Below are positions 1 to 64,000 of a stretch of DNA of 64,000 nt, one piece after another. The DNA is from Calothrix anomala FACHB-343 (lineage in GTDB: Bacteria > Cyanobacteriota > Cyanobacteriia > Cyanobacteriales > Nostocaceae): NCBI RefSeq assembly GCF_014696435.1, contig NZ_JACJQG010000041.1, positions 1 through 64,000 of the forward strand, in the 5' to 3' direction. Position 1 is the stretch's first letter; each line of letters opens with the position of its first letter. The position numbers and the translations under genes are program-made. Under the pieces are notes generated by a model. It saw only the letters and a program-made list of their open reading frames with translations. It was not told the DNA's origin and ran no database searches.

Positions 1-90
1 GTCTGTGGAGGCTTAGGGGATGCCCAGCCTGTGAAGCAGAAAGTCTCATTTGTGAATCTGAGATGCTCCCGCTACACTGCTTGCAGTTAG
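1..90 (+). CDS. 3' end of a TnpB-like (IS200/IS605-type) protein, truncated by window edge
   Basis: Frame 1 is open from the first base to a TAG at 88-90 and encodes about 29 residues ending in SRYTACS. The stop codon is overlapped by an imperfect hairpin (66-97), which is how the right ends of IS200/IS605-type elements look: the tnpB 3' end runs into a subterminal stem. TnpB is an RNA-guided nuclease associated with these elements. Only the tail is visible, so no catalytic residue can be checked. The family call rests on the C-terminal flavour and the hairpin, so it is tentative. Confidence 0.45.
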   Translation, partial: VCGGLGDAQPVKQKVSFVNLRCSRYTACS

Positions 91-97
91 CGGTGAG
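66..97. repeat. Imperfect hairpin, candidate right end of an IS200/IS605-type element
   Basis: The left arm CTCCCGCTA (66-74) pairs with TAGCGGTGAG (88-97) with a single-base bulge around a 13-nt loop. It overlaps the stop codon of the TnpB-like tail. Elements of this class carry subterminal hairpins recognised by the Y1 transposase. Confidence 0.4.
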
Positions 98-115
98 AGT
101 TGTCACATCAGCATT

Positions 116-451
116 TTACCCAACAGCAAAGTCTGTAAACTGTCTTTTATAAGGTGAGTGAAATCCTAAGACAATATCTTGCTTAGGAACGCCTAAAGCT
201 ACTAGTTCATCAGCAATATTGGCTTCTGTGCCATTATGCTGAATCCAAATTTTTTCATTTTTAATATCTAAATGCAAGACACAACCATATACACGCCGTT
301 TATTTTTCCAACCAACATATACTAATTGATAATGGTCGTGTTCGCTATCAAATATAGTTTGTGCTTCTACCTGATTATCAGATTTATAATACTGGCTATA
401 TTCTGTTAATATCTGCTTTATATATTTTCTATATTCTTCTAATTTAGCCAT
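116..451 (-). CDS. xisI: XisI family protein (fdxN element excision controlling factor type)
   Basis: This 111-residue protein matches the XisI family over its whole length: an N-terminal helix (LEEYRKYIKQILTEYSQ), a central YQLVYVGW strand, the signature KIWIQHNGTE (67-76) and the end DIVLGFHSPYKRQFTDFAVG. In Anabaena, XisI and XisH control developmentally regulated excision of the fdxN element by the recombinase XisF. XisI-like proteins are abundant in cyanobacteria, usually encoded just after xisH. No xisH is present upstream (452-605), so this copy is an orphan. Its role here is unknown. The ATG at 449-451 is the natural start. Confidence 0.85.
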   Translation of the reverse strand: MAKLEEYRKYIKQILTEYSQYYKSDNQVEAQTIFDSEHDHYQLVYVGWKNKRRVYGCVLHLDIKNEKIWIQHNGTEANIADELVALGVPKQDIVLGFHSPYKRQFTDFAVG

Positions 452-605
452 TGGACGATTACCTCATTTTCAATGTCATAAATTACCAAAATTTAAGAAA
501 TTTCAATGTAGGGTGTTTTGTCGCCAAGCGCCTCACCGCCAAAAATTATAAGTGCGTTAGCCTACAAACTTTAATTTTGAATTTTGAATTTTGAATTTTG
601 AATTG

Positions 606-1370
606 TTATTCATCTTCATCGCGAATAATTGTTAAACCTAAAGCTTTATAAGCCGCCAACATATCATTAGATACTGTGGGTGCAGTGACAAGATAAGTCA
701 ACGCATGAATTGACTCAACTACATAAGGTGCGGCTGTGTCTAACTTTTGCGCTGTGACTAATCCGACTACCTCAGCTGAACCCGCAATCATGGCGCGTTT
801 CACATGGGCTTCATCTAAATTTGGCACGCTAATTCCCACTTCTGGATGCAAACTGCACACCCCTAACATGCACAAATCTGCACGAATCATCCGCAATGAT
901 TCGATGGTAACTGTACCAACGTTAACTAAAGCCTTTTTGTAGAGCTTACCACCTAACATCACAACTTCTATATAAGGATGTTCGGCTAAAGCGATCGCAA
1001 TTGGTGGGCTATTTGTCACCACAGTAGCTTGCAAATCTAGCGGTAAATGGCGCGTTACCTGCAGCGTTGTTGTACCGCCATCTAATATTACCACCTGCCC
1101 CGGACAAACTAATTTAGCTGCGGCACGAGCGATCGCTTCTTTTTCTTTGGGCGCTTGTTTTTGCCGATCTGCATAACTGGCGGTAGCTGGAGAAGTCAGC
1201 AATGCACCACCATGTACGCGCTGTAAAAGTCCCGCTTCTGCAAGTTCCCGCAAATCCCGCCGAATAGTATCTTCCGAAACCTTTAATACAGCACTCAGTT
1301 CCGTTGATAGCACCTTCTTATCACGATTGAGAAGTTCAAGGATGAATTGTCGGCGTTCAGCAGTCAACAT
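606..1370 (-). CDS. DeoR/GlpR family transcriptional regulator
   Basis: A 254-residue protein with an N-terminal winged helix-turn-helix of DeoR type (about 1-57, with the signature SEDTIRRDLRELAEAGLLQR at 32-51) and a C-terminal DeoRC sugar-phosphate-sensing domain (about 75-235, with ILDGGTTT near 94-101). Family members usually repress sugar-metabolism genes and are relieved by a phosphorylated sugar. It is divergent from a transketolase gene 502 bp away, so that gene is a likely target. This is inference from position. The length is normal for the family. Confidence 0.85.
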   Translation of the reverse strand: MLTAERRQFILELLNRDKKVLSTELSAVLKVSEDTIRRDLRELAEAGLLQRVHGGALLTSPATASYADRQKQAPKEKEAIARAAAKLVCPGQVVILDGGTTTLQVTRHLPLDLQATVVTNSPPIAIALAEHPYIEVVMLGGKLYKKALVNVGTVTIESLRMIRADLCMLGVCSLHPEVGISVPNLDEAHVKRAMIAGSAEVVGLVTAQKLDTAAPYVVESIHALTYLVTAPTVSNDMLAAYKALGLTIIRDEDE

Positions 1371-1872
1371 AAAAATTTTCCTGAAGTTGCGTTTTTAATC
1401 TTGAAATTGCACGTTTGTGAGTTTATACTTATTACATAAAGTTCAATACCAGCAAATCACAAGCATTAGACTCAATCTGATGTCCGCCTAATTGCCGATC
1501 AATAAAACTCTCCCCGTATCCATTGCTCTGAATCCTTACAGAGTAAGGGTTACGCTAGAACCGTGTCAACATATCGGTCGGTATTTTACCGGACTTGATA
1601 TCACTTTTAACTGCTGCTTCCCATACCAGGAAGGAGACAATTCAGCCTATCTTCTGTCAAAAGAGAGATTGCTGCTAGGGTTATTCATTTCACAATAGCG
1701 GTAAAGTGCATGTTTTCGTACATTTAACCGTATCTTCACTTGTATACAAGCACATTCGTGCAAATTTGATTGTTGACTGTTGACGGTTGACTGTTGACTG
1801 TTGACTGTTGACGGTTGACTGTTGACTGTTATCAATGCCCAATGCCCAATGCCCAAAAAGGACAAATAACAA
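1371..1872. promoter_or_regulatory. Divergent intergenic region between deoR-type gene and transketolase
   Basis: This 502-bp gap must hold promoters for both divergent genes. No confident -35/-10 pair or operator was identified. From 1770 on it is filled by short tandem repeats that end about 18 bp before the transketolase start. Confidence 0.4.
1770..1856. repeat. Heptanucleotide short tandem repeats (TTGACTG/TTGACGG, then AATGCCC)
   Basis: About eight tandem 7-mers TTGACTG or TTGACGG (1770-1830) are followed by three AATGCCC units (about 1834-1855). Such heptamer arrays are typical of heterocystous cyanobacteria. Here they lie directly in the 5' leader of the transketolase gene. Confidence 0.85.
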
Positions 1873-3771
1873 ATGACTAAATTTCCTATCGATCTCGGTG
1901 CTTACAAATATTTATCGCTCAATCCTGCGAATGCTACCCTAACAGCAGAACAGCGAGATACGCTCAAAGCAAATATTCAACTTTGCCGAGATGCGATCGT
2001 GTTTTTTACAGCCACAGGCGCGGCTAGAGGCGTGGGCGGGCATACTGGCGGCCCCTATGATACAGTTCCAGAAGTGATGATTCTTGATGCCTTCTTCCGG
2101 GGTGCTGCTGAACAATTTGTGCCGATTTTCTTTGATGAAGCTGGACATCGCGTGGCTACTCAGTATCTCATGTCAGCGCTACACGGGGATTTACCCGCAG
2201 AGCATCTTCTACAATATCGTGCAGCCCATTCTCATTTACCGGGGCATCCAGAATTAGGATTTACACCTGGTGTAAAATTTAGCTCTGGGCGTTTGGGGCA
2301 TGTGTGGCCTTACGTAAACGGGATAGCAATGGCGAATCCGGGGAAAGTCGTTTTCTGTCTCGGTTCTGATGGTTCCCAGCAGGAAGGTAACGATGCAGAA
2401 GCAGCGCGGTTGGCGATCGCGCAACATCTCAATGTTAAACTGATCATTGATGATAATGATGTGACAATCGCTGGACATCCTTCTAAATATTTACCGGGTT
2501 TCACCGTCGCCAAAACCTTAGAAGGACATGGTTTAAAGATACTTGAGGGCGATGGGGAAGATTTAGACGATTTGTACAGCCGCCTTTGCACAGCTGTAAA
2601 TACACCAGGCGCGATCGCAGTTATTAACAAACGCCCCATGTGTCCCGGTATTGCAGGTTTAGAAGGCTCAACCCACGGACATGATGTGATTTCCGTCGAT
2701 TTGGCGATTAAATATCTCGAATCTCGCGGACAAACTGCGGCGGTGGAATACCTGAAAAATATCGAAAAACCCAAGCAAACCTATACATTTCTCGGTGCTA
2801 GCGACAAATGGGGCGCAAATCGCAACGTTTTTGGCGAAGCTGTGGTAAATGTCCTCAGTCGCATGAGTGAAGCCGAACGCAAGGAGAAAGTCAGAGTAAT
2901 TGATAGCGACTTAGAAGGCTCCTGCGGATTGAAGAAAATCCACGATACCTATCCCGAAGTATTTATTCCCTCAGGCATCATGGAAAGAGGTAACTTCTCG
3001 GCTGCGGCTGGGTTTGGGATGGTAAAAGGCAAACAAGGCATTTTCGCCACCTTCAGCGCCTTTTTAGAAATGTGTATTTCCGAAATTACAATGGCGCGGT
3101 TAAACCAATCTAACGTTCTGTGTCATTTTTCCCATGCAGGTATCGATGACATGGCAGATAATACCTGTCACTTCGGCTTAAATAATATGTTTGCCGATAA
3201 TGGTTTAGACGATCGCTATGACACAAAACTCTACTTTCCCGCCGATGTCAATCAAATGACAGCTTGTGTAGAAGCGATATTTTTCGATCCAGGATTGCGG
3301 TTTATATTCTCCACCCGTTCCAAAGTCCCGAATATATTGGATAGTAACGGGAATGAATTTTTTGGCGATGGTTACAAATTTATCCCCGGTAAAGATGAAA
3401 TCATCCGCGAAGGCACACAAGGTTATATAGTCAGCTTTGGCGATGCTTTATACCGTTGCTTGGATGCGGTAGAACGCTTGAAGCAGGAAGGCTTAGATGT
3501 GGGTTTGATTAACAAGCCAACTTTAAATGTCGTGGATGAAGATGCGATCGCTAAAATTGGTAAAGCACCCTTTGTTTTAGTCGTCGAAGCCTTCAACCGT
3601 CGCACAGGTTTAGGTAGCCGTTTCGGTACCTGGTTATTAGAACGGGGGTTAACTCCCAAATATGCCCACCTGGGAACTTATAAAGAAGGTTCCGGTGGTT
3701 TGTGGGAACAATACCCCCATCAAGGTATCGATCCGGTGGGCATTATGAAGAAGGTGAAAGAATTGTGCTAG
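1873..3771 (+). CDS. Transketolase (thiamine diphosphate-dependent)
   Basis: A 632-residue transketolase-like protein. The N-terminal thiamine diphosphate domain carries GSDGSQQEGND (from about residue 164) followed by IIDDND (about 192-197), a variant of the ThDP/Mg motif. A pyrimidine-binding domain follows (FSAAAGFGMVKGKQGIFATF), then a C-terminal transketolase domain ending near residue 632. Transketolases move two-carbon ketol units between sugar phosphates in the pentose-phosphate and Calvin cycles. Cyanobacteria also have a canonical tktA, and this divergent form beside a DeoR regulator is more likely a specialised paralogue. The substrate cannot be told from sequence. ATG at 1873 is preceded by a weak AGGA. 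Confidence 0.75.
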   Translation: MTKFPIDLGAYKYLSLNPANATLTAEQRDTLKANIQLCRDAIVFFTATGAARGVGGHTGGPYDTVPEVMILDAFFRGAAEQFVPIFFDEAGHRVATQYLMSALHGDLPAEHLLQYRAAHSHLPGHPELGFTPGVKFSSGRLGHVWPYVNGIAMANPGKVVFCLGSDGSQQEGNDAEAARLAIAQHLNVKLIIDDNDVTIAGHPSKYLPGFTVAKTLEGHGLKILEGDGEDLDDLYSRLCTAVNTPGAIAVINKRPMCPGIAGLEGSTHGHDVISVDLAIKYLESRGQTAAVEYLKNIEKPKQTYTFLGASDKWGANRNVFGEAVVNVLSRMSEAERKEKVRVIDSDLEGSCGLKKIHDTYPEVFIPSGIMERGNFSAAAGFGMVKGKQGIFATFSAFLEMCISEITMARLNQSNVLCHFSHAGIDDMADNTCHFGLNNMFADNGLDDRYDTKLYFPADVNQMTACVEAIFFDPGLRFIFSTRSKVPNILDSNGNEFFGDGYKFIPGKDEIIREGTQGYIVSFGDALYRCLDAVERLKQEGLDVGLINKPTLNVVDEDAIAKIGKAPFVLVVEAFNRRTGLGSRFGTWLLERGLTPKYAHLGTYKEGSGGLWEQYPHQGIDPVGIMKKVKELC

Positions 3772-3823
3772 TTGAGTAGGGTGTGTTGTCGCGTAGCGCA
3801 ACGCACCGCCACTCTGCTGATTT

Positions 3824-4116
3824 CTCTCGCATACCCGATATATCGCCCGCAGGAACCAGTAGCCTGGGGCTATCATTACGAAGCCTGCAACAGCAGGCTT
3901 TGTTCAATTAGCCGCACCCTTCTAGGGTGACGGCGGGATTACGGAATCAGCGAGGTATTTGATATAAATCCGGTTGAGTTCATCAATTCTCTCGCATACC
4001 CGAAATAACGCCCGCAGGCTATAAGCCTGGGGCTATCATTACGAAGCCTGCAACAGCAGGCTTTGTTCAATTAGCCGCACCCTTCTAGGGTGACGGCGGG
4101 ATTACGGAATCAGCGA
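3824..4116. repeat. Duplicated ~128-bp intergenic block (two direct copies)
   Basis: Copies at 3824-3953 and 3989-4116 are nearly identical apart from a small difference near the start. Both contain AAGCCTGCAACAGCAGGCTT, a hairpin, and a second short palindrome CCCTTCTAGGG. The 501-bp gap 3772-4272 also holds a GTGTTGTCGC...GCAACGCACC repeat (3781-3808) and a GGCATGGCAGTGCC repeat (about 4130-4155). No gene was seen in it. Confidence 0.85.
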
Positions 4117-4217
4117 TATATTCTAGAGGGCATGGCAGTGCCAGTGCCCCTACAATCTGCCGCATTATTTTTGCAATTGGTATAAGATTTCACAGGTATA
4201 GAGCATTATTAGCTTTT

Positions 4218-4272
4218 CCCATGCCCCATGCCCAATGCCCCATGCCCAATGCCCAATGCCCAATGCCCAATA
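4218..4272. repeat. AATGCCC/CATGCCC heptamer array abutting a stop codon
   Basis: Seven to eight tandem 7-mers (CATGCCC or AATGCCC) run up to the base before the stop codon of the leftward TPR-CHAT gene. The array therefore forms the start of that gene's 3' untranslated region. Confidence 0.85.
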
Positions 4273-7200
4273 TTACTTCATCCCCCGCCAATTGCCCGAA
4301 GGAATAAAACTCGCCCAATAATAAGGATGCTGATATTTGGGATTATTTAATAACTCTAACTGCACCTCTCGCAACGCTTCATGTCTCCCCTTACCCGCCC
4401 GCAATTTATCATAATATTTCACCATTAAATCTTTAGTGCCATCATCAGCAACTTGCCATAAACTTAATAGTTGAGTTTGCGAACCTGCAATTACCAAAGC
4501 CCGCCGCAACCCATAAACACCGCCACCAATTTTCACATCACCAAGCCCAGTTTCACAAGCAGATAAAACTACTAATTCTGTACCCCGTAAATTTAACCCA
4601 GCAACTTCTAAAGCTGTGAGAACTCCATCATCTGTATCGGCTTTTTGTTGACGGTTATTAAATCCAGCTAAAGCTAAACCAGAACGTAATAAGGGATTTT
4701 CTAAATTTAAAACTGGGGCTTTATCTAATTGCTGATTAAAAGCATTGGTTGGGGGCTTAACTTCTTCATCTGGTAAAAAGAATCCGTGAGTAGCTAAGTG
4801 TAAAATTCTGGGTGCATTTAATTGTTTAATCGCCGCTTCTGTGGCTTGTTTTCCTAATATGAGATTTACTTGGGGGAAAATCTTTTGGATTTGTTGCCCT
4901 TCGGCTAAAGTCGCTGTTAATGAGCTAAATTTTAAATTAGCAAAGTCAATAGAACGCTGATTTGAACCACGGGATTTGGCTACAACAGTGTTATCTTGTT
5001 GGTTGTAGTCGATATTTGCAAAGACTACAGGATTTGCGGCTGCTTTGGCTGTGGTTTGCAAGCTGAGTAAATCTCGCCCAGTGGTGAGGTAAGAAAAGGC
5101 GTAACGTTGGACGAGATATTGATTTTGCTCATCTTTTAAGGCTTCAAAGGGTATCAAGTTTAACTGACCATCTGGTGAAAGCAACAGGTGATGCGCATCG
5201 CCTAACAGAGGACGGATGGGAGCCATGATTTGCTTATCCAAGCTACGGGCGAGTTCCTGAAGCTGGGCTACAGCAGTTTTGCTATCAATTTGAAAAATGC
5301 CCCGCTCTTGTTTGGAATTATTGTGATTTTCTTGACTAGATATGGGAGCATAAGCCAAAATATTGCGGAAACTCGCAACAGATTTATCAATAGTTGCAGC
5401 ATCACCCAAATCAACCCACTTCGGCTCCCCCGCAGCACGCAACACCACGGCTGCATAACGCGGGTTATCCCATTGTTCGCCTTTTTTTGCTTTGGGATTA
5501 AATGGATCATATTGCACAATTTCCACCATTGCAGCATCTTGGGGAATTTGGGCTTGGATAGCAGCTAATTCCACTGGTTGAATTGCTTGGCGGAATTCGG
5601 CACTTTTAGCACTTACCTGTTCTTCTAAGCGTTCTTTTTCAGCTTCTAATTGTTTAATTTGCGCTTGATAAATTTCAAATTTCTCTTGCCCCTGTCCGCG
5701 ATATACTAGGGCGGCTAACTGTTGCTGCACATCCAACCAATCATCAAACAGCTTTTTGGTTTCTGGATTGTTCGCTAACTGGGTGCGTAATGTCTGCACT
5801 GTGTCGGTCATAGCATCTAGTACGCGACCTTTACGACGGAGTACAGTAGTTAGGGCGAGTTTGGCTAATGCGGGGTTGTTGGTAGATTGTTGTAGGGCGA
5901 GGGAAACAGCAGCGTTAGTGGTTCCACTAAAGGTTTGAGCGTAGTTTTGTTTTCTTTGTTCCGAACCCACAGCATAGATAAGTTGCAAATTTTGTTCTTC
6001 AATTGCGAGTGCGCGGGTGAAAAAATCAGTGGTGCGATTGATATCACCCTGTGCCCAGTAAAGTAGAGCTAAATTTTTCAGGCTAGCAGCCACATCGGGA
6101 TGTTCTTTCCCCAGTACCTTTTCCCAAATTGCCAGAGAGCGGAGGTACAACCCTTCGGCTTTGGCATAATTTCCCTGTGACTTGTAAAGTCCAGCTAAAT
6201 TGTTCAGGCTACTAGCCACATCAGGATGTTCTTTTCCCAATACTTTCTCCCAAATTGCCAGGGAGCGGATATAAAGGCCTTCGGCTTTGGCATTATTCCC
6301 TTGTTCTCGGTAAAGTACTGCTAAATTGTTCAGGCTAGCAGCCACATCGGGATGTTCTTTCCCCAGTACCTTTTCCCAAATTGCCAGGGAGCGGATGTAA
6401 AGTCCTTCGGCTTTGTCATAATTCCCCTGTACACGATAAAGTCCTGCCAAATTGTTCAGGCTACTAGCCACAAGTGGATGTTCTTTACCCAGTAGCTTCT
6501 CCAAAATCACCAGAGAGCGGAGGTAAAGCTCTTCGACTTTGGCATAATTTCCCTGTTCTCGGTAAAGTACTGCTAAATTGTTGAGACTTTCTGCTACAAG
6601 TGGATGTTCAGTACCCAGCACTTTCTCCCGAATCGCCAGAGCGCGGAGGTAAAGCCCTTCGGCTTTAGCATAATTCCCCTGTAAATAGTAAAGTGCAGCT
6701 AAATTGTTCAGGCTTTCTGCTACAAGTGGATGTTCAGTACCCAGCACTTTCTCCCGAATCGCCAGAGAGCGCAGATAAAGTCCTTCAGCTTTGGTATAAC
6801 TCCCCTGTTCCCGATAAAGTGCAGCTAAATTGTTCAGGCTAGTAGCCACATCGGGATGTTCAGTACCCAGCACTTTCTCCCGAATCGCCAGAGCGCGGAG
6901 GTAAAGCCCTTCGGCTTTAGCATAATTCCCCTGTGAGGAGTAAATATCTGCTAAATTATTCAGGATAATTGCCACAAGTGGATGTTCTTGACCCAGTACT
7001 TTCTCCAAAATCGCCAGAGAGCGGAGGTAAAGCCCTTCGGCTTTGGCATAATTCCCTTGTGAATAGTAAAGTGCTGCTAAATTGTTCAGGCTATTTGCCA
7101 CAAGTAGATGTTCAGTACCCAGCACTTTCTCCCGAATTGCCAAGGAACGGAGGTAAAGACCTTCAGCTTTAACATAATTCCCCTGTGAGGAGTACAGTAT

Positions 7201-7476
7201 AGCTAAATTATTCAGGCTTTGTGCCACATCGAGATGTTCAGTACCCAGTACCTTCTCCCGAATTGCTAAGGCTCTTTCTGCCAGGGGGATGGCTTCACTA
7301 TATTTACCTTGCTGATACAACTGCATCGTTTGTTCATTCAGTTGCTCGGCTTCGACTAACTCTGCGGACTGTTGGGCTGATAGTGGTGGTTGGGCTTGTC
7401 CTGCAACTTCCCTGGGTATACTCACCAGTAGTCCTAATGTCATTGCTGTAGCGATTGACCAAGTTAGCAATTTCAT
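4273..7476 (-). CDS. Exported TPR-CHAT protein (kinesin-light-chain-like TPRs, caspase-like peptidase)
   Basis: The chosen start (ATG 7474-7476) gives 1067 residues beginning with a signal peptide (MKLLTWSIATAMTLGLLVSI, cleavage probably after VAGQA). The frame stays open upstream to 7659, but that extension is basic, low-complexity and would bury the signal. Residues of about 50-510 are tandem 42-residue TPRs of kinesin-light-chain type (pattern SLNNLAALYxxQGNYAKAEGLY). A coiled linker follows, then a C-terminal CHAT domain with the catalytic pair His897 (HLATHG) and Cys974 (LSACETG). CHAT domains are caspase-fold cysteine peptidases. The repeat-unit DNA is a 126-bp tandem repeat of high identity. 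Substrate and partners are unknown. Confidence 0.88.
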   Translation of the reverse strand: MKLLTWSIATAMTLGLLVSIPREVAGQAQPPLSAQQSAELVEAEQLNEQTMQLYQQGKYSEAIPLAERALAIREKVLGTEHLDVAQSLNNLAILYSSQGNYVKAEGLYLRSLAIREKVLGTEHLLVANSLNNLAALYYSQGNYAKAEGLYLRSLAILEKVLGQEHPLVAIILNNLADIYSSQGNYAKAEGLYLRALAIREKVLGTEHPDVATSLNNLAALYREQGSYTKAEGLYLRSLAIREKVLGTEHPLVAESLNNLAALYYLQGNYAKAEGLYLRALAIREKVLGTEHPLVAESLNNLAVLYREQGNYAKVEELYLRSLVILEKLLGKEHPLVASSLNNLAGLYRVQGNYDKAEGLYIRSLAIWEKVLGKEHPDVAASLNNLAVLYREQGNNAKAEGLYIRSLAIWEKVLGKEHPDVASSLNNLAGLYKSQGNYAKAEGLYLRSLAIWEKVLGKEHPDVAASLKNLALLYWAQGDINRTTDFFTRALAIEEQNLQLIYAVGSEQRKQNYAQTFSGTTNAAVSLALQQSTNNPALAKLALTTVLRRKGRVLDAMTDTVQTLRTQLANNPETKKLFDDWLDVQQQLAALVYRGQGQEKFEIYQAQIKQLEAEKERLEEQVSAKSAEFRQAIQPVELAAIQAQIPQDAAMVEIVQYDPFNPKAKKGEQWDNPRYAAVVLRAAGEPKWVDLGDAATIDKSVASFRNILAYAPISSQENHNNSKQERGIFQIDSKTAVAQLQELARSLDKQIMAPIRPLLGDAHHLLLSPDGQLNLIPFEALKDEQNQYLVQRYAFSYLTTGRDLLSLQTTAKAAANPVVFANIDYNQQDNTVVAKSRGSNQRSIDFANLKFSSLTATLAEGQQIQKIFPQVNLILGKQATEAAIKQLNAPRILHLATHGFFLPDEEVKPPTNAFNQQLDKAPVLNLENPLLRSGLALAGFNNRQQKADTDDGVLTALEVAGLNLRGTELVVLSACETGLGDVKIGGGVYGLRRALVIAGSQTQLLSLWQVADDGTKDLMVKYYDKLRAGKGRHEALREVQLELLNNPKYQHPYYWASFIPSGNWRGMK

Positions 7477-7956
7477 CGGGTTACGCTTGAAGAGGCTGTA
7501 ATTCGTAATTGGTGACCGGGAAAGATAGATTTTGGGTATTTTAGTTAGTATAGCAGGGTTTATTAGAATTTTTTTAGTGTTTTTTGCCAGATTTAATAAA
7601 GTTTGTCGGTGCATAATCATCTGCTGACGCTGTTGGCGCTGAGTTTTTTGGCGTTGCAATTACATATATCTTTGAGGCGTGGGGGGTTATGTAATTTTTC
7701 ATTTGTCATTGGTCATTAGTCATTGGTCATTTGTCAATAGGGCTTATATGAGTAGACGTAGGGTGTGTTGTCGCGCAGCGCAACGCACCACAGCCCAGAA
7801 TTCGGTGCGTTACAAGCCTTTACAAATATGGCTTCATTAATCAATACATACGCAACGCACCACAGCCCAAAATACGGTGCGTTACACTTTGTGATAACGC
7901 ACCCTACACATACGTATTAATTACGGCAGTTTTCACCTATTTTAACCACATCTGTC

Positions 7957-8020
7957 GTAGGGGCACGGCATCGACAATCTTTTGGTACATACAATAATTT
8001 TACTAGTGCCGTGCCCCTAC
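7957..8020. repeat. 64-bp palindromic element, copy A
   Basis: 14-bp inverted arms GTAGGGGCACGGCA (7957-7970) and TGCCGTGCCCCTAC (8007-8020) flank a 36-bp core. A second copy lies at 33609-33672 with the core inverted. The surrounding 1061-bp gap (7477-8537) also has TGTCATT-type short repeats (7699-7738), a GTGTTGTCGC...GCAACGCACC repeat (7760-7790) and an 84-bp repeat further right. No convincing gene was seen. Confidence 0.85.
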
Positions 8021-8129
8021 AGCGTGGTCTATTTACCTGACAATAGCTTTTAAGATGCGATCGCTATATCAAAAAAACACATAAAGCTGAATTTAGTAGG
8101 CAAAAAGCCATTTTACTTACTCGAAATGC

Positions 8130-8365
8130 TTAAACGAGTTCTTAAAAAGCCTTACTGCTTTCTCATTATTGTGTTTTCCGCAGGCAAAAAGCTATTTTAC
8201 CTTCTCAAAAAGCCTTACTGCTTTCTCATTTTAGTAAATCACGCAGTCATTTTAGTGTTTTCCGCAGGTAAAAAGCTATTTTATCTACTCAAAAAGCCTT
8301 ATTACCTTCTCATTTCGGTAAATCGCGCAGTCATTTTGGTGTTTTCCGCAAGTAAACAGCAAATC
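8130..8365. repeat. 84-bp imperfect tandem repeat (about 2.7 units)
   Basis: GTGTTTTCCGCA recurs at 8171, 8255 and 8339, exactly 84 bp apart, together with AAAAAGCCTTACTGCTTTCT blocks. The period is a multiple of three, so one + frame stays open (8126-8383), but there is no Shine-Dalgarno site and the product would be a monotonous hydrophobic repeat. I treat it as non-coding. Confidence 0.7.
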
Positions 8366-8537
8366 AAATTCTTAATTTCCTGATTTATCAACTTATATCC
8401 AGAATTCACCTACTTATTACTTAAATCTCTGTGTAGCAAAAGCTATTTTATATTTGCCGAAATATTCCCAGGCTGATCGGTACATAAAATTTTTAAGGTA
8501 AATAATATCAACGATTATTTATCAGCAGGTGTAGAAT

Positions 8538-8966
8538 ATGGCGCGTCAAAAAAGAAGCTCTAAAGTTTTAGAAAGAGCAGTGCGTCGTGCTGCTAGCATG
8601 AACTCAATCAATCCCAATTTAGATGTAGGTAATGGACTGACTTTACCTGGCTTTCGCACTCTCATTGAGAAAATGCAATCGCAAGAATATGCATATAACA
8701 CAGCCCTTTCTAACTTGGATGGATTATACCGAGAAATGCTAGAAACCGAGCGCGAATTAGGCGATATGACAGAGCTTATACTGTTAGGAGTTGCCACAAA
8801 ATATGGCAAAAGCAGTGTAGAGTATGGCAAGGCGGGAGGAGTACCAAAAAACCAACGCCGCCGCGCCGCCAAAAGTGACGCATCAACTCCTAATTCTGCA
8901 CCAATGGAATTAATTCCTAATGTAAATAGCAACGGTAATGGTAAGAAACCAGCCGCTACAAATTAG
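8538..8966 (+). CDS. Conserved-looking small hypothetical protein
   Basis: This 142-residue basic protein was not recognised. The N-terminus is Lys/Arg-rich (MARQKRSSKVLERAVRRAAS), the middle is a predicted helical region (about 35-85, LIEKMQSQEYAYNTALSNLD), and the tail is polar and low in complexity (SNGNGKKPAATN). No signal peptide or membrane segment is visible. An AGGTG about 8 bases before the ATG supports the start. The composition would suit a nucleic-acid-associated or structural role, but that is speculation. Confidence 0.6.
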   Translation: MARQKRSSKVLERAVRRAASMNSINPNLDVGNGLTLPGFRTLIEKMQSQEYAYNTALSNLDGLYREMLETERELGDMTELILLGVATKYGKSSVEYGKAGGVPKNQRRRAAKSDASTPNSAPMELIPNVNSNGNGKKPAATN

Positions 8967-9060
8967 GATGGAATCTTCATTTTAATTGTAAAACGAATGC
9001 GAGATGTTGTGGGGCTACAACATTGTTTATTCGTGTCAACTTAACGTGAAACCTCCTTAC

Positions 9061-9208
9061 CGCAAGGAACTGAAGTTCCTTGCTAATAGCCAAAGTCATC
9101 TCAAGATGACTAAATATCCTCAAAATCTTGAGTCTACTTTAGTAGACTTTGGCTATTAGCCTGAGAATTCATTCTCAGGCGGGTGACAAAGCTAAGACAG
9201 AGGCTATT
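9061..9208. repeat. Dispersed hairpin-rich repeat, copy 1 (family shared with 18.5-19.1 kb)
   Basis: The block holds GGAACTGAAGTTCC (a perfect short palindrome), CATCTCAAGATG, and long arms where CTAATAGCCAAAGTC pairs with GACTTTGGCTATTAG. It ends GCTAAGACAGAGGCTAT. Two further copies, each with an insert, lie at 18491-19094. The rest of the 538-bp gap (8967-9504) has a GAGACGCTGCGCGTTGGCGG repeat (9320-9339) and a GGCATGGCAGTGCC repeat (9450-9475). No gene was seen. Confidence 0.75.
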
Positions 9209-9504
9209 TTTAGCTTAAATTGACATCAATGGGCAGTGCTATGCCCTCCTTCAAAATATATTGATGTGTCGCTTAATAATTCCTTCTTCTCTCTTGGCGC
9301 ACTTGGCGTTCTTCTCTTCGAGACGCTGCGCGTTGGCGGAAGCCTCTCGCAGAGAAGGCGGTTCATTAAATAAATATCAATTGCATCATAGCGAATTGAT
9401 ATTATCCTAAATTAAATACTTCTCGCAACATATAAATATATTCTAGAGGGCATGGCAGTGCCAGTGCCCCTACAATCATTGATAGGGTGAAATATTATCC
9501 CCTA

Positions 9505-10773
9505 CTAACACCAAATCTGCACAACACGCCCTTGCAATTGTTGCCCTAACCAAGGTGTATTACGAGAAAGTGTATGCAGATTTTTACTTTCAACTTTCCA
9601 ACTTTGCTGCGGATCGAATAGAGTTAATTCTGCTTTTTGATTTGCTGTCAAACCTGTCAAATTTTGTCGCAAACATTCTGCAGGACGACTACTCAAAGCA
9701 CGCCATAATTCTAAAGCGGTGAATTCTCCCGTTTCTACTAAATGTTGCCATAACAAAGGTAAGGCTAACTCTAAGCCAATGGCTCCCGGTGGTGCTTCTG
9801 CAAAGGCTTGGACTTTTTCTTCATAGGTGAAAGGTGCATGATCGATCGCGATCGCATCGATGATTCCTGTACGTACCCCTTCCCTTAATGCTGCCATATC
9901 TTTAGGCGTACCCAAAGGCGGATCTAAATGCAAGCTGGTGTGATAACTCTTAACAGCTTTGGTATCTAATAATAAATGCATCCAGGTAGTACTAGCGGTA
10001 ATTGGTAAACCCGATGCTTTAGCTGAAGCAATTAATTCTACACTACGCGCCGTAGAAACACGCATAATATGCACGTGAGAATTACCGATGCTAGCGACTA
10101 ATTCTAGCAAAGATGCGATCGCAGATGTTTCTGCACTCTCTGGTATTGGCGGTAACCCAAACCGCAATGCATCGGCACCTTCGCGCATTACCCCATTGGC
10201 AGCCAATTGGCGATCGCAAGCCCAAAAAGCCACTGGTTGATTGAAAGGCAGTAAATATTCTAACACCCTCCTTACCAGCCCCAAATTCTCCCTTGGCTGC
10301 CCATCAGTAAAGCCAACCACACCAGCCGCCGCCAAATCTGCCAACTCCGTCAACTGCTTTCCCGCCAAATCCAAGGTAATTCCACCCCATACTTGCAGCT
10401 GGGGTGTAGCGGTAGCCTCCTCAACTCCTCTGCCTTTCTGCAACTGTGCCACAAGCGCCGGGTTATCAATCGCGGGAGATGTATTCGGTAAAACACTAAC
10501 TCTAGTAAAGCCACCAGCCGCCGCCGCTTGCAACAGAGATGAGAGAGTTTCCCGTTCTTCAAACCCTGGTTCACCAGATTGGCTGTACAAATCCACCAAC
10601 CCCGTCCCTAGAACTAAACCCCGACAATCTCTAATTTGAGTATCGGAACTAACATCGGTAATATGAGATGCGATCGCTTGGATAAAACCATCAGCAATCA
10701 ACACATCTGCTATTTTATCGGTTCCAGAAACCGGATCTATAACCCGTACTTGTTGTAACAATTCAGTTGTCAT
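9505..10773 (-). CDS. Dihydroorotase-like protein lacking metal ligands (probable non-catalytic PyrC homologue)
   Basis: A 422-residue amidohydrolase-fold protein clearly related to class I dihydroorotase, the third enzyme of pyrimidine synthesis. The fold markers are all present (GLVDL, NTSPAIDNP, STARSVELI, DHAP). The metal site is gone: the first-strand HxH is Y63-S-Q65, the HVST histidine is Arg238, the PHH histidine is Met265, and the FTDDG loop is shortened to FTDG. Asp311 of DHAP remains. Pseudomonas has comparable inactive DHOase (PyrC') that serves as a scaffold for aspartate transcarbamoylase, and a similar role is possible here. An active DHOase should exist elsewhere in the genome. 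There is no pyr gene nearby. Confidence 0.82.
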   Translation of the reverse strand: MTTELLQQVRVIDPVSGTDKIADVLIADGFIQAIASHITDVSSDTQIRDCRGLVLGTGLVDLYSQSGEPGFEERETLSSLLQAAAAGGFTRVSVLPNTSPAIDNPALVAQLQKGRGVEEATATPQLQVWGGITLDLAGKQLTELADLAAAGVVGFTDGQPRENLGLVRRVLEYLLPFNQPVAFWACDRQLAANGVMREGADALRFGLPPIPESAETSAIASLLELVASIGNSHVHIMRVSTARSVELIASAKASGLPITASTTWMHLLLDTKAVKSYHTSLHLDPPLGTPKDMAALREGVRTGIIDAIAIDHAPFTYEEKVQAFAEAPPGAIGLELALPLLWQHLVETGEFTALELWRALSSRPAECLRQNLTGLTANQKAELTLFDPQQSWKVESKNLHTLSRNTPWLGQQLQGRVVQIWC

Positions 10774-10947
10774 GTGAGCTTTCAGCTATTATTTATCAGT
10801 GCTGCCACTGTTAGTCTATTTTCATCTAGGAAATTTCAGAATAAAATTATCCAATTTGTCAGAGTAAAAGAGGCAGAGGGGCAGGGGGAATAAAGAAAAA
10901 TCTCATTAAATAAATTGGGTAATTTATTCGCTGGATGTCCCTTAAGT

Positions 10948-11224
10948 AGACGTAGGTTGGGTTGAGGAACGTAGACGCGGAGCGGCTTCCCGTAGGGTAA
11001 CCCAACACCAAAGCCGCTTTGTTGGGGAGCATCCCAATTTTGACGCAATACCCTCAAGGGTATTGCTATACCAACAAAGCCTGCCTTCGCAGGCTATCAA
11101 ACTTTTAGCCTGCCAAGGCAGGCTTCGTATTTCTAGCCCCACCCTTATAGGGTGAGGGCGTTTTTGCACATTTGGGATGCTCCCCTTTGTTGGGTTTCGC
11201 TGACGCTCTACCCAACCTACAATT
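10948..11224. repeat. Dispersed inverted repeat (TGTAGGTTGGGTT family) interrupted by a MITE
   Basis: The left part (10948-11024, GTAGGTTGGGTT...AACCCAAC) and the right part (11185-11224, GTTGGGTTTC...ACCCAACCTAC) together match the uninterrupted copy at 33741-33847. The MITE at 11025-11184 splits it. TCAACCG short tandem repeats follow at about 11228-11255. No gene was seen in the 500-bp gap 10774-11273. Confidence 0.75.
11025..11184. mobile_element. MITE, copy 1 (160 bp)
   Basis: The 13-bp perfect terminal inverted repeats are GGGAGCATCCCAA and TTGGGATGCTCCC. The element is flanked by the direct 8-bp duplication CTTTGTTG (11017-11024 and 11185-11192). The inside holds three nested palindromes (around AATACCCT, GCCTGCCTTCGCAGGC and CACCCTTATAGGGTG) and no coding capacity. 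It is about 90% identical to the copy at 29368-29528. The family of the transposase that moves it is unknown and no such transposase is in the window. Confidence 0.85.
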
Positions 11225-11273
11225 ATCCTGTCAACCGTCAACCGTCAACCATCAACAGCCTTAACACCAATCT

Positions 11274-12626
11274 CTACAATGCTCCAGCTGCTGTTTTATC
11301 AAATACCCCGCCACCTAAGTGTGTGGTAATATTCATTGCTTGCAGCACTGGTAAACCATCGGGGCCTGATGGATAATCGATAACACTAACTGCACCATTA
11401 CCCTGGCGGAAATTCCAGAAATTATCTGCGGGTAAACCCAGAATATGACATAGTAAAGTTTTGTTAGTAGCATCGTGAGCTACGACTATGCCGGTTTTAA
11501 GTTCGCTTTTAGCTGCGGCTTGCACAATAGCTTGCCAAGCTGCAACGCTACGTTCCCATACTTGTTGTAAATTTTCCCCTTCTGGCATTTGTACCTCGGC
11601 GGGAACTGTGCGCCAGCGTTCCAATTCACCGGGAAATTCTTGTTCAATTTCTACTTCTAATTTGCCTTCCCAAAGTCCGTGGCTAATTTCTCGTAAACCA
11701 TCTTGCAATTCCAAATTTATCTGCGGATGGTGCTGTAAAATAATCTCTGCGGTTTCTTTGGGACGCTGCATGGAACTGCTAACGGCAAAATCAATGGCTA
11801 CATCTTTCAGAAATTCTCCGGCTTTTTGCGCCTGATTTCTGCCGTTGTCATTGAGGGGAACGTCAATTTGTCCTTGAAATCTAGTTTGACGATTCCACTC
11901 TGTTTCCCCATGACGTACCAGTAATAATCTTACACCTTCATGTCCTGGTCTTAATGAAGGCAAAATTTCGCCTGTATGTTGTGTTTGATTTAAAGACTCT
12001 AGCTGAACTGCATCGCCTAAACCGCCAGCAAAATTTAAAATTGTGATGCCACAATTAGATTGCTGTATGGAATGGTAGCGACTGGGGGGAACGCCTAAAG
12101 CGGTGCTGATTAAAGCGCGATTAATGCCGTTATGCCCCACAATCAAAATAGTTTCGCCTTGATGATGGGGTAAAGTTTCTTGCCAAAATTCTTTAGCTTG
12201 GGCGTATAAAGACACAACAGGGAAATGTTCTTTAGTTCCCTGTGCATCTTCTAACAACATCCGCAATTCGTCGGGATGTTCGTGCCAAGTTTTATAATCT
12301 TCAGCATACTTTTCCTTGACCTCAGATGTGAGCATTCTCTCCCACAAAGGCAAGTCTATTTCCAACAATTTATCAGAAGTTTGGATAACAGCAGCTTTTC
12401 CCCTAGCATTGACTAATTGATGATGAATAATTTCTGCTGTCTGCTTTGCCCGTTGTAAGGGACTACTGTAAATGGCATTGAATGCAATATTACTGAGGGC
12501 TTGGCCTAATTTGGTAGCATCATTCTGACCTTTTTGAGTCAATTGTGACGCATCAGTGCGTCCTTGAATCCGCCGCTCGGTGTTATAGCTACTTTGACCG
12601 TGGCGTACAATGATGACCTTAGTCAT
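11274..12626 (-). CDS. Two-domain histidine phosphatase (phosphoglycerate-mutase superfamily)
   Basis: A 450-residue protein made of two tandem histidine-phosphatase domains. Domain 1 has the phospho-acceptor motif RHG at 8-10 (VRHGQSSYN) and a second His near 162 (VGHNG). Domain 2 has VRHGETEWN near 237-245 and a second His near 383 (VAHDATN). Both halves keep their catalytic residues, so both may be active. Plant 2-carboxyarabinitol-1-phosphatase has the same double architecture and removes a RuBisCO inhibitor, which makes a sugar-phosphate substrate plausible. The exact substrate cannot be read from sequence. It stands alone, and a repeat-filled gap precedes it. Confidence 0.82.
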   Translation of the reverse strand: MTKVIIVRHGQSSYNTERRIQGRTDASQLTQKGQNDATKLGQALSNIAFNAIYSSPLQRAKQTAEIIHHQLVNARGKAAVIQTSDKLLEIDLPLWERMLTSEVKEKYAEDYKTWHEHPDELRMLLEDAQGTKEHFPVVSLYAQAKEFWQETLPHHQGETILIVGHNGINRALISTALGVPPSRYHSIQQSNCGITILNFAGGLGDAVQLESLNQTQHTGEILPSLRPGHEGVRLLLVRHGETEWNRQTRFQGQIDVPLNDNGRNQAQKAGEFLKDVAIDFAVSSSMQRPKETAEIILQHHPQINLELQDGLREISHGLWEGKLEVEIEQEFPGELERWRTVPAEVQMPEGENLQQVWERSVAAWQAIVQAAAKSELKTGIVVAHDATNKTLLCHILGLPADNFWNFRQGNGAVSVIDYPSGPDGLPVLQAMNITTHLGGGVFDKTAAGAL

Positions 12627-12740
12627 CTATTTTGCCCTCCTCTATCTAAAGGACTAATTTTACTGCAAACTGGTACGAGGGAAATAAGGGACTTCCAAGT
12701 AAATCAATATTCAATTGCTGGGAAGGGAGACAAATGAATA

Positions 12741-12796
12741 TTGTAGAGACGCGATTCATCGCGTCTTTGCCCAATGCCCAATGCCCAATGCCCCAA
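12741..12796. repeat. REP-like palindrome plus AATGCCC array
   Basis: TTGTAGAGACGCGATTCATC continues into GCGTCTT (12741-12767), one of the dispersed REP-like palindromes. It is followed at once by AATGCCC heptamers to about 12794. Confidence 0.85.
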
Positions 12797-12851
12797 GCGG
12801 CGGGGCGACTATCCCTCTCCACCCAGCAGAATATGAAGTTTCCCGCCGCTT
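12795..12851. repeat. 57-bp inverted-repeat element AAGCGGCGGG...CCCGCCGCTT, copy 1
   Basis: Ten-base arms (12795-12804 and 12842-12851) enclose a CCCTCTCCACCC core. A second copy is at 21842-21898. It sits 5 bp downstream of the CHASE2 kinase stop codon and may serve as its 3' hairpin. Confidence 0.75.
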
Positions 12852-12855
12852 TCAA

Positions 12856-15189
12856 TCAATCTTGCCAAGGTGTAGTCGGTGCATCTGGATCGTCTGAAGG
12901 TGCAGTGGGAATTGACGAATTATTTTGCCTCATAGTATTTTTATTGATATATGTACTCAACTGCTCAAAGGCGATTAAAGCCTCCCTTGCAGTTTGATAG
13001 CGTTGCTTATAGTCTTCCAATACCATTTGGCTGAGAATGTCTGCTAAGGGTTCGCTGACTTCTACCTTATCGCGCCATTGCAACTCACCCTCGCTATCTC
13101 TTTTAAACTCGTGGGGGGAGATACCAGTCAAGGCTTTGATACCTATCATCCCTACTGCATAGATGTCGCTACTATATTGGGGACGACCAAAACATTGTTC
13201 GTTAGGTGCATAACCTTTTGTACCAATGCCAATGGTGAAGGGGGTGTGTTCTTGATTTTCCATTGGCGGTGCAGATACGTCTTTGACTGCACCAAAGTCA
13301 ATTAATACTAGTTTCCAGTCAGAATGGCGGCGGATAATGTTGCTAGGTTTAATATCGCGGTGAATTACTTTATTTTCATGCACAAATGCTAATGTTTGCA
13401 GTAAATCTCGTAAAGTATCAATAACTGTAGTTTCTGATAGACATTGACCAGAAGATAATTCTTGGCTTAATGGATGACCGACTATAAATTCTTGCACTAA
13501 ATAAAATTCTTCGTTTTGTTCAAAATAAGCTAATAGTTGGGGTATTTGCGGATGGTTACCCAATCTTTCTAATGTTTGCGCTTCGGAGTTAAATAAACGT
13601 CTGGCTAGTTGCAATCCTGTGGATTTGGTATTTGCAGGTTTGAGCTGTTTGACTACACAACGGGGATTTCCCGGACGATGGGTATCTTCGGAAATGTAGG
13701 TTTCGCTAAAGCCGCCAGAACCGAGAACTTTGACAATTTTATAGCGTCCGCCCAGTATGATACCAGCTAAGGCTAAATTCCGTTGCTGGAGTAAGTCTTG
13801 CAAGTCATCTTGTTGGCTAATGATTTCTTGCACCACTGCTGAAGATTGATGTTTGCGAAATATATCAATTAATTGCCGTTTTTTAATACTTTCTCTAATT
13901 ACTTCGGTTCCCAGGTAAGTGAAGCCACTAAAAGCGATCGCAATTATAGGTATAGTTGTGGGAAAAATTAAATCGTTGGCGATAAACAATACATAGCTCA
14001 TTCCGCCCCACATCGTTGCTAATCCCAGACTCAATATAAATCGCGTGCTACCACGTTTACTGCGAGTACAAATCAAGATTGCACCCCCAACTATGGTGAG
14101 TACAAATAAACCGCGTAATGGGGGACTAGTGATACCTTGAGCGATCGCTTTATCGTACATTAAAGTCGCGATCGCATTGGCATGGATTTCTACCCCAGCC
14201 ATGCGTTCGGGATACAGCCAGTGACTACCCGCCGCTACAGCATAAAAATCATTGCCTAACTGAGCTGTCGCGCCAATAATCACAATTTTATTTCGGAACA
14301 CCTTACCCCGTTGCAAATAATTTTGCCAATTTTCCGGGTCAAGTACATACCAAAAGGGAATTTGTTCAAATGTCCCAGAAGTTCCCCAAAAATGAATGCG
14401 ATCGCCTTTAGGTCGAGGATAATTAATTTGCGCCGCCCTCAGTACTGCTTCGTCAAATGAGGGCATCTTATCAGTAATTAAATCATTAGTTGCCAGTAAC
14501 TGCGTATACTCGCTGGCTAATCGGTGAATTTTGCCATCTACCTCTATGGGAAAATTTACCGTCCCGATTGATACTGAACCTTTATGAAACATCCTTTGCG
14601 GTTGCGTTAGCTGCACAAAGTTTCCTTGATGGGTGTCAAAGTGTTCGTACAGCGCAGCTAAAGTAACTTTACCACCGTATTTTTCTAAGGCTGCTTGCAA
14701 TTGGCGATCGTCCGCCGGGCCATAACTGCTTGGAGTATCAAACACAACATCTAATGCCACAGCCTTAGCACCAGCCTGCACCAATTTTTCAATAACTTGG
14801 GCATATGCAGCACGTTTAAATGGAAAAGATTTCAGTGGTTCCAGGTAAGCATACTGTTGTGGATTTGTTTTATAGTACTGTTCAGGGACTGATACAGACT
14901 GATTGTCGATTGCCAAAATCACAATGTCTTCTGGAGGATTTACTGGCCCCCGCAGTTGAAAAAAAGTCGAAATCGCCTGACTTTCCATCAATTGCACCAT
15001 ACCCATACCAGAAGTACTCAGCATGGCTGCGCCAATTGCTGAAGCACCAGTCAACACATGACCAAACCAAGTTATCAGCTTGGAACGGTAAGTTGAAGTG
15101 GTCGAAGTGGCTTTTGTCGGTTTGCTTAACCGTCCATCGCTAGCAGAGACATCTTGTTTAGTTGCGGTAGAGGTAGGTTCTTCTGCCAT
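12856..15189 (-). CDS. CHASE2 sensor domain serine/threonine protein kinase
   Basis: A 777-residue membrane receptor kinase. The order is a polar N-terminus, a membrane helix (about 38-58), an extracytoplasmic CHASE2 domain (about 60-345), a group of two or three membrane helices (about 355-430) and a Hanks-type kinase (about 480-740). Kinase motifs are present: glycine loop LGSGGFSETY, Lys in CVVKQL (about 511), HRDIKPSN (about 607) and DFGAVKD (about 630). CHASE2 senses an unknown extracellular cue. The linkage of CHASE2 to a Ser/Thr kinase is typical of cyanobacteria. It is monocistronic, facing away from the NYN gene. Confidence 0.88.
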   Translation of the reverse strand: MAEEPTSTATKQDVSASDGRLSKPTKATSTTSTYRSKLITWFGHVLTGASAIGAAMLSTSGMGMVQLMESQAISTFFQLRGPVNPPEDIVILAIDNQSVSVPEQYYKTNPQQYAYLEPLKSFPFKRAAYAQVIEKLVQAGAKAVALDVVFDTPSSYGPADDRQLQAALEKYGGKVTLAALYEHFDTHQGNFVQLTQPQRMFHKGSVSIGTVNFPIEVDGKIHRLASEYTQLLATNDLITDKMPSFDEAVLRAAQINYPRPKGDRIHFWGTSGTFEQIPFWYVLDPENWQNYLQRGKVFRNKIVIIGATAQLGNDFYAVAAGSHWLYPERMAGVEIHANAIATLMYDKAIAQGITSPPLRGLFVLTIVGGAILICTRSKRGSTRFILSLGLATMWGGMSYVLFIANDLIFPTTIPIIAIAFSGFTYLGTEVIRESIKKRQLIDIFRKHQSSAVVQEIISQQDDLQDLLQQRNLALAGIILGGRYKIVKVLGSGGFSETYISEDTHRPGNPRCVVKQLKPANTKSTGLQLARRLFNSEAQTLERLGNHPQIPQLLAYFEQNEEFYLVQEFIVGHPLSQELSSGQCLSETTVIDTLRDLLQTLAFVHENKVIHRDIKPSNIIRRHSDWKLVLIDFGAVKDVSAPPMENQEHTPFTIGIGTKGYAPNEQCFGRPQYSSDIYAVGMIGIKALTGISPHEFKRDSEGELQWRDKVEVSEPLADILSQMVLEDYKQRYQTAREALIAFEQLSTYINKNTMRQNNSSIPTAPSDDPDAPTTPWQD

Positions 15190-16101
15190 ATCGTGTTATT
15201 GAATAATTAAGGTACAACAACTTTTATTTATTCAGACCCTGTTTTCGTGCAACCACATTGAAATCTGACTTAAATGAGAAACTTATACATTTGTCATCTA
15301 TCAATTAATTTCCCCCAAATTTTTATTCATATCGCTACTTTGCTTACTTATAGTTATTTTTACAATCCTGACCTCATTCTTGCAAACAGTTGCAAGCTGT
15401 AATCTTCCCAAGTACTCAGCTAAAAATCCTTGGTCTTTACACTTGCTGGAGATGAGATCTACCCCACCCAACATTTATACCCCCAATCGCGAGTGGATGG
15501 AGCAAAGCTTTTCAGTTGTCATTGGTCAGTAGCATTATCTATGCAACTGACATCAGTATTGATGACGATCGTAGCATCACCCAGAGGGCAAGTTATATCG
15601 CAACTGGTTTGATCGCCCTCCCTCAGCCAACGATCTCAATATATATTTGCCATTGACAGCTGACAAAATCCTCAGCCACTAGCGAAGTTTATTTTCCGCA
15701 ACTTCTGTGACTGCGGTAACGCCAATCCAGCAAAAAAATTCTGTCCTGTTGATGATGGCAAAAATTAGAGCTGCGCTTTCGCCTAACTTCTCCCCTACAG
15801 GTTGTACCATACCTCTTTAGGAGTAAACTGAACTGTTATACAGTTAAGATTACTGTTATTAAGTCTAATTTATTGGTAGATTTTGATCGGAGGGTAACGC
15901 TTGTATTGCCCTATATCCAAAGCTCAGAGTCTCCAGGATCTGCTCTAATGTTGCCGCTATTATTAATGAATTTAAAGAGGTTAAGATAAAAGCTATACAT
16001 GAAGATACACTTTATAGATATTAGCAAATTGAGCGATTGATAATTGCTATAATCTATTGTTCAATCTACAATTCTTTTCTATTATTTAGGTGTAATTTTT
16101 T
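15190..16101. other. Long non-coding gap between divergent genes
   Basis: 912 bp contain no recognisable gene, RNA or repeat family. A TATAAT (16048-16053) about 50 bp before the NYN start could be its -10 box, though no well-spaced -35 is evident. The region is AT-rich in its right third. Confidence 0.4.
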
Positions 16102-16623
16102 ATGGTATCTCCTATGAATCGTCTGTCTATTTTTGTAGACGGAAACAATATGTTCTATGCGCAGCAAAAAAATGGCTGGTTTTTTGACCCCAGGCGAGTA
16201 TTAGAATATTTTAAACACGAACAAGCAGAAACAACCTTAATCAATGCCTTCTGGTACACTGGCTTAAAAGACCCCCAAGATCAACGAGGTTTCCGCGATG
16301 CTCTAATTAGTTTAGGATATACAGTACGAACGAAAATTCTCAAAGAATATTATGATGATTCTTCCGGGAGGTACTCGCAAAAAGCTAATCTAGATATTGA
16401 AATTGTTGTCGATATGTTCAATACAGTAGATCAATACGATAGAGTAGTTTTATTTAGCGGCGATGGCGATTTTGAACGGGCAATTGAACTATTACGCTCA
16501 AAAAATACACATATTACAGTAGTTTCCACAGAAGGCATGATTGCTAGAGAATTACGTAATGCTACTGATAGATATATAGATTTGAATGATATTAGAGACC
16601 GCATAGAAAAGACTGAAGCCTAA
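16102..16623 (+). CDS. NYN domain protein (LabA/DUF88 type)
   Basis: A 173-residue NYN (PIN-like) domain protein. It has IFVDGNNMFY (10-19), an acidic cluster NLDIEIVVDMF, and LFSGDGDFERAI, giving the conserved Asp set of a metal-dependent RNase fold. In Synechococcus, LabA of this family affects circadian gene expression. Other members act in RNA turnover. An AGGTG 9-10 bases before ATG 16102 supports this start. MNRLS at 16114 is an alternative. leuA follows 96 bp downstream in the same direction but is probably transcribed separately. Confidence 0.8.
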   Translation: MVSPMNRLSIFVDGNNMFYAQQKNGWFFDPRRVLEYFKHEQAETTLINAFWYTGLKDPQDQRGFRDALISLGYTVRTKILKEYYDDSSGRYSQKANLDIEIVVDMFNTVDQYDRVVLFSGDGDFERAIELLRSKNTHITVVSTEGMIARELRNATDRYIDLNDIRDRIEKTEA

Positions 16624-16719
16624 TATAGTTAACAAAAATTTACAAATGTAAATAGTAAAAAACTTAAAATCCAAGTGTAGTTATAGCAAAAAGTCCACCC
16701 TAAACTAAACAAAGAGAAA

Positions 16720-18324
16720 ATGAGCAGCCAACCAGAGCGAATTATCATATTTGATACGACATTGCGCGATGGCGAACAATGTCCGGGAGCGACCTTAAAT
16801 ATAGATGAAAAGCTAGTAATAGCCAAGCAGTTGGCGCGGCTTGGGGTAGATGTAATTGAAGCGGGTTTTGCGTTTGCCAGTCCGGGAGATTTTGAAGCTG
16901 TTAATAAAATCGCCCAAGTTGTCGGTACAGAAAATGGCCCGGTAATCTGTAGTTTAGCCAGAGCCAAGCATGATGATATCAAAGCCGCAGCCGAAGCGAT
17001 TAAACCAGCAGCGAAAGGTAGAATTCATACATTTATCGCCACATCTGACATTCATCTCCAGTACAAGCTGAAAAAAACCAAGTCAGAAGTAATTGCGATC
17101 GCGGAGGAAATGGTCGCCTATGCCAAAAGCTTTACCGATGATGTAGAATTTTCCCCAGAAGATGCCGGACGCTCCGATCCAGAATTTTTGTACCAAGTAT
17201 TAGAAAGAGCGATCGCAGCTGGCGCAACCACAGTGAATATTCCCGATACTGTGGGTTACACAACCCCCAGCGAATTTGGGGCAATAATTAAGGGGATAAA
17301 AGAAAACGTCCCCAACATCGACAAAGCGATTATTTCCGTTCACGGACATAACGATTTAGGTTTAGCCGTTGCCAACTTCTTAGAAGCAGTCAAGAATGGC
17401 GCGAGACAATTAGAATGTACCATCAACGGCATTGGCGAACGTGCCGGGAATGCAGCTTTAGAAGAATTGGTGATGGCGTTGCATGTGCGGCGACAATATT
17501 TTAATCCCTTCTTGGGCAGACCAGCCGATTCTGAACAGTCCTTAACCAATATCGACACCAAGGAAATTTATAGATCTTCGCGCCTGGTGTCTAATTTAAC
17601 CGGGATGTTGGTGCAGCCAAATAAAGCCATCGTCGGGGCTAACGCCTTTGCCCATGAATCCGGCATTCACCAAGATGGTGTATTAAAGAACAAGCTGACC
17701 TATGAAATCATGGATGCCCAATTGATTGGCTTAACAGACAATCAAATCGTTTTGGGTAAACATTCTGGGAGAAACGCTTTCCGCACCCGCCTAAAAGAAT
17801 TGGGCTTTGAATTATCTGAAAGCGAATTGAATAAAGCCTTTGTCAGATTCAAAGAAGTCGCTGATAAAAAGAAAGAAATCTCCGATTGGGATTTAGAAGC
17901 GATCGTCAACGATGAAATTCAACAAGCGCCGGATTTGTTTAAAGTAGAATTGGTGCAGGTTTCCTGTGGAAGCAACGCCCAACCTACCGCCACAGTTACC
18001 TTGCGCACTCCCGATGGACAAGAATTAACCGACGCCGCCATTGGTACCGGGCCTGTGGATGCAGTTTATAAGGCAATTAACCGTGTAGTTAACGTACCTA
18101 ACCAGTTGATTGAGTTTTCTGTACAATCGGTTACAGCAGGTATTGATGCGATTGGGGAAGTAACTATCCGGTTAAAGCATGAATCGCGCATATTTTCAGG
18201 TCATGCAGCCAATACAGATATTATTGTGGCTTCGGCGCAAGCTTACGTAAATGCACTGAATAGGTTGTATTCTTCTTTGCAATCTAAAGAGAAGGCAGAA
18301 GAAGCGACTCCCCAGAAAGTCTAG
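16720..18324 (+). CDS. leuA: 2-isopropylmalate synthase
   Basis: 534 residues, normal for cyanobacterial LeuA. The HMGL-like catalytic barrel starts with [19 protein letters not shown] and contains the metal site [13 protein letters not shown]. The glycine-rich GIGERAGN follows, and a C-terminal LeuA allosteric dimer domain occupies about 395-520, the site of leucine feedback inhibition. The enzyme condenses acetyl-CoA with 2-oxoisovalerate, the first committed step to leucine. No other leu gene is adjacent, as is common in cyanobacteria. Confidence 0.95.
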
Positions 18325-18345
18325 ATAAATCTGAGTTTGAGTTGC

Positions 18346-18380
18346 TAGAACCCCGATTTCTTGAAGAAGTCGGGGTTCTA
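18346..18380. terminator. Strong hairpin downstream of leuA
   Basis: TAGAACCCCGA and TCGGGGTTCTA form a perfect 11-bp stem, extended by weaker pairs around the loop. There is no T-run, so it may be a dispersed cyanobacterial hairpin or a 3'-end stabiliser rather than a true intrinsic terminator. Confidence 0.5.
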
Positions 18381-18490
18381 ATTATGTAATACTAATTTAA
18401 ATAATGTTGGCGCTACATCAATATATTCTAGAGGGCATGGCAGTGCCCATACCTGTCAACTTAATGCGAAAGCCAGTTACCGCAAGGAAC

Positions 18491-19094
18491 TGAAGTTCCT
18501 TGCTAATAGCCAAAGTCATCTCAAGATGACTAAATATCCAAATATCCTTAAAATCTTGAGTCTACTTCAGTAGGGGCGGGTTCACAGATATGCTCCAATA
18601 ATTCACGACTATCTCGCTGAACCCGCCCCTACTTGGGCTATGAGCCTTGAGCAAAGTCGAAAGGCGGGCGACAAAGCTAAGACAGAGGCTATACAGCATA
18701 TTTCAGGTAAATGAGGTACGCGCTTCGGGGCATGGCAGTGCCAGTGCCCCTACAATCAACGATAATCTGTACCTCACCCACTAGCAATATGCTGAAGTTC
18801 CTTGCTAATAGCCAAAGTCATCTCAAGATGACTAAATATCCAAATATCCTTAAAATCTTGAGTCTACTTCAGTAGGGGCGGGTTCACAGATATGCTCCAA
18901 TAATTCACGACTATCTAGCTTAACCCGCCCCTACTTGGGCTATGAGCCTTGAGCAAAGTCGAAAGGCGGGCGACAAAGCTAAGACAGAGGCTATACAGCA
19001 TATTTCAGGTAAATGAGGTACGCGCTTCGGGGCATGGCAGTGCCAGTGCCCCTACAATCAACGATAATCTGTACCTCACCCACTAGCAATATGC
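18491..19094. repeat. Tandem duplication of a 302-bp composite repeat
   Basis: Units 18491-18792 and 18793-19094 are direct, head-to-tail and nearly identical (a two-base difference near 18615-18620 versus 18917-18922). Each contains the hairpin family seen at 9061-9208, an insert with CGGGTTC...GAACCCGCCCC arms, and a GGCATGGCAGTGCC repeat. The 983-bp gap 18325-19307 has no gene. Confidence 0.9.
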
Positions 19095-19193
19095 TTTAAG
19101 TTGACACTAATGGGTAGTGCCATGCCCCTACCGTCTGTTGTCTTCTTTTTGCAAATTGATAAATTATTCTCTGTGCCATCTGTCTTGAAAAGT

Positions 19194-19226
19194 TCTGAGC
19201 GCCGGAAGCCGGCGCTCAGACTTTTC
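19194..19226 (-). terminator. Bidirectional-type hairpin terminator after the MHYT kinase
   Basis: TCTGAGCGCCGG (19194-19205) and CCGGCGCTCAGA (19209-19220) form a perfect 12-bp stem with a 3-nt loop. On the minus strand ACTTTTC follows and on the plus strand CTTTTCG, so it may stop transcription both ways. The kinase stop codon is about 90 bp away. Confidence 0.65.
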
Positions 19227-19307
19227 GCTGTGTCTCTGTGGTTCATAAATTAATTATTCACCACAGAGAGGGCAGAGGCGCAGAGAGATATAGGAATATT
19301 TTTCGCT

Positions 19308-21035
19308 TTAAAAGCAGAGTTTAGATGATGAATTGGGAGAAGTTGCTGTGACTAGAGGGATTTGAATGGTAAATTCTGTACCTTCTCCTAAAGACGAGAC
19401 ACAATGCAAACTGCCAGCGTGGATTTCTGTGATAATCTGATGACTAATCGCTAATCCTAAGCCTGTACCTTTACCTTCTGACTTGGTAGTGAAGAAAGGG
19501 TCAAATAATTGCGATCGCACTTCTTCTGACATTCCTGTACCATTATCGGCAATTTTGATAATTAGATAATTTTCATCGCTATTGGTGGTGATAGTAATGA
19601 TATTAGGATGGGCGAGTAAATCAGCAAAACTTTTGTTCTGGTTCGACTCTTCTAAAGCATCAATCGCATTAGCGCACAAATTCATAAAAACTTGGTTGAG
19701 TTGTCCGATATAGCAATCAATTTGCGGTAAATTACCATAATGCTTGACAACTTGAATGGCAGGACGATTTGTGGTAGCTTTGAGACGATGCTGTAAAATC
19801 ATTAGGGTAGTGTTAATTCCCTGATGAATATCGGCGGTTTTTTTCTCAGTTCCATCTAGGCGCGAAAAATTGCGCAATGATTCCATGATTGCTTGAATGC
19901 GATCGCTACCTAATTGCATGGAAGAAATCATTTTTGGTAAATCTATCAGCAAGAATTCTAAATCAATAGCTTTTGTTTGCTGTTCAATTTCCTTACCTGG
20001 TTCGGGAAATTTTTGGCGGTAAAGGTTGACTATATTAATTAAATCTTGAATATAGTCGTTAGCTAAAGACAAATTACCAGAGATAAAATTTACCGGATTA
20101 TTCACTTCATGGGCAACACCTGCAACTAACTGTCCTAAAGAAGAGATTTTTTCTGTATGTGCTAATTTGGCTTGAGTGCGTTGCAATTGTTGTAAAGCTT
20201 GTTCTAGTTTACTCGCTTGTTGTTGCTGAAAACATCTTTCTATATGTTGACGTTGGATAATTTCATGTTCGAGATTGGCTAAAGCTACTGTTCTTTCGAT
20301 TGCTGTTGTCTCTAAGGAAATTATTAATGCTAATCCTAAAATTGCAAAGGTGACAATCCCAATAGTTGTAGCTAGCGCAGCAGCATCAACAGCCATCGCT
20401 GAAGGTGTCTGTACTACTGCGATCGCATGAAAGTTAGTAGCAGTCATCCCTGTATAATGTACAGTAGGGATAGCTGCGCCCATAATCATCGCACTAAATA
20501 TTTTCTTCCTTCTATAGGCTACAGTATGGCGATCGGGTAAATGAAATGCTAACCATAAAGCTGCGAAGGAAACGATAAAAGCGATCGCTACGGAAATTCC
20601 TACTAATAGATAGTTGTAATGAATACTCGCATTCAGACGCATCGCCACCATTCCCGTATAGTGCATGGTGGTAATACCCAGCCCCATCAATAGACTACCA
20701 GCAAGTAAATTAGAGATACCCATTACTTCCTGACTGACAACAAATAAAGCACAGCCTGAGGCGAAAATAGCTGCCAAAACTGATATCAGCACGGTAAATA
20801 TATCATATTTTACAGGAATTGGTAAATGAAAGGCGAGTATGCCGACAAAGTGCATAGACCAAATACCAGTTCCCATTGCGATCGCACCGCCAATTAACCA
20901 GCCAATTTGCGCATATCCTATCGATCTGCGCACTCGTTCCGCTAAATCTAAGCTGGTGTAAGCAGCCAGTAGTGCGATCGCTATTGAAAGAATTAATAAC
21001 CGAATGTCATAACTACCAGTAATAACTGTACTCAT
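19308..21035 (-). CDS. MHYT-domain sensor histidine kinase
   Basis: A 575-residue kinase. The N-terminal MHYT membrane sensor (about 1-245, seven helices) carries its hallmark repeats WSMHFVG, TTMHYTG and PTVHYTG, whose Met/His residues are proposed to bind copper and sense a diatomic gas. A coiled coil (about 260-295) leads to the HisKA domain with phospho-acceptor His near 308 ([11 protein letters not shown]). The ATPase domain has the N box ([10 protein letters not shown]), IADNGTGM and GTGLGLAIS. No response regulator is adjacent, so the partner is encoded elsewhere. Confidence 0.9.
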
Positions 21036-21260
21036 ATAATAAATTTATTTTCTCTGCCAGCAAAATTCATTTCAGCACCGATGCTAATTCTATAAAGAGA
21101 AAATAAAGAAAATATGAGATTTTTAAAATTAATAATTCCCTAATAAAAGACAAATTCTTATAATTCCCATTTCTTCCTCAAAAATCACACCTAATCTTTA
21201 TCTTGTGTTTGATTTAATTAAATATCGTCAACAGTAATTCCCCTTACTGATGACTAATGA

Positions 21261-21683
21261 CTAATGACTAAAGCGCATCATCATTTTTTCTGGTGCAGCT
21301 AAACTTTTAAACCCGCAGCGTCGGTATAATCCATGAGCGTCTTTCGTTCCTAAGAACCACTTAGGTACAGTTTGCAGTTCTGAATATTCCAAAATGTACT
21401 GCACAAACCATTTACCTAAACCCTGTCTGCGATAAGGCTCAAGAATAAACACATCTTTTAACAGCGCAGAAGTAGCATAATCAGTAATTACCCTAGCAAA
21501 ACCAACTTGCTGTTCATCTTCGTAAAGTCCGAAGCATAAAGAATTTTCAATTGATTTTGCTAAAACTTCTAAAGGCATATTTTCTGCTAAATCAGCACTG
21601 CACAGAAAATTGTGGATCATGGGGATATTCAGTTTAGATTTATCTATGCTGATATAAAATCTATGTTTTAAATCTTCATTCAT
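21261..21683 (-). CDS. GNAT family N-acetyltransferase
   Basis: A 140-residue GNAT protein. The acetyl-CoA loop is visible as EPYRRQGLGKWFVQYIL (motif A), and GLYRRCGFKSL near the end is motif B. The ATG at 21681-21683 has a GAGG about 8 bases upstream and is chosen. The frame is open to 21875, but that 64-residue extension is translated from repeat DNA and is not protein-like. The acceptor substrate is unknown. Confidence 0.8.
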   Translation of the reverse strand: MNEDLKHRFYISIDKSKLNIPMIHNFLCSADLAENMPLEVLAKSIENSLCFGLYEDEQQVGFARVITDYATSALLKDVFILEPYRRQGLGKWFVQYILEYSELQTVPKWFLGTKDAHGLYRRCGFKSLAAPEKMMMRFSH

Positions 21684-21776
21684 AGCGACCTCAAGAAATT
21701 TACCAATAAATTGATTTATCTGCGAGATGTAGATGCAAATGATGAAAAACTCCACCCACAAGGGGATGGAGTTTTT

Positions 21777-21898
21777 GGGCATGGGGAATCGGGCATGGGG
21801 CATGGGAAAGAACATAACCAATGCCCAATGCCCAATGCCCCAAGCGGCGGGGCGGCTGTCCCTCTCCACCCACAAGGGGATGAAGTTTCCCGCCGCTT
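21777..21898. repeat. CATGGGG/AATGCCC repeats and 57-bp inverted-repeat element, copy 2
   Basis: Heptamer-like repeats (21777-21842) lead into AAGCGGCGGG...CCCGCCGCTT (21842-21898), the sister of the element at 12795-12851. The core CCCTCTCCACCC is shared, and CCACCCACAAGGGGATG occurs once more at about 21750-21770. Confidence 0.75.
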
Positions 21899-21975
21899 TC
21901 GATGAAACTACTGAAACATTAGCTGAATGAAAGAGGCTATATTCAGCAAGAGCAGGGATATATCTATTATTAATT

Positions 21976-23424
21976 ATGAATCAAATAGGTACCACATCTT
22001 GGAATTTAGTTTTGGATACCTTCAAAAAAATTTGGGGCTACGATGATTTTCGTTCCCCACAGGGAGAAATTGTCAGCAGTTTATTAGCTCAAAAAGATGC
22101 CTTAATTATTATGCCCACAGGCGGGGGAAAGTCGATTTGTTTTCAACTTCCCGCACTGCTCCAAACAGGATTAACTTTGGTAGTTTCCCCTTTAGTGGCG
22201 TTGATGGAAAATCAAGTACAGGAACTACGTCAGTTAAACCTCAGCGCCGCATTGTTGCATAGCGAATTACCAGCATCTCAACGCCGTTTAACAATGCAAG
22301 CATTAGCACAACAAAAACTGCGGTTATTATATTTATCACCAGAAACTTTACTGAGTGCGCCAGTTTGGGAAATTTTATCTCAGCCACAATTGCAGATTAA
22401 CGGCATCATTCTCGATGAAGCCCATTGTTTAGTCCAGTGGGGTGAAACCTTTCGTCCAGCTTATCGCAGATTAGGTGCAGTGCGCCCAGCTTTGCTGCAA
22501 TCGAAACCAGTCGGAACGAAAATTAGCGTAGCAGCTTTTACCGCCACTGCTGACCCTGTAGCGCAAAAAACCATCGCCACAGTTTTACAATTACAACAAC
22601 CAGATATTTATCGTCTCAATCCCTACCGGGCGAATCTGCATCTTAACGTCTGCATAGCTTGGACTCCGAGAGGGAGAAAGCAGAAATTATGCAAATTTAT
22701 CCAAAATCGACCGCAACAAGCCGGATTAGTCTATGTGCGCACCCGCCGCGATAGCGAGGATTTAGCCGCATGGTTTACGGAAATGGGTTATGCTACAGCT
22801 GCGTACCATGCAGGTTTGAGTGCAACAGAACGCCGCGCTGTGGAAGCTAGCTGGTTAAGTGGTAAAATGCCATTTGTGGTCTGTACCTGTGCATTTGGTA
22901 TGGGGATTAATAAACCAGATGTGCGTTGGGTTATACATTATCACGCACCGTTGCTGCTTTCAGAATATGTGCAAGAAATTGGGCGCGCTGGAAGAGATGG
23001 AAAACCAGCCGAAGCTTTAACGTTAATTAGCGAACCTACAGGATGGTTAGATGGGGAAGATAAACAGAGACAGGAGTTTTTTGCACAACAAATGCGATCG
23101 CAACAACAAACCGCACAGCAATTAATCAAAAAACTACCCAAACGAGGAGAAGTCAATTCTGTAGCGCGACAATTTCCCCAAGGTGCGATCGCTCTTTCTC
23201 TACTCCATAGTAGCGGTCAATTACACTGGCTTGACCCATTTCATTATCAAATCCAGCCAAGAGTCAACAAACAGCCGATAAACCAGCTTGCAGCCGCCAA
23301 GCAAATGCATCAGTATTTACATAGTAAACATTGTCGCTGGCAATTTTTATTAACCGCCTTTGGTTTTGACAAAGAAGCCGCTAACTGGCGTTGTGGACAT
23401 TGCGATCGCTGTTTGTCTAAATAA
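21976..23424 (+). CDS. RecQ-like ATP-dependent DNA helicase
   Basis: A 482-residue superfamily 2 helicase. Motif I is MPTGGGKSICFQLPALL, motif II is DEAHC, motif VI is IGRAGRDGKP. A short C-terminal RecQ zinc-binding region ends with CRWQFLLTAFGF...CGHCDRC, giving four cysteines. There is no HRDC domain, so the protein is shorter than E. coli RecQ (about 610). It should unwind recombination intermediates 3'-5' at stalled forks. It converges with pheS. Confidence 0.88.
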   Translation: MNQIGTTSWNLVLDTFKKIWGYDDFRSPQGEIVSSLLAQKDALIIMPTGGGKSICFQLPALLQTGLTLVVSPLVALMENQVQELRQLNLSAALLHSELPASQRRLTMQALAQQKLRLLYLSPETLLSAPVWEILSQPQLQINGIILDEAHCLVQWGETFRPAYRRLGAVRPALLQSKPVGTKISVAAFTATADPVAQKTIATVLQLQQPDIYRLNPYRANLHLNVCIAWTPRGRKQKLCKFIQNRPQQAGLVYVRTRRDSEDLAAWFTEMGYATAAYHAGLSATERRAVEASWLSGKMPFVVCTCAFGMGINKPDVRWVIHYHAPLLLSEYVQEIGRAGRDGKPAEALTLISEPTGWLDGEDKQRQEFFAQQMRSQQQTAQQLIKKLPKRGEVNSVARQFPQGAIALSLLHSSGQLHWLDPFHYQIQPRVNKQPINQLAAAKQMHQYLHSKHCRWQFLLTAFGFDKEAANWRCGHCDRCLSK

Positions 23425-23460
23425 TTATCAATTTGTCAAAAATCTCCGGCTACTTTTTCT

Positions 23461-23528
23461 CTTCGTGACTTCGCGCCTTCGTGGTTTAATCATATTTTTT
23501 AACCGCGAAGGCGCAAAGAACGCAAAGA
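23461..23528. repeat. Imperfect inverted repeat between convergent recQ-like and pheS genes
   Basis: CTTCGCGCCTTCGTGGTT on the left pairs imperfectly with AACCGCGAAGGCGCAAAGAA on the right around an AT-rich loop with T-runs. Its place between two convergent stops fits a bidirectional terminator. Confidence 0.45.
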
Positions 23529-23553
23529 AGAAGAGTTTATTGAAGTATCAGCT

Positions 23554-24546
23554 TTAAAACTGGCGTAAAAAGCGCAAATCGCTGGCGTACAACCTGCGAA
23601 TATCATCCATTTGATGTAAAACCATCGCAAAACGTTCTACACCAAAACCAGCAGCAAACCCAGTATAAATTTCTGGGTCATAACCTACAGATTTTAAAAC
23701 ATTTGGATCGACCATCCCGCAACCCATCACTTCCAGCCAGCGCCCATTCCATTGCAAATCCACTTCTGCAGAAGGTTCGGTAAAGGGGAAGTAACTCGCA
23801 CGGAAGCGAATTGGCAAATCGCCAAACATAGCTTGCAAAAATACCTTAATTGTGCCTTTGAGGTCTGTAAATGTTAACCCCTCATCAATGGCTAAAAGTT
23901 CTATTTGATGGAAAACGGCTGAGTGTGTCGCATCCACATTATCCCGGCGATAAACTCGCCCTGGCGCGACTACCCGAATTGGCGGTTCTTCCGTTTCCAT
24001 GTAACGAATTTGCACGGAGGAAGTGTGAGTCCGCAGCAAATTACCATCTGGTAAGTAGAATGTATCTTGCATATCGCGGGCGGGATGGTCTGGCGGAGTA
24101 TTCAACGCCTCAAAATTGTAATAATCTGTTTCCATCTCTGGCCCTTGCGCCACAGTGTAGCCCATGCCCACAAAAATATCCAGCGCCCGGTCAATAATAC
24201 CATTGAGGGGGTGAATTCGACCTTGGGGGCTGAAAATTCCTGGCATAGTGACATCCAGAGTTTCCGCTTCTAACTGGGCTTGAATTTGCGCAGTTTCTAA
24301 AGCGGTGCGCTGCTTATCTAAACTATCTTGTAAAGATTCTTTAACAGTATTGGCGATCGCTCCAATTTTCGGGCGTTCTTCTGCACTCATCTGCCCCATA
24401 CTGCGCAAAAGTGCCCCTAGTTGCCCTTTTTTACCCAGATAGCTGACTCTGAGTTCTTCTAGGCGTTCTAAGGTATCAGCAGCTGCGATCGCTTGTTCTC
24501 CTTCCTGCCGTAGTGCTAAAAGTTGAGCCTCTAAATTGCTAGTCAT
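23554..24546 (-). CDS. pheS: Phenylalanyl-tRNA synthetase alpha subunit
   Basis: 330 residues, normal for PheS. An N-terminal coiled coil (about 1-85, tRNA binding) precedes the class II catalytic core. Motif 2 is seen as [18 protein letters not shown] and motif 3 as [17 protein letters not shown]. The [10 protein letters not shown] and [11 protein letters not shown] stretches are diagnostic. It charges tRNA-Phe with PheT, which is not in the window; split pheS/pheT loci are normal in cyanobacteria. Confidence 0.96.
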
Positions 24547-24716
24547 TAGTTAATACTCAAGAGTCAATAGTCAATTGGTGTCAATCGTCCAAAGTTTTGG
24601 ACTTGTCGGCAAATAACCCTAGTAGTATGCCATTAAAACCAAACCTCTGTTTACCAGTTTATAAGGGATTCAGTGTTTGCATCTGTTTTTTGTCTGCTAT
24701 TTGTGACCCTCGACAT

Positions 24717-24778
24717 TGACAAATAGCCAATAACCAATAACTAATGACAAATGACCCATGACTAATGACCAATCACCA
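24717..24778. repeat. Degenerate short repeats (CCAATAA / CTAATGA type) in the surE leader
   Basis: A run of related 7-9-mers (CAATAAC, TAATGAC, AATGACC) fills the last 60 bp before the surE start codon, much like the heptamer arrays elsewhere. Confidence 0.6.
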
Positions 24779-25575
24779 TGAAATTACTCATTAGCAATGA
24801 TGACGGAGTTTCTGCTTTAGGTATTCGTACCTTAGCCAACAGTTTAGCAGAGGCTGGTCATGATGTAACCGTAGTTTGCCCAGACCGAGAGCGATCGGCC
24901 ACCGGTCATGGATTAACCTTACACCAACCGATTCGCGCCGAAATTGTCGAGTCAATTTTTCACCCAAATGTCAAAGCATGGGCTTGCGATGGTACGCCCT
25001 CAGACTGTGTGAAATTGGCGCTTTGGGCTTTATTAGAATCTCCCCCCGATTTAGTGCTGTCTGGAATTAATCAAGGCGCTAATTTAGGCACGGAAATTCT
25101 CTATTCCGGAACCGTGTCTGCCGCGATGGAAGGTATAATAGAAGGTCTTCCCAGTATAGCTTTCAGCCTTGCCAGTCATACATATAAAGACTATCAAGTT
25201 GCTGCTCGCTTTGCCCAAAATCTCGTAGCCCAACTGGCTGCCAAACCTCTGCCTGAGTTAATGTTACTGAATGTAAATATTCCCCCTGTGAAGTGGGAAG
25301 AAATTGCTGGCGTAGCAATTACACGGCAGGGAGTGCGGCGCTATGTTGATGTATTTGATAAGCGCGTCGATCCTCGTGGTAAAACCTACTACTGGTTAAC
25401 CGGTGAAGTGCTTGAGGATGTCGAACCCCCAGAGGGTTTAAATTTGCCTCAACACATCCCCATTGATGTGCATGTTATCCGTAAAAATTACATTAGTATC
25501 ACGCCATTACAATACAATCTCACCTACGCAACTGGCATTAACCAATTAGCAGATTGGGAATTTAAATTTACGTAA
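24778..25575 (+). CDS. surE: 5'/3'-nucleotidase SurE
   Basis: 265 residues with the SurE metal site NDDG at 7-10 ([15 protein letters not shown]) and the conserved [19 protein letters not shown], which supplies the other ligands. SurE dephosphorylates nucleoside monophosphates and is linked to stationary-phase survival. Its length is standard. The start ATG is fixed by the conserved N-terminus. Confidence 0.95.
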
Positions 25576-25768
25576 TAACTTTGTCTTCTTTAGAAAAATT
25601 TGCAACTGAGGAGGTATTTAAATCTATTTTCCCGAAACTTAGGCTATAAAGTAGGAGCGCTCTCGATCCCATCGCTAAACTCAGTCCTAATAACTTAGGA
25701 TTTTTGCTTAGTAATGTCTCACTCAAGCTGACAAAAATAGCCTGAAAAAGGGTATGCTGTTTTACCAA
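25568..25768 (-). CDS. Possible small protein (TTG start), unrecognised
   Basis: A 66-residue frame overlaps the last codons of surE on the opposite strand. What favours it is a strong GAGGAG about 7 bases before TTG 25766-25768 and an amphipathic sequence ([32 protein letters not shown]). It lies in a gap with no other gene. Against it are the TTG start and lack of any recognised family. It could be a small membrane-associated protein or chance. Confidence 0.3.
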
Positions 25769-25868
25769 GAAATTCTCCTCTATTAAAATGGTAAGACCGC
25801 ATAAACTGAAGAATAATCAGTAACAATTTGTTTTATCGATCGCCCGCTCAGTCCAGAAAGCAACACCC

Positions 25869-26753
25869 ATGTCTAGGTTAGAACACCAATTTACCGTGCA
25901 ATTTTGGGGCGTTCGCGGCAGCATCCCCAGTCCAGGGACACATACCGTGCGTTATGGCGGTAACACCCCTTGCGTCGCCATGCAAGTAGGTGGTAACCGC
26001 TTAATTTTCGATGGTGGCACCGGGCTACATGTTTTGGGACAATCTTTATTGTCACAAATGCCGTTAGAAGGTCATCTATTTTTCACCCACTCTCACTGGG
26101 ATCACATGCAAGGATTTCCATTCTTTGCACCAGGGTTTGTCAAGGGCAACAGTTTTAAAATCTACGGCGCAATTGCTCCCGATGGTTCCACAATTGAACA
26201 GCGCCTGAATGACCAAATGCTGCACCCAAATTTTCCGGTGCCTTTGCAAATTATGCAGGCTAACTTGAACTTTTGTGACATTACACCGGGGCAACCAATA
26301 CATATTAATGACATTACCGTAGAAACAGCACCACTCAATCACCCCGGTGAAGCGGTGGGATATCGCGTCAACTGGCTTGGCGGTGCTGCGGCTTACATTA
26401 CTGATACAGAACATTTTCCCGATCGCCTGGATGAAAATGTCCTGTGGCTAGCCCGGAATGCCGATGTGCTGATTTATGATTCTACTTATACTGATGATGA
26501 GTATCATTCGCCCACATCACCGAGAATTGGCTGGGGACATTCCACTTGGCAAGAAGCGGTAAAAATTGCTAAAGCTGCTAAGGTGAAGACTCTGGTAATT
26601 TTCCACCACGACCCTGCCCATAACGATGATTTTTTAGATAAAATCGCCAAACAAGCGGTAGAGCAATTCCCCAATGCCATCATGGCCAAGGAAGGGTTAG
26701 TAGTCAATATTCCCGTTTCCGTGCCTTTATCAGAATCTTTATCAGTTAGCTAA
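25869..26753 (+). CDS. MBL-fold metallo-hydrolase
   Basis: 294 residues of metallo-beta-lactamase fold. The metal motif HSHWDH (in FFTHSHWDHMQGFPFF) is intact. Further ligands appear in APLNHPGE and DSTY, and HHDP lies near the end. The opening FWGVRGSIPSPG with RYGGNTPCV is typical of a subgroup related to phosphoribosyl cyclic phosphodiesterases and RNase Z-like enzymes. The substrate is not known. It is probably cytoplasmic, since no signal is seen. Confidence 0.85.
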   Translation: MSRLEHQFTVQFWGVRGSIPSPGTHTVRYGGNTPCVAMQVGGNRLIFDGGTGLHVLGQSLLSQMPLEGHLFFTHSHWDHMQGFPFFAPGFVKGNSFKIYGAIAPDGSTIEQRLNDQMLHPNFPVPLQIMQANLNFCDITPGQPIHINDITVETAPLNHPGEAVGYRVNWLGGAAAYITDTEHFPDRLDENVLWLARNADVLIYDSTYTDDEYHSPTSPRIGWGHSTWQEAVKIAKAAKVKTLVIFHHDPAHNDDFLDKIAKQAVEQFPNAIMAKEGLVVNIPVSVPLSESLSVS

Positions 26754-27187
26754 TTTTTTGTTTAAAGGTAGCAGTCGCATTGATTCGAGATTTTAGATTA
26801 GATTGTTGATCGGAAGCTCTCAGCAAGAGAGTGGCCTTTGAGGTAAACTGCGAAAACTGAAGAACTAGCTTTGCGAGTTCATCAGAGGAGCAAACAAGCC
26901 TGGAGAATAACTCTGTTGGGGCTTTTGCGAGTCAAACCTCGCCACAACCCAAAATGTCAGCCTCAAGCCAAAATGGCTATGGTATCGGGTGCTATGGACT
27001 GAGTAACGAGCGGTTAACCGTTGGCGACTTTCCTGAGAGTATGCTGTGGCTAAACAGTCAGTTATGTCATTCCTTGGCTGATGGCAAAAAATGTCATCTC
27101 GCCTGCGATCGCATTTTCTCCTCTAGGCGGTTACCCATCAGGTAGCTTGTGGCTGATAGCTAAATAAACCTAAAATCCCAGAATCAA
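26754..27187. other. Gap before ribF, possible structured RNA
   Basis: 434 bp with no convincing gene. GCAAACAAGCC (about 26903-26913) can pair with GGGGCTTTTGC (about 26930-26940), giving a roughly 9-bp stem with a 2-nt bulge, followed by further short complementary stretches. It does not match the FMN riboswitch sequence pattern, tmRNA, RNase P RNA or 6S RNA as I know them. Composition is less AT-rich than other gaps. Confidence 0.25.
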
Positions 27188-28276
27188 GTGCTAAATTTGT
27201 CTCAAAATGGGTGTTCTGTGTGGGTTGCTTCTGCAACCGAAGAACTGTTAACGCCAACGGCTGTGGCTCTTGGCAAATTTGATGGCGTGCATCTTGGCCA
27301 TCAAAGAGTAATTAAACCAGTTTTGCAGCGAGCAAACAAACAAGTTCCACCAAGGACTTTGGATGCAGAAGAGAGCAATGTACTCGAACTCTCACCCACA
27401 GACGCTACAAACCATATATACTCAACTGTTGTCACCTTTCATCCCCATCCCCAGGAGTTTTTTTCGGGACAACCCAGGGCGTTATTAACTCCCCTAGATG
27501 AAAAAGTTGCCCAATTGCGATCGCTCGGCATAGAACAGCTAGTACTATTACCCTTTGATAAAGAATTATCAGCTTTATCCCCCGAAGAATTTGTGGAAAA
27601 AATTCTCGTGCAAAAACTGCGATGTCAGCAGCTGAGTGTGGGACAAGATTTTTGTTTTGGCAAACAGCGTACCGGTACAGCCAGGGATTTACAACTACTC
27701 GCCGCAAAATATGATATCCCTGTCACCATAGTTACTCTAGAAAAATACGCAGGTAAGGCTGAATTACCACCAGAAAATCATTGTGTCGATTTTCTACCTA
27801 CACCAGATTTACCAATTAGCACTTCCCTCATCCGCCAAACCTTAGAAAATGGCGATGTCAAAAATGCAAATCTGTTATTAGGCAGGCCTTACACTTTGTT
27901 TGGGCTGGTGATTCAAGGGCAACAATTGGGTAGAACCATTGGCTTTCCTACCGCGAATTTGCAACTCCCAAAAGATAAATTTTTACCCCGCTTTGGTGTT
28001 TACGCCGTGCGCGTTTTCCTCACAGAGCCAACAGCACAGACATCTATCCCCCTATTGGGAGTGATGAATATCGGTAATCGTCCCACCGTTGCAGGTATCA
28101 ATACATCGGTAGAAGTCCATTTATTCGATTGGGCGGGAGACTTGTACGGTAAACAGTTAGCTGTGCAGCTGGTGGAATTTTTACGCCCCGAACAAAAATT
28201 TTCTTCCCTAGAAGCACTCAAAGCACAAATTCAACTCGATTGCAATATTGCGAAAGAAGTTTTGCTATTTCCATGA
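27188..28276 (+). CDS. ribF: Bifunctional riboflavin kinase/FAD synthetase
   Basis: 362 residues. The N-terminal FAD synthetase domain shows GKFDGVHLGHQRVI (nucleotidyltransferase HxGH-type motif) and ISTSLIRQTLENGDV. The C-terminal riboflavin kinase domain has GRTIGFPTANL and MNIGNRPTV. It converts riboflavin to FMN and then FAD. The start is GTG at 27188, and no better start is available because the frame is closed just upstream. A roughly 45-residue segment (about 55-80, QVPPRTLDAEESNVLELSPT) looks like a lineage-specific loop. Confidence 0.93.
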   Translation: MLNLSQNGCSVWVASATEELLTPTAVALGKFDGVHLGHQRVIKPVLQRANKQVPPRTLDAEESNVLELSPTDATNHIYSTVVTFHPHPQEFFSGQPRALLTPLDEKVAQLRSLGIEQLVLLPFDKELSALSPEEFVEKILVQKLRCQQLSVGQDFCFGKQRTGTARDLQLLAAKYDIPVTIVTLEKYAGKAELPPENHCVDFLPTPDLPISTSLIRQTLENGDVKNANLLLGRPYTLFGLVIQGQQLGRTIGFPTANLQLPKDKFLPRFGVYAVRVFLTEPTAQTSIPLLGVMNIGNRPTVAGINTSVEVHLFDWAGDLYGKQLAVQLVEFLRPEQKFSSLEALKAQIQLDCNIAKEVLLFP

Positions 28277-28307
28277 TGAGTTGTGCCGCTTGGTTGGGAA
28301 CAATAGG

Positions 28308-28443
28308 AGGGGCTAGGGGCTAGGGAAGGGGACAAGGGGGACAAGGAAGACAAGGAGGACAAGGGGGATATCAATTATTCATGCCCCATGCCCAATGCCC
28401 AATGCCCCATGCCCAATGCCCAATGCCCAATGCCCTATACCCA
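28308..28443. repeat. GGGACAAG-type repeats and AATGCCC/CATGCCC heptamers
   Basis: Purine-rich GGGGACAAGG units (28325-28370) are followed by nine or so ATGCCCA/ATGCCCC heptamers (28381-28443). The array is open in the frame of the downstream MoxR gene and creates a false N-terminal extension. Confidence 0.8.
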
Positions 28444-28453
28444 ATCCTGGTGC

Positions 28454-29362
28454 ATGAGAGAAAAAATTGACGCTTTAACACAAAACCTGTCTCGTACTAT
28501 CGTTGGTAAAACTGAAGCAATACGTTTGGTGCTGGTTGCTCTTTTTGGCGGTGGTCATGCTTTATTAGAAGATGTTCCTGGTGTTGGTAAAACTCTGCTA
28601 GCTAAGTCTTTAGCGCGTTCTGTTGATGGTAAGTTTCAACGGCTACAATGTACCCCTGATTTATTGCCAACTGATGTTACAGGGACTAACATTTGGAACC
28701 CAAAAAGCGGCGAATTTAGCTTTCTTCCCGGGCCAATATTTGCTAATGTACTCTTAGCTGACGAAATCAACCGCGCTACACCTAGAACTCAGTCAGCGTT
28801 GTTAGAGGTAATGGAAGAACATCAGGTAACAGTTGATGGGGTTTCTCGTCCTGTACCTAAGCCGTTCTTTGTTATCGCTACCCAAAACCCCATTGAATAT
28901 CAGGGAACTTTCCCGCTACCAGAAGCGCAGATGGATCGGTTTATGCTGTCCTTGAGTTTGGGCTATCCTTCTGAGGCAGAAGAACTGCAAATGCTGCAAA
29001 ATTTGGCTGATAATATCAAAGCCGATGATTTGCAAGCTTGCATTACCTTGGACGAAGTGACGCAATTGCGACAACTCTGTGCGCAAGTGAGGGTAGAACC
29101 GACTTTACAGCAATACATCTTAGATTTGGTAAGGGCGACAAGGCAAGATGAGGAAATTTCCCTTGGTGTGAGTCCCCGTGGTACGGTGGCATTACAAAAA
29201 GCTACCCAAGCCCTCGCTTTTATTTTAGGGCGTGAATATGCCATTCCCGATGATGTCAAATTTCTCGTGCCCCATGTACTAGGCCATCGTTTAATTACAA
29301 GAGGCGGGCGCAGTTCTCGCACTGTAGTTGAGCGATTATTGCGATCGCAACCCATTCCCTAA
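28454..29362 (+). CDS. MoxR family AAA+ ATPase
   Basis: 302 residues from ATG 28454. The frame is open 22 codons further up, but those codons are heptamer repeats. Walker A is DVPGVGKTLLA (40-50), Walker B is LLADEINRA (about 103-111), and sensor 1 is IATQNPIE. The C-terminal lid has SPRG and HRLI. MoxR ATPases act as chaperones for metal-cofactor insertion or membrane complexes, usually beside a DUF58/VWA partner. No such partner is here. The stop codon lies inside the target duplication of a MITE, and the terminator is beyond the MITE. Confidence 0.88.
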   Translation: MREKIDALTQNLSRTIVGKTEAIRLVLVALFGGGHALLEDVPGVGKTLLAKSLARSVDGKFQRLQCTPDLLPTDVTGTNIWNPKSGEFSFLPGPIFANVLLADEINRATPRTQSALLEVMEEHQVTVDGVSRPVPKPFFVIATQNPIEYQGTFPLPEAQMDRFMLSLSLGYPSEAEELQMLQNLADNIKADDLQACITLDEVTQLRQLCAQVRVEPTLQQYILDLVRATRQDEEISLGVSPRGTVALQKATQALAFILGREYAIPDDVKFLVPHVLGHRLITRGGRSSRTVVERLLRSQPIP

Positions 29363-29367
29363 ATAAG

Positions 29368-29528
29368 GGGAGCATCCCAATTTTGACGCAATACCCTTCT
29401 AGGGTATTGCTATACCAACAAAGCCTGCCTTCGCAGGCTAAAAGTTTGATAGCCTGCGAAGGCAGGCTTCGTATTTCTAGCCTCACCCTTATAGGGTGAG
29501 GGCGTTTTTGCACATTTGGGATGCTCCC
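29368..29528. mobile_element. MITE, copy 2 (161 bp), at the moxR stop codon
   Basis: The ends are GGGAGCATCCCAA and TTGGGATGCTCCC. The direct 8-bp duplication TAAATAAG flanks it (29360-29367 and 29529-29536). The first TAA of the left duplication is the MoxR stop codon. It is a close sister of copy 1 at 11025-11184, so the two insertions have different targets but the same ends and duplication length. Confidence 0.9.
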
Positions 29529-29556
29529 TAAATAAGTGCTTTCATCTTCTATTTAG

Positions 29557-29582
29557 CCCGCTCAGGCGGGTTTTGTTATTTT
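29557..29582 (+). terminator. Intrinsic terminator of the MoxR gene, displaced by the MITE
   Basis: CCCGC (29557-29561) and GCGGG (29566-29570) with loop TCAG are followed by TTTTGTTATTTT. Without the MITE and one target copy it would sit about 35 bp after the stop codon. The rest of the 359-bp gap (29363-29721) has TCAACCG repeats at 29617-29646. Confidence 0.75.
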
Positions 29583-29721
29583 AAACACAATTATCTCTAA
29601 AATAGTTCGGTAAATACAGTCAACCGTCAACCGTCAACCGTCAACGAAAAAAATATTACCTTCACTATCTAATCTGGGAATCCTGAGTAGAGAGGAACAT
29701 TCACCTGGAGGATATCTGCTG

Positions 29722-32088
29722 ATGCGGAATTGCGCATCCAGCTATGAAGTTATGTATAAACAAATGCCCCTACGAGTAATTTTTGTTGTCTCTACACTAC
29801 TCCAGGTGATGACTGCGGTAGGACTTACCGGATATTTCTCTTTTCGCAATGGACAAAGGGCTGTGAATGAAGTCGCCACCCAGTTGCGGGATGAGGTGAC
29901 TGCAAGAGTTAAGGATCAATTGCAGGTTTATATCGAAACGCCTCATTTAATTAATCGCCTGAATGCTAATGCAATTGAGTTAGGGCAGTTAGATACACAA
30001 AATATTCAGTATAAACAGAAGTATTTTTGGCAGCAAATTCGGACTTTTTCGGTAATTACCTATAACTTTTATGGTAACGCTGATGGGGAATATTTAGGTG
30101 CTAGAAGGTTAGCCAATGGTGAGTTGCAGGTAATGCAACGCGATCGCACTACAGGACATAATCAGTATTTTGCTACCAATAATCAAGGCGATCGCACAAA
30201 AATGATCCAATCTCTACCTAATTTTGATGCGCGTCAACGTCCTTGGTATCAGGAAGCTGTGGCGGCTGGTAAACCAACTTGGAGTAAAATCTACCGCGAT
30301 TTTAGTACGGGAGGATTAGCAATTACCGCCGCTCAACCTGTCTATGACAAGCAGGGGAAACTCAAGGGGGTACTGGGTAGCGAATTTATTTTTTACGAAG
30401 TAAATAGATTTTTGCAAAGTTTGAAGATTGGTAAATCTGGTCAAACTTTTATTATGGAGCGATCCGGGTTGTTGGTGGCGACATCTACCCCAGATGCAAG
30501 TAACCGCCAGAGTAAGAATCCGCCTACACAAAGAATTAAAGCTTCTGAAAGTCAAAATTATCTGATTCAGCAGAGTGCGAAACATTTAGAACAGAAATTT
30601 GGCGATTTTGCGCAAATTCACAACAGTCAACTCCTAGACTTTGAGATTCAGGGAGAACGTCAATTTCTCCAGGTGACACCATTAAAAGATAGTCGGGGAT
30701 TGGATTGTTTAATTGCGGTGGTGATTCCCGAAGCGGATTTTATGGCGCGGATTCAGGAAAATACCAGACTCACAGTTATGTTGTGTCTGCTGTCGCTGAT
30801 TATTGCAACGGTGTTGGGTTTGCAAACATCTCTGTGGATTGTTAAGCCAATTCAGCGCTTAAATCATGCAGCTAGGGATTTAGCTGATGGAAATTGGGAA
30901 CAAAAGTTAGTAATTGAGGGTTCGTATGAAATTGGCGAACTGGCGGAATCTTTCACCAGCATGGCGCAACAGTTAAAGGAATTGTTTGCTACTTTAGAAC
31001 AAAAAGTACGCGATCGCACTCAAGCATTAGCCAAGACAAATCAAGAACTGAAAAACCGTAATGCACTGATTCGCCAAATCTTTGGGCGCTACCTCAGTGA
31101 TGAGATTGTCAGCAATTTACTAGAAACACCCCAAGGGCTAGAGTTAGGCGGTACGCGCAAAAAAATTACCATTCTCATTTCCGATTTACGTGGTTTTACG
31201 GCGACAGCCGAACGACTATCCCCAGAGGAAGTAATTAAGATTCTCAATTTTTACCTGGAATATATGGCGGATGTGATTACCCATTATGAAGGAACCATAG
31301 ATGAATTCATGGGTGATGGGATTCTCACATTATTTGGTGCGCCGACTATGAGAGAAAATGATACAGAAAGAGCGATCGCCTGTGCAATCGCCATGCAACA
31401 AGCCATGATTCCCGTTAACCAACAAATGCAACTATGGGGTTTCCCTCCTCTGGAAATGGGGATTGGGATTCATACAGGTGAGGTTGTGGTTGGTAATATT
31501 GGTTCAGTCAAACGCACAAAATATGGTGTGGTGGGAAATCATATTAACCTCGCCTACCGCATTGAAGCTTGTAGCGTCGGCGGACAAATTATAATTTCCG
31601 AGGATGTGTTAGGGGAAGTACGGGAGATTGTCAAAGTAGATGGTAAGCAACAGGTGCAGATGAAAGGAGTCAAAGATCCGATTAATCTGTATGAAATTAG
31701 CGGGATTGCGGGAGAGCATAATTTATATCTCACCAAGTCTACAGAAGAATTCCACGAATTGCCTGAGCCGATTTTACTCCAGTACGTCACATTAGAAAGC
31801 AAACATGTAGGCGATCGCTTGTATGCGGGGGAAATTATTCAACTTTCCCATCGAGAAGCTTTGATTAAATACAACAGCGATGGGGGAGAATTACCGCCAC
31901 CTTTGACAAATTTGAAGTTAATTTTGCTGAATAAGGATGTGTCGTCAGGGGTAGGGGAAGATTTTTATGCCAAGGTGTTAGAAAAACCTGCACCGGAGAA
32001 TAGCTTTTATATTCACTTTACATCTTTGCCGCCATCTGTGCGGGCAATGCTGGATCGGTTTTATGATGTTCCTTGTTTGGATGGTTGA
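29722..32088 (+). CDS. CACHE-HAMP class III nucleotide cyclase with PilZ-like C-terminal tail
   Basis: A 788-residue membrane receptor cyclase. A membrane helix (about 17-38) leads to an extracytoplasmic dCACHE sensor (about 45-335, with ARQRPWYQEAV and YDKQGKLKGVLGSEF). A second helix (about 350-372), a HAMP domain (about 373-425), a coiled coil and the class III cyclase domain (about 480-650) follow. Metal ligands Asp488 and Asp532 are present. The purine-specifying positions read Glu528 (DEFMGD) and Gly602 (YGVVGN) rather than the Lys/Asp of adenylyl cyclases, so GTP could be the substrate. About 125 tail residues resemble a PilZ domain but lack a clear RxxxR. GGAGG lies 10 bases before the start. 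Confidence 0.85.
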   Translation: MRNCASSYEVMYKQMPLRVIFVVSTLLQVMTAVGLTGYFSFRNGQRAVNEVATQLRDEVTARVKDQLQVYIETPHLINRLNANAIELGQLDTQNIQYKQKYFWQQIRTFSVITYNFYGNADGEYLGARRLANGELQVMQRDRTTGHNQYFATNNQGDRTKMIQSLPNFDARQRPWYQEAVAAGKPTWSKIYRDFSTGGLAITAAQPVYDKQGKLKGVLGSEFIFYEVNRFLQSLKIGKSGQTFIMERSGLLVATSTPDASNRQSKNPPTQRIKASESQNYLIQQSAKHLEQKFGDFAQIHNSQLLDFEIQGERQFLQVTPLKDSRGLDCLIAVVIPEADFMARIQENTRLTVMLCLLSLIIATVLGLQTSLWIVKPIQRLNHAARDLADGNWEQKLVIEGSYEIGELAESFTSMAQQLKELFATLEQKVRDRTQALAKTNQELKNRNALIRQIFGRYLSDEIVSNLLETPQGLELGGTRKKITILISDLRGFTATAERLSPEEVIKILNFYLEYMADVITHYEGTIDEFMGDGILTLFGAPTMRENDTERAIACAIAMQQAMIPVNQQMQLWGFPPLEMGIGIHTGEVVVGNIGSVKRTKYGVVGNHINLAYRIEACSVGGQIIISEDVLGEVREIVKVDGKQQVQMKGVKDPINLYEISGIAGEHNLYLTKSTEEFHELPEPILLQYVTLESKHVGDRLYAGEIIQLSHREALIKYNSDGGELPPPLTNLKLILLNKDVSSGVGEDFYAKVLEKPAPENSFYIHFTSLPPSVRAMLDRFYDVPCLDG

Positions 32089-32113
32089 AATTTGGACGGG
32101 ATTCATTACGATG

Positions 32114-32273
32114 GAGACGCGATGAATTCCGTCACACAGGGAGACGCGATGAATCGATTCAAGAAGAAGACGCGATGAATTCCGTCACACAGGGAGACGC
32201 GATGAATCGATTCAAGAAGAAGACGCGATGAATTCCGTCACACAGGGAGACGCGATGAATCGCGTCTCTACAA
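32114..32273. repeat. 53-bp tandem repeat built from REP-like sequence (about 3 units)
   Basis: AGACGCGATGAATTCC begins at 32115, 32168 and 32221, exactly 53 bp apart. The last unit ends in a complete REP-like palindrome (32247-32273, GACGCGATGAATCGCGTC then TCTACAA). It lies between the cyclase stop and the 3' end of the RAYT gene. Confidence 0.9.
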
Positions 32274-32277
32274 GGGG

Positions 32278-32934
32278 TTAATGGGGTTGTCGATGGCGAT
32301 CGCGGTGCCAATTGATTGGGTTATTGATAATATATTGTCGAATATTATCTAGGGCGAATTGATCGCGAATTATTTCATCATGAAATCTTTCTTGCCATCC
32401 AAAACCTTGATAAATTTGATTAATTTCAAACGTACATCGTCCCTTATACCACCGCAAAATTTTAGAAACCGAATTTTTCGACAACATCGGATTAAACAAC
32501 CCCGTCACCCCCCCTCTTGTAGAGACGCGATTCATCGCGTCTCCTTGCGAATTCATCAAATTCACCGCGTCCCCCTGTTTATCGCAATTCACCGCGTCCC
32601 CTCCTTCCTCAAAATCAACAGAACCTTGTGCTTGATTAATTATCAAAATGCCGTGAATATGATTAGGCATAACGCAAAACACATCTATATCACAATTAGA
32701 AAACTGATTAGGAATATCACCCCACAACCTCTGGACAACCTCTCCAACTGGCGATAACTGCATTTCCCCCTGCACAACCTCACCAAAAAAGTATTTTTTA
32801 CCCTGCGTGCAAAGAGTCAGAAAATATGCACCATTGCTAGCATAATTCCATGCTGGTAACCTTGTTGAATCAACGCGATATTTACCTTTATATTTAGGTT
32901 TGTCGTTTTTCCATTCAGGCTCGTAATTATTCAT
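32278..32934 (-). CDS. REP-associated tyrosine transposase (RAYT, Y1/IS200-like)
   Basis: A 218-residue single-strand-specific Y1 transposase. The HUH-type metal motif is in VMPNHIHGILII (88-99), the catalytic Tyr is Tyr163 (RWYKGRCTFEIN), and the end WQERFHDEIIRDQF with NIRQYIINNP is diagnostic of RAYTs. RAYTs cut and join single-stranded REP palindromes. A proline-poor, Gly/Asp/Asn-rich insert (about 104-143) between the HUH motif and the Tyr helix is encoded by three partial or full copies of the REP-like palindrome found all over the window. The catalytic residues are intact, so it may be active. Confidence 0.88.
   Translation of the reverse strand: MNNYEPEWKNDKPKYKGKYRVDSTRLPAWNYASNGAYFLTLCTQGKKYFFGEVVQGEMQLSPVGEVVQRLWGDIPNQFSNCDIDVFCVMPNHIHGILIINQAQGSVDFEEGGDAVNCDKQGDAVNLMNSQGDAMNRVSTRGGVTGLFNPMLSKNSVSKILRWYKGRCTFEINQIYQGFGWQERFHDEIIRDQFALDNIRQYIINNPINWHRDRHRQPH
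32517..32600. repeat. REP-like palindrome copies inside the RAYT coding sequence
   Basis: A full copy (32517-32543, TTGTAGAGACGCGATTCATC then GCGTCTC) is followed by two degenerate half-copies ATTCACCGCGTCCCC (about 32562-32576 and 32586-32600). All are in frame and encode GDAMNRVSTR, GDAVN and GDAVN. Confidence 0.85.
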
Positions 32935-33333
32935 GATTACATCTTTGATTGATGCAAAGAATTTATAATCATGTAATTATTGCTGCGCATTTATCTAATT
33001 GCCAACCCAAAAAATTCGGAATTATTTCCACAGAAACCAAAGCTATTAATTTTTGCAATCAAAAAAACGATCGCACTCTTGAAAATATCTGTTTCACTAC
33101 AGGCGATCGCATATTACAGATTTGGGTAAAATCACAAAACATGGCGATCGTCTAAATCAGATGCACAAAGCTGGCGATTGATTGAGAAAATTTATAAAAC
33201 GTGACAAATATAAGATGTGCTGATTGATGCTACAGGATGTCAAATTCTTGAGTTGAGAATTTGCTTCAGGCTAAATTAGGGCGATCGCAAGGTAAGATAA
33301 CCCAAGTACTAGCCAAACAAGCAGGTAAACAAA

Positions 33334-33600
33334 TATCAAAGCCTCATTAATGAACTTCTGAGCCTCATTAACGAGTATCAAAGACTGGTTAACGAGTATT
33401 AAAGACTGGTTAACGAGTATCAAAGACTCATTCACGAGTATCAAAGACTGATTAATGAGTATCAAAGACTCATTCACGAGTATCAAAGACTCATTCACGA
33501 GTATCAAAGACTGGTTAACGAGTATTAAAGACTCATTCACGAGTATCAAAGACTGATTAATGAGCTTCCAAGCCTCATTAATGAATATCAAAAACTGGTG
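33334..33600. repeat. 21-bp tandem repeat array (about 12 units)
   Basis: Units of the form GAGTATCAAAGACTCATTCAC or the variant with CTGGTTAAC repeat every 21 bp. On the plus strand they read as heptads EYQRLIH/EYQRLVN broken by TAA in two units; on the minus strand a long frame (33271-33795) reads LILVNES heptads without a credible start. I treat it as a non-coding array or remnant of a coiled-coil gene. The preceding part of the 969-bp gap (32935-33333) shows only HIP1 sites. Confidence 0.8.
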
Positions 33601-33608
33601 GATAAGTC

Positions 33609-33672
33609 GTAGGGGCACGGCACCAGTAAAATTATTGTATGTACCAAAATATTTTTGATGCCGTGCCCCTAC
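33609..33672. repeat. 64-bp palindromic element, copy B (core inverted relative to copy A)
   Basis: The arms are the same 14-mers as at 7957-8020 and the length is the same 64 bp. The 36-bp core matches the reverse complement of copy A at 32 of 36 positions. The right flank (TCTATTTACCTGA) is in the same orientation in both. Confidence 0.85.
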
Positions 33673-33740
33673 CGCGTGTCTATTTACCTGAAAATAGCTG
33701 TAACGCAAAATCGGCGATCGCACCCAGCACAATTGAGAGA

Positions 33741-33847
33741 TGTAGGTTGGGTTGAGGGACGTAGACGCGGAGCGGCTTCCCGTAGGGTAACCCAACGCTG
33801 TAATACATTGTAGATGTTGGGTTTCACTTCGTTCTACCCAACCTACA
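33741..33847. repeat. Dispersed inverted repeat TGTAGGTTGGGTT...AACCCAACCTACA type, intact copy
   Basis: Terminal TGTAGGTTGGGT and ACCCAACCTACA arms bound a 107-bp element that includes GTAGACGCGGAGCGGCTTCC. It is the uninterrupted relative of the MITE-split copy at 10948-11224. ATTACGA repeats follow (33884-33912). Confidence 0.8.
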
Positions 33848-33903
33848 TTTATTCTTAACTTCGTTCCATTCGCAATGACAAATTACGAATTACGAATTAC
33901 GAA

Positions 33904-36900
33904 TTACGAATTATCAATTAACCCTTGCACTCTCGCTACAACTTGCCTAATTTCTTCAGCATCAGGCGATTGGATACGCTGTAATATCTCCAAAGCTGGC
34001 TGCAAATAATCTAGTGCTTGATTGTAATTACCCTGTTGTTCTGCTATATGTCCTAACCACCACAACGTCGCCGCGTTGCCTTGGACATCGCCGATTTGTT
34101 CCTTGAGCGCCAGGGATTGTTGAAAAAGAGCGATCGATTCGGTGATTTCCCCGCTATTGGCTTTGAGTACTCCCAAACAGTGCAACGTCGCCGCTTTGCC
34201 TTGGACATCGCTGATTTCTTCTTTGAGCGCTAGGGATTGTTGATATAGGGCGATTGCTGCGGTAATTTCGCCGCTATTGGCTTTGAGTACTCCCAGACAG
34301 TGCAACGTCGCCGCTTTGCCTTGGACATCGCCGATTTGTTCAAACAGCGCTAGGGATTGTTGATAAAGAGCGATCGCTGCGGTGATTTCGCTGCCATTGG
34401 CTTTGAGTATCGCCAGTTGGTGCAACGTCGCCGCTTTACCTTGGACATCGCCGATTTGTTCAAACAGCGCCAGGGATTGTTGATATAGGGCGATCGCTGC
34501 GGTGATTTCGCCGCTATTGGCTTTGAGTACTCCCAGACAGTGCAACGTCGCCGCTTTGCCTTGGACATCGCCGATTTGTTCAAATAGCGCCAGGGATTGT
34601 TGATATAGGGCGATCGCTGCGGTGATTTCGCCGCTATTGGCTTTGAGTCTCCCCAGTTCGTGCAACGTCGCCGCTTTGCCTTGGACATTGCCGATCTGTT
34701 CTGTGATAGCCAGGGATTTTTGATATAGAGTGATCGCTTCCGTGATTTCTCCGGTATCGGCTTTGAGCATTCCCAAATGGTGACTAATTGATGCTTGCTC
34801 TGGTTTGTCTTCTGGGTGACAAAGATTTAACGCTTGTTGATAATGCTTTAGTGCTTTATCAACTTCACCAACTTGGCTCTCACAATGCCCCATTTCGTTG
34901 AGAACGCGATAGTCTTCAGTAATTTCTAAAGTTGATTTACACAGTTGCAGTGCTTCTCTAAAACGGCTTTGATGCCACAAGCGATTTGCTAAAATGCTAG
35001 CTATGTCGGCAGCTTTTTTTTCTTCTTTCCCCAACAACCCCAGCCGATGAATTTCTAACCTTTGTTCCTCACTTGAAGTTTCCGCCTCTTCCCACCAAAG
35101 GCGATACAATACCTCAGCCGCTTGCTTATACAAACCCTCCCCATCTCCCGGTAACTGCACAGGCAAAATACGCGGCACTCGCAACGCTTCATCATGGCTG
35201 ACTTCCAACAACCCCAACGCCACCGCCCGATTAATATAATCTTCCAAACTAGGGATATTCTCACAAACTGCGGCTAACACTTCCCTTGGTACTGGTAACT
35301 CAAACACCAAACCCCGTGACAACATCTCCCGCATAGTTTCATCCATCTGTTGCAGCAGCGCCTCAGCCAAAACTTGCTCTCGCAACTCCACCGGATCTGC
35401 TGCTAACCTCTGCAAAATTGCTGCTCGATCAACAGTTTGATTTTGCAGAATCTTATCCAACCATTCCAGCAAGCGGGGATTCCCATCCGCCAATTTCTGC
35501 GCTTGTAACTTCAATGCCTCATCAACCTGAGATTTCTCACCAAAAGCAGTGAGGCGATTAAACTTTTTTCGCAAATCTGCGCCTTGCAGTGCATCCAACG
35601 GCTGCTTGTAGAAATACTGCAACTGGCTAAATTCAAAATCGTAACGGCAAGTAATAATGATGCGGTGGGATGTGGAATTTTCTCTAATCGCCCAAACCAA
35701 AGCTTTCAACACCTCGGCTGCTTCCGCTTGCAGCACATAACCCTCATTGCGGGGTGCTAAATTTACCTCAAAGTCATCCAGCACCAACAAAAACGACTTT
35801 CCACTCTCATGCAACTGCTGCAAAACTCGCCGCAGCCGAAATTTCAATTCTTCATCGTAATTTTGTAAGCTTTTACGTTGTTCGTTATCATCCAACTTTT
35901 CCGCCAACCGACTCACTAAATTACCTTCATCAATTCTTCCCACCCACACAACACGCTCAAAATTCAGCAGTCTGTCGCACAGCCTAGCTGCTAAACTACT
36001 TTTACCCAAACCGCCCATCCCATGAATCAACACCCCAATTTCATCGGGAGATTGTGTCAGCACCCTTAAACAATTTTGCAACTGACGGCGACGACCAACA
36101 AAACTTTCTCGCGTCGGGACTTTCACCTTACCCACCGGATCTAAAAACTGGGTAGTCACAGAAGGCGCTGGTGCAGGTTTTCGTCCGCGAGTCCGCAAGG
36201 GTGTGACTAATGCACCGGGTAAATCACCTGCTGCATACAGCCGCAACAAATGCCAATCCCGCGCTTTATTCTTAATTAACGCTTGGTAAGTACTAGCAAC
36301 AGCCTCAACAATTTGCTTCCCCGCCGCTAATTCCTGATACAATGCAGCCGCCGCAGCCGTCGCTTCTGGATCTAATACCTTTTGTCCCCAACCCAAAACC
36401 GCCTTCGCACCAGCTTGCAGCAATTCTTCCGCCATTGAAGGTACATCACCGCCATTACCAGCTTGCCCAGTGCGACAACCAGAGAGGAAAATCAGCTTAG
36501 GCAATCGAAATTGTAATTCTTGGGCGATATCTGCTGCACTGGCATAGTAAGCTTCACCTGTGAAGGTTTCAGTTACAAAGCGGGGTTGCCCATCTTGTAA
36601 AGTAGCATGACCAGTCAGGTGTAAAACATCAAAATAATCCCTGTCGTAACTCTTAACTAAATAACCCAACTCGGACAAACAGCCGCTTTCTTCCACAGTC
36701 AAGGCTAAAGGTTGTCGCGCCGTCGCTACTAAAATCCGCCCTTCCTCGGCTTCAAAATCCAGCACAGGTGCGACATTCAACGGCGAAGTCGCCATAAATA
36801 AAACTTGCAGCGCCCGGTTTTCTGGTTCCCCTGCAATAGTCAATTTTTTTACCTTGCTATCCGACACCCACCGCACCGGCACAACAGCCGGGACACGTTG

Positions 36901-37278
36901 CACCAAAAAGCTAGTACCATCATGCAAAACTTCCCAAGGTAAATGTTGTAGAGACGCGATTAATCGCGTCTTTAAAAATCGCGTCTCTACAAGTTCGGTG
37001 TTTATAGCCAATACAACCCCATCCCGCCGATGCTTATCTATTAAGGATTGCAGATTGCGATCGCTCCCATCCAACCAGTTATACAACCGCCGCCCAGTTA
37101 CCGCATAATCTTCTGGTAAGGACGAAACATAATAATCTCGCTCCGCCAAATCAATCAAATCAGCGATTTCTGAAAGGGGGAGCGATCGCTTTTCATACTG
37201 ATTTGGATTATCAACAAAATACCGTAACTCTACGTAATCACCCGCAATATGCTTCAGTTCGAGGTGGAGAATTTGCAC
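33904..37278 (-). CDS. CHAT-NTPase-TPR protein (STAND-like, caspase-type effector)
   Basis: 1124 residues without a signal peptide, so cytoplasmic. The N-terminal CHAT peptidase (about 110-350) keeps His224 (HLTGHA) and Cys268 (LSGCRTG). A P-loop NTPase of STAND/AAA type follows (Walker A HGMGGLGKSSL near 418-428, Walker B SFLLVLDDFEV), then a winged-helix-like segment and C-terminal TPRs, of which six are near-identical 40-residue units. This is the layout of sensor-switch-effector proteins that trigger proteolysis on ligand binding. The start is GTG at 37276-37278. Residues about 95-109 derive from an in-frame REP-like palindrome. An EACC1-like gene lies 121 bp upstream. Confidence 0.87.
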   Translation of the reverse strand: MQILHLELKHIAGDYVELRYFVDNPNQYEKRSLPLSEIADLIDLAERDYYVSSLPEDYAVTGRRLYNWLDGSDRNLQSLIDKHRRDGVVLAINTELVETRFLKTRLIASLQHLPWEVLHDGTSFLVQRVPAVVPVRWVSDSKVKKLTIAGEPENRALQVLFMATSPLNVAPVLDFEAEEGRILVATARQPLALTVEESGCLSELGYLVKSYDRDYFDVLHLTGHATLQDGQPRFVTETFTGEAYYASAADIAQELQFRLPKLIFLSGCRTGQAGNGGDVPSMAEELLQAGAKAVLGWGQKVLDPEATAAAAALYQELAAGKQIVEAVASTYQALIKNKARDWHLLRLYAAGDLPGALVTPLRTRGRKPAPAPSVTTQFLDPVGKVKVPTRESFVGRRRQLQNCLRVLTQSPDEIGVLIHGMGGLGKSSLAARLCDRLLNFERVVWVGRIDEGNLVSRLAEKLDDNEQRKSLQNYDEELKFRLRRVLQQLHESGKSFLLVLDDFEVNLAPRNEGYVLQAEAAEVLKALVWAIRENSTSHRIIITCRYDFEFSQLQYFYKQPLDALQGADLRKKFNRLTAFGEKSQVDEALKLQAQKLADGNPRLLEWLDKILQNQTVDRAAILQRLAADPVELREQVLAEALLQQMDETMREMLSRGLVFELPVPREVLAAVCENIPSLEDYINRAVALGLLEVSHDEALRVPRILPVQLPGDGEGLYKQAAEVLYRLWWEEAETSSEEQRLEIHRLGLLGKEEKKAADIASILANRLWHQSRFREALQLCKSTLEITEDYRVLNEMGHCESQVGEVDKALKHYQQALNLCHPEDKPEQASISHHLGMLKADTGEITEAITLYQKSLAITEQIGNVQGKAATLHELGRLKANSGEITAAIALYQQSLALFEQIGDVQGKAATLHCLGVLKANSGEITAAIALYQQSLALFEQIGDVQGKAATLHQLAILKANGSEITAAIALYQQSLALFEQIGDVQGKAATLHCLGVLKANSGEITAAIALYQQSLALKEEISDVQGKAATLHCLGVLKANSGEITESIALFQQSLALKEQIGDVQGNAATLWWLGHIAEQQGNYNQALDYLQPALEILQRIQSPDAEEIRQVVARVQGLIDNS
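36946..36993. repeat. 48-bp REP-like inverted repeat inside the CHAT-NTPase gene
   Basis: TTGTAGAGACGCGATT at the left and AATCGCGTCTCTACAA at the right are perfect inverted arms. The 48 bp equal 16 codons and keep the frame, adding roughly ELVETRFLKTRLIAS just before the conserved LQHLPWEVLHDG of the CHAT domain. Confidence 0.88.
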
Positions 37279-37340
37279 ATTCCGAATCCCAACAATCCAG
37301 TATTATCCCCAAGTTTATCACCCCCAATCCCGTCCCATAA

Positions 37341-37387
37341 TTGTAGAGACGCGATTCATCGCGTCTTGAGCCATCGCGTCTTTACAA
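37341..37387. repeat. 47-bp REP-like inverted repeat between the EACC1-like and CHAT-NTPase genes
   Basis: TTGTAGAGACGCGATTCATC is followed by GCGTCTTGAGCCATCGCGTC and TTTACAA. It is a near-perfect palindrome of the same family, set in the 121-bp spacer of the two-gene unit. Confidence 0.88.
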
Positions 37388-37399
37388 TTCATTCCGCCT

Positions 37400-37726
37400 T
37401 TACGATTCCAAAATTTGCCTAATCTCTTCCAATGTCGGATTCTTCAACAACAACCGCCTACCATTGCGCCCGACAATCAACACCTTTTCAATTCTTTTAC
37501 CAGACTGTTTCGCTTGATACTCCTGATACCACTTGCGGATTTGTTCAGCAATTGCGATCGTACCGCCAACAATCCCCACAATAGTCGCCACCGTTGCGAT
37601 TACAGTTTCTCGCGTCGGTTCTTCCTCATTTACCGTATAGTTACCAGATATACCAGGAATCGCCAATAACTCCTCCGTAGCTGCGATCGCATCTTCACCC
37701 TCAATCGATACTAGAATATCCGCCAT
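37400..37726 (-). CDS. EACC1-like small membrane-helix protein, partner of the CHAT-NTPase
   Basis: 108 residues from ATG 37724-37726; a TTG 24 bases upstream is the only alternative. An N-terminal region (MADILVSIEGEDAIAATEEL) precedes a hydrophobic helix (ETVIATVATIVGIVGGTIAI, about 48-67), a basic linker (IRKWYQEYQAKQSGKR) and a C-terminal strand pair VLIVGRNGRRLLLKNPTLEE. This order matches the effector-associated constant component 1 described for NTP-dependent bacterial conflict systems. The match is by pattern, not by search. It is cotranscribable with the CHAT-NTPase-TPR gene. Confidence 0.6.
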   Translation of the reverse strand: MADILVSIEGEDAIAATEELLAIPGISGNYTVNEEEPTRETVIATVATIVGIVGGTIAIAEQIRKWYQEYQAKQSGKRIEKVLIVGRNGRRLLLKNPTLEEIRQILES

Positions 37727-37873
37727 AAATTTACCTACAAATATCTCCAAGCTGATTGTAAATAATCAATCCCGTAGTGAGGACTTCAATCCTCAAGAAA
37801 AAGGCTAAACTCCTCACCGCACAAAACAAAAGACTGTCAACTCCCAAATTACGAATTACGAATTACGAATTAT

Positions 37874-40800
37874 CTACAGTCCATTACCAATTAAAATAAA
37901 TGGTGCCCAATAATAAGGATGAGAATAATTCGTCAAATTTCTCCCCGGTTTTGTCGATGAACCTGGTACTGGTTCCACATTAATCGCACCCCTATCACCA
38001 CTTGAATTTGCACTATTATTCCCACGTAACAAACTCAATTGTGCTTCACGTAAAGCTTGGGCTTTTGTTGGTTGATTATCCTTAGCTAAATTTGCATAAA
38101 ATTGCTGCATTAACAAACTAGTACTAGCATCATCTACCAACCATAAAGAAGCCATTACCGCCTTAGCGCGACGGTTGAGAAAATAAAAGCTAACTCCCGG
38201 AATTTCAATCCCATCTTTTGCAGTTTCTCCTAGCGCAGTCTCACAAGCTGAAAGTACTACTAAATGCACATCGCTTAAATCTTCTAAATTATCAATTTGG
38301 GGAATTGGTAATTTCTCTCCTGTTCCTAATACCAAATAAGAATCATCTTGTCTTCCTGGAACAAACACACCATGAGTAGCGATATGCAAAATATTATGTC
38401 CCTTGAGATTATCTCGCAAAGTCCGATAATCAAATTCCTTATTCAGGTATTTTTTCCCTGGATAAATCCCATTTTTATCGCTGGGTGTTTGGCGAATAAT
38501 GGTGTCTAATTCGGTGGGGACATTAGGTAAAGGATTAAACCCTGGTACGGCGTTAGATAAACCTAAGCCCAAAACTTTAGTATTTGCACTTCCCGCAGGT
38601 AGGCGCGATTCGGTATCTGTTAACCCCGCAGATAACACTGTAGAAATATTATAGTTTTCAATCAGATATTGTTGACCATCATATAAAGCACCTATGGGAA
38701 TATAACGCGCAGCCCTATCTAAAGAAAATACCAGATTTTGAATTTTATTGGCTTTTAATTCTGGTTCTACAGGTTTAATTAACCAATCGTAAAGTTGTTT
38801 TCCTGTGGCTTTTAATTCTTGAATATCAGAACTGGGATTTTGTAATAATCTGCGGAATTTATTCACTGTCTCCCGAATTTTTGGCTCGCTTACAGGAACT
38901 TCGACACTTTTAACTACACCACCTTTAGATACCCACCAAATCCAAGTTTTATCCTCAACTACAAAGACATTAATTAAAACTGTACTTTCTTGCGATTCGA
39001 CAATTTTCTTACCCACACTGCGTAAGTCTTGCGCATCTAAAGTACCTCTGTCTTTAGCAAGGCGATCGCGGACATTTTTCTCTAAGTTTTGAATCCTCTG
39101 ATTAAATTCGGAAATCAAAGCATCTCTTTCATCAGCTAATTTAGCTTTCTCTGGACAATTGGTTTTTTGACATTCATCAAACTTTTGCCCAAAAGCAATC
39201 AAACTGCCATAATTTTTAATAATCTTCGCTTCCGTAGGAGTTTGTGCAATTGGCTTAGGAGTAGTGCTAGGTTTGCGATTGGCAAATTCGCTTAATTCTT
39301 GTACCTTTAATAATTCTAACACTTGACCAGCTTCTAAACTCCGCCCTTGGGACATCAATAAATTGGCATATTCCCGATAGATATCAGTAATGCTAGTTCT
39401 ATCAGCATCTTGAATTGCTTGTAGCAGCGATGATTGTAATTCTCGTGATAAACCGCGATTTTTTTCGCGTACCTTTTCAATATCGTTAATTGCTTTTTGA
39501 TAATAAGTTATCGCCGTAGTTGGTTGATTTAATTCTCGATATGTGCGGGCTAAACCTGCATATAATACAGCCCGATTACCAGAATAATTTAGTTGATCGG
39601 CTAAAGCCGCAGCTTGATTATAAGTATCAATTGCTTGTTGATATTGTTTAGTCCGTCGATAAAATCCCCCTAAAAATACTAATATCTGTGATTCCGTTTT
39701 GACTTCTTTATTATCCCTAACTACTTGCAAGCTTTTTTGCAAGTAATCAATAGCTTTTTGATTATCATTTAAACCACCATGTCCTATACCTATAAACAGA
39801 TTATTCAGCATTTCTAATTGCTGTTTATAGTAAGGAATCTTGATTTTTGGTATGAGATTTAAACCTTCTTGAGCAAAAGCAATAGTTTTTTGATAGTCGC
39901 TTTTCACAAAATTATTGATGCTCAAAAACAACAGAGATATTCCTTCAATTTCTGGGATATTTTTTAACTTTCGTGCTGTACTTAATGCTTCTTGTGCTAA
40001 TTGATTAGATTTTTGATAATCTCCTAAATTTATATAAGTAACAGCTAATGTTAATAAAGGTTGAGCAATTGCCGAAGGCTCTTTAGTTTTTTTAGCTATT
40101 TCTAAACTAGCAGAAGCAAATTCTATACTTTTTTGATACTCTTCTACAGAGTCATAAATGTAAGCAATTCGATTTAAAGCTTCTGATTCTAGTTGGAGAT
40201 TTTTCAGTTGTTTGGCAATTTTTAAAGCTTGTTGCGCGAAAGCTAAACTTTTTTCATTTTCTGCATCAGATACAGCTAAGGAACTAGAAGCACTCGCCAG
40301 AGTGAGTAAAATATTAGCCTCCATTTCGGCATTTTTGAGTTCTCGCGCAATTGGTAATGCTTCTTGAGCAAAAGTCAAAGATTTTGCATATTCTCCAGAA
40401 ATGTCATAAGCTTTACTCAATAAAAATGCACTAGTTAATTGAAAGTTTTTCTTAAAGTAATCCGGTGATTGTTTAGTCTTACCTTCCTGAGAAATCTCGG
40501 CTATGAATTTCCAGTCATTATCCTGAAGTTTTTGCGTAATTTCTCTAAATTGTTGTCCTAAAACAATAACTTTCGGATAATCTGCGATCGCCTCATAGGA
40601 ATTTAACAGTTCTCCCATGACTAAAACTTGAAAAATCGTCTGTAATAGCTCTGGTGACATCCCTTTAAAATTTTCACCGACTAAACTGACAAACAAGTCT
40701 AATTCGACTGCTTCTAGTTTAGTTTGCTGAAATATTTCTAATGCTTGTTGACCTGCGGTAATAGCTTGAGGATATTTTTTTTGCTGATTATTAGCTGAGA

Positions 40801-41449
40801 GTTCACCGAATAACAGAAATCCCACGAAATATTTTGATAATCCGGGAAAGTCAGTAAATAATTGTTGTGTATATTCTTCAACTTTTTTACTATCACCCTT
40901 AGCTGTATAAGCTTCTATCAACTGGGGTAAAACCTTAAATTGTAACTCACGGCTTTTCATCTCTTGCGCAATCTGCAAACTCTGCTGTAAGAAACCCAAT
41001 GCTTTATCGGGTTGCTTGATGGTGTTATGTACAGTACCTAAATTCAGCAGATTTTCCGCCTCTAAATTTCTGTTTTTAATTTCTCGTGCAATTACTAAAC
41101 TCTGCTGATATAATTCAATAGCTTTAGGATGATTTTTCTTATTAACATAAACAGTTCCTAAATTCTTGAGAGTTTCCCCTTCTCCCCCAGGGTTTTTAAT
41201 TTGTTGATAAATTTTTAATGCTTGTTCTAAAGACTTGATTGCAGCATCAAACTGATTAGCTTTTAATTGAGTAATTCCTTGCTGTAATAATTTATCGGCT
41301 TGGGTTTGACGGTTTTGATTAGTTTGGGTAGTTGTATTTTGAGCTAAAGTATCCTGAGACACAAAGCGGTTACTTGCTGCTGATGCGACGGGACAAGTTA
41401 AAGAAAATATTAAAGTAAACAGAGTGAGGGACTGAAAATGGTATGACAT
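37874..41449 (-). CDS. Exported TPR-CHAT protein
   Basis: 1191 residues from ATG 41447-41449, which has TTGAGG 8-9 bases upstream and starts a clear signal peptide (SLTLFTLIFSLTCPVASA). An upstream ATG 13 codons earlier would spoil the signal. About residues 40-740 are many degenerate TPRs (NQFDAAIKSLEQALKIYQQI and relatives). A coiled region precedes the C-terminal CHAT peptidase with His1026 (HIATHGVF) and Cys1069 (LSACETALG). The last 30 residues before the end include a Gly/Ser/Asn-rich loop (GNNSANSSGDRG). The substrate is unknown. It is separated from the EACC1/CHAT-NTPase unit by ATTACGA repeats (37849-37873). Confidence 0.88.
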   Translation of the reverse strand: MSYHFQSLTLFTLIFSLTCPVASAASNRFVSQDTLAQNTTTQTNQNRQTQADKLLQQGITQLKANQFDAAIKSLEQALKIYQQIKNPGGEGETLKNLGTVYVNKKNHPKAIELYQQSLVIAREIKNRNLEAENLLNLGTVHNTIKQPDKALGFLQQSLQIAQEMKSRELQFKVLPQLIEAYTAKGDSKKVEEYTQQLFTDFPGLSKYFVGFLLFGELSANNQQKKYPQAITAGQQALEIFQQTKLEAVELDLFVSLVGENFKGMSPELLQTIFQVLVMGELLNSYEAIADYPKVIVLGQQFREITQKLQDNDWKFIAEISQEGKTKQSPDYFKKNFQLTSAFLLSKAYDISGEYAKSLTFAQEALPIARELKNAEMEANILLTLASASSSLAVSDAENEKSLAFAQQALKIAKQLKNLQLESEALNRIAYIYDSVEEYQKSIEFASASLEIAKKTKEPSAIAQPLLTLAVTYINLGDYQKSNQLAQEALSTARKLKNIPEIEGISLLFLSINNFVKSDYQKTIAFAQEGLNLIPKIKIPYYKQQLEMLNNLFIGIGHGGLNDNQKAIDYLQKSLQVVRDNKEVKTESQILVFLGGFYRRTKQYQQAIDTYNQAAALADQLNYSGNRAVLYAGLARTYRELNQPTTAITYYQKAINDIEKVREKNRGLSRELQSSLLQAIQDADRTSITDIYREYANLLMSQGRSLEAGQVLELLKVQELSEFANRKPSTTPKPIAQTPTEAKIIKNYGSLIAFGQKFDECQKTNCPEKAKLADERDALISEFNQRIQNLEKNVRDRLAKDRGTLDAQDLRSVGKKIVESQESTVLINVFVVEDKTWIWWVSKGGVVKSVEVPVSEPKIRETVNKFRRLLQNPSSDIQELKATGKQLYDWLIKPVEPELKANKIQNLVFSLDRAARYIPIGALYDGQQYLIENYNISTVLSAGLTDTESRLPAGSANTKVLGLGLSNAVPGFNPLPNVPTELDTIIRQTPSDKNGIYPGKKYLNKEFDYRTLRDNLKGHNILHIATHGVFVPGRQDDSYLVLGTGEKLPIPQIDNLEDLSDVHLVVLSACETALGETAKDGIEIPGVSFYFLNRRAKAVMASLWLVDDASTSLLMQQFYANLAKDNQPTKAQALREAQLSLLRGNNSANSSGDRGAINVEPVPGSSTKPGRNLTNYSHPYYWAPFILIGNGL

Positions 41450-41601
41450 AACATTCCTCAAATAGCAGTAATCAAATAGCTCAATCATCTATATCTCCCA
41501 TACAGGGTGAACATATGCAAAACTTTCCACGTCCCAGAATCTAGTGATGATTCAAAGACTGTGATATCAGTGCTATAGGGAAGAATTTGGGGATGTGAGG
41601 A

Positions 41602-42195
41602 ATGTCAAATTTTGTCAAACGGAGATTAGGTAGTAAAGAAAAACGCGATGCCTACGGCGGGCTACGCCTACGCCACCGCAACAAATTAAACCGCCAGCCT
41701 TTAGGTTTACTATTGGTAGTATTGGCATGGAGTCTAGCAATGGGTTGGCTGTTGTCTGTAGCTAGCAACGTCCAAGGTGCTACCCCTAACGCAGAAATTG
41801 GCACTGTTGACGTAGTACCCGCACAATATCAGCTGGGTCAACAATTATATATAGAAAACTGCTCAACTTGTCATATCGCCTTACCACCAGCCGTATTACC
41901 TAGCCAAACCTGGAAAAATCTTTTAGAAGACTCCCAGCACTACGGCGCACAGCTACAACCTTTAATCGATCCGCCGCGCATTTTAATCTGGAGGTATCTG
42001 CAAACCTTCTCTCGTCCCCAACGCAAAGACGAAGAAACACCTTATCGCGTCAAAGATTCCCGTTATTTTAAAGCCTTACATCCCAAAGTCAAATTACCCC
42101 AGCCAATACAAATTAGTAGCTGTGTCAGCTGTCACCCCAGCGCCACCGACTATAATTACCGTCGCCTGAGTCCGGAAATGGAGAGTTCTCCGTAA
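41602..42195 (+). CDS. Membrane-anchored diheme cytochrome c
   Basis: 197 residues. A basic cytoplasmic tail (about 1-32) precedes one membrane helix (PLGLLLVVLAWSLAMGWLLS, about 33-52), then a periplasmic or lumenal domain with two heme-binding motifs, CSTCH (about 92-96) and CVSCH (about 174-178). It fits the diheme cytochrome c (DHC) family. The electron partner is unknown. Part of the N-terminal tail (RDAYGGLRLRHR) is encoded by a dispersed cyanobacterial palindromic repeat (GCCTACGGCGGGCTACGCC) that is in frame. Confidence 0.8.
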   Translation: MSNFVKRRLGSKEKRDAYGGLRLRHRNKLNRQPLGLLLVVLAWSLAMGWLLSVASNVQGATPNAEIGTVDVVPAQYQLGQQLYIENCSTCHIALPPAVLPSQTWKNLLEDSQHYGAQLQPLIDPPRILIWRYLQTFSRPQRKDEETPYRVKDSRYFKALHPKVKLPQPIQISSCVSCHPSATDYNYRRLSPEMESSP

Positions 42196-42203
42196 GGGGA
42201 CAA

Positions 42204-42276
42204 TTGTAGAGACGCGATTAATCGCGTCTCTGCCCAATGCCCAATGCCCAATGCCCCATGCCCCATGCCCAATGAG
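42204..42276. repeat. REP-like palindrome plus AATGCCC/CATGCCC array
   Basis: TTGTAGAGACGCGATTAATC then GCGTCTC (42204-42230) runs into six heptamers (42231-42274), the same REP-plus-heptamer pairing as at 12741-12796. Confidence 0.87.
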
Positions 42277-42311
42277 TGTTAGGATCTGCAACAAAATCAG
42301 GTACATGGCAG

Positions 42312-42569
42312 ATGAAAGCGATTGAAGTAACTGGAAAAATTGACGCTCAGGGAAACCTGATTTTAGATCAGCCAATTCAGGGAACAACTTACCCCCATCA
42401 AGTCAGAGTGATTGTATTAGTTCCAGAACCAGCAGAAGCAGAAGAGTTAGATCCTGACGATACACCAGTTGAGGAAATTAAAGCCAGCTTGAGGAGAGCC
42501 TTACAACAAGCGAAAATGGGACAAACTCTGCCAATTAGCGAGCTATGGGAAGGTATTGATGCAGAGTAA
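42312..42569 (+). CDS. RelN-type antitoxin-like protein, no toxin partner
   Basis: 85 residues from ATG 42312 (the frame opens 12 codons earlier in repeat DNA). The N-terminal strand segment MKAIEVTGKIDAQGNLILDQ and RVIVLVPE, followed by an acidic linker and the helix IKASLRRALQQAKMGQTLPI then ELWEG, are typical of cyanobacterial RelN-like antitoxins. These are usually followed at once by a RelE/ParE-type toxin. The 303 bp downstream contain no such frame, so this is an orphan. Confidence 0.65.
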   Translation: MKAIEVTGKIDAQGNLILDQPIQGTTYPHQVRVIVLVPEPAEAEELDPDDTPVEEIKASLRRALQQAKMGQTLPISELWEGIDAE

Positions 42570-42872
42570 TAACCATTAACAACTGACAACTGACAACTGA
42601 CAATTGACCAATGGGTAAAATCGCTACTTGAGCATGGTGGGCGTTCTCTGCCTCAGCAGGGGGTGAAATGATACTATTAATAGAGTTCAAATATAAGATA
42701 TGAAAATAAAACCAATCATTTAGTAAACTGGTTGGCCAGCCTTTTTGCTGTTTGTGAGTTAATTCTCATTTTATACCCATCAACAACCAACAGGGCTGGG
42801 TTGGGTTAAATTCTTATAATCTATGCCAAAACTTTAATTCCCATCCTCCTTTATTTAGTGCCATAACCTGCC
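42570..42872. promoter_or_regulatory. Leader region of secA
   Basis: A short CAACTGA tandem repeat (42578-42606) is followed by AT-rich DNA likely to hold the secA promoter. ACTGGTTGGCCAGCC near 42728 holds a small TGGCCA palindrome. No toxin gene and no RNA were recognised. Confidence 0.35.
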
Positions 42873-45665
42873 ATGCTAAAAAACTTGTTGGGCGATCCCA
42901 ACGCTCGTAAACTTAAGAAATACCAACCTTACATTACGGAAATTAACCTCTTAGAGGAAGACATTAAAGCGCTTTCCGATGATGAGTTGAAAGGGAAAAC
43001 AGGCGAGTTTAGACAGCGCCTTGCCAAAGGTGAAACCTTAGATGATATTCTGCCAGAAGCTTTTGCAGTAGTTCGGGAAGCAGGAAGGCGAGTCTTAGGC
43101 CTGCGGCACTTTGATGTCCAGATGCTAGGCGGTATTATTCTCCACACTGGGCAAATCGCGGAAATGAAAACCGGGGAAGGTAAAACCCTGGTGGCGACTT
43201 TGCCAAGTTATTTAAACGCCCTAACTGGCAAAGGTGTACATGTTATTACCGTAAACGATTACCTGGCACGTCGGGACGCGGAATGGATGGGTCAGGTGCA
43301 TCGCTTTCTGGGATTGAGTGTAGGCTTGATTCAGGCGAACATGATACCCAGCGAACGCCAGAAAAACTATGAGTGTGATATTACCTATGTCACCAATAGT
43401 GAGGTAGGTTTTGACTACCTCCGGGATAACATGGCGACATCAATGGCAGATGTGGTGCAACGCCCCTTTAATTACTGCGTGATTGACGAAGTTGACTCAA
43501 TTTTAGTTGATGAGGCGCGGACACCACTGATTATTTCTGGTCAGGTAGAAAGACCTACAGAAAAATATTTGCAAGCAGCCGAGATCGCCTTTAGCCTCAA
43601 AAAAGATGAGCATTATGAAGTTGACGAAAAAGCGCGGAACGTGCTGTTGACTGATGAAGGCTTTGCGGAAGCAGAAAATTTGTTGGGTGTAACAGATTTA
43701 TTCGATCCGGAAGATCCTTGGGCGCACTTTGTCTTTAACGCGATTAAAGCTAAAGAACTTTTCCTCAAAGATGTGAACTATATCGTCCGTAACGGCGAAG
43801 TAGTCATCGTTGATGAATTTACCGGACGGGTGCTTCCCGGAAGACGCTGGAGTGATGGTTTGCACCAAGCCATTGAAGCTAAAGAACATGTAGACATTCA
43901 GCCGGAAACCCAAACCCTAGCGACAATTACCTATCAAAACCTGTTCTTGCTTTATCCCAAACTGGGGGGAATGACGGGAACAGCGAAGACAGAAGAAGCA
44001 GAGTTTGAAAAAATTTACAAGCTAGAAGTCACAATCATTCCCACCAACAGAATCAGAAAGCGCCAAGACTTGTCTGATATGGTATTTAAAACAGAACCAG
44101 GCAAATGGCAAGCGATCGCGCGGGAATGTGGCGAAATGCACCAACTCGGCAGACCTGTGTTAGTTGGTACTACCAGCGTCGAAAAATCTGAGTATCTCAG
44201 CCAACTGCTACGCCAAATGGAAATTCCCCACGAATTACTGAATGCGCGCCCGGAAAACGTAGAACGGGAAGCGGAAATTGTCGCCCAAGCAGGACGCAGA
44301 GGAGCAGTAACTATCGCCACAAACATGGCTGGTAGAGGTACTGATATCATCCTTGGTGGTAACTCCGAATATATGGCGCGGCTGAAACTGCGGGAATATT
44401 TTATGCCCCGGATTGTCCAGCCAGAAGATGAAGACACCTTTGGCGTGCAAAGGGCTTCAGGACTACCCACAGGAGGCGGCGGCGGACAAGGCTTTGTACC
44501 TGGGAAAAAAGTTAAGACTTGGAAAGCTTCGCCAGAAATTTTCCCCACCCAGTTATCAAAAGAAGCAGAACAGCAATTAAAAGAAGCTGTAGATTTGGCA
44601 GTGCGGGAATATGGCGATCGCAGTTTACCAGAATTAGAAGCAGAAGAAAAAGTTGCTGTGGCTGCTGAAAAAGCCCCCATTGACGACCCAGTCATTCAAA
44701 AATTGCGGGCGGCTTATAACCGAATTAAGGAAGAATACGAACAATTCACCCACCGCGAACATGACGAAGTGGTAGAATTAGGCGGATTGCACGTAATTGG
44801 TACAGAACGCCACGAATCTCGCCGGATTGACAACCAATTGCGCGGACGGGCGGGAAGACAGGGCGACCCTGGTTCCACCAGATTCTTCCTCAGTTTAGAA
44901 GATAACTTACTACGGATTTTCGGAGGCGATCGCGTTGCTGGTTTAATGAACGCCTTCAACGTCGAAGAAGATATGCCCATTGAATCGGGGATGTTAACCC
45001 GCAGTTTAGAAGGCGCACAGAAAAAAGTTGAAACCTACTACTACGACATCCGTAAACAGGTGTTTGAGTACGACGAGGTAATGAACAACCAACGCCGCGC
45101 CATCTACGCCGAACGCCGCCGGGTATTAGAAGGGCAAGATTTAAAAGAACAGGTAATTACCTACGCTGAAAAAACGATGGATGACATCGTTACTTACTAC
45201 ATCAACCCCGATTTGCCCTCAGAAGAGTGGGAATTGGATAAATTGGTGGAAAAAGTCAAGGAATTTGTCTATCTGCTAGCTGACTTACAACCAAGTCAAT
45301 TAGAAGATATGGCGATCGCGGAAATTAAAGCTTTTCTCCACGAACAGGTAAGAATTGCCTACGACATGAAAGAAGCGCAAATTGACCAAATTCAGCCAGG
45401 ATTAATGCGCCAAGCTGAACGCTTCTTTATTTTGCAACGCATTGATACCCTGTGGCGCGAACACCTGCAACAAATGGATGCACTGCGCGAATCTGTAGGT
45501 TTGCGCGGTTACGGTCAAAAAGACCCGTTAATTGAGTACAAGAGCGAAGGTTATGAACTCTTCTTGGATATGATGGTCAACATCCGCCGAGATGTAGTTT
45601 ACTCCTTGTTCATGTTCCAACCCCAGCCGCAGCCGATGGTGCAGACTTCCTCGGAGATGGTGTAA
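42873..45665 (+). CDS. secA: Preprotein translocase ATPase SecA
   Basis: 930 residues, normal for cyanobacterial SecA. Walker A is [20 protein letters not shown], Walker B is [18 protein letters not shown], and [15 protein letters not shown] and [21 protein letters not shown] mark NBD2. It drives protein export through SecYEG in both plasma and thylakoid membranes. The C-terminal zinc-binding tail seen in E. coli is absent, as in other cyanobacteria. An insert (about 520-560, [20 protein letters not shown]) contains a short Gly-run. Confidence 0.97.
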
Positions 45666-45694
45666 TTAAGTTCAGAACATATTTATTTAAAACC

Positions 45695-45737
45695 AAAAAG
45701 CAAAGGTACTGAGTTATAGTGCCTTTGCTTTTTTTTA
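45695..45737 (+). terminator. Intrinsic terminator of secA
   Basis: AAAAGCAAAGGTAC pairs with GTGCCTTTGCTTTT around GAGTTATA-containing loop, and the T-run continues for 8 bases. It begins about 30 bp after the stop codon. Confidence 0.85.
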
Positions 45738-45882
45738 CCAAAAAATTGCATATCTTCCGATCCGCCAGAGATATATATTTTTTGATGACAGGGTTTTTGG
45801 CAAAAAAGCCAGCAAATCCATCAACAGGGAAAAAATGAGGCAACTCTGCTCATCATAATTTGGCCTATCAGCAACAGAAGTT

Positions 45883-48800
45883 ATGCGTTATTACCGAATC
45901 ATTTTGATTGCCTTTATCAGTTTTTTGGTCGTAATTTCACCAACTTTTCCCCAGAATTTATCAATCTTGTTTTCTGGAACCCAGGTATTAGCGCAAACAC
46001 CCAACCAGAAAACAACTATTGCTGCATCAGGAAGCTTTATTGATTACTTTGCGGAAGAAAGGCAATTTAAAGGACATGAGGGTAGTGTTAACAGCGCCAA
46101 TTTTAGCTATGATGGTCAACGCATAGTCACCGCAGGTAGTGACGGAACCGCCCGGATATGGGATTTTTCGGGTAAAGAATTGCTGGTATTACAAGGGCAT
46201 CAAGGTACTGTGCGCAGTGCTAATTTTAGCCCTGATGGACAGTTGATTGTGACTGCATCTTTTGATGGTACTGCTCGGGTGTGGAATAATTCTGGGCAAC
46301 AGTTAGCTGAACTTAAAGGACATCAGGGTAATGTTAACAGCGCCAATTTTAGCCCGGATGGGAAAAGGATTGTCACGGCTGGTGCCGATCAAACTGTACG
46401 GATTTGGGATATCTCAGGAAAGCAGTTAGCGGAATTTAAAGGACATGAAGGAAGTGTTTACAGTGTCAATTTTAGTCCCGATGGGCAGAGAATTGTCACG
46501 GCTGCGGCTGATAAAACGGCGCGTGTTTGGGATTTATCGGGTAAGGTTTTGGCGCAGTTGCAAGGGCATACGGATACAGTCTGGAGTGCGAATTTTAGCC
46601 CAGATGGTCAGCGCATAGTTACCGCATCTGATGATAAAACGGCGCGGGTGTGGGATTTATCAGGTAAAGTGTTGGCTGAGTTAAAAGGGCATAGTGATAG
46701 TGTATACAGCGCCAGCTTTAGTCCTGATGGGCAGAAGATAGTTACAGCGTCCGTGGACAAAACAGCTTTGATTTGGGATTCCACGGGGAAGTTGGTAGGG
46801 AAATTACCAGGACATCAGGGGGGTGTAAATAGTGTTGGGTTTAGCGCTGATGGCAAGTTCATTGTTAGCGCTGCCAATGATGGTAATACAAAAATATGGA
46901 ATATGAGTACTAAGTTGCTCAGGGAATTACCCGGACAACGCTATCTCAGTTTTAGCTCAAATGGGCAATATATTCTCACTGTATCTGATGAAAAAATTCT
47001 GCAAGTGTGGAATATTGATGGCACAGTACTAGCAGAATTCAAAAGTCAAGATAATGTTATTTATGGCAAATTCAGCCCAGATACTAAGTTAATTGTTACT
47101 CTGTCTGAAACAACCACACAAGTATGGGACATTAAGGGCAAATTAATCAGCCAATCTAAGCATGATAATACTATTAATAAAGCTATTTTCAGTCCTGATA
47201 GTCAATGCCTAGTCACGACTGGTGACTATAACCAAATCAGTCAAATATGGGACATGAAGGGGAAATTACTAGCTGAACTTGAACATGATAGAACTGACAG
47301 TACTAGTTTAATAGGAAACAGTGTCACTTTTAGTTTAGATGGTCAGTATATTATGATCATATCTGGTAATACTGTAGCCAAAGTCTGGGATATCAATGGT
47401 AAGCTAATTTCAGAGATTAAAGATCCAGAAAGTTATATTAATCGTGCCAATTTTAGTCCTGACAATAAGCTAATTATTACTACGGCACATGAGCTAGATA
47501 TTGCCCGGATATGGAATATTAATGGTAAGCTTATTACCCAACTTAAACATGATACTTTTGTAAAAGATGCCATGTTTAGTCCTGATGGGCAGATGATTTT
47601 GACCGCAGATGAACAAGTAAGAATATGGGATCTCAAAGGTAAACTCGTTACCAAAATCCCACAGCCTAATGCTAATGCTTTTTTTCATTTAAATTCTGAG
47701 GGCAAATTAATTATTATCACATCTACAGAAGAAACTACACGATTTTGGGATATTTCTGGCAAGATGTTAAGAGAACTAGTAGGAAGTTATCCTAAGTTTA
47801 GCGCTGATAGAAATTGGACAATCACTTCTGGATACAATACTGTAAAAGTTTGGAATACATCAGGTCAGTTGCTAACTGATATTAATGGTTTTAATAGTGA
47901 TATCTTGGATGTCAGTATAAGTCCAGATGCCAGACAAGTGGCGATCGCATCAGATAATATTGGTGTCTGGTATCTAGCTGCTAAACAATCACCCCAAATT
48001 CAGAATCCTGTAAACCCTGTGCCCCTGATACCAAACTCTAATTCAATTACATCGCATTTTCCTACGGTTGCTGATAACGTAGATTTTAGTTTCGATGGAA
48101 AAAAACTACTTACAATAGCCGAAGAAACTATTCTTGAAGTGTGGGATATTTCTGGCAATCTGTTAGCCGAACTTAAAAAATCATCATATTCTTTAAGAAA
48201 AGCTCACTTTAGCCCAAACGCTAAACAAGTTCTTGTCATATTCTTGGACAATGCTGCTATTTGGGATATTTCAAGTAACAATTTAGTTGAATTAAAGGGT
48301 CATACAGATGCAATTATTGATGCTACTTGGAGTCAGAATGGAAAGTTGATTGTTACCACATCTAAAGATGGGACAACACGTTTATGGGATACAACTGGTA
48401 AACAAATAGTAGTTTTAGAAAAGCAGGATGGTTTTTTATATAGTGTAAGTTTCAGTCAAGATGGACAGCAGATTTTGACTGCAACAGACAAGGCAATTCG
48501 CCTGTGGCATTTGTCAGGTAAACAAATAGCAGAAATCAAGGAGGGGGCTGCAAACGCTTATCTTAGTCAAGATGGAAAGCGGATTATCAGCACATTAAAT
48601 TATGGCACTGCAAAGGTGTGGGATATTTCAGGTAAGCTGCTGTTTGAACTAGGAGAAAAGAACACCGGTTATGTTAATGATGTGTTTTTAAGCCCGGATG
48701 GACAGCGAATTGTAATTGCATCAAAGAGCAGGGATATTTGTGTTTGGGACAACACAGGAAAATTACTAGCTAGATTTGAAAAAGAAAATATGATAAATAA

Positions 48801-51800
48801 ACCATACAATTATAGTTTTAGTCAAGACGGACAGCGCATAGCCATTGTCTTAGAAAATGCTGTAGAAGTATGGGATTTATCTGGTAAATTGCTCTTGAAT
48901 TTCCAAGCCGAAGGCGGAAAAATTGATAGTTTTGCACAAGCTACTTTAAGCGCAGATGGACAAAGTATTGCGATCGCATATTCTGAAGATCCTGCTCGGG
49001 TTTTCGATATGTCTGGAAAACAGCTAGCAATTCTGCAAGGACGCTCGAGTAGTGTTAATGATGCCAATTTCAGTCAAGACGGTAAATATGTTGTGACTGC
49101 ATCATCTGACAAAATCGCCCGCGTTTGGGATATTTCGGGGAATTTATTAACAGAACTTAAAGGACATCTTAGCAGTATTAATAGTGCAAGTTTTAGCCCT
49201 GATGGTAAGCTAATTGTCACGACATCTGCTAATAGTTCGGCTCGGATTTGGGATATTTCTGGTAAACAACTATCTCTGCTCAAAGGAGAGAACGATTTTA
49301 TATCAAATCAAGCTATTGGTTCTAGTGTTGCTAGTGCCAGCTTTAGCCCTGATGGAAAATTTATTTTTACCGTAGATGACAACCTATCGTATGTGCAATT
49401 GTGGACTAATACAGGTAAATTGGTAATGTCGACTTCAGATATTTACCAAATTCAAAATGTTAGGTTTAGTTTAGATAGTAAGCGGATTATGGTAACAGGA
49501 TCTTCCCATATATATGTATGGGATATTTCCGGTAAAATGATAGCTAAAATTCGTATTCCTAAAGGTCAGTTAAATACTTATAGGCTTATTAGTATTAGCC
49601 CAGATGAACAGCATGTTATCCTCTATTCCTGGGTACTCCGGCTGGGTTTTTATTCCACTAATGCCCGTTTATGGGTAGCTAGTTTATCCAATGCTCAACC
49701 GTTAGTCGAGTTAAAAGGGCATCAAGGTTACGTGAACGAAGCCAACTTTAGTGCAGATAGTCAAAAAATTATTGCCACATCTAATAATACTGCTCGTGTT
49801 TGGGATTTGTCAGGGAAGCTATTAACGGAATTCAAAGGACATCAAGGTAATGTTACAAGTGCAAACTTTAGTTCAGATGGCAACAAAATTGTGACATCAT
49901 CAGATGATGGTACTGCTCGTATATGGGACAATTCTGGTAAACAATTAGTTGTACTAAGTTTATCTCAAATCTCTTCTTCCCCAAAAGTTGCAGCCGACAG
50001 ATTACGCGATTTAGAATTTTACGCTCCCAACTGCGCCCAAGCATTTGAACCGTGGCAAAAAGCGCTTAAAATCTATCAAGAAATATCCGATCGCGAAAAC
50101 CAAGCTATCATCCTGGAAAAACTGGGAAATGCTTACTATTGTCTCAGCGATTACACCAATGCTATTAATTCCTATACTCAAGCATCAAGCATTGCCCAAC
50201 AACAAAATTACCCAGAAATCCAAGCCAGAAATCTCTCCAATATCGGCAGCGTTTACAATTCTTTAGCTGATTATGAACCAGCAATTAAATCTTACGCAGA
50301 AGCATTAAAACTTCTCCAACAACAAAATACTCGACTCAAAGCAGAAATTCTCCGAGGGCGAGGTAATGTTTATAATTCCCAAGGTAAATATCACGAAGCT
50401 ATTCAAGATTATTCGCAAGCATTAGCCATTGAGGAGAAGTGGAGAAATGCTGCTGGTATAGCCAAAAATAAAGTCAATCTGGCAAATATTTATTATGCTT
50501 TGGGTGACTACTCAAAAGCTATTCAATATTACAAAGAAACTCTAGATGCAACCCCCAGCGAATCTTTAGCCGGTTTAGGAAATACTTATCTTTCTCTCGG
50601 TGATACCGTCAAAGCAATTGAATTGCACAATCAAAGCTTGGCGAAAGCAAGACAAATTGAAGACAAAGAAGCAGAAGGTAACGCACTAAATAATTTAGCT
50701 TATGCTTTGATGAAAGCCAATAATCTTCCAGAAGCAGAGAAAAATCTCTTGGGAACTATAAAAATTTGGGAATCTCTGCGTGCTGGGTTAAATGATGCTA
50801 ATAAAGTTTCTATCTTTGAAAAACAATCTCGCACCTATCGCCTACTGCAAGAAGTTTTAATTGCTCAAAATAAAATTAATCAGGCCTTAGAAATTTCTGA
50901 ACGGGGTCGTTCTCGTGCTTTTGTGGAATTGCTCTCAAGGCGTTTATCTCCCAACCCAACACAACAATCAAGTATTACTCCGCCAAATATTGAGCAGATT
51001 AAACAAATAGCTAAATCACAAAATGCGACTTTGGTGCAATATTCAATTGTTAATCAAGAAGATAAACAACAAATAAAAGAATCAGAAATTTATATTTGGG
51101 TAGTGAAACCCACAGGTGAAGTTGCATTTCATCGCCAAGATATCAAGGCGTTATTGCAAACAGAAAATAAAACTTTAGCCCAATTAGTTGATATGTCCCG
51201 ACTATCTATAGGGGTGAGAAGTCGCGCAGGTGGAATTATCGCCGCCGCAGCTGATGGTGCAAATCAAACCAAACGCTTACAACAACTGCATGATTTGTTA
51301 ATTAAACCGATCGCAAACCAGCTACCCAGCAACCCCAGCGATCGCATTATTTTCATTCCCCAAGGTTCCCTGTTCTTGGTTCCGTTCCCCGCATTGCAAG
51401 ACGCCCAAAATAAATACTTGGTAGAAAAACACACAATTCTTACTGCGCCATCGATTCAACTACTAGATTTTACACGCCAGCAAAAACAAGCACAGCCAGC
51501 TAAATCAGCTTCTCTAGCAAATTTAGTGGTGGGTAATCCTACCATGCCTTTTGTATCCCTTGTGCCAGGAGAAAAACCCCAACAGCTACCACCTTTAAAG
51601 GGTGCAGAAGAAGAAGCAAAAGCGATCGCACCTCTACTCAACACCAAAGCGATTACAGGTTCTCAAGCAACAGAAACAGCGATCGCCCAAAAAATGACCC
51701 AATCACGTATCATTCATTTAGCAACACATGGATTCTTTGATGATTTACGCGGTTTGGGAAGTGCTATAGCCCTTGCACCCGCAGGTAAAGATGATGGTTT

Positions 51801-52128
51801 ATTAACTGCGGAAGAAATTTTGGATTTGAAACTACAAGCTGAACTCGTGGTTCTTAGCGCCTGCGATACTGGACGAGGAAAAATCACAGGGGATGGAGTA
51901 ATTGGTTTATCTCGGTCTTTTATCAGCGCAGGTGTACCTAGCATTGTAGTTTCTCTCTGGCAAGTACCCGATACACCAACGGCATCTTTAATGACTGAGT
52001 TTTATCAAAACTTAAGTAAAAATCATGATAAAGCTGCTGCCTTAAGACAAGCGATGCTAACTACGATCAAGACCCACCCCGACCCTGTAAATTGGGCGGC
52101 ATTTACTTTAATTGGCGAAGTCAATTGA
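45883..52128 (+). CDS. Giant exported WD40-TPR-CHAT protein
   Basis: 2081 residues. A signal peptide (about 1-38, IILIAFISFLVVISPTFP) leads to about two dozen WD40 repeats (60-1365; pattern SPDGxxIVTAS, TARVWDxSGK), enough for three or four propellers. TPRs follow (about 1375-1650, AINSYTQAS, AIQDYSQALAIEE) and a C-terminal CHAT peptidase (about 1795-2080) with His1949 (HLATHGFF) and Cys1994 (LSACDTG). The first eight repeats are regular and similar; the middle ones (about 360-1000) are degenerate. WD40 and TPR arrays are protein-binding scaffolds that probably position or gate the peptidase. Function is not established. Confidence 0.92.
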   Translation: MRYYRIILIAFISFLVVISPTFPQNLSILFSGTQVLAQTPNQKTTIAASGSFIDYFAEERQFKGHEGSVNSANFSYDGQRIVTAGSDGTARIWDFSGKELLVLQGHQGTVRSANFSPDGQLIVTASFDGTARVWNNSGQQLAELKGHQGNVNSANFSPDGKRIVTAGADQTVRIWDISGKQLAEFKGHEGSVYSVNFSPDGQRIVTAAADKTARVWDLSGKVLAQLQGHTDTVWSANFSPDGQRIVTASDDKTARVWDLSGKVLAELKGHSDSVYSASFSPDGQKIVTASVDKTALIWDSTGKLVGKLPGHQGGVNSVGFSADGKFIVSAANDGNTKIWNMSTKLLRELPGQRYLSFSSNGQYILTVSDEKILQVWNIDGTVLAEFKSQDNVIYGKFSPDTKLIVTLSETTTQVWDIKGKLISQSKHDNTINKAIFSPDSQCLVTTGDYNQISQIWDMKGKLLAELEHDRTDSTSLIGNSVTFSLDGQYIMIISGNTVAKVWDINGKLISEIKDPESYINRANFSPDNKLIITTAHELDIARIWNINGKLITQLKHDTFVKDAMFSPDGQMILTADEQVRIWDLKGKLVTKIPQPNANAFFHLNSEGKLIIITSTEETTRFWDISGKMLRELVGSYPKFSADRNWTITSGYNTVKVWNTSGQLLTDINGFNSDILDVSISPDARQVAIASDNIGVWYLAAKQSPQIQNPVNPVPLIPNSNSITSHFPTVADNVDFSFDGKKLLTIAEETILEVWDISGNLLAELKKSSYSLRKAHFSPNAKQVLVIFLDNAAIWDISSNNLVELKGHTDAIIDATWSQNGKLIVTTSKDGTTRLWDTTGKQIVVLEKQDGFLYSVSFSQDGQQILTATDKAIRLWHLSGKQIAEIKEGAANAYLSQDGKRIISTLNYGTAKVWDISGKLLFELGEKNTGYVNDVFLSPDGQRIVIASKSRDICVWDNTGKLLARFEKENMINKPYNYSFSQDGQRIAIVLENAVEVWDLSGKLLLNFQAEGGKIDSFAQATLSADGQSIAIAYSEDPARVFDMSGKQLAILQGRSSSVNDANFSQDGKYVVTASSDKIARVWDISGNLLTELKGHLSSINSASFSPDGKLIVTTSANSSARIWDISGKQLSLLKGENDFISNQAIGSSVASASFSPDGKFIFTVDDNLSYVQLWTNTGKLVMSTSDIYQIQNVRFSLDSKRIMVTGSSHIYVWDISGKMIAKIRIPKGQLNTYRLISISPDEQHVILYSWVLRLGFYSTNARLWVASLSNAQPLVELKGHQGYVNEANFSADSQKIIATSNNTARVWDLSGKLLTEFKGHQGNVTSANFSSDGNKIVTSSDDGTARIWDNSGKQLVVLSLSQISSSPKVAADRLRDLEFYAPNCAQAFEPWQKALKIYQEISDRENQAIILEKLGNAYYCLSDYTNAINSYTQASSIAQQQNYPEIQARNLSNIGSVYNSLADYEPAIKSYAEALKLLQQQNTRLKAEILRGRGNVYNSQGKYHEAIQDYSQALAIEEKWRNAAGIAKNKVNLANIYYALGDYSKAIQYYKETLDATPSESLAGLGNTYLSLGDTVKAIELHNQSLAKARQIEDKEAEGNALNNLAYALMKANNLPEAEKNLLGTIKIWESLRAGLNDANKVSIFEKQSRTYRLLQEVLIAQNKINQALEISERGRSRAFVELLSRRLSPNPTQQSSITPPNIEQIKQIAKSQNATLVQYSIVNQEDKQQIKESEIYIWVVKPTGEVAFHRQDIKALLQTENKTLAQLVDMSRLSIGVRSRAGGIIAAAADGANQTKRLQQLHDLLIKPIANQLPSNPSDRIIFIPQGSLFLVPFPALQDAQNKYLVEKHTILTAPSIQLLDFTRQQKQAQPAKSASLANLVVGNPTMPFVSLVPGEKPQQLPPLKGAEEEAKAIAPLLNTKAITGSQATETAIAQKMTQSRIIHLATHGFFDDLRGLGSAIALAPAGKDDGLLTAEEILDLKLQAELVVLSACDTGRGKITGDGVIGLSRSFISAGVPSIVVSLWQVPDTPTASLMTEFYQNLSKNHDKAAALRQAMLTTIKTHPDPVNWAAFTLIGEVN

Positions 52129-52271
52129 ATTTTTACCCTTGCTGTCAGCATACTTTGTGTACTTCGCGTCTACCCTGCGGGTTCTCCTTTGGAGTATGCG
52201 GTTCGTTTTTTTAACCCTCATAAATTTTACGACAGACCACTAGCTAGATAAAATTACTGAAATTCAAGCAA

Positions 52272-52299
52272 TGAAAAAGGCACAACAATGTTGTGCCTT
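52272..52299 (-). terminator. Intrinsic terminator of the CDC48-like gene (end of the gas-vesicle accessory unit)
   Basis: On the minus strand AAGGCACAAC and GTTGTGCCTT form a perfect 10-bp stem with a 3-nt loop followed by TTTTT. It sits about 50 bp after the stop codon at 52351. Confidence 0.8.
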
Positions 52300-52350
52300 A
52301 ACTATCCTCTGCAACTCCAAAAAATAAAATCTACTGTACAGTCCCTAGAA

Positions 52351-54213
52351 TTAACTAGGGCGTTGCTCAGTTAACACCTGATATGCATAATTGAAATCAT
52401 CAGTAGTAATACGGATGTCTGTAGGTGTTGTTTGTCCTTGAGAACGGAAACGGCGAATCGCCTCAACAGCCGCTTGATTGCACAGCAATGTTAAGTCTGC
52501 ACCATTCCAACCTTTGGTCATCTCTGCCCAATATTCCAAATCCACATCTTGTAGTGGTCTTCCTTGGCTATGAACCTTTAAGATTGACAGACGGCTACCT
52601 AAATCTGGTAAATCGACTTTCATCTGTAAATCTAAGCGTCCAGCGCGTAATAAAGCCGGATCTAGAGTATCAGGTCGATTTGTCGCCCCAATTACTAAGA
52701 TAGTGGTTCCTACTTGTAAGCCATCTAATTCTGTGAGTAATTGACCAACTACGCGATCGCTTACTCCCGAATCTCCATTGTAACTGCCTCTAGCGGGAGC
52801 CAAGGTATCAATTTCATCAATAAATACTACACAGGGGTCGGCTTGTCTGGCTTTCGCAAACAATTCTCGCACAGCTTGTTCGCTAGCTCCTACCCAACGG
52901 CTGAGTAATTCTGGCCCGTTGACACCAATAAAATTCGCCCTGGCTTGAGAAGCTACAGCTTTAGCTAACAAAGTCTTACCTGTTCCCGGAGGCCCCCACA
53001 GTAAAATTCCTTTCGGTGCTAAAGCTTTGGTTTGCAAATACAATTCCGGATACAGTAACGCCCCTTCTACCGATTCACGCAGCGTTTGCTTAATTGTCTC
53101 CAAACCACCAATATCTTCCCAAGCCACATGGGGAACTTCAACTTCCACACTCCGCAATACCGCCGGCTTGATTTCTTTCAGCGCTTGCAAAAAGTCAGAC
53201 TGACACACCGTCATATTGTCTGGAATTTTTTCGTCAATCGAAGGTACGTGACGGCGCAACGCTGTATAAGCAGCTTTTTGACATACAGCCTTCAAATCAG
53301 CCCCGACAAAGCCCACAGCCCGTTCAGCAATGAAATCCAAGTCAACCGTATTATCTAAAGGCATAGCACGGGTGAGAATTTGCAGAATTTCCTTGCGTCC
53401 GTTGCAATCGGGGATGCGAAACTGAACTTCTCTATCAAATCGACCCGGACGGCGCAAAGCCGGGTCAAGATGGTCGGGGCGATTAGTCGCCGCTAAAACA
53501 ATCACACCTTGGCTTTGAGAAAAACCATCCATCAAGCTTAATAACTGCGCCACTAGACGTTTTTCTACTTCCCCTTCTACCGCACTCCGGTCGGGAGCCA
53601 AACTATCAATTTCATCGATAAATATAATACAGGGAGCATTTTTCGCTGCCTTTTCAAAAATACCTCGCAGTCGTTGTTCCGCTTCACCGTAATATTTACT
53701 GATGACTTCCGGGCCGACGAGGGCGATATAGTTCACCCCCAATTCTTCTGCTAAAGCGCGGGCGGTGAGGGTTTTACCAGTTCCCGGAGGCCCCACCAAC
53801 AACACGCCTCGCGTGGGTTCTAGACCTAGTTTTGCCAAGAGGTCGGGACGTTTTAAGGGGATAGCAATCAGTTCTTTGAGTTCTTTAAGAACTTCACCCA
53901 ATCCACCCACATCTTTAAGACTATGATCGGAAGGTGCATTAGGTGGCACAATCGGGTCAGATGGGGCGCTGCTACCACCGCCACCGCCACCGCCACCACC
54001 TCCAGAATTAGCCGACGGTTGAGTGCGGAAGCGGCTAGTACCCACATCATTAGCCATATTATTCGGACGGGGCACATTCCCATATCGGGGAATACTGCTC
54101 ATCGGACGAGAATTTATTTGTACATCCGTCTTAATCTCGCCCTTTTCTACCTTTTCTTCCAGAGTTTTGACTAACTCTAATAACTGTTCAAAACCCTTAA
54201 ACAACTCACTCAT
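52351..54213 (-). CDS. CDC48/VCP-like double AAA+ ATPase in the gas-vesicle region
   Basis: 620 residues with two AAA modules. D1 Walker A is GPPGTGKT (141-148) and Walker B is IIFIDEID (197-204). D2 Walker A lies near 406-413 and VVFIDEID near 460. The CDC48 double-psi-barrel N domain is missing. In its place are a short coiled coil (about 1-30, LLELVKTLEEKVEKGEIKTD) and a Ser/Pro-rich linker with ten consecutive glycines (71-80). CDC48 ATPases unfold or extract proteins. The gene is the last of a trio with an ArsA/Get3-like ATPase (50 bp) and a GvpL/F protein, which suggests a vesicle-related job. That link is inference. Confidence 0.85.
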   Translation of the reverse strand: MSELFKGFEQLLELVKTLEEKVEKGEIKTDVQINSRPMSSIPRYGNVPRPNNMANDVGTSRFRTQPSANSGGGGGGGGGGSSAPSDPIVPPNAPSDHSLKDVGGLGEVLKELKELIAIPLKRPDLLAKLGLEPTRGVLLVGPPGTGKTLTARALAEELGVNYIALVGPEVISKYYGEAEQRLRGIFEKAAKNAPCIIFIDEIDSLAPDRSAVEGEVEKRLVAQLLSLMDGFSQSQGVIVLAATNRPDHLDPALRRPGRFDREVQFRIPDCNGRKEILQILTRAMPLDNTVDLDFIAERAVGFVGADLKAVCQKAAYTALRRHVPSIDEKIPDNMTVCQSDFLQALKEIKPAVLRSVEVEVPHVAWEDIGGLETIKQTLRESVEGALLYPELYLQTKALAPKGILLWGPPGTGKTLLAKAVASQARANFIGVNGPELLSRWVGASEQAVRELFAKARQADPCVVFIDEIDTLAPARGSYNGDSGVSDRVVGQLLTELDGLQVGTTILVIGATNRPDTLDPALLRAGRLDLQMKVDLPDLGSRLSILKVHSQGRPLQDVDLEYWAEMTKGWNGADLTLLCNQAAVEAIRRFRSQGQTTPTDIRITTDDFNYAYQVLTEQRPS

Positions 54214-54263
54214 AAAATACCTCGATAGTTGACTCCCAAATCCCGCGATTTCTTTGGCGAAAT

Positions 54264-56171
54264 TTAGCTGTTATGTGCAATTAATTCCTCGAATTCAAAT
54301 AACAGATGGGCTGCACATTGAATTCTCGTCAGTGGCTCTACAGAACGGGGTAAGCGCGGTAAGCGAATAATCGTTTGTTTGGGAAATAAGCTTCCCTCTA
54401 CTTCCGCTTCTGGACTGTAGCGATTCTGTACCACATAACGTTGATTAACTCCCATCTTTGCCAAGGATTCTGTTAATCTTATGTGTTCGGCAATAATTGC
54501 TGCTTCTGCTTGAATTACACCAATAAATTGAGTTTCCTGGGGATTTTTTAATTTCTTTTGCGCCTGGACAACTTGTTGACGTAAACCCCGCAACCGCCCA
54601 ATTACATCCACATGACCCAAAACATTTTGATATTTCATCCACAGCTTAAATATCCATGTTAACCAATCTCCTAAAGCTGATGGCATTTCCAAAAAGCGCA
54701 GTAGATGGCCTGTAGGTGCTGTATCTAAAATAATCAAGTCTTCTTGGTTGCTGCTTAATAAATCCATCACCGTAACTAGAGATAATATCTCATCAATTCC
54801 CGGTAAAGCTTGCGACATAATTTGTCGCCAAGCCTCTGGTAAATAAGCAACATTTACTGTCGAATCTGTTTGCGTTCCTTCTCCACTAATCATATCTGCT
54901 AATTCCCACAGATAATCAGCACGAAATTGGTCTAAAACTCTAGTTTCATCAACTTCTTGCGCGCTCAAATTAGGAGTTAACATCATCGGCTCATGTCCTA
55001 AGGTTTGCCCAAAAGCATCACCTAAAGAATGAGCCGGATCTATGGAAATGACGCGAATATTTTTTTGGGGATAATGTTGCGCACAAGCCCAAGCAACTGC
55101 TGCTGCTACTGTTGTTTTACCTACACCTCCTTTACCACCAACAATAATCAGTTGACATCCTTCCGCCAAAAAATCGCTAAAACTTGGTAGGATTTTATTT
55201 GGCCATTGGATGATTGGTGGTGGTGCAAGTTCCACAGTATTGATAGTTTGAATTTGGTTAGCCAAACTATCTAACAACATCCCACCTAAGGGCAGTACTT
55301 GCTGTTGGGGAAGAGTGAAAACAGGTTTGTCAGGTGCTATTTTTAAGTATTGAGCGAGTAAATTTTGCTGCTCGGCATAACGGTCTTTATCGAGAGTATC
55401 TGCTGTCAAAAGCCGATTGATAAACAATCCAGCATAGGGAATTTCTAATTCTTTTAAACTAACTAAAAAGCGTTCAGTTTCTAAAAATGACATCGGCTCA
55501 GAAACTGCTACCACTAAACAGCCGGTAAAATTTTCATCTTGCAGTAAGCGTCTGCCCTCTGCTAGTTGAAATTTCATATCAACTAAAAAATCATCAACCT
55601 CATCTGCTTTATAATTACCCTTAAAAGTTGTGGTAATTACACGATGTTTTTCTTGAAATAATTCAAAGGAATTTAAAATAACATCTAGAAAGTCTTTTAA
55701 GCGTAATAAATTTAATGTGTGCCCCGAAGGAGCCATATCTAGAACAATCCGATCTACTTTCTTTTCCGAAAGCAGTCGTTGAATTTCTAACAACCCCATG
55801 AGTTCATTTAACCCAGGCCAGTTTAAATCCCAAACTGGTGCTAAATCTTCACCGTCGGCTAAACTACCACGTTCTACTAATAATTCTAAAAAGTGACTAT
55901 ATTTGGCTTTAAATTCTAACAGCAGTTTTTGTGCATCTAATGCTTGAACGCTCAAGTTAGGTAAATCGTTTACAGGTAAAGCATTATCTGTGACTTCTGT
56001 GAGTAAAACATCGCCTAAAGAATGAGCCGGATCTGTAGAAATTAATAAAATTCTTTCGTCGGGAAATTTTCTCGCCCAATACCGGGCAAAACTGCAAGAA
56101 ATGGTAGTTTTACCAACCCCACCTTTGCCGCTAAACATGACTAAATTTAGAGAATCGTAGTTTTTCATCAT
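54264..56171 (-). CDS. Tandem ArsA/Get3-like ATPase in the gas-vesicle region
   Basis: 635 residues, two fused ArsA/TRC40-type domains. Both have the deviant Walker A GKGGVGKTT (15-23 and about 341-349), and STDPAHSLGD and SIDPAHSLGD (switch I) follow. VLDMAPSGHTLNLLR and ILDTAPTGHLLRFLE are the switch II/A-loop segments. Bacterial ArsA pumps arsenite with ArsB; Get3 chaperones tail-anchored membrane proteins. No arsB or arsR is near, and cysteines for arsenite are not arranged as in ArsA, so a chaperone role is more plausible. It starts 37 bp after the GvpL/F stop, likely cotranscribed. Confidence 0.85.
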   Translation of the reverse strand: MMKNYDSLNLVMFSGKGGVGKTTISCSFARYWARKFPDERILLISTDPAHSLGDVLLTEVTDNALPVNDLPNLSVQALDAQKLLLEFKAKYSHFLELLVERGSLADGEDLAPVWDLNWPGLNELMGLLEIQRLLSEKKVDRIVLDMAPSGHTLNLLRLKDFLDVILNSFELFQEKHRVITTTFKGNYKADEVDDFLVDMKFQLAEGRRLLQDENFTGCLVVAVSEPMSFLETERFLVSLKELEIPYAGLFINRLLTADTLDKDRYAEQQNLLAQYLKIAPDKPVFTLPQQQVLPLGGMLLDSLANQIQTINTVELAPPPIIQWPNKILPSFSDFLAEGCQLIIVGGKGGVGKTTVAAAVAWACAQHYPQKNIRVISIDPAHSLGDAFGQTLGHEPMMLTPNLSAQEVDETRVLDQFRADYLWELADMISGEGTQTDSTVNVAYLPEAWRQIMSQALPGIDEILSLVTVMDLLSSNQEDLIILDTAPTGHLLRFLEMPSALGDWLTWIFKLWMKYQNVLGHVDVIGRLRGLRQQVVQAQKKLKNPQETQFIGVIQAEAAIIAEHIRLTESLAKMGVNQRYVVQNRYSPEAEVEGSLFPKQTIIRLPRLPRSVEPLTRIQCAAHLLFEFEELIAHNS

Positions 56172-56208
56172 CCACCTATAAATTCCCAGTAAAACTTGTA
56201 AATCATCT

Positions 56209-56955
56209 TTAAACGAAATGGTAGGGAGGTAGAGCTTCTCCTAAGCAGAGATCCCAAGATGGGCAAGCAGATTGCCAAGTATAAAATTGCTCTAAAAATG
56301 CAGATTTATCTTGGTCGTTAACTAAAATATAAATCCGAATTTCTTCGCCTTTGTTCTGCACAATTGCCGAAGATTGATAAATTTCTGTAATTACATTAAT
56401 CAGACTGGATTTTTCATCAGTCTGGGAAATTAAGAAAGTTTTTTGCTGTTCAAAATGCTGTTTCTTGGCTAAAAAATAATCTCTACCTCCGCCTACAGCC
56501 GCTCTGACAGGTTCTTTAAAAGTTTGAGGTATGAGTCTTAAACTATATTCAGTTTTACCTTGAATATGCTCTAATTTTTCTCGATATTCCCGATTGTGAA
56601 CTTCTATATGGTTAAGTAATATTGCTTGAGAACTAAAAGAAGTGCCAAAACGCAAAGGTAAAACTGTAGTTTGCTCAAATAGTTCGCGAATCACGCGATC
56701 GTGAGTTAAGACCATTTTGATAACTTCTTCATCATTATCTTGCACTGATTCTAAAGATATTCCTTGTTCCACAACGGCGGAAATACCTGCACCATGAATT
56801 AAGCCTAATTTTCCTAAATTACCTATTGGTAAATTTAAAGATACATCAGGATTTTTCAAAAAAGCATAAGTGTAAAGATTTAACGATTCCATTGTTATCG
56901 ATGTATTTAAAAAAGTGAGATTTTTGTTAACTTCGTTAATATTTATAGCACCCAT
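56209..56955 (-). CDS. GvpL/GvpF family gas vesicle protein (GvpW-like, second copy)
   Basis: 248 residues. The GvpL/F family fold is marked by YTYAFLKNP, the conserved LPLRFGTSF (99-107) and GGGRDYFLAKK. These proteins are minor components that bind GvpA and assist nucleation. In other cyanobacteria a GvpL/F paralogue beside gvpV is called GvpW. ATG 56955 has an AGG nearby. MESLNL at 56892 is an alternative start closer to the family's usual N-terminus. It is divergent from the gvpV-like gene across about 95 bp and heads the unit with the ArsA- and CDC48-like genes. Confidence 0.82.
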   Translation of the reverse strand: MGAININEVNKNLTFLNTSITMESLNLYTYAFLKNPDVSLNLPIGNLGKLGLIHGAGISAVVEQGISLESVQDNDEEVIKMVLTHDRVIRELFEQTTVLPLRFGTSFSSQAILLNHIEVHNREYREKLEHIQGKTEYSLRLIPQTFKEPVRAAVGGGRDYFLAKKQHFEQQKTFLISQTDEKSSLINVITEIYQSSAIVQNKGEEIRIYILVNDQDKSAFLEQFYTWQSACPSWDLCLGEALPPYHFV

Positions 56956-57049
56956 AATTACCTGAAAACAAAATAATAAATTATTATTTTTTAGACTTTA
57001 CAACCTGATTTTGTTAGTTATAATACAAACAATTGTTCAGGTAAAATCA

Positions 57050-57367
57050 ATGAAACATCTTCGTAATCGCGGTTCTATTAGACCTAAAGTAACTACTATG
57101 CCACGGAGTAAATCGGAAGCTTCTAATCAGTTAGAACTTTATAAACTGGTGACCGAACAGCAAAGAATTAAGCAAGAGCTACAGTTTATAGAGCAGAGAA
57201 CCGTAATGTTAAAACAACGTTTGGGTACACTCAAGAATCAGATAGCAGACGCAGAACAAAATATTCAAAAGTTACGCCAATCCGATCCTCGCCATTCTCA
57301 CTTACCCAAGCGTCCTAATATCTTTTTTGAAGCTAAAAATTATCAAGCATTTGAGATTGAATATTAA
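57050..57367 (+). CDS. gvpV: GvpV-like coiled-coil gas vesicle protein, inverted in the cluster
   Basis: 105 residues from ATG 57050 (AGG nearby; the frame is open 13 codons upstream, unlikely used). A basic N-terminus (MKHLRNRGSIRPKVTTMPRSKSE) leads to a coiled coil (about 30-80, YKLVTEQQRIKQELQFIEQR). It resembles the small GvpV proteins of cyanobacterial clusters. The gene is on the strand opposite to all other gvp genes, convergent with gvpG. The identification is from memory of the family pattern and from context. Confidence 0.6.
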   Translation: MKHLRNRGSIRPKVTTMPRSKSEASNQLELYKLVTEQQRIKQELQFIEQRTVMLKQRLGTLKNQIADAEQNIQKLRQSDPRHSHLPKRPNIFFEAKNYQAFEIEY

Positions 57368-57400
57368 TGTTTATAGCTTCACTACATAATTAAACTATTA

Positions 57401-57421
57401 ACCCGCAGAAGCGGGTTTTTA
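57401..57421 (+). terminator. Intrinsic terminator of the gvpV-like gene
   Basis: ACCCGC and GCGGGT with loop AGAA, followed by TTTTTAATTT. It separates convergent gvpV and gvpG. Confidence 0.75.
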
Positions 57422-57456
57422 ATTTAATATCAACATTAAGTTATGTCGGCAAATGA

Positions 57457-57855
57457 TTAGGGTGATAAGACGAGATTTTCATTATCTTCATATTGGTTCT
57501 TCTCCCGAAGTGCTTCTGCGAAGACTTTAGCATCTTCAGGTACGGGTATAAAGTAAGTCTCTTCTAATTCTTCCTGTTCATCTTCTTCATTTTCTTCAGC
57601 TGCTAAAGCTGCTGCTTCTAATTGAGCTTCTTCTTCTAAAGCTTGAATTTTCAGCAGAAGTTCTTCCTCTCTTTCTTCAAATTCTTCTTCAGAAAGTTCG
57701 CCAATATCAAAGGAAAGTTGCAAACTTAATAATTGTTTATGTAAATTTTCTTGAGCGTCAAATTCAGTATTAGTGCGTTCTTGAATTTGTTCGCCAATCC
57801 ACATTAGTCCATTGATTGGCCCCATGACGGGAAATAATAAAAGCTTGCCAAGCAT
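57457..57855 (-). CDS. gvpG: Gas vesicle protein GvpG
   Basis: 132 residues. The hydrophobic N-terminus (MLGKLLLFPVMGPINGLMWI) and the SFDIGELSEEEFEEREEELL helix are the GvpG hallmarks. It is longer than typical GvpG (about 80-90) because of a highly acidic, coiled tail (EEAQLEAAALAAEENEEDEQ). GvpG is a minor protein that joins the GvpF-M complex during vesicle nucleation. The start is 14 bp after the stop of gvpF. Confidence 0.85.
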   Translation of the reverse strand: MLGKLLLFPVMGPINGLMWIGEQIQERTNTEFDAQENLHKQLLSLQLSFDIGELSEEEFEEREEELLLKIQALEEEAQLEAAALAAEENEEDEQEELEETYFIPVPEDAKVFAEALREKNQYEDNENLVLSP

Positions 57856-57869
57856 AAGATTTTCTCCAA

Positions 57870-58604
57870 TTATGATATCTGAGCAAATGTATAAGGTGCA
57901 GTAAAATTATTGTAACGAATACGTAGACGGTTACTAAATTGCCGATCGACAGCTTCTACACGTTCGCTAAATTGAGATTCGTTATCCCAAGGAATCAAAA
58001 ATGCAGCGTTGTAAATCATTTCTTCCGTCATTGGTTCGCTTTCAATCACATCATGGGCTAGAGGCTTGAGTTCGTTAAAGAACGCTTGAATTACAGATTC
58101 TTTACGGAGTTTTAAATTGGCTTCAATTAATTGACCAATTTCAATGACTTCATCCATACTCAGGTTTTTACCTTCCATGCGATCGCGCTTTTGCTTCAAT
58201 TCTAGATTGGCATCCATCATTGCTTGCAATTCAGCTTTCGTATCCCACAGAATCTTAATACTTACTTCTCGCTTTCCTGCCAATTTTTGGAATAGTTCGC
58301 GCAATTGTCTTTCGCAGGGTTTAATAAGTTGTGTAACTACCGTTTCCCAATTTTTGACAACTAATCCAAACCGTAAAGGTAGCAAGGTGCGGAAGCCTTC
58401 CTGCATTGCTTGTTCTAAAACTTTTTCATGGCTAATTAAATTCTTGCGGGAAGCCAAATATTTTTCTTGTTTAGCATCGGAATATAAAAAGGTAAAACCT
58501 TCAATCACTTCGCTGTGAACAGGCTGAGAATCTAAGCCTTTGAGACTAATTGTAGAAGGGATAGGATCGGAAAAAATACCGTACAAATAAAGACCAGCAT
58601 CCAT
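57870..58604 (-). CDS. gvpF: Gas vesicle protein GvpF/GvpL
   Basis: 244 residues. GLYLYGIFSD opens the N-terminal domain and LLPLRFGLVV is the family signature. The central region (KIEWDTK-like KILWDTKAELQAMMDANLEL) is helical. GvpF binds GvpA on the gas-facing side in halophilic models. The gene is in the main operon, 20 bp after gvpK. Confidence 0.88.
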   Translation of the reverse strand: MDAGLYLYGIFSDPIPSTISLKGLDSQPVHSEVIEGFTFLYSDAKQEKYLASRKNLISHEKVLEQAMQEGFRTLLPLRFGLVVKNWETVVTQLIKPCERQLRELFQKLAGKREVSIKILWDTKAELQAMMDANLELKQKRDRMEGKNLSMDEVIEIGQLIEANLKLRKESVIQAFFNELKPLAHDVIESEPMTEEMIYNAAFLIPWDNESQFSERVEAVDRQFSNRLRIRYNNFTAPYTFAQIS

Positions 58605-58624
58605 AACAAAAAATTACTTTGTAA

Positions 58625-59098
58625 TTACAAAGGTTTTGAGGTTAACACTACGCGCAATTTAGCGTGAATCAGATTGAGTTGGGCAACACCTAAATCTATT
58701 TCCCCGTCTACAACAATTCCCGTATTTAATAGACGGTCTAATAGTTCTAGGATAGAGGGAGAAGTTCCTGTTTCCCCTGGATAGTACGATCCAGCAGTTG
58801 GTAACAGACTACCAAGTTCTCCTAAATGAATATTTAAGTCTGCTGGATCGATTTCAAAGATTTGACACAAATTTAAAACTTGTTCTTCTAACTTTTGCAA
58901 ACTTTCTGCAGCTCGCTCTAAGTCAGATTCCGTCAGGCACTCCTGTTCCATTCGGCGAATTACTTGAGCTTCCATCAGCTGACGTATTAGTTCCACTACA
59001 GTTAATAGTAAGGGAACTAATCCGGCTTGATTATTAGCTTGAGAATTGGTAGCTACCAAGTCGTTGGAATTTTCAACTGGAGTGCAGGCCATTGCCAT
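58625..59098 (-). CDS. gvpK: Gas vesicle protein GvpK
   Basis: 157 residues. The conserved core LVPLLLTVVELIRQLMEAQV and RRMEQECLTESDLERAAESL is typical of GvpK. A GvpA-like strand segment (LLDRLLNTGIVVDGEIDLGV) appears near the C-terminus. GvpK is a minor assembly protein of unknown mechanism. ATG 59096-59098 is the first of two in-frame Met codons. Confidence 0.88.
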   Translation of the reverse strand: MAMACTPVENSNDLVATNSQANNQAGLVPLLLTVVELIRQLMEAQVIRRMEQECLTESDLERAAESLQKLEEQVLNLCQIFEIDPADLNIHLGELGSLLPTAGSYYPGETGTSPSILELLDRLLNTGIVVDGEIDLGVAQLNLIHAKLRVVLTSKPL

Positions 59099-59139
59099 GA
59101 TGCCACCTTTGGTTAATTGCTTTTTTGAGTAAACTCAGT

Positions 59140-59586
59140 CTAGTCATCAAGTTGAGAATTTATTGGCAATGGCAAATTTTCTGCATCGCTATGTTCGCGC
59201 TCTTCAGCTTTGACTGTGAATAATTCCGGCTTCTTGCTATTAGCCGCAGTCAGCGCTTTTAGTTGCGCTTCTAAACTCGCCAGCCGTTGCTGAAGTTCTT
59301 GATTTTCCTCAACTAAATGTTGATTCTTGCTACTGAGATAAGGGTCATTTTCCCACCAATTAATACCAAGTTCCTTGGCTTTATCGACGGAGGAAATTAA
59401 TAAGCGAATCCGAATATGCAGCAGTTCGGTGGAAGCGATAGATACAGAAATATCACCAGCAATCACAATGCCCTTATCTAACACTCGTTCTAGAATGTCT
59501 GCCAAGGTAGAACCTTGGGTAGATGTGGTAATTGCTCGACTAGAGTTAGATTGAGGGCGTTGTGGCAGGATGGGTGTAGTAGTCAC
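59140..59586 (-). CDS. gvpJ: Gas vesicle protein GvpJ (GvpA paralogue)
   Basis: 148 residues. A GvpA-type core (about 27-80, ADILERVLDKGIVIAGDISV, then LLHIRIRLLISSVDKAKELG) is followed by a coiled polar tail rather than the short GvpA end. GvpJ is thought to help form the conical tips or nucleation complex. The start is GTG at 59584-59586. The gene lies 50 bp after gvpN. Confidence 0.87.
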   Translation of the reverse strand: MTTTPILPQRPQSNSSRAITTSTQGSTLADILERVLDKGIVIAGDISVSIASTELLHIRIRLLISSVDKAKELGINWWENDPYLSSKNQHLVEENQELQQRLASLEAQLKALTAANSKKPELFTVKAEEREHSDAENLPLPINSQLDD

Positions 59587-59636
59587 GATGAATTAGACTC
59601 TTGAATGAGATAAAGACTGTCTTGGGCGAGCAAGTA

Positions 59637-60689
59637 TTAATTGGGATTGTCGCTTAAGAGGGTTTCGTCGAGGGTAACTGGTTCAGCGAGTGCTTCTTTT
59701 TGTGGCTCGATTTCACCACTGATTTCTTCTTCCGCAACATCATAAGGATCGCTACGATCAACCTGCTCTACCGATTGTGATTGCACGTGTAAGTGGTTGA
59801 GTAATTGCAAAAACAAAGTTGTAGCTTCGCTAGCAGATAAGTTTGTGCGGTTAAACAGCACATCTGCACAAATTTCGCGAAAATCGGAATTTTCGGGAGC
59901 CACTAAAATCTCGTGTTCCGCACACACTTTAGCAACCATTAAACAAGAACGCAAGCCGGAAGTTTTTTCACCACCAGTAGCGGCGCGGAATGCTTTGACT
60001 AAACGCACAACCAACAGCGCCGATTCACGATTGAGACCTGTTTTATGGGTTAAAATTTCGGTTTGAGTTTGCTCATCTGGTTCTGGCATATTAATTGTTA
60101 CCAGTCGATCCATTAAAGCATCTTGAGTTGAGTGAACTCCACAGTATTCTTCGGGATTAGAAGTGAAGATAGCCCGGAATTTAGGATGAACATGCAAATA
60201 TTCGGGCTGATTGCTGCTAGGAGGTAAAGTGAGGATTTTTTCTTCTAAAGCTGAAAGTAAGACGTTATTAACTTCAGGCCGCGAACGGTTAAATTCGTCA
60301 TAGACTAAGGTTAAACCTTCCCGACAAGCTAAAGTTAGGCGAGAATCAACCCAATTTTGCTTGAGTTCGTCTTCAACTTTGAGAACATTGTGAATGTAAT
60401 TATCTAATAATTTTTTGTGAGTATAACCAGATTCACTACCGATTAAATCAGAACTCTTAAATTCGTCATCCCCGAAAATCAACATGATTGGTCGATCTAG
60501 ACAGTTGGCTAGATGCATGGCTAGAGTCGTTTTTCCTGTTCCGGCTGGCCCCCGTAGGTGAATTGCAAATCCTGATGTGAGATAACGCAGCGCACGAATG
60601 GCTACTTGCTCAATCGCAGGTGTAACTACAAACTGGCCAGGACGGACACGAAGAACGGCTCTTTTTTTATGATTTTCGGTAGTATTCAT
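59637..60689 (-). CDS. gvpN: Gas vesicle AAA+ ATPase GvpN
   Basis: 350 residues from ATG 60687-60689; a TTG 11 codons upstream is the alternative. Walker A is [12 protein letters not shown] (46-57), Walker B is [10 protein letters not shown], sensor 1 [10 protein letters not shown]. The acidic tail (about 295-350) is poorly conserved. GvpN is a MoxR-like AAA+ ATPase that with GvpC or GvpA enlarges vesicles. It follows gvpC across a 361-bp gap. Confidence 0.93.
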
Positions 60690-61050
60690 AATGTTGTTGA
60701 TGATGGGCAGAAAAATTTCCAAAAATAACAGAAATTAGATGCTATTTATGCATCTGTGTGCTACGATAGAAGAACAAACTATAAATAACCCTCTAGTCGA
60801 TTGTTTGGATAATTGATACTCGATAGAGTTATATATTGTTCACTGATAGAAGAGAGGTAAAAATAGGTTCTCAGTACTGGTTACTGAAGCCTTGTCATCA
60901 GTGACAATATGTGTTATTTATATTTCGTGCTAAAACTCATTGTTGAATTTGACTACCCCCTGGTCTTACCAGTTTGTACCTGGAAGATTAGGGGGTTTTA
61001 CTATTGGCCCCGTTCTTCAACAGATAAACTCCGTTTGTTCGGAACTTTGA
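60690..61050. other. gvpC-gvpN spacer with a large hairpin
   Basis: CCCCCT (60956-60961) and AGGGGG (60990-60995) enclose partly complementary CTTACCAG/CCTGGAAG, giving a long imperfect stem with TTTT on the plus-strand side. In the leftward direction there is no T-run, so it may reduce rather than stop read-through into gvpN. The rest is AT-rich without features. Confidence 0.4.
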
Positions 61051-61545
61051 TTAACCAATAGAGATGCCAAAAACGCTAGCGAACAAATCTTGACGGAATT
61101 GTTGTAGTTCCTCTCTTTGCGCTTTAGCTTGGTCCATTCTTTCTTTAGCTGTGTCAGTTAAGAAATCATGGGTTGTTTGCTCAAGATTTTGATGGAACTC
61201 GTACAATTGACGGGCTTGTTCTTTAGCCTGCGCCATTCTTTCTTTAGCAGTTTCTGTCAAAAACTCTTCAGTGTTTTGTTCCAGTTCCTGATGGAATTGG
61301 TACAGATTTTCTGCTTGTGCTTTAGCTTGCGCCATTCTTTCTTTAGCAGTTTCTGTCAAAAACTCTTCGGTGTCTTGTTGCAAATCCTGATGGAATTGGT
61401 GCAGATTTTCTGCTTGCTCTTTAGCTTGCGCTTTTCTTTGAGCTGTGGTCACGGACAAGAATTCTTGAGTATCTTTAAATAGTTGAGCTACTTCCCCAGC
61501 TATTCCTTGATGCTCTTGCCGGATTCTTACCATTAAAGGAGTCAT
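61051..61545 (-). CDS. gvpC: Gas vesicle protein GvpC
   Basis: 164 residues, mostly helical 33-residue repeats: three clear units (from about 53, [20 protein letters not shown] each followed by ...FHQ) plus a partial degenerate first unit. Terminal domains are [20 protein letters not shown] and [12 protein letters not shown]. GvpC wraps the outside of the vesicle and strengthens it. The repeat count sets collapse pressure. The number here is at the low end compared with the five described in Anabaena flos-aquae. Confidence 0.93.
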
Positions 61546-61583
61546 GAGGTTCTCCGCAATACAACTAAATCATGATTAATGAA

Positions 61584-61619
61584 CTACATTCACTAAGTCT
61601 CAATATTTAGTGAATGTAG
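61584..61619 (-). promoter_or_regulatory. Perfect 13-bp hairpin between gvpA and gvpC
   Basis: CTACATTCACTAA (61584-61596) and TTAGTGAATGTAG (61607-61619) pair perfectly with a 10-nt loop. It has no T-run. It lies 135 bp after the second gvpA and 39 bp before gvpC, where an attenuating or RNA-stabilising hairpin would make gvpA mRNA much more abundant than gvpC mRNA. Confidence 0.7.
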
Positions 61620-61753
61620 TCGAAGGAATATCTGCTCTCTTCCTTTTATCTTGGGATTAGCTTGGTCGGAGCAAATCCAGATAATTAGAAAAAAGCAGAA
61701 TAAACATCAGAATCTCAACCCAAAAATTCTGATTTTAAATACTGCTTAAGTAA

Positions 61754-61969
61754 TTAAGCAGGTACTGCGGCTGACTGAGTTAGACCAACAGCTTCTGCAT
61801 ACTTCAAGTATGTTTCAACAGAAGCGATAACGATCCGAGCTTCAATAGCTAATAATTCAATACCTACCAAAGAAACACGTACCCAAGCATCTACAACGAT
61901 ACCTTTATCTAGGATACGATCGATAACTTCTGCCAAGCTGGAGGAAGAATTGGTTTTTTCGACTGCCAT
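61754..61969 (-). CDS. gvpA: Gas vesicle structural protein GvpA, second copy
   Basis: 71 residues of GvpA, the small hydrophobic protein that forms the ribs of the vesicle wall: [20 protein letters not shown], then [20 protein letters not shown]. The protein is identical to that of the upstream copy (62075-62290). The genes differ at 12 positions, all synonymous. Confidence 0.97.
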
Positions 61970-62074
61970 TTGATTGCACCTTTAATTGGTTATGGTTTAC
62001 GTTTGATTTAGACAAGGGTTAGACAATAGAATTAGTTAGTTACTAATTCTATTGTTGTGCGAACTACTTAATAA

Positions 62075-62290
62075 TTAAGCAGGTACTGCAGCTGATTGAG
62101 TTAGACCAACAGCTTCTGCATATTTCAAGTAGGTTTCTACGGAAGCGATAACGATCCGAGCTTCAATAGCTAGTAATTCAATACCTACTAAAGAAACACG
62201 TACCCAAGCGTCTACAACGATACCTTTATCTAAGATGCGATCGATAACTTCTGCCAAGCTGGAGGAAGAATTGGTTTTTTCAACTGCCAT
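62075..62290 (-). CDS. gvpA: Gas vesicle structural protein GvpA, first copy
   Basis: 71 residues, first gene of the operon and closest to the promoter. It encodes the same protein as the second copy, 105 bp downstream. Multiple gvpA copies are common in cyanobacteria and boost output of the main wall protein. Confidence 0.97.
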
Positions 62291-62362
62291 TTTCTTGTAC
62301 CTTAACTCATTGTTGTTGTTTATAAGATTGATTCGCTTGCGCTGCTCTCAATCTCTAAAACT

Positions 62363-62391
62363 ATACTATTAACCTATTTGGCAAATGTAAA
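62363..62391 (-). promoter_or_regulatory. Predicted sigma70-type promoter of the gas vesicle operon
   Basis: On the minus strand, TTTACA (62386-62391) and TAGTAT (62363-62368) are separated by exactly 17 bp, a good -35/-10 pair. Transcription would start near 62355, giving a leader of about 65 nt before gvpA. The rest of the 409-bp gap 62291-62699 is AT-rich and may bind regulators, though no site was recognised. Confidence 0.6.
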
Positions 62392-62699
62392 GAGGATTAC
62401 ATCGCAAATGCTGTAAACAAATATGACATTGAGCGAAAAGTAGATACGCATGTTTGTTTAAATTGTATGCTTTACTTTCCTTTAAAACACTTACCATGCA
62501 AGAATTTGTTGTTTTTTGAGCGATATTGTTCGTTTTGTATATTTTATGTATAAATTAGAATTTTTTAGTCAAGTGCAAAAGTAGATACAAGTCATTGATA
62601 TATAGCAATCTAGTGAGGCAATTTCAGTGATAATACGGATACAAAATAGTCGGCTGCATGAAATAGGATGATGGCAACAATTATCGTTGTCTAGCAAAT

Positions 62700-62966
62700 A
62701 TGTTTAAGGAAGCAAATCCAGATCCAGTCCGGCAAGAAGCGTTAGCTGGCTTAATAGCTCATTTGGTACAACAAGGGAATGAACCTAAATATGCTCAATT
62801 GATGGCAACTTCAATTATTTTTCAGACAGATTTAGATTTAAGGAATGCCCAGATGGCTAGCCTTTTAACTTGGCTACAACAGGAGCATAATGATATCTAT
62901 TCTTCTGCTGTGAGCGTCGTGGAAAAAACCCGGGCAGACTTTGAGAACCGAGTGCAACGTGGTTAA
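62700..62966 (+). CDS. Small hypothetical protein divergent from gvpA
   Basis: 88 residues, not recognised. It is probably a soluble helical protein (EALAGLIAHLVQQGN, AQMASLLTWLQQEHN, SAVSVVEKTRADFENRVQRG). It has no signal peptide or membrane helix. No Shine-Dalgarno is clear before ATG 62700. Its 409-bp shared intergenic region with gvpA raises the possibility of co-regulation. Confidence 0.55.
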   Translation: MFKEANPDPVRQEALAGLIAHLVQQGNEPKYAQLMATSIIFQTDLDLRNAQMASLLTWLQQEHNDIYSSAVSVVEKTRADFENRVQRG

Positions 62967-63088
62967 GTGAAGTCTCTATTTACTAGTGCGATCGCTAGAG
63001 ATTAGTTGCACAATGTTGAAGAATTATTGGAAATGAAACTTAGTCAAGCATAGCCATTTTCAATTATGTAGAATATGCATCTTTTATG

Positions 63089-63120
63089 GGAGCGCAACGG
63101 TTGTTGCGCTCCTACTGTTT
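63089..63120 (+). terminator. Intrinsic terminator between the hypothetical gene and proA
   Basis: GGAGCGCAAC and GTTGCGCTCC form a perfect 10-bp stem with loop GGTT, followed by TACTGTTTTT. Confidence 0.8.
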
Positions 63121-63243
63121 TTGGGGAGATGGCGATGAAATGGCTGATAAACTCAACTAAAGAATAAGTTGAGATAGGAACTAAGGTTGATAGGATAGGA
63201 AAAAACCAAAGATATTGGCCGTACTGGAAATTTGTTGTTTGCT

Positions 63244-64000
63244 ATGACTAGTCTCGAAATTGCTTCTCCCCTAATTGCGATCGCGCAAAAAACTCGCGCT
63301 GCTGCAAGTAAGTTAGCTGTTCTCTCGACAGAGGCGAAAAACCAAGCCATTGAAGCGATCGCCCAAGCTTTAGAATCAGCAACGGATGACATCTTAAAAG
63401 CCAATCTTGCTGATTGTGAAGTTGCGACTGCTGATGGCATTGCCAAACCATTATATAAACGCTTGCAGTTAGATGCCCATAAATTAAGAGATGCGATCGC
63501 GGGAGTGAGAGATGTTGGTAAGCTAGCCGATCCAGTCGGGAAAGTCCAAATTCACCGAGAAATCGACACAGGCTTAATCCTCAAGCGGATTAGCTGTCCT
63601 TTGGGAGTTTTGGGAATTATTTTTGAAGCGCGTCCCGAAGCCGCAATTCAAATTGTCTCTTTGGCGATAAAATCAGGTAATGGCGTCATTCTCAAAGGTG
63701 GTAAAGAAGCAATACGTTCTTGCGAGGTAATTGTCAAAGCAATTAAGCAAGGTTTAGCAGACACGGCTGTCAATCCAGATGCAGTTCAGTTGCTGACAAC
63801 TAGAGAAGAAACCTTAGAACTGTTGAATTTAGATAAATATGTAGATTTAATTATTCCCAGAGGTTCCAACGCTTTTGTCCGCTTCGTCCAAGACAATACC
63901 CGGATTCCTGTACTCGGCCATGCTGATGGTATTTGTCATATATATATAGATAGAGCTGGGGAACTGGAAAAAGCCGTTAACATTACTGTGGATGCGAAAA
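63244..64000 (+). CDS. proA: Glutamate-5-semialdehyde dehydrogenase, 3'-truncated by window end
   Basis: 252 codons are visible from ATG 63244. The frame starts [20 protein letters not shown] and includes the family landmarks [19 protein letters not shown], then VILKGGKEA and [12 protein letters not shown]. The enzyme reduces gamma-glutamyl phosphate to glutamate semialdehyde in proline synthesis. Full length should be about 430 residues, so roughly the last 40% (with the catalytic Cys) is outside the window. No long frame is given at the end only because it runs off the edge. Confidence 0.93.

Follow-up and report, generated by a model that had tools for sequence, protein, structure and literature searches.

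In many cyanobacteria, the gene for a small membrane protein and the gene for a large, receptor-like protease are neighbours. The pair described here lies on the minus strand of the window, which is a 64,000-nucleotide stretch of DNA from Calothrix anomala FACHB-343, with the following features.

37400..37726, minus strand: small gene (108 aa, ATG start), labelled an EACC1-like membrane partner on the basis of profile similarity to EACC1 and matches in 32 of 99 genomes
37547..37603, minus strand: hydrophobic helix VIATVATIVGIVGGTIAIA, residues 42-60, with the small-residue patch GIVGG (from hydropathy)
37445..37489, minus strand: C-terminal EKVLIVGRNGRRLLL segment, residues 80-94, with V82, R91 and L94 conserved
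37279..37399, no strand: intergenic spacer of 121 nt, the small gene lying upstream of the large gene
37346-37367: copy of a palindromic repeat in the spacer, one of a dispersed repeat with further copies
33904..37278, minus strand: large gene (1124 aa, GTG start), encoding CHAT, NB-ARC-type NTPase and TPR parts in that order (open reading frame and Pfam)
36950..37005, minus strand: copy of a dispersed palindromic repeat, in frame within the large gene at about residues 92-110
36256..36954, minus strand: CHAT peptidase-like domain, residues 109-341 (Pfam CHAT, E 2.6e-21)
36607..36609, minus strand: codon of His224, the predicted catalytic His (invariant in 39/39 aligned rows)
36475..36477, minus strand: codon of Cys268, the predicted catalytic Cys (invariant in 39/39 aligned rows)
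35998..36021, minus strand: P-loop GMGGLGKS, residues 420-427, of the NB-ARC/AAA_16 NTPase (Pfam NB-ARC, 3.6e-8)
34063..34775, minus strand: array of 5.9 near-identical 40-aa TPR copies (tandem-repeat detection; Pfam TPR_12)

Both reading frames, the gap between them and the lengths of their products agree with the initial annotation, and the GTG start of the large gene lines up with V or M starts in an alignment of its relatives.

The small protein was said to have one membrane helix, and a single transmembrane segment is indeed predicted at residues 42-60, where the mean Kyte-Doolittle value of the 19-mer is 2.27. A value of at least 1.6 is reached in 102 of 104 distinct sequences of the family. 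G55, A60 and W66 are conserved, as is the VGG of the small-residue patch, and the predicted arrangement of one helix with a central patch of this kind is that of the EACC1 systems discussed below. Toward the C-terminus, the VGRNGRRLLL segment could form a beta hairpin. Searched as a single sequence, the protein stayed below every Pfam and NCBIfam cut-off, that of EACC1 among them, and matched none of the families in PADLOC-DB 2.0.0. A PDB sequence search with the small family returned nothing convincing (best E 0.22).

The CHAT domain is a member of the caspase superfamily. In the large protein, a Pfam match to CHAT (PF12770) is accompanied by the His/Cys dyad, with His224 in the motif HLTGH and Cys268 in LSGC, and peptidase activity is predicted. 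The dyad, earlier described as intact, is invariant in an alignment of 39 rows, consisting of the window protein and 38 relatives picked for an uninterrupted CHAT-NTPase frame. The P-loop proposed alongside it as a switch is confirmed as part of a STAND/NB-ARC-type module by family matches above the Pfam cut-offs (AAA_16, E 1.6e-8, 35.7 bits against 32.6; NB-ARC, 33.4 bits against 23.5), by P-loop residues G420, G422, G423, G425 and K426, which are invariant in all 39 rows, and by an invariant Walker B residue, D502. PADLOC-DB 2.0.0 recognized a generic TPR and one weak candidate model in this protein, and no defining component of a system.

The pairing of the small gene with a CHAT gene is beyond chance. 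Among the 80 best named loci carrying the small gene, 74 have a CHAT module downstream, which spans at least 370 of 385 residues in 65 cases; the remaining six have no CHAT match downstream. The distance between the genes is at most 20 nt in 30 of the 80 loci and at most 710 nt in 69. The reverse view, which starts from the subfamily's best CHAT match per genome, places the small gene just upstream in 22 of 26 genomes, so the expectation of a conserved pairing in relatives is upheld from both sides. As for the exceptions, the small gene lies just downstream of the CHAT gene in L247, is replaced by an N-terminal EAD1 fusion on the CHAT protein in L242 (E 2.9e-29), and is absent near the CHAT gene in L232 and L236. 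The two proteins are also inherited together: their distance matrices correlate with r 0.79 over 38 pairs, a value that none of 2000 Mantel permutations equalled.

Distribution of the pair is patchy. Matches to the small protein occur in 32 of 99 genomes, counting the window's own and one (G070) that is probably spurious; the other 67 have none. Within the window's genus, two of nine genomes lack a match and another (G003) holds a remnant only. In some close relatives the pair is broken or partly deleted, and some relatives (L003 and L011) keep the small gene and have lost most of CHAT. Hosts include Pseudanabaena, Acaryochloris, where the pair is on a conjugative plasmid, and an Anaerolineales MAG (Chloroflexota). 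The enrichment in multicellular cyanobacteria that was proposed earlier may fit the mostly filamentous look of the named hosts, among which Snowella (L109) and Acaryochloris (L144) are exceptions.

The window's own genome contains 93 CHAT matches. Of 20 stretches around its other weak matches, 18 possess neither module, and the remaining two are a copy designated C18 (L194) and a distant CHAT gene with no partner (L193). Four further distant CHAT genes (L255-L258) also have no small partner. The TPR-CHAT gene upstream of the pair (37874-41488) does not qualify as a third member: when 31 loci were compared together with their 1.5-kb flanks, only the window's own locus had an identical CHAT part, and L026 had a 35% one on the opposite strand. 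A search for any other conserved partner led to two top clusters of 15 loci each, which proved to be the frame of the small gene itself and antisense TPR frames. True neighbour genes recur in at most 12 of the 80 best named loci each, with the appearance of local synteny.

The initial annotation called the small protein EACC1-like and proposed a profile search against the EACC1 Pfam model (PF19953). That search yielded no hit for the 108-residue protein itself, the curated cut-off not being reached. In one alignment (A1), 3 of the 26 members gave EACC1 hits no better than noise (best E 0.026), and across 386 genomes of the phylum nothing exceeded the cut-off. More sensitive comparisons nevertheless suggest a distant kinship. 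A first-try comparison of the small-family and EACC1 profiles gave P 0.036, and hhalign with deeper profiles gave P 5.4e-4 over 99 collinear columns, at a probability of only 30%; none of 600 shuffled decoys scored as well. When an actinobacterial EACC1 model was used to rank 6045 ORFs, with loci fetched by EACC1 left out, the top 20 were all members of the small family. In the reverse direction, the small-family HMM placed EACC1 in the top four of 1053 ORFs, these four being two proteins each fetched twice. Single HMM hits between the families are not significant alone (best E 0.56 and 0.2). The deep-profile comparison and the two-way ranking favour the small protein as a probable distant homologue of EACC1. 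Similarity of the small family to three cyanobacterial EACC1-like proteins found beside classical caspases is not significant (P 0.22). In Chloroflexota, 4 of 201 genomes gave weak Pfam EACC1 hits, and the three loci examined (L187-L189) bear no clear resemblance to EACC1 pairs.

The TPR array is a 120-bp tandem repeat at the DNA level, with 5.9 copies and 88% matches (Pfam TPR_12, E 6e-43), in keeping with the near-identical repeats reported earlier. Near-identical arrays of this type differ at a few positions. Hypervariability as a special trait of these repeats was weakened by the finding that a textbook set of groove positions shows no excess of protein-changing over silent differences (0.184 vs 0.198). 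Nor is the pattern peculiar to the pair, as five repeat pairs of a further TPR-CHAT gene in the window (4273-7659) show a similar one. TPRs occur in 51 of the 61 scanned C-termini of large-protein relatives. Other C-termini include GUN4 (L109, L112, both copies of L215, L216, L219, L225 and L242), a TRADD-N-like region (L118), and nothing recognizable after CHAT (L108). In the tree, these non-TPR forms are confined to a single clade, which suggests that domains are swapped less often here than in the published EACC1 systems; the kinds of C-terminus are also far fewer.

A defence-island scan found no clear enrichment of defence genes near the pair relative to control genes. The comparison, made with PADLOC at E 1e-15, involved 95 neighbour and 95 control proteins, the controls being taken from round coordinates in nine genomes, and it matched 67 versus 57 PADLOC families (families, not proteins). 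Among the matches listed, 25 for each set, neighbours included DndD, PbeC and MTase_II, and controls included Orf5, BrxHI and PD-T4-6. In one genome (G006), two GUN4-type copies sit on either side of a Type I restriction-modification operon. A search of viral contigs with one short pattern gave no confirmed relative and no direct phage link. The conflict role proposed earlier gains support from the architecture and from the EAD1 fusion in L242.

To judge from its sequence, the pair resembles a known kind of bacterial suicide or defence system made of two genes, of which it would be a distant form in cyanobacteria. The favoured interpretation, to which we assign a probability of about 0.6, is a membrane-coupled conflict system of cyanobacteria with EACC1-type organization that acts through regulated death or dormancy. 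On this reading CHAT takes the position of the classical caspase, and the NLR-like part behind it mostly ends in TPRs, with GUN4 in one clade. In the small EACC1-like protein, one transmembrane helix bearing the small-residue patch would sit in the membrane between a short N-terminal region and a basic C-terminal region that is probably in the cytosol. Its NLR-like partner would join a CHAT cysteine-peptidase module to a STAND/NB-ARC-type switch and a TPR array. At rest, the NTPase would be off and the pair anchored at the membrane. If the TPR groove then recognized a ligand linked to an invader, or the small protein sensed a change in the membrane, nucleotide exchange and clustering would be permitted, and the clustering would bring CHAT modules together. 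Cleavage by the clustered CHAT modules, whether of themselves, of the partner or of other proteins, may then stop the cell; we infer an antiphage role for this death. A more specific and less probable version is that of an unnamed cyanobacterial EACC1-type branch in which a membrane adaptor licenses a CHAT-armed NLR. Its TPRs would be rewritten by recombination and diversify at a few surface positions, perhaps giving strain-specific recognition repertoires comparable to those of fungal allorecognition or plant resistance receptors.

Three other explanations were weighed. Bacterial gasdermins form pores after the action of caspase-like proteases, and the small protein might similarly be the executioner, cleaved or released by CHAT to make a membrane pore, with the NLR part only gating the protease. 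A single-helix protein with a GIVGG patch beside a protease gene, a strongly kept gene order, and the retention of the small gene in L003 and L011 after most of CHAT was lost are all consistent with this. It is nonetheless unlikely, since Pfam hits include no gasdermin or known pore former, a lethal small protein could be retained after loss of its protease only if it did no harm, an EAD1 fusion can replace the small protein, and EACC1 proteins have been proposed as sensors (Kaur et al. 2020, PMC7159879).

A HetF-like regulator of development or cell division in filamentous cyanobacteria is more doubtful still. In its favour, the named hosts appear mostly filamentous, and HetF shows that a CHAT protein of cyanobacteria may serve development (PMC8406250). 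HetF has another domain architecture, however, and is not known to have an NB-ARC/TPR part or a small partner, and Pseudanabaena, Acaryochloris and the Anaerolineales, from which hosts of the pair come, are not known to make heterocysts. In addition, absence from 67 of 99 genomes and broken or partly deleted copies in close relatives speak against such a role here. Very improbable, finally, is an ordinary signalling or stress-adaptation pair with no part in conflict, for example one in which some members use GUN4 to sense tetrapyrroles or the state of photosynthesis. The GUN4 clade and a neighbourhood with no clear defence enrichment would suit it, but most scanned C-termini are TPRs, near-identical arrays differ at a few positions, and CHAT, a STAND switch, differing C-termini and an EAD1 fusion are a combination in keeping with the published conflict network.

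If the conflict-system interpretation is true, a predicted class of suicide and immunity systems, published for actinobacteria and proteobacteria, would also have cyanobacterial members that use another protease, and a small conserved membrane partner could be assigned to one type of CHAT-NLR protein. That partner is a compact handle, as 108 residues and one Cys mutant would make the mechanism testable. Comparison of TPR-ended with GUN4-ended members could separate the sensing part from the executing part.

Several known systems resemble the pair in part. NLR-type receptors of fungi and bacteria combine CHAT or another N-terminal effector, an NB-ARC/NACHT-type switch and near-identical, superstructure-forming repeats. 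The large protein shares this order, and the pair differs in its dedicated gene for a small membrane partner. HetF of Anabaena is likewise a cyanobacterial CHAT-domain putative protease, but its role is developmental: heterocysts do not form without it, and it has a link to cell division (PMC8406250). TRADD-N/EACC2-caspase systems have a constant caspase module, a variable C-terminus and two-gene neighbourhoods (Kaur et al. 2021, PMC8195603), and the L118 relative ends in a TRADD-N-like region. Unlike in the pair, EACC2 lies within the caspase protein itself, and the sections of that paper drawn on here describe no small transmembrane partner.

The closest counterpart is the EACC1 two-gene conflict system, System 4 of Kaur et al. 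(2020, eLife 9:e52696, PMC7159879). The pair departs from it in a small protein under the Pfam EACC1 cut-off, in a CHAT peptidase, a word with no occurrence in that paper, and in its hosts, which are cyanobacteria and one Chloroflexota MAG rather than the actinobacteria and, sporadically, proteobacteria named there. In System 4 the helix of the small protein is set between alpha+beta extensions. Three cyanobacterial loci (L031, L146 and L157) encode a 126-127-aa protein, with EACC1 as its sole Pfam hit (below cut-off, E 1e-4 to 0.006), just before a gene that starts with a Peptidase_C14 caspase domain; these differ from the pair in having a classical caspase, split over two frames in L146, and not CHAT. 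What the pair and System 4 share is a 5' small protein with one (here predicted) transmembrane helix and a small-residue (Gly) patch, followed directly by a gene whose product begins with a peptidase of the caspase superfamily (74 of 80 loci for the pair). The C-terminus of that product, which in System 4 can include STAND NTPases and repeats (PMC7159879), varies among far fewer kinds in the pair. Both are linked to EAD1.

The locus lies on contig C81 of the 9.24-Mb genome of the window's own strain (G000). Its two genes, with starts set from open reading frame (ORF) and alignment only, and the copies of a dispersed palindromic repeat in the window are as follows.

37400-37726, minus strand: small gene, ORF of 108 aa
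33904-37278, minus strand: large gene, ORF of 1124 aa, 121 nt after the small gene
36950-37005: palindromic repeat copy, in frame inside the CHAT (large) gene
37346-37367: palindromic repeat copy, in the spacer between the two genes
12746, 32247, 32522, 42209: further palindromic repeat copies

A single segment of the small protein (residues 42-60, score 2.27) is strongly hydrophobic, and a score of at least 1.6 is found in 102 of 104 distinct sequences of its family. In the large protein, Pfam places CHAT first, then an AAA_16/NB-ARC-type NTPase, then TPRs encoded by a 120-bp tandem repeat (5.9 copies, 88% matches). The CHAT dyad (His224 and Cys268) and the glycines and lysine of the P-loop show no variation in any of the 39 aligned rows, that is, the window protein and 38 relatives taken from 80 named loci for their uninterrupted CHAT-NTPase frame. 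The initial annotation had described a small protein with a membrane helix upstream of a protein with an intact dyad and P-loop and near-identical TPRs; the ORFs and their spacing, the domains, the invariant residues, the repeat array and the hydrophobic segment thus confirm that observation. The nearest large protein among the tree rows is that of Nostoc carneum NIES-2107, and a second copy of the pair, its genes 2 nt apart, occurs on contig C18 of the same genome (locus L194).

The pairing of the small gene with a CHAT gene is conserved in relatives, as the initial annotation had expected. Counting the window's own genome in both cases, 32 of 99 genomes match the small protein, and 31 of the 386 genomes of the phylum match its profile. 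Matches in genomes G070 (both searches) and G112 (phylum profile search) were judged spurious because the frames that they fall in, 618 and 2765 residues long, belong to other proteins. When one genome per species was scanned, 104 small-gene stretches emerged, the best 80 of which were retained with organism names. In 74 of these 80, an N-terminal CHAT module match follows on the same strand, and in 65 it spans 370 or more of 385 residues; extrapolated from alignment starts, the gap is at most 20 nt in 30 loci, 150 nt in 53 and 710 nt in 69. Among the six loci with no downstream CHAT match, one stretch (L121) ends 168 nt past the small gene and another (L095) has the gene order reversed. When the CHAT gene is taken as the starting point, 36 of 99 genomes show a match reaching 1e-20, and for each of 30 genomes the best one was fetched (26 of the same subfamily, four of a distant one). 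The small gene lies directly upstream in 22 of the 26; of the exceptions, L232 and L236 have no small gene nearby, L247 has it directly downstream, and L242 is a fusion to EAD1. It is absent upstream in all four of the more distant subfamily. Distance matrices of the two proteins correlate at r 0.79 over 38 pairs (as high in 0/2000 permutations), a value that also contains the common descent of the hosts. Separately, a very divergent 124-aa partner with no Pfam match lies upstream of a CHAT-NTPase gene in genome G178 (L059 1501-1872, also fetched as L222), hinting at how far the small protein can diverge.

The identity of the small protein is a matter of degree. Single-sequence family searches with the protein alone returned nothing over cut-off, and Pfam EACC1 matched 3 of 26 aligned family members (best E 0.026), with unrelated families equally good in the same table; EACC1 was matched by 10/10 reference proteins (best 3e-33) fetched from Streptomyces, Kitasatospora and Streptosporangium plasmids. 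Pfam EACC1 exceeds its cut-off in none of the 386 genomes of the phylum. Profile comparison was weak with shallow alignments (P 0.036) and stronger with deeper ones (62 small-family versus 12 EACC1 sequences; P 5.4e-4, probability 30%), where 99 collinear columns begin in the N-terminal region, pass the glycine-rich helix with the Trp that follows it, and end in the C-terminal segment. Decoys fell well short of the real score of 27.8: 600 column- or block-shuffled EACC1 profiles reached at most 19.1, reversed EACC1 profiles 10 to 11, and CHAT-NTPase alignment tiles (44, on both sides) at most 17.7. A model of 12 actinobacterial EACC1 proteins, run against 6720 six-frame ORFs of other loci, gave a best small-family E of 0.56, its first nine matches all lying in loci fetched through EACC1 searches. 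Without those 25 loci, small-family ORFs (174 of the remaining 6045, some being one gene fetched repeatedly or close relatives) occupy every one of the first 20 ranks and 46 of the first 50. In reverse, a small-family model ranks EACC1 ORFs as the top four of 1053 (best E 0.2), these being two proteins each fetched twice. The small protein is therefore called EACC1-like rather than a Pfam EACC1 member: the identity first assigned to it survives as a probable distant homology, below the family limit and short of proof.

Cyanobacteria also appear to hold the classical-caspase form alongside the CHAT form, since EACC1-like proteins of 126-127 aa (L031 1453-1836, L146 1486-1866, L157 1444-1827) directly precede genes with an N-terminal Peptidase_C14 caspase domain (split over two frames in L146), and their profile matches actinobacterial EACC1 at P 1.1e-4. 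EACC1 is their sole Pfam match, at sub-threshold E-values of 1e-4, 0.0014 and 0.006. Adding these three sequences to the EACC1 profile lowered its score against the small family (P 0.0018); alone they gave P 0.22.

The C-terminal part of the large protein varies. TPRs occur in 51 of 61 scanned C-terminal parts, which came from the 51 named loci whose open frame runs to 820 residues or more (the repeated figure is a coincidence) plus ten added ones, some cut by contig ends. GUN4 ends the protein in L109, L112, L215 (both copies), L216, L219, L225 and L242; L118 carries a TRADD-N-like domain, and L108 has CHAT alone. A tree built from 53 CHAT modules groups all these non-TPR rows within a single 13-member clade (support 100/99), so domain swaps have been few; two of its rows, L118 and L108, are long branches of unsure placement. 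In L242, N-terminal EAD1 (E 2.9e-29) precedes CHAT, with no small gene nearby. EAD1 is described as an adaptor of the same conflict-system network as EACC1 (Kaur et al. 2020, PMC7159879). The genome of L242 has 24 EAD1 matches, G006 none and the window's genome one (G000:C23:11150-11410, in a 1396-residue frame also matching CHAT).

Within 34 arrays of near-identical 40-aa TPR units, changes cluster at unit positions 2, 5, 27 and 38, then 1, 9 or 32. Five positions picked in half the arrays had a pN/pS of 1.42 in the other half against about 0.4 elsewhere; at such positions pN exceeded pS in 199/200 splits, and positions 2, 5 and 27 showed an excess in 33/34 arrays, figures that are not probabilities because the arrays are related. 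At a textbook set of TPR groove positions, pN is not above pS, and another TPR-CHAT gene in the window shows a similar pattern over five repeat pairs; the hypervariability is therefore suggestive, without being peculiar to this system.

The palindromic repeat (core GAGACGCGATTNATCGCGTCT) is matched 305 times forward and 300 times in reverse across the genome, with some of the places shared (control, 0). Its in-frame copy adds about 12 residues to the CHAT protein that are missing from 20 of the 23 other rows shown. A REP-associated (IS200-like) tyrosine transposase-like gene adjoins the locus at 32278-32934. Directly downstream of the pair lies a 21-bp tandem repeat of 11 copies (33367-33597), and 9 of the 80 named loci have ORFs of similar repeats downstream. 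Three additional CHAT genes lie in the window (37874-41488, 4273-7659, 45883-52128), and CHAT matches number 93 genome-wide.

Two of nine genomes from the window's genus, G001 and G002, match neither gene. The CHAT match is interrupted by stops in G004 (L002/L062) and is a remnant in G003 (L026). G006 has three copies: in one (L003) most of the CHAT match is gone, and the other two, which lie together in L215 (G006:C1:4645500-4664900) and carry GUN4, sit on either side of a Type I restriction-modification operon. Such patchiness and decay would fit an accessory conflict system. When PADLOC was applied to a wider set of neighbours, it gave no clear excess over control genes. One pair resides on the Acaryochloris marina plasmid pREC3 (L144 6001-9867), typed conjugative and hence a possible transfer route.

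Around the observed parts, their invariance and their linkage, and with every functional step drawn by analogy from EACC1 systems and from NLR receptors as a second analogue, we propose a CHAT protease that would be held at the membrane, kept under an NTP switch, and released once a trigger reaches either the TPR part or the small protein. The chief rivals are that the small protein forms a pore, that the pair serves plain signalling, or that it has a developmental role like that described for HetF (PMC8406250). No published description of a small gene and CHAT pair was found among titles and abstract beginnings, a coverage with most subscription journals outside it. For EACC1 itself, the published proposal (Kaur et al. 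2020, PMC7159879) is that the membrane component senses and activates a caspase. Set beside that system, the membrane-held, NTP-switched protease proposed here differs: the word CHAT is absent from that paper, whereas the present pair uses this domain, and the hosts named there are actinobacteria and proteobacteria, whereas those of the present pair are cyanobacteria and one Chloroflexota metagenome-assembled genome.
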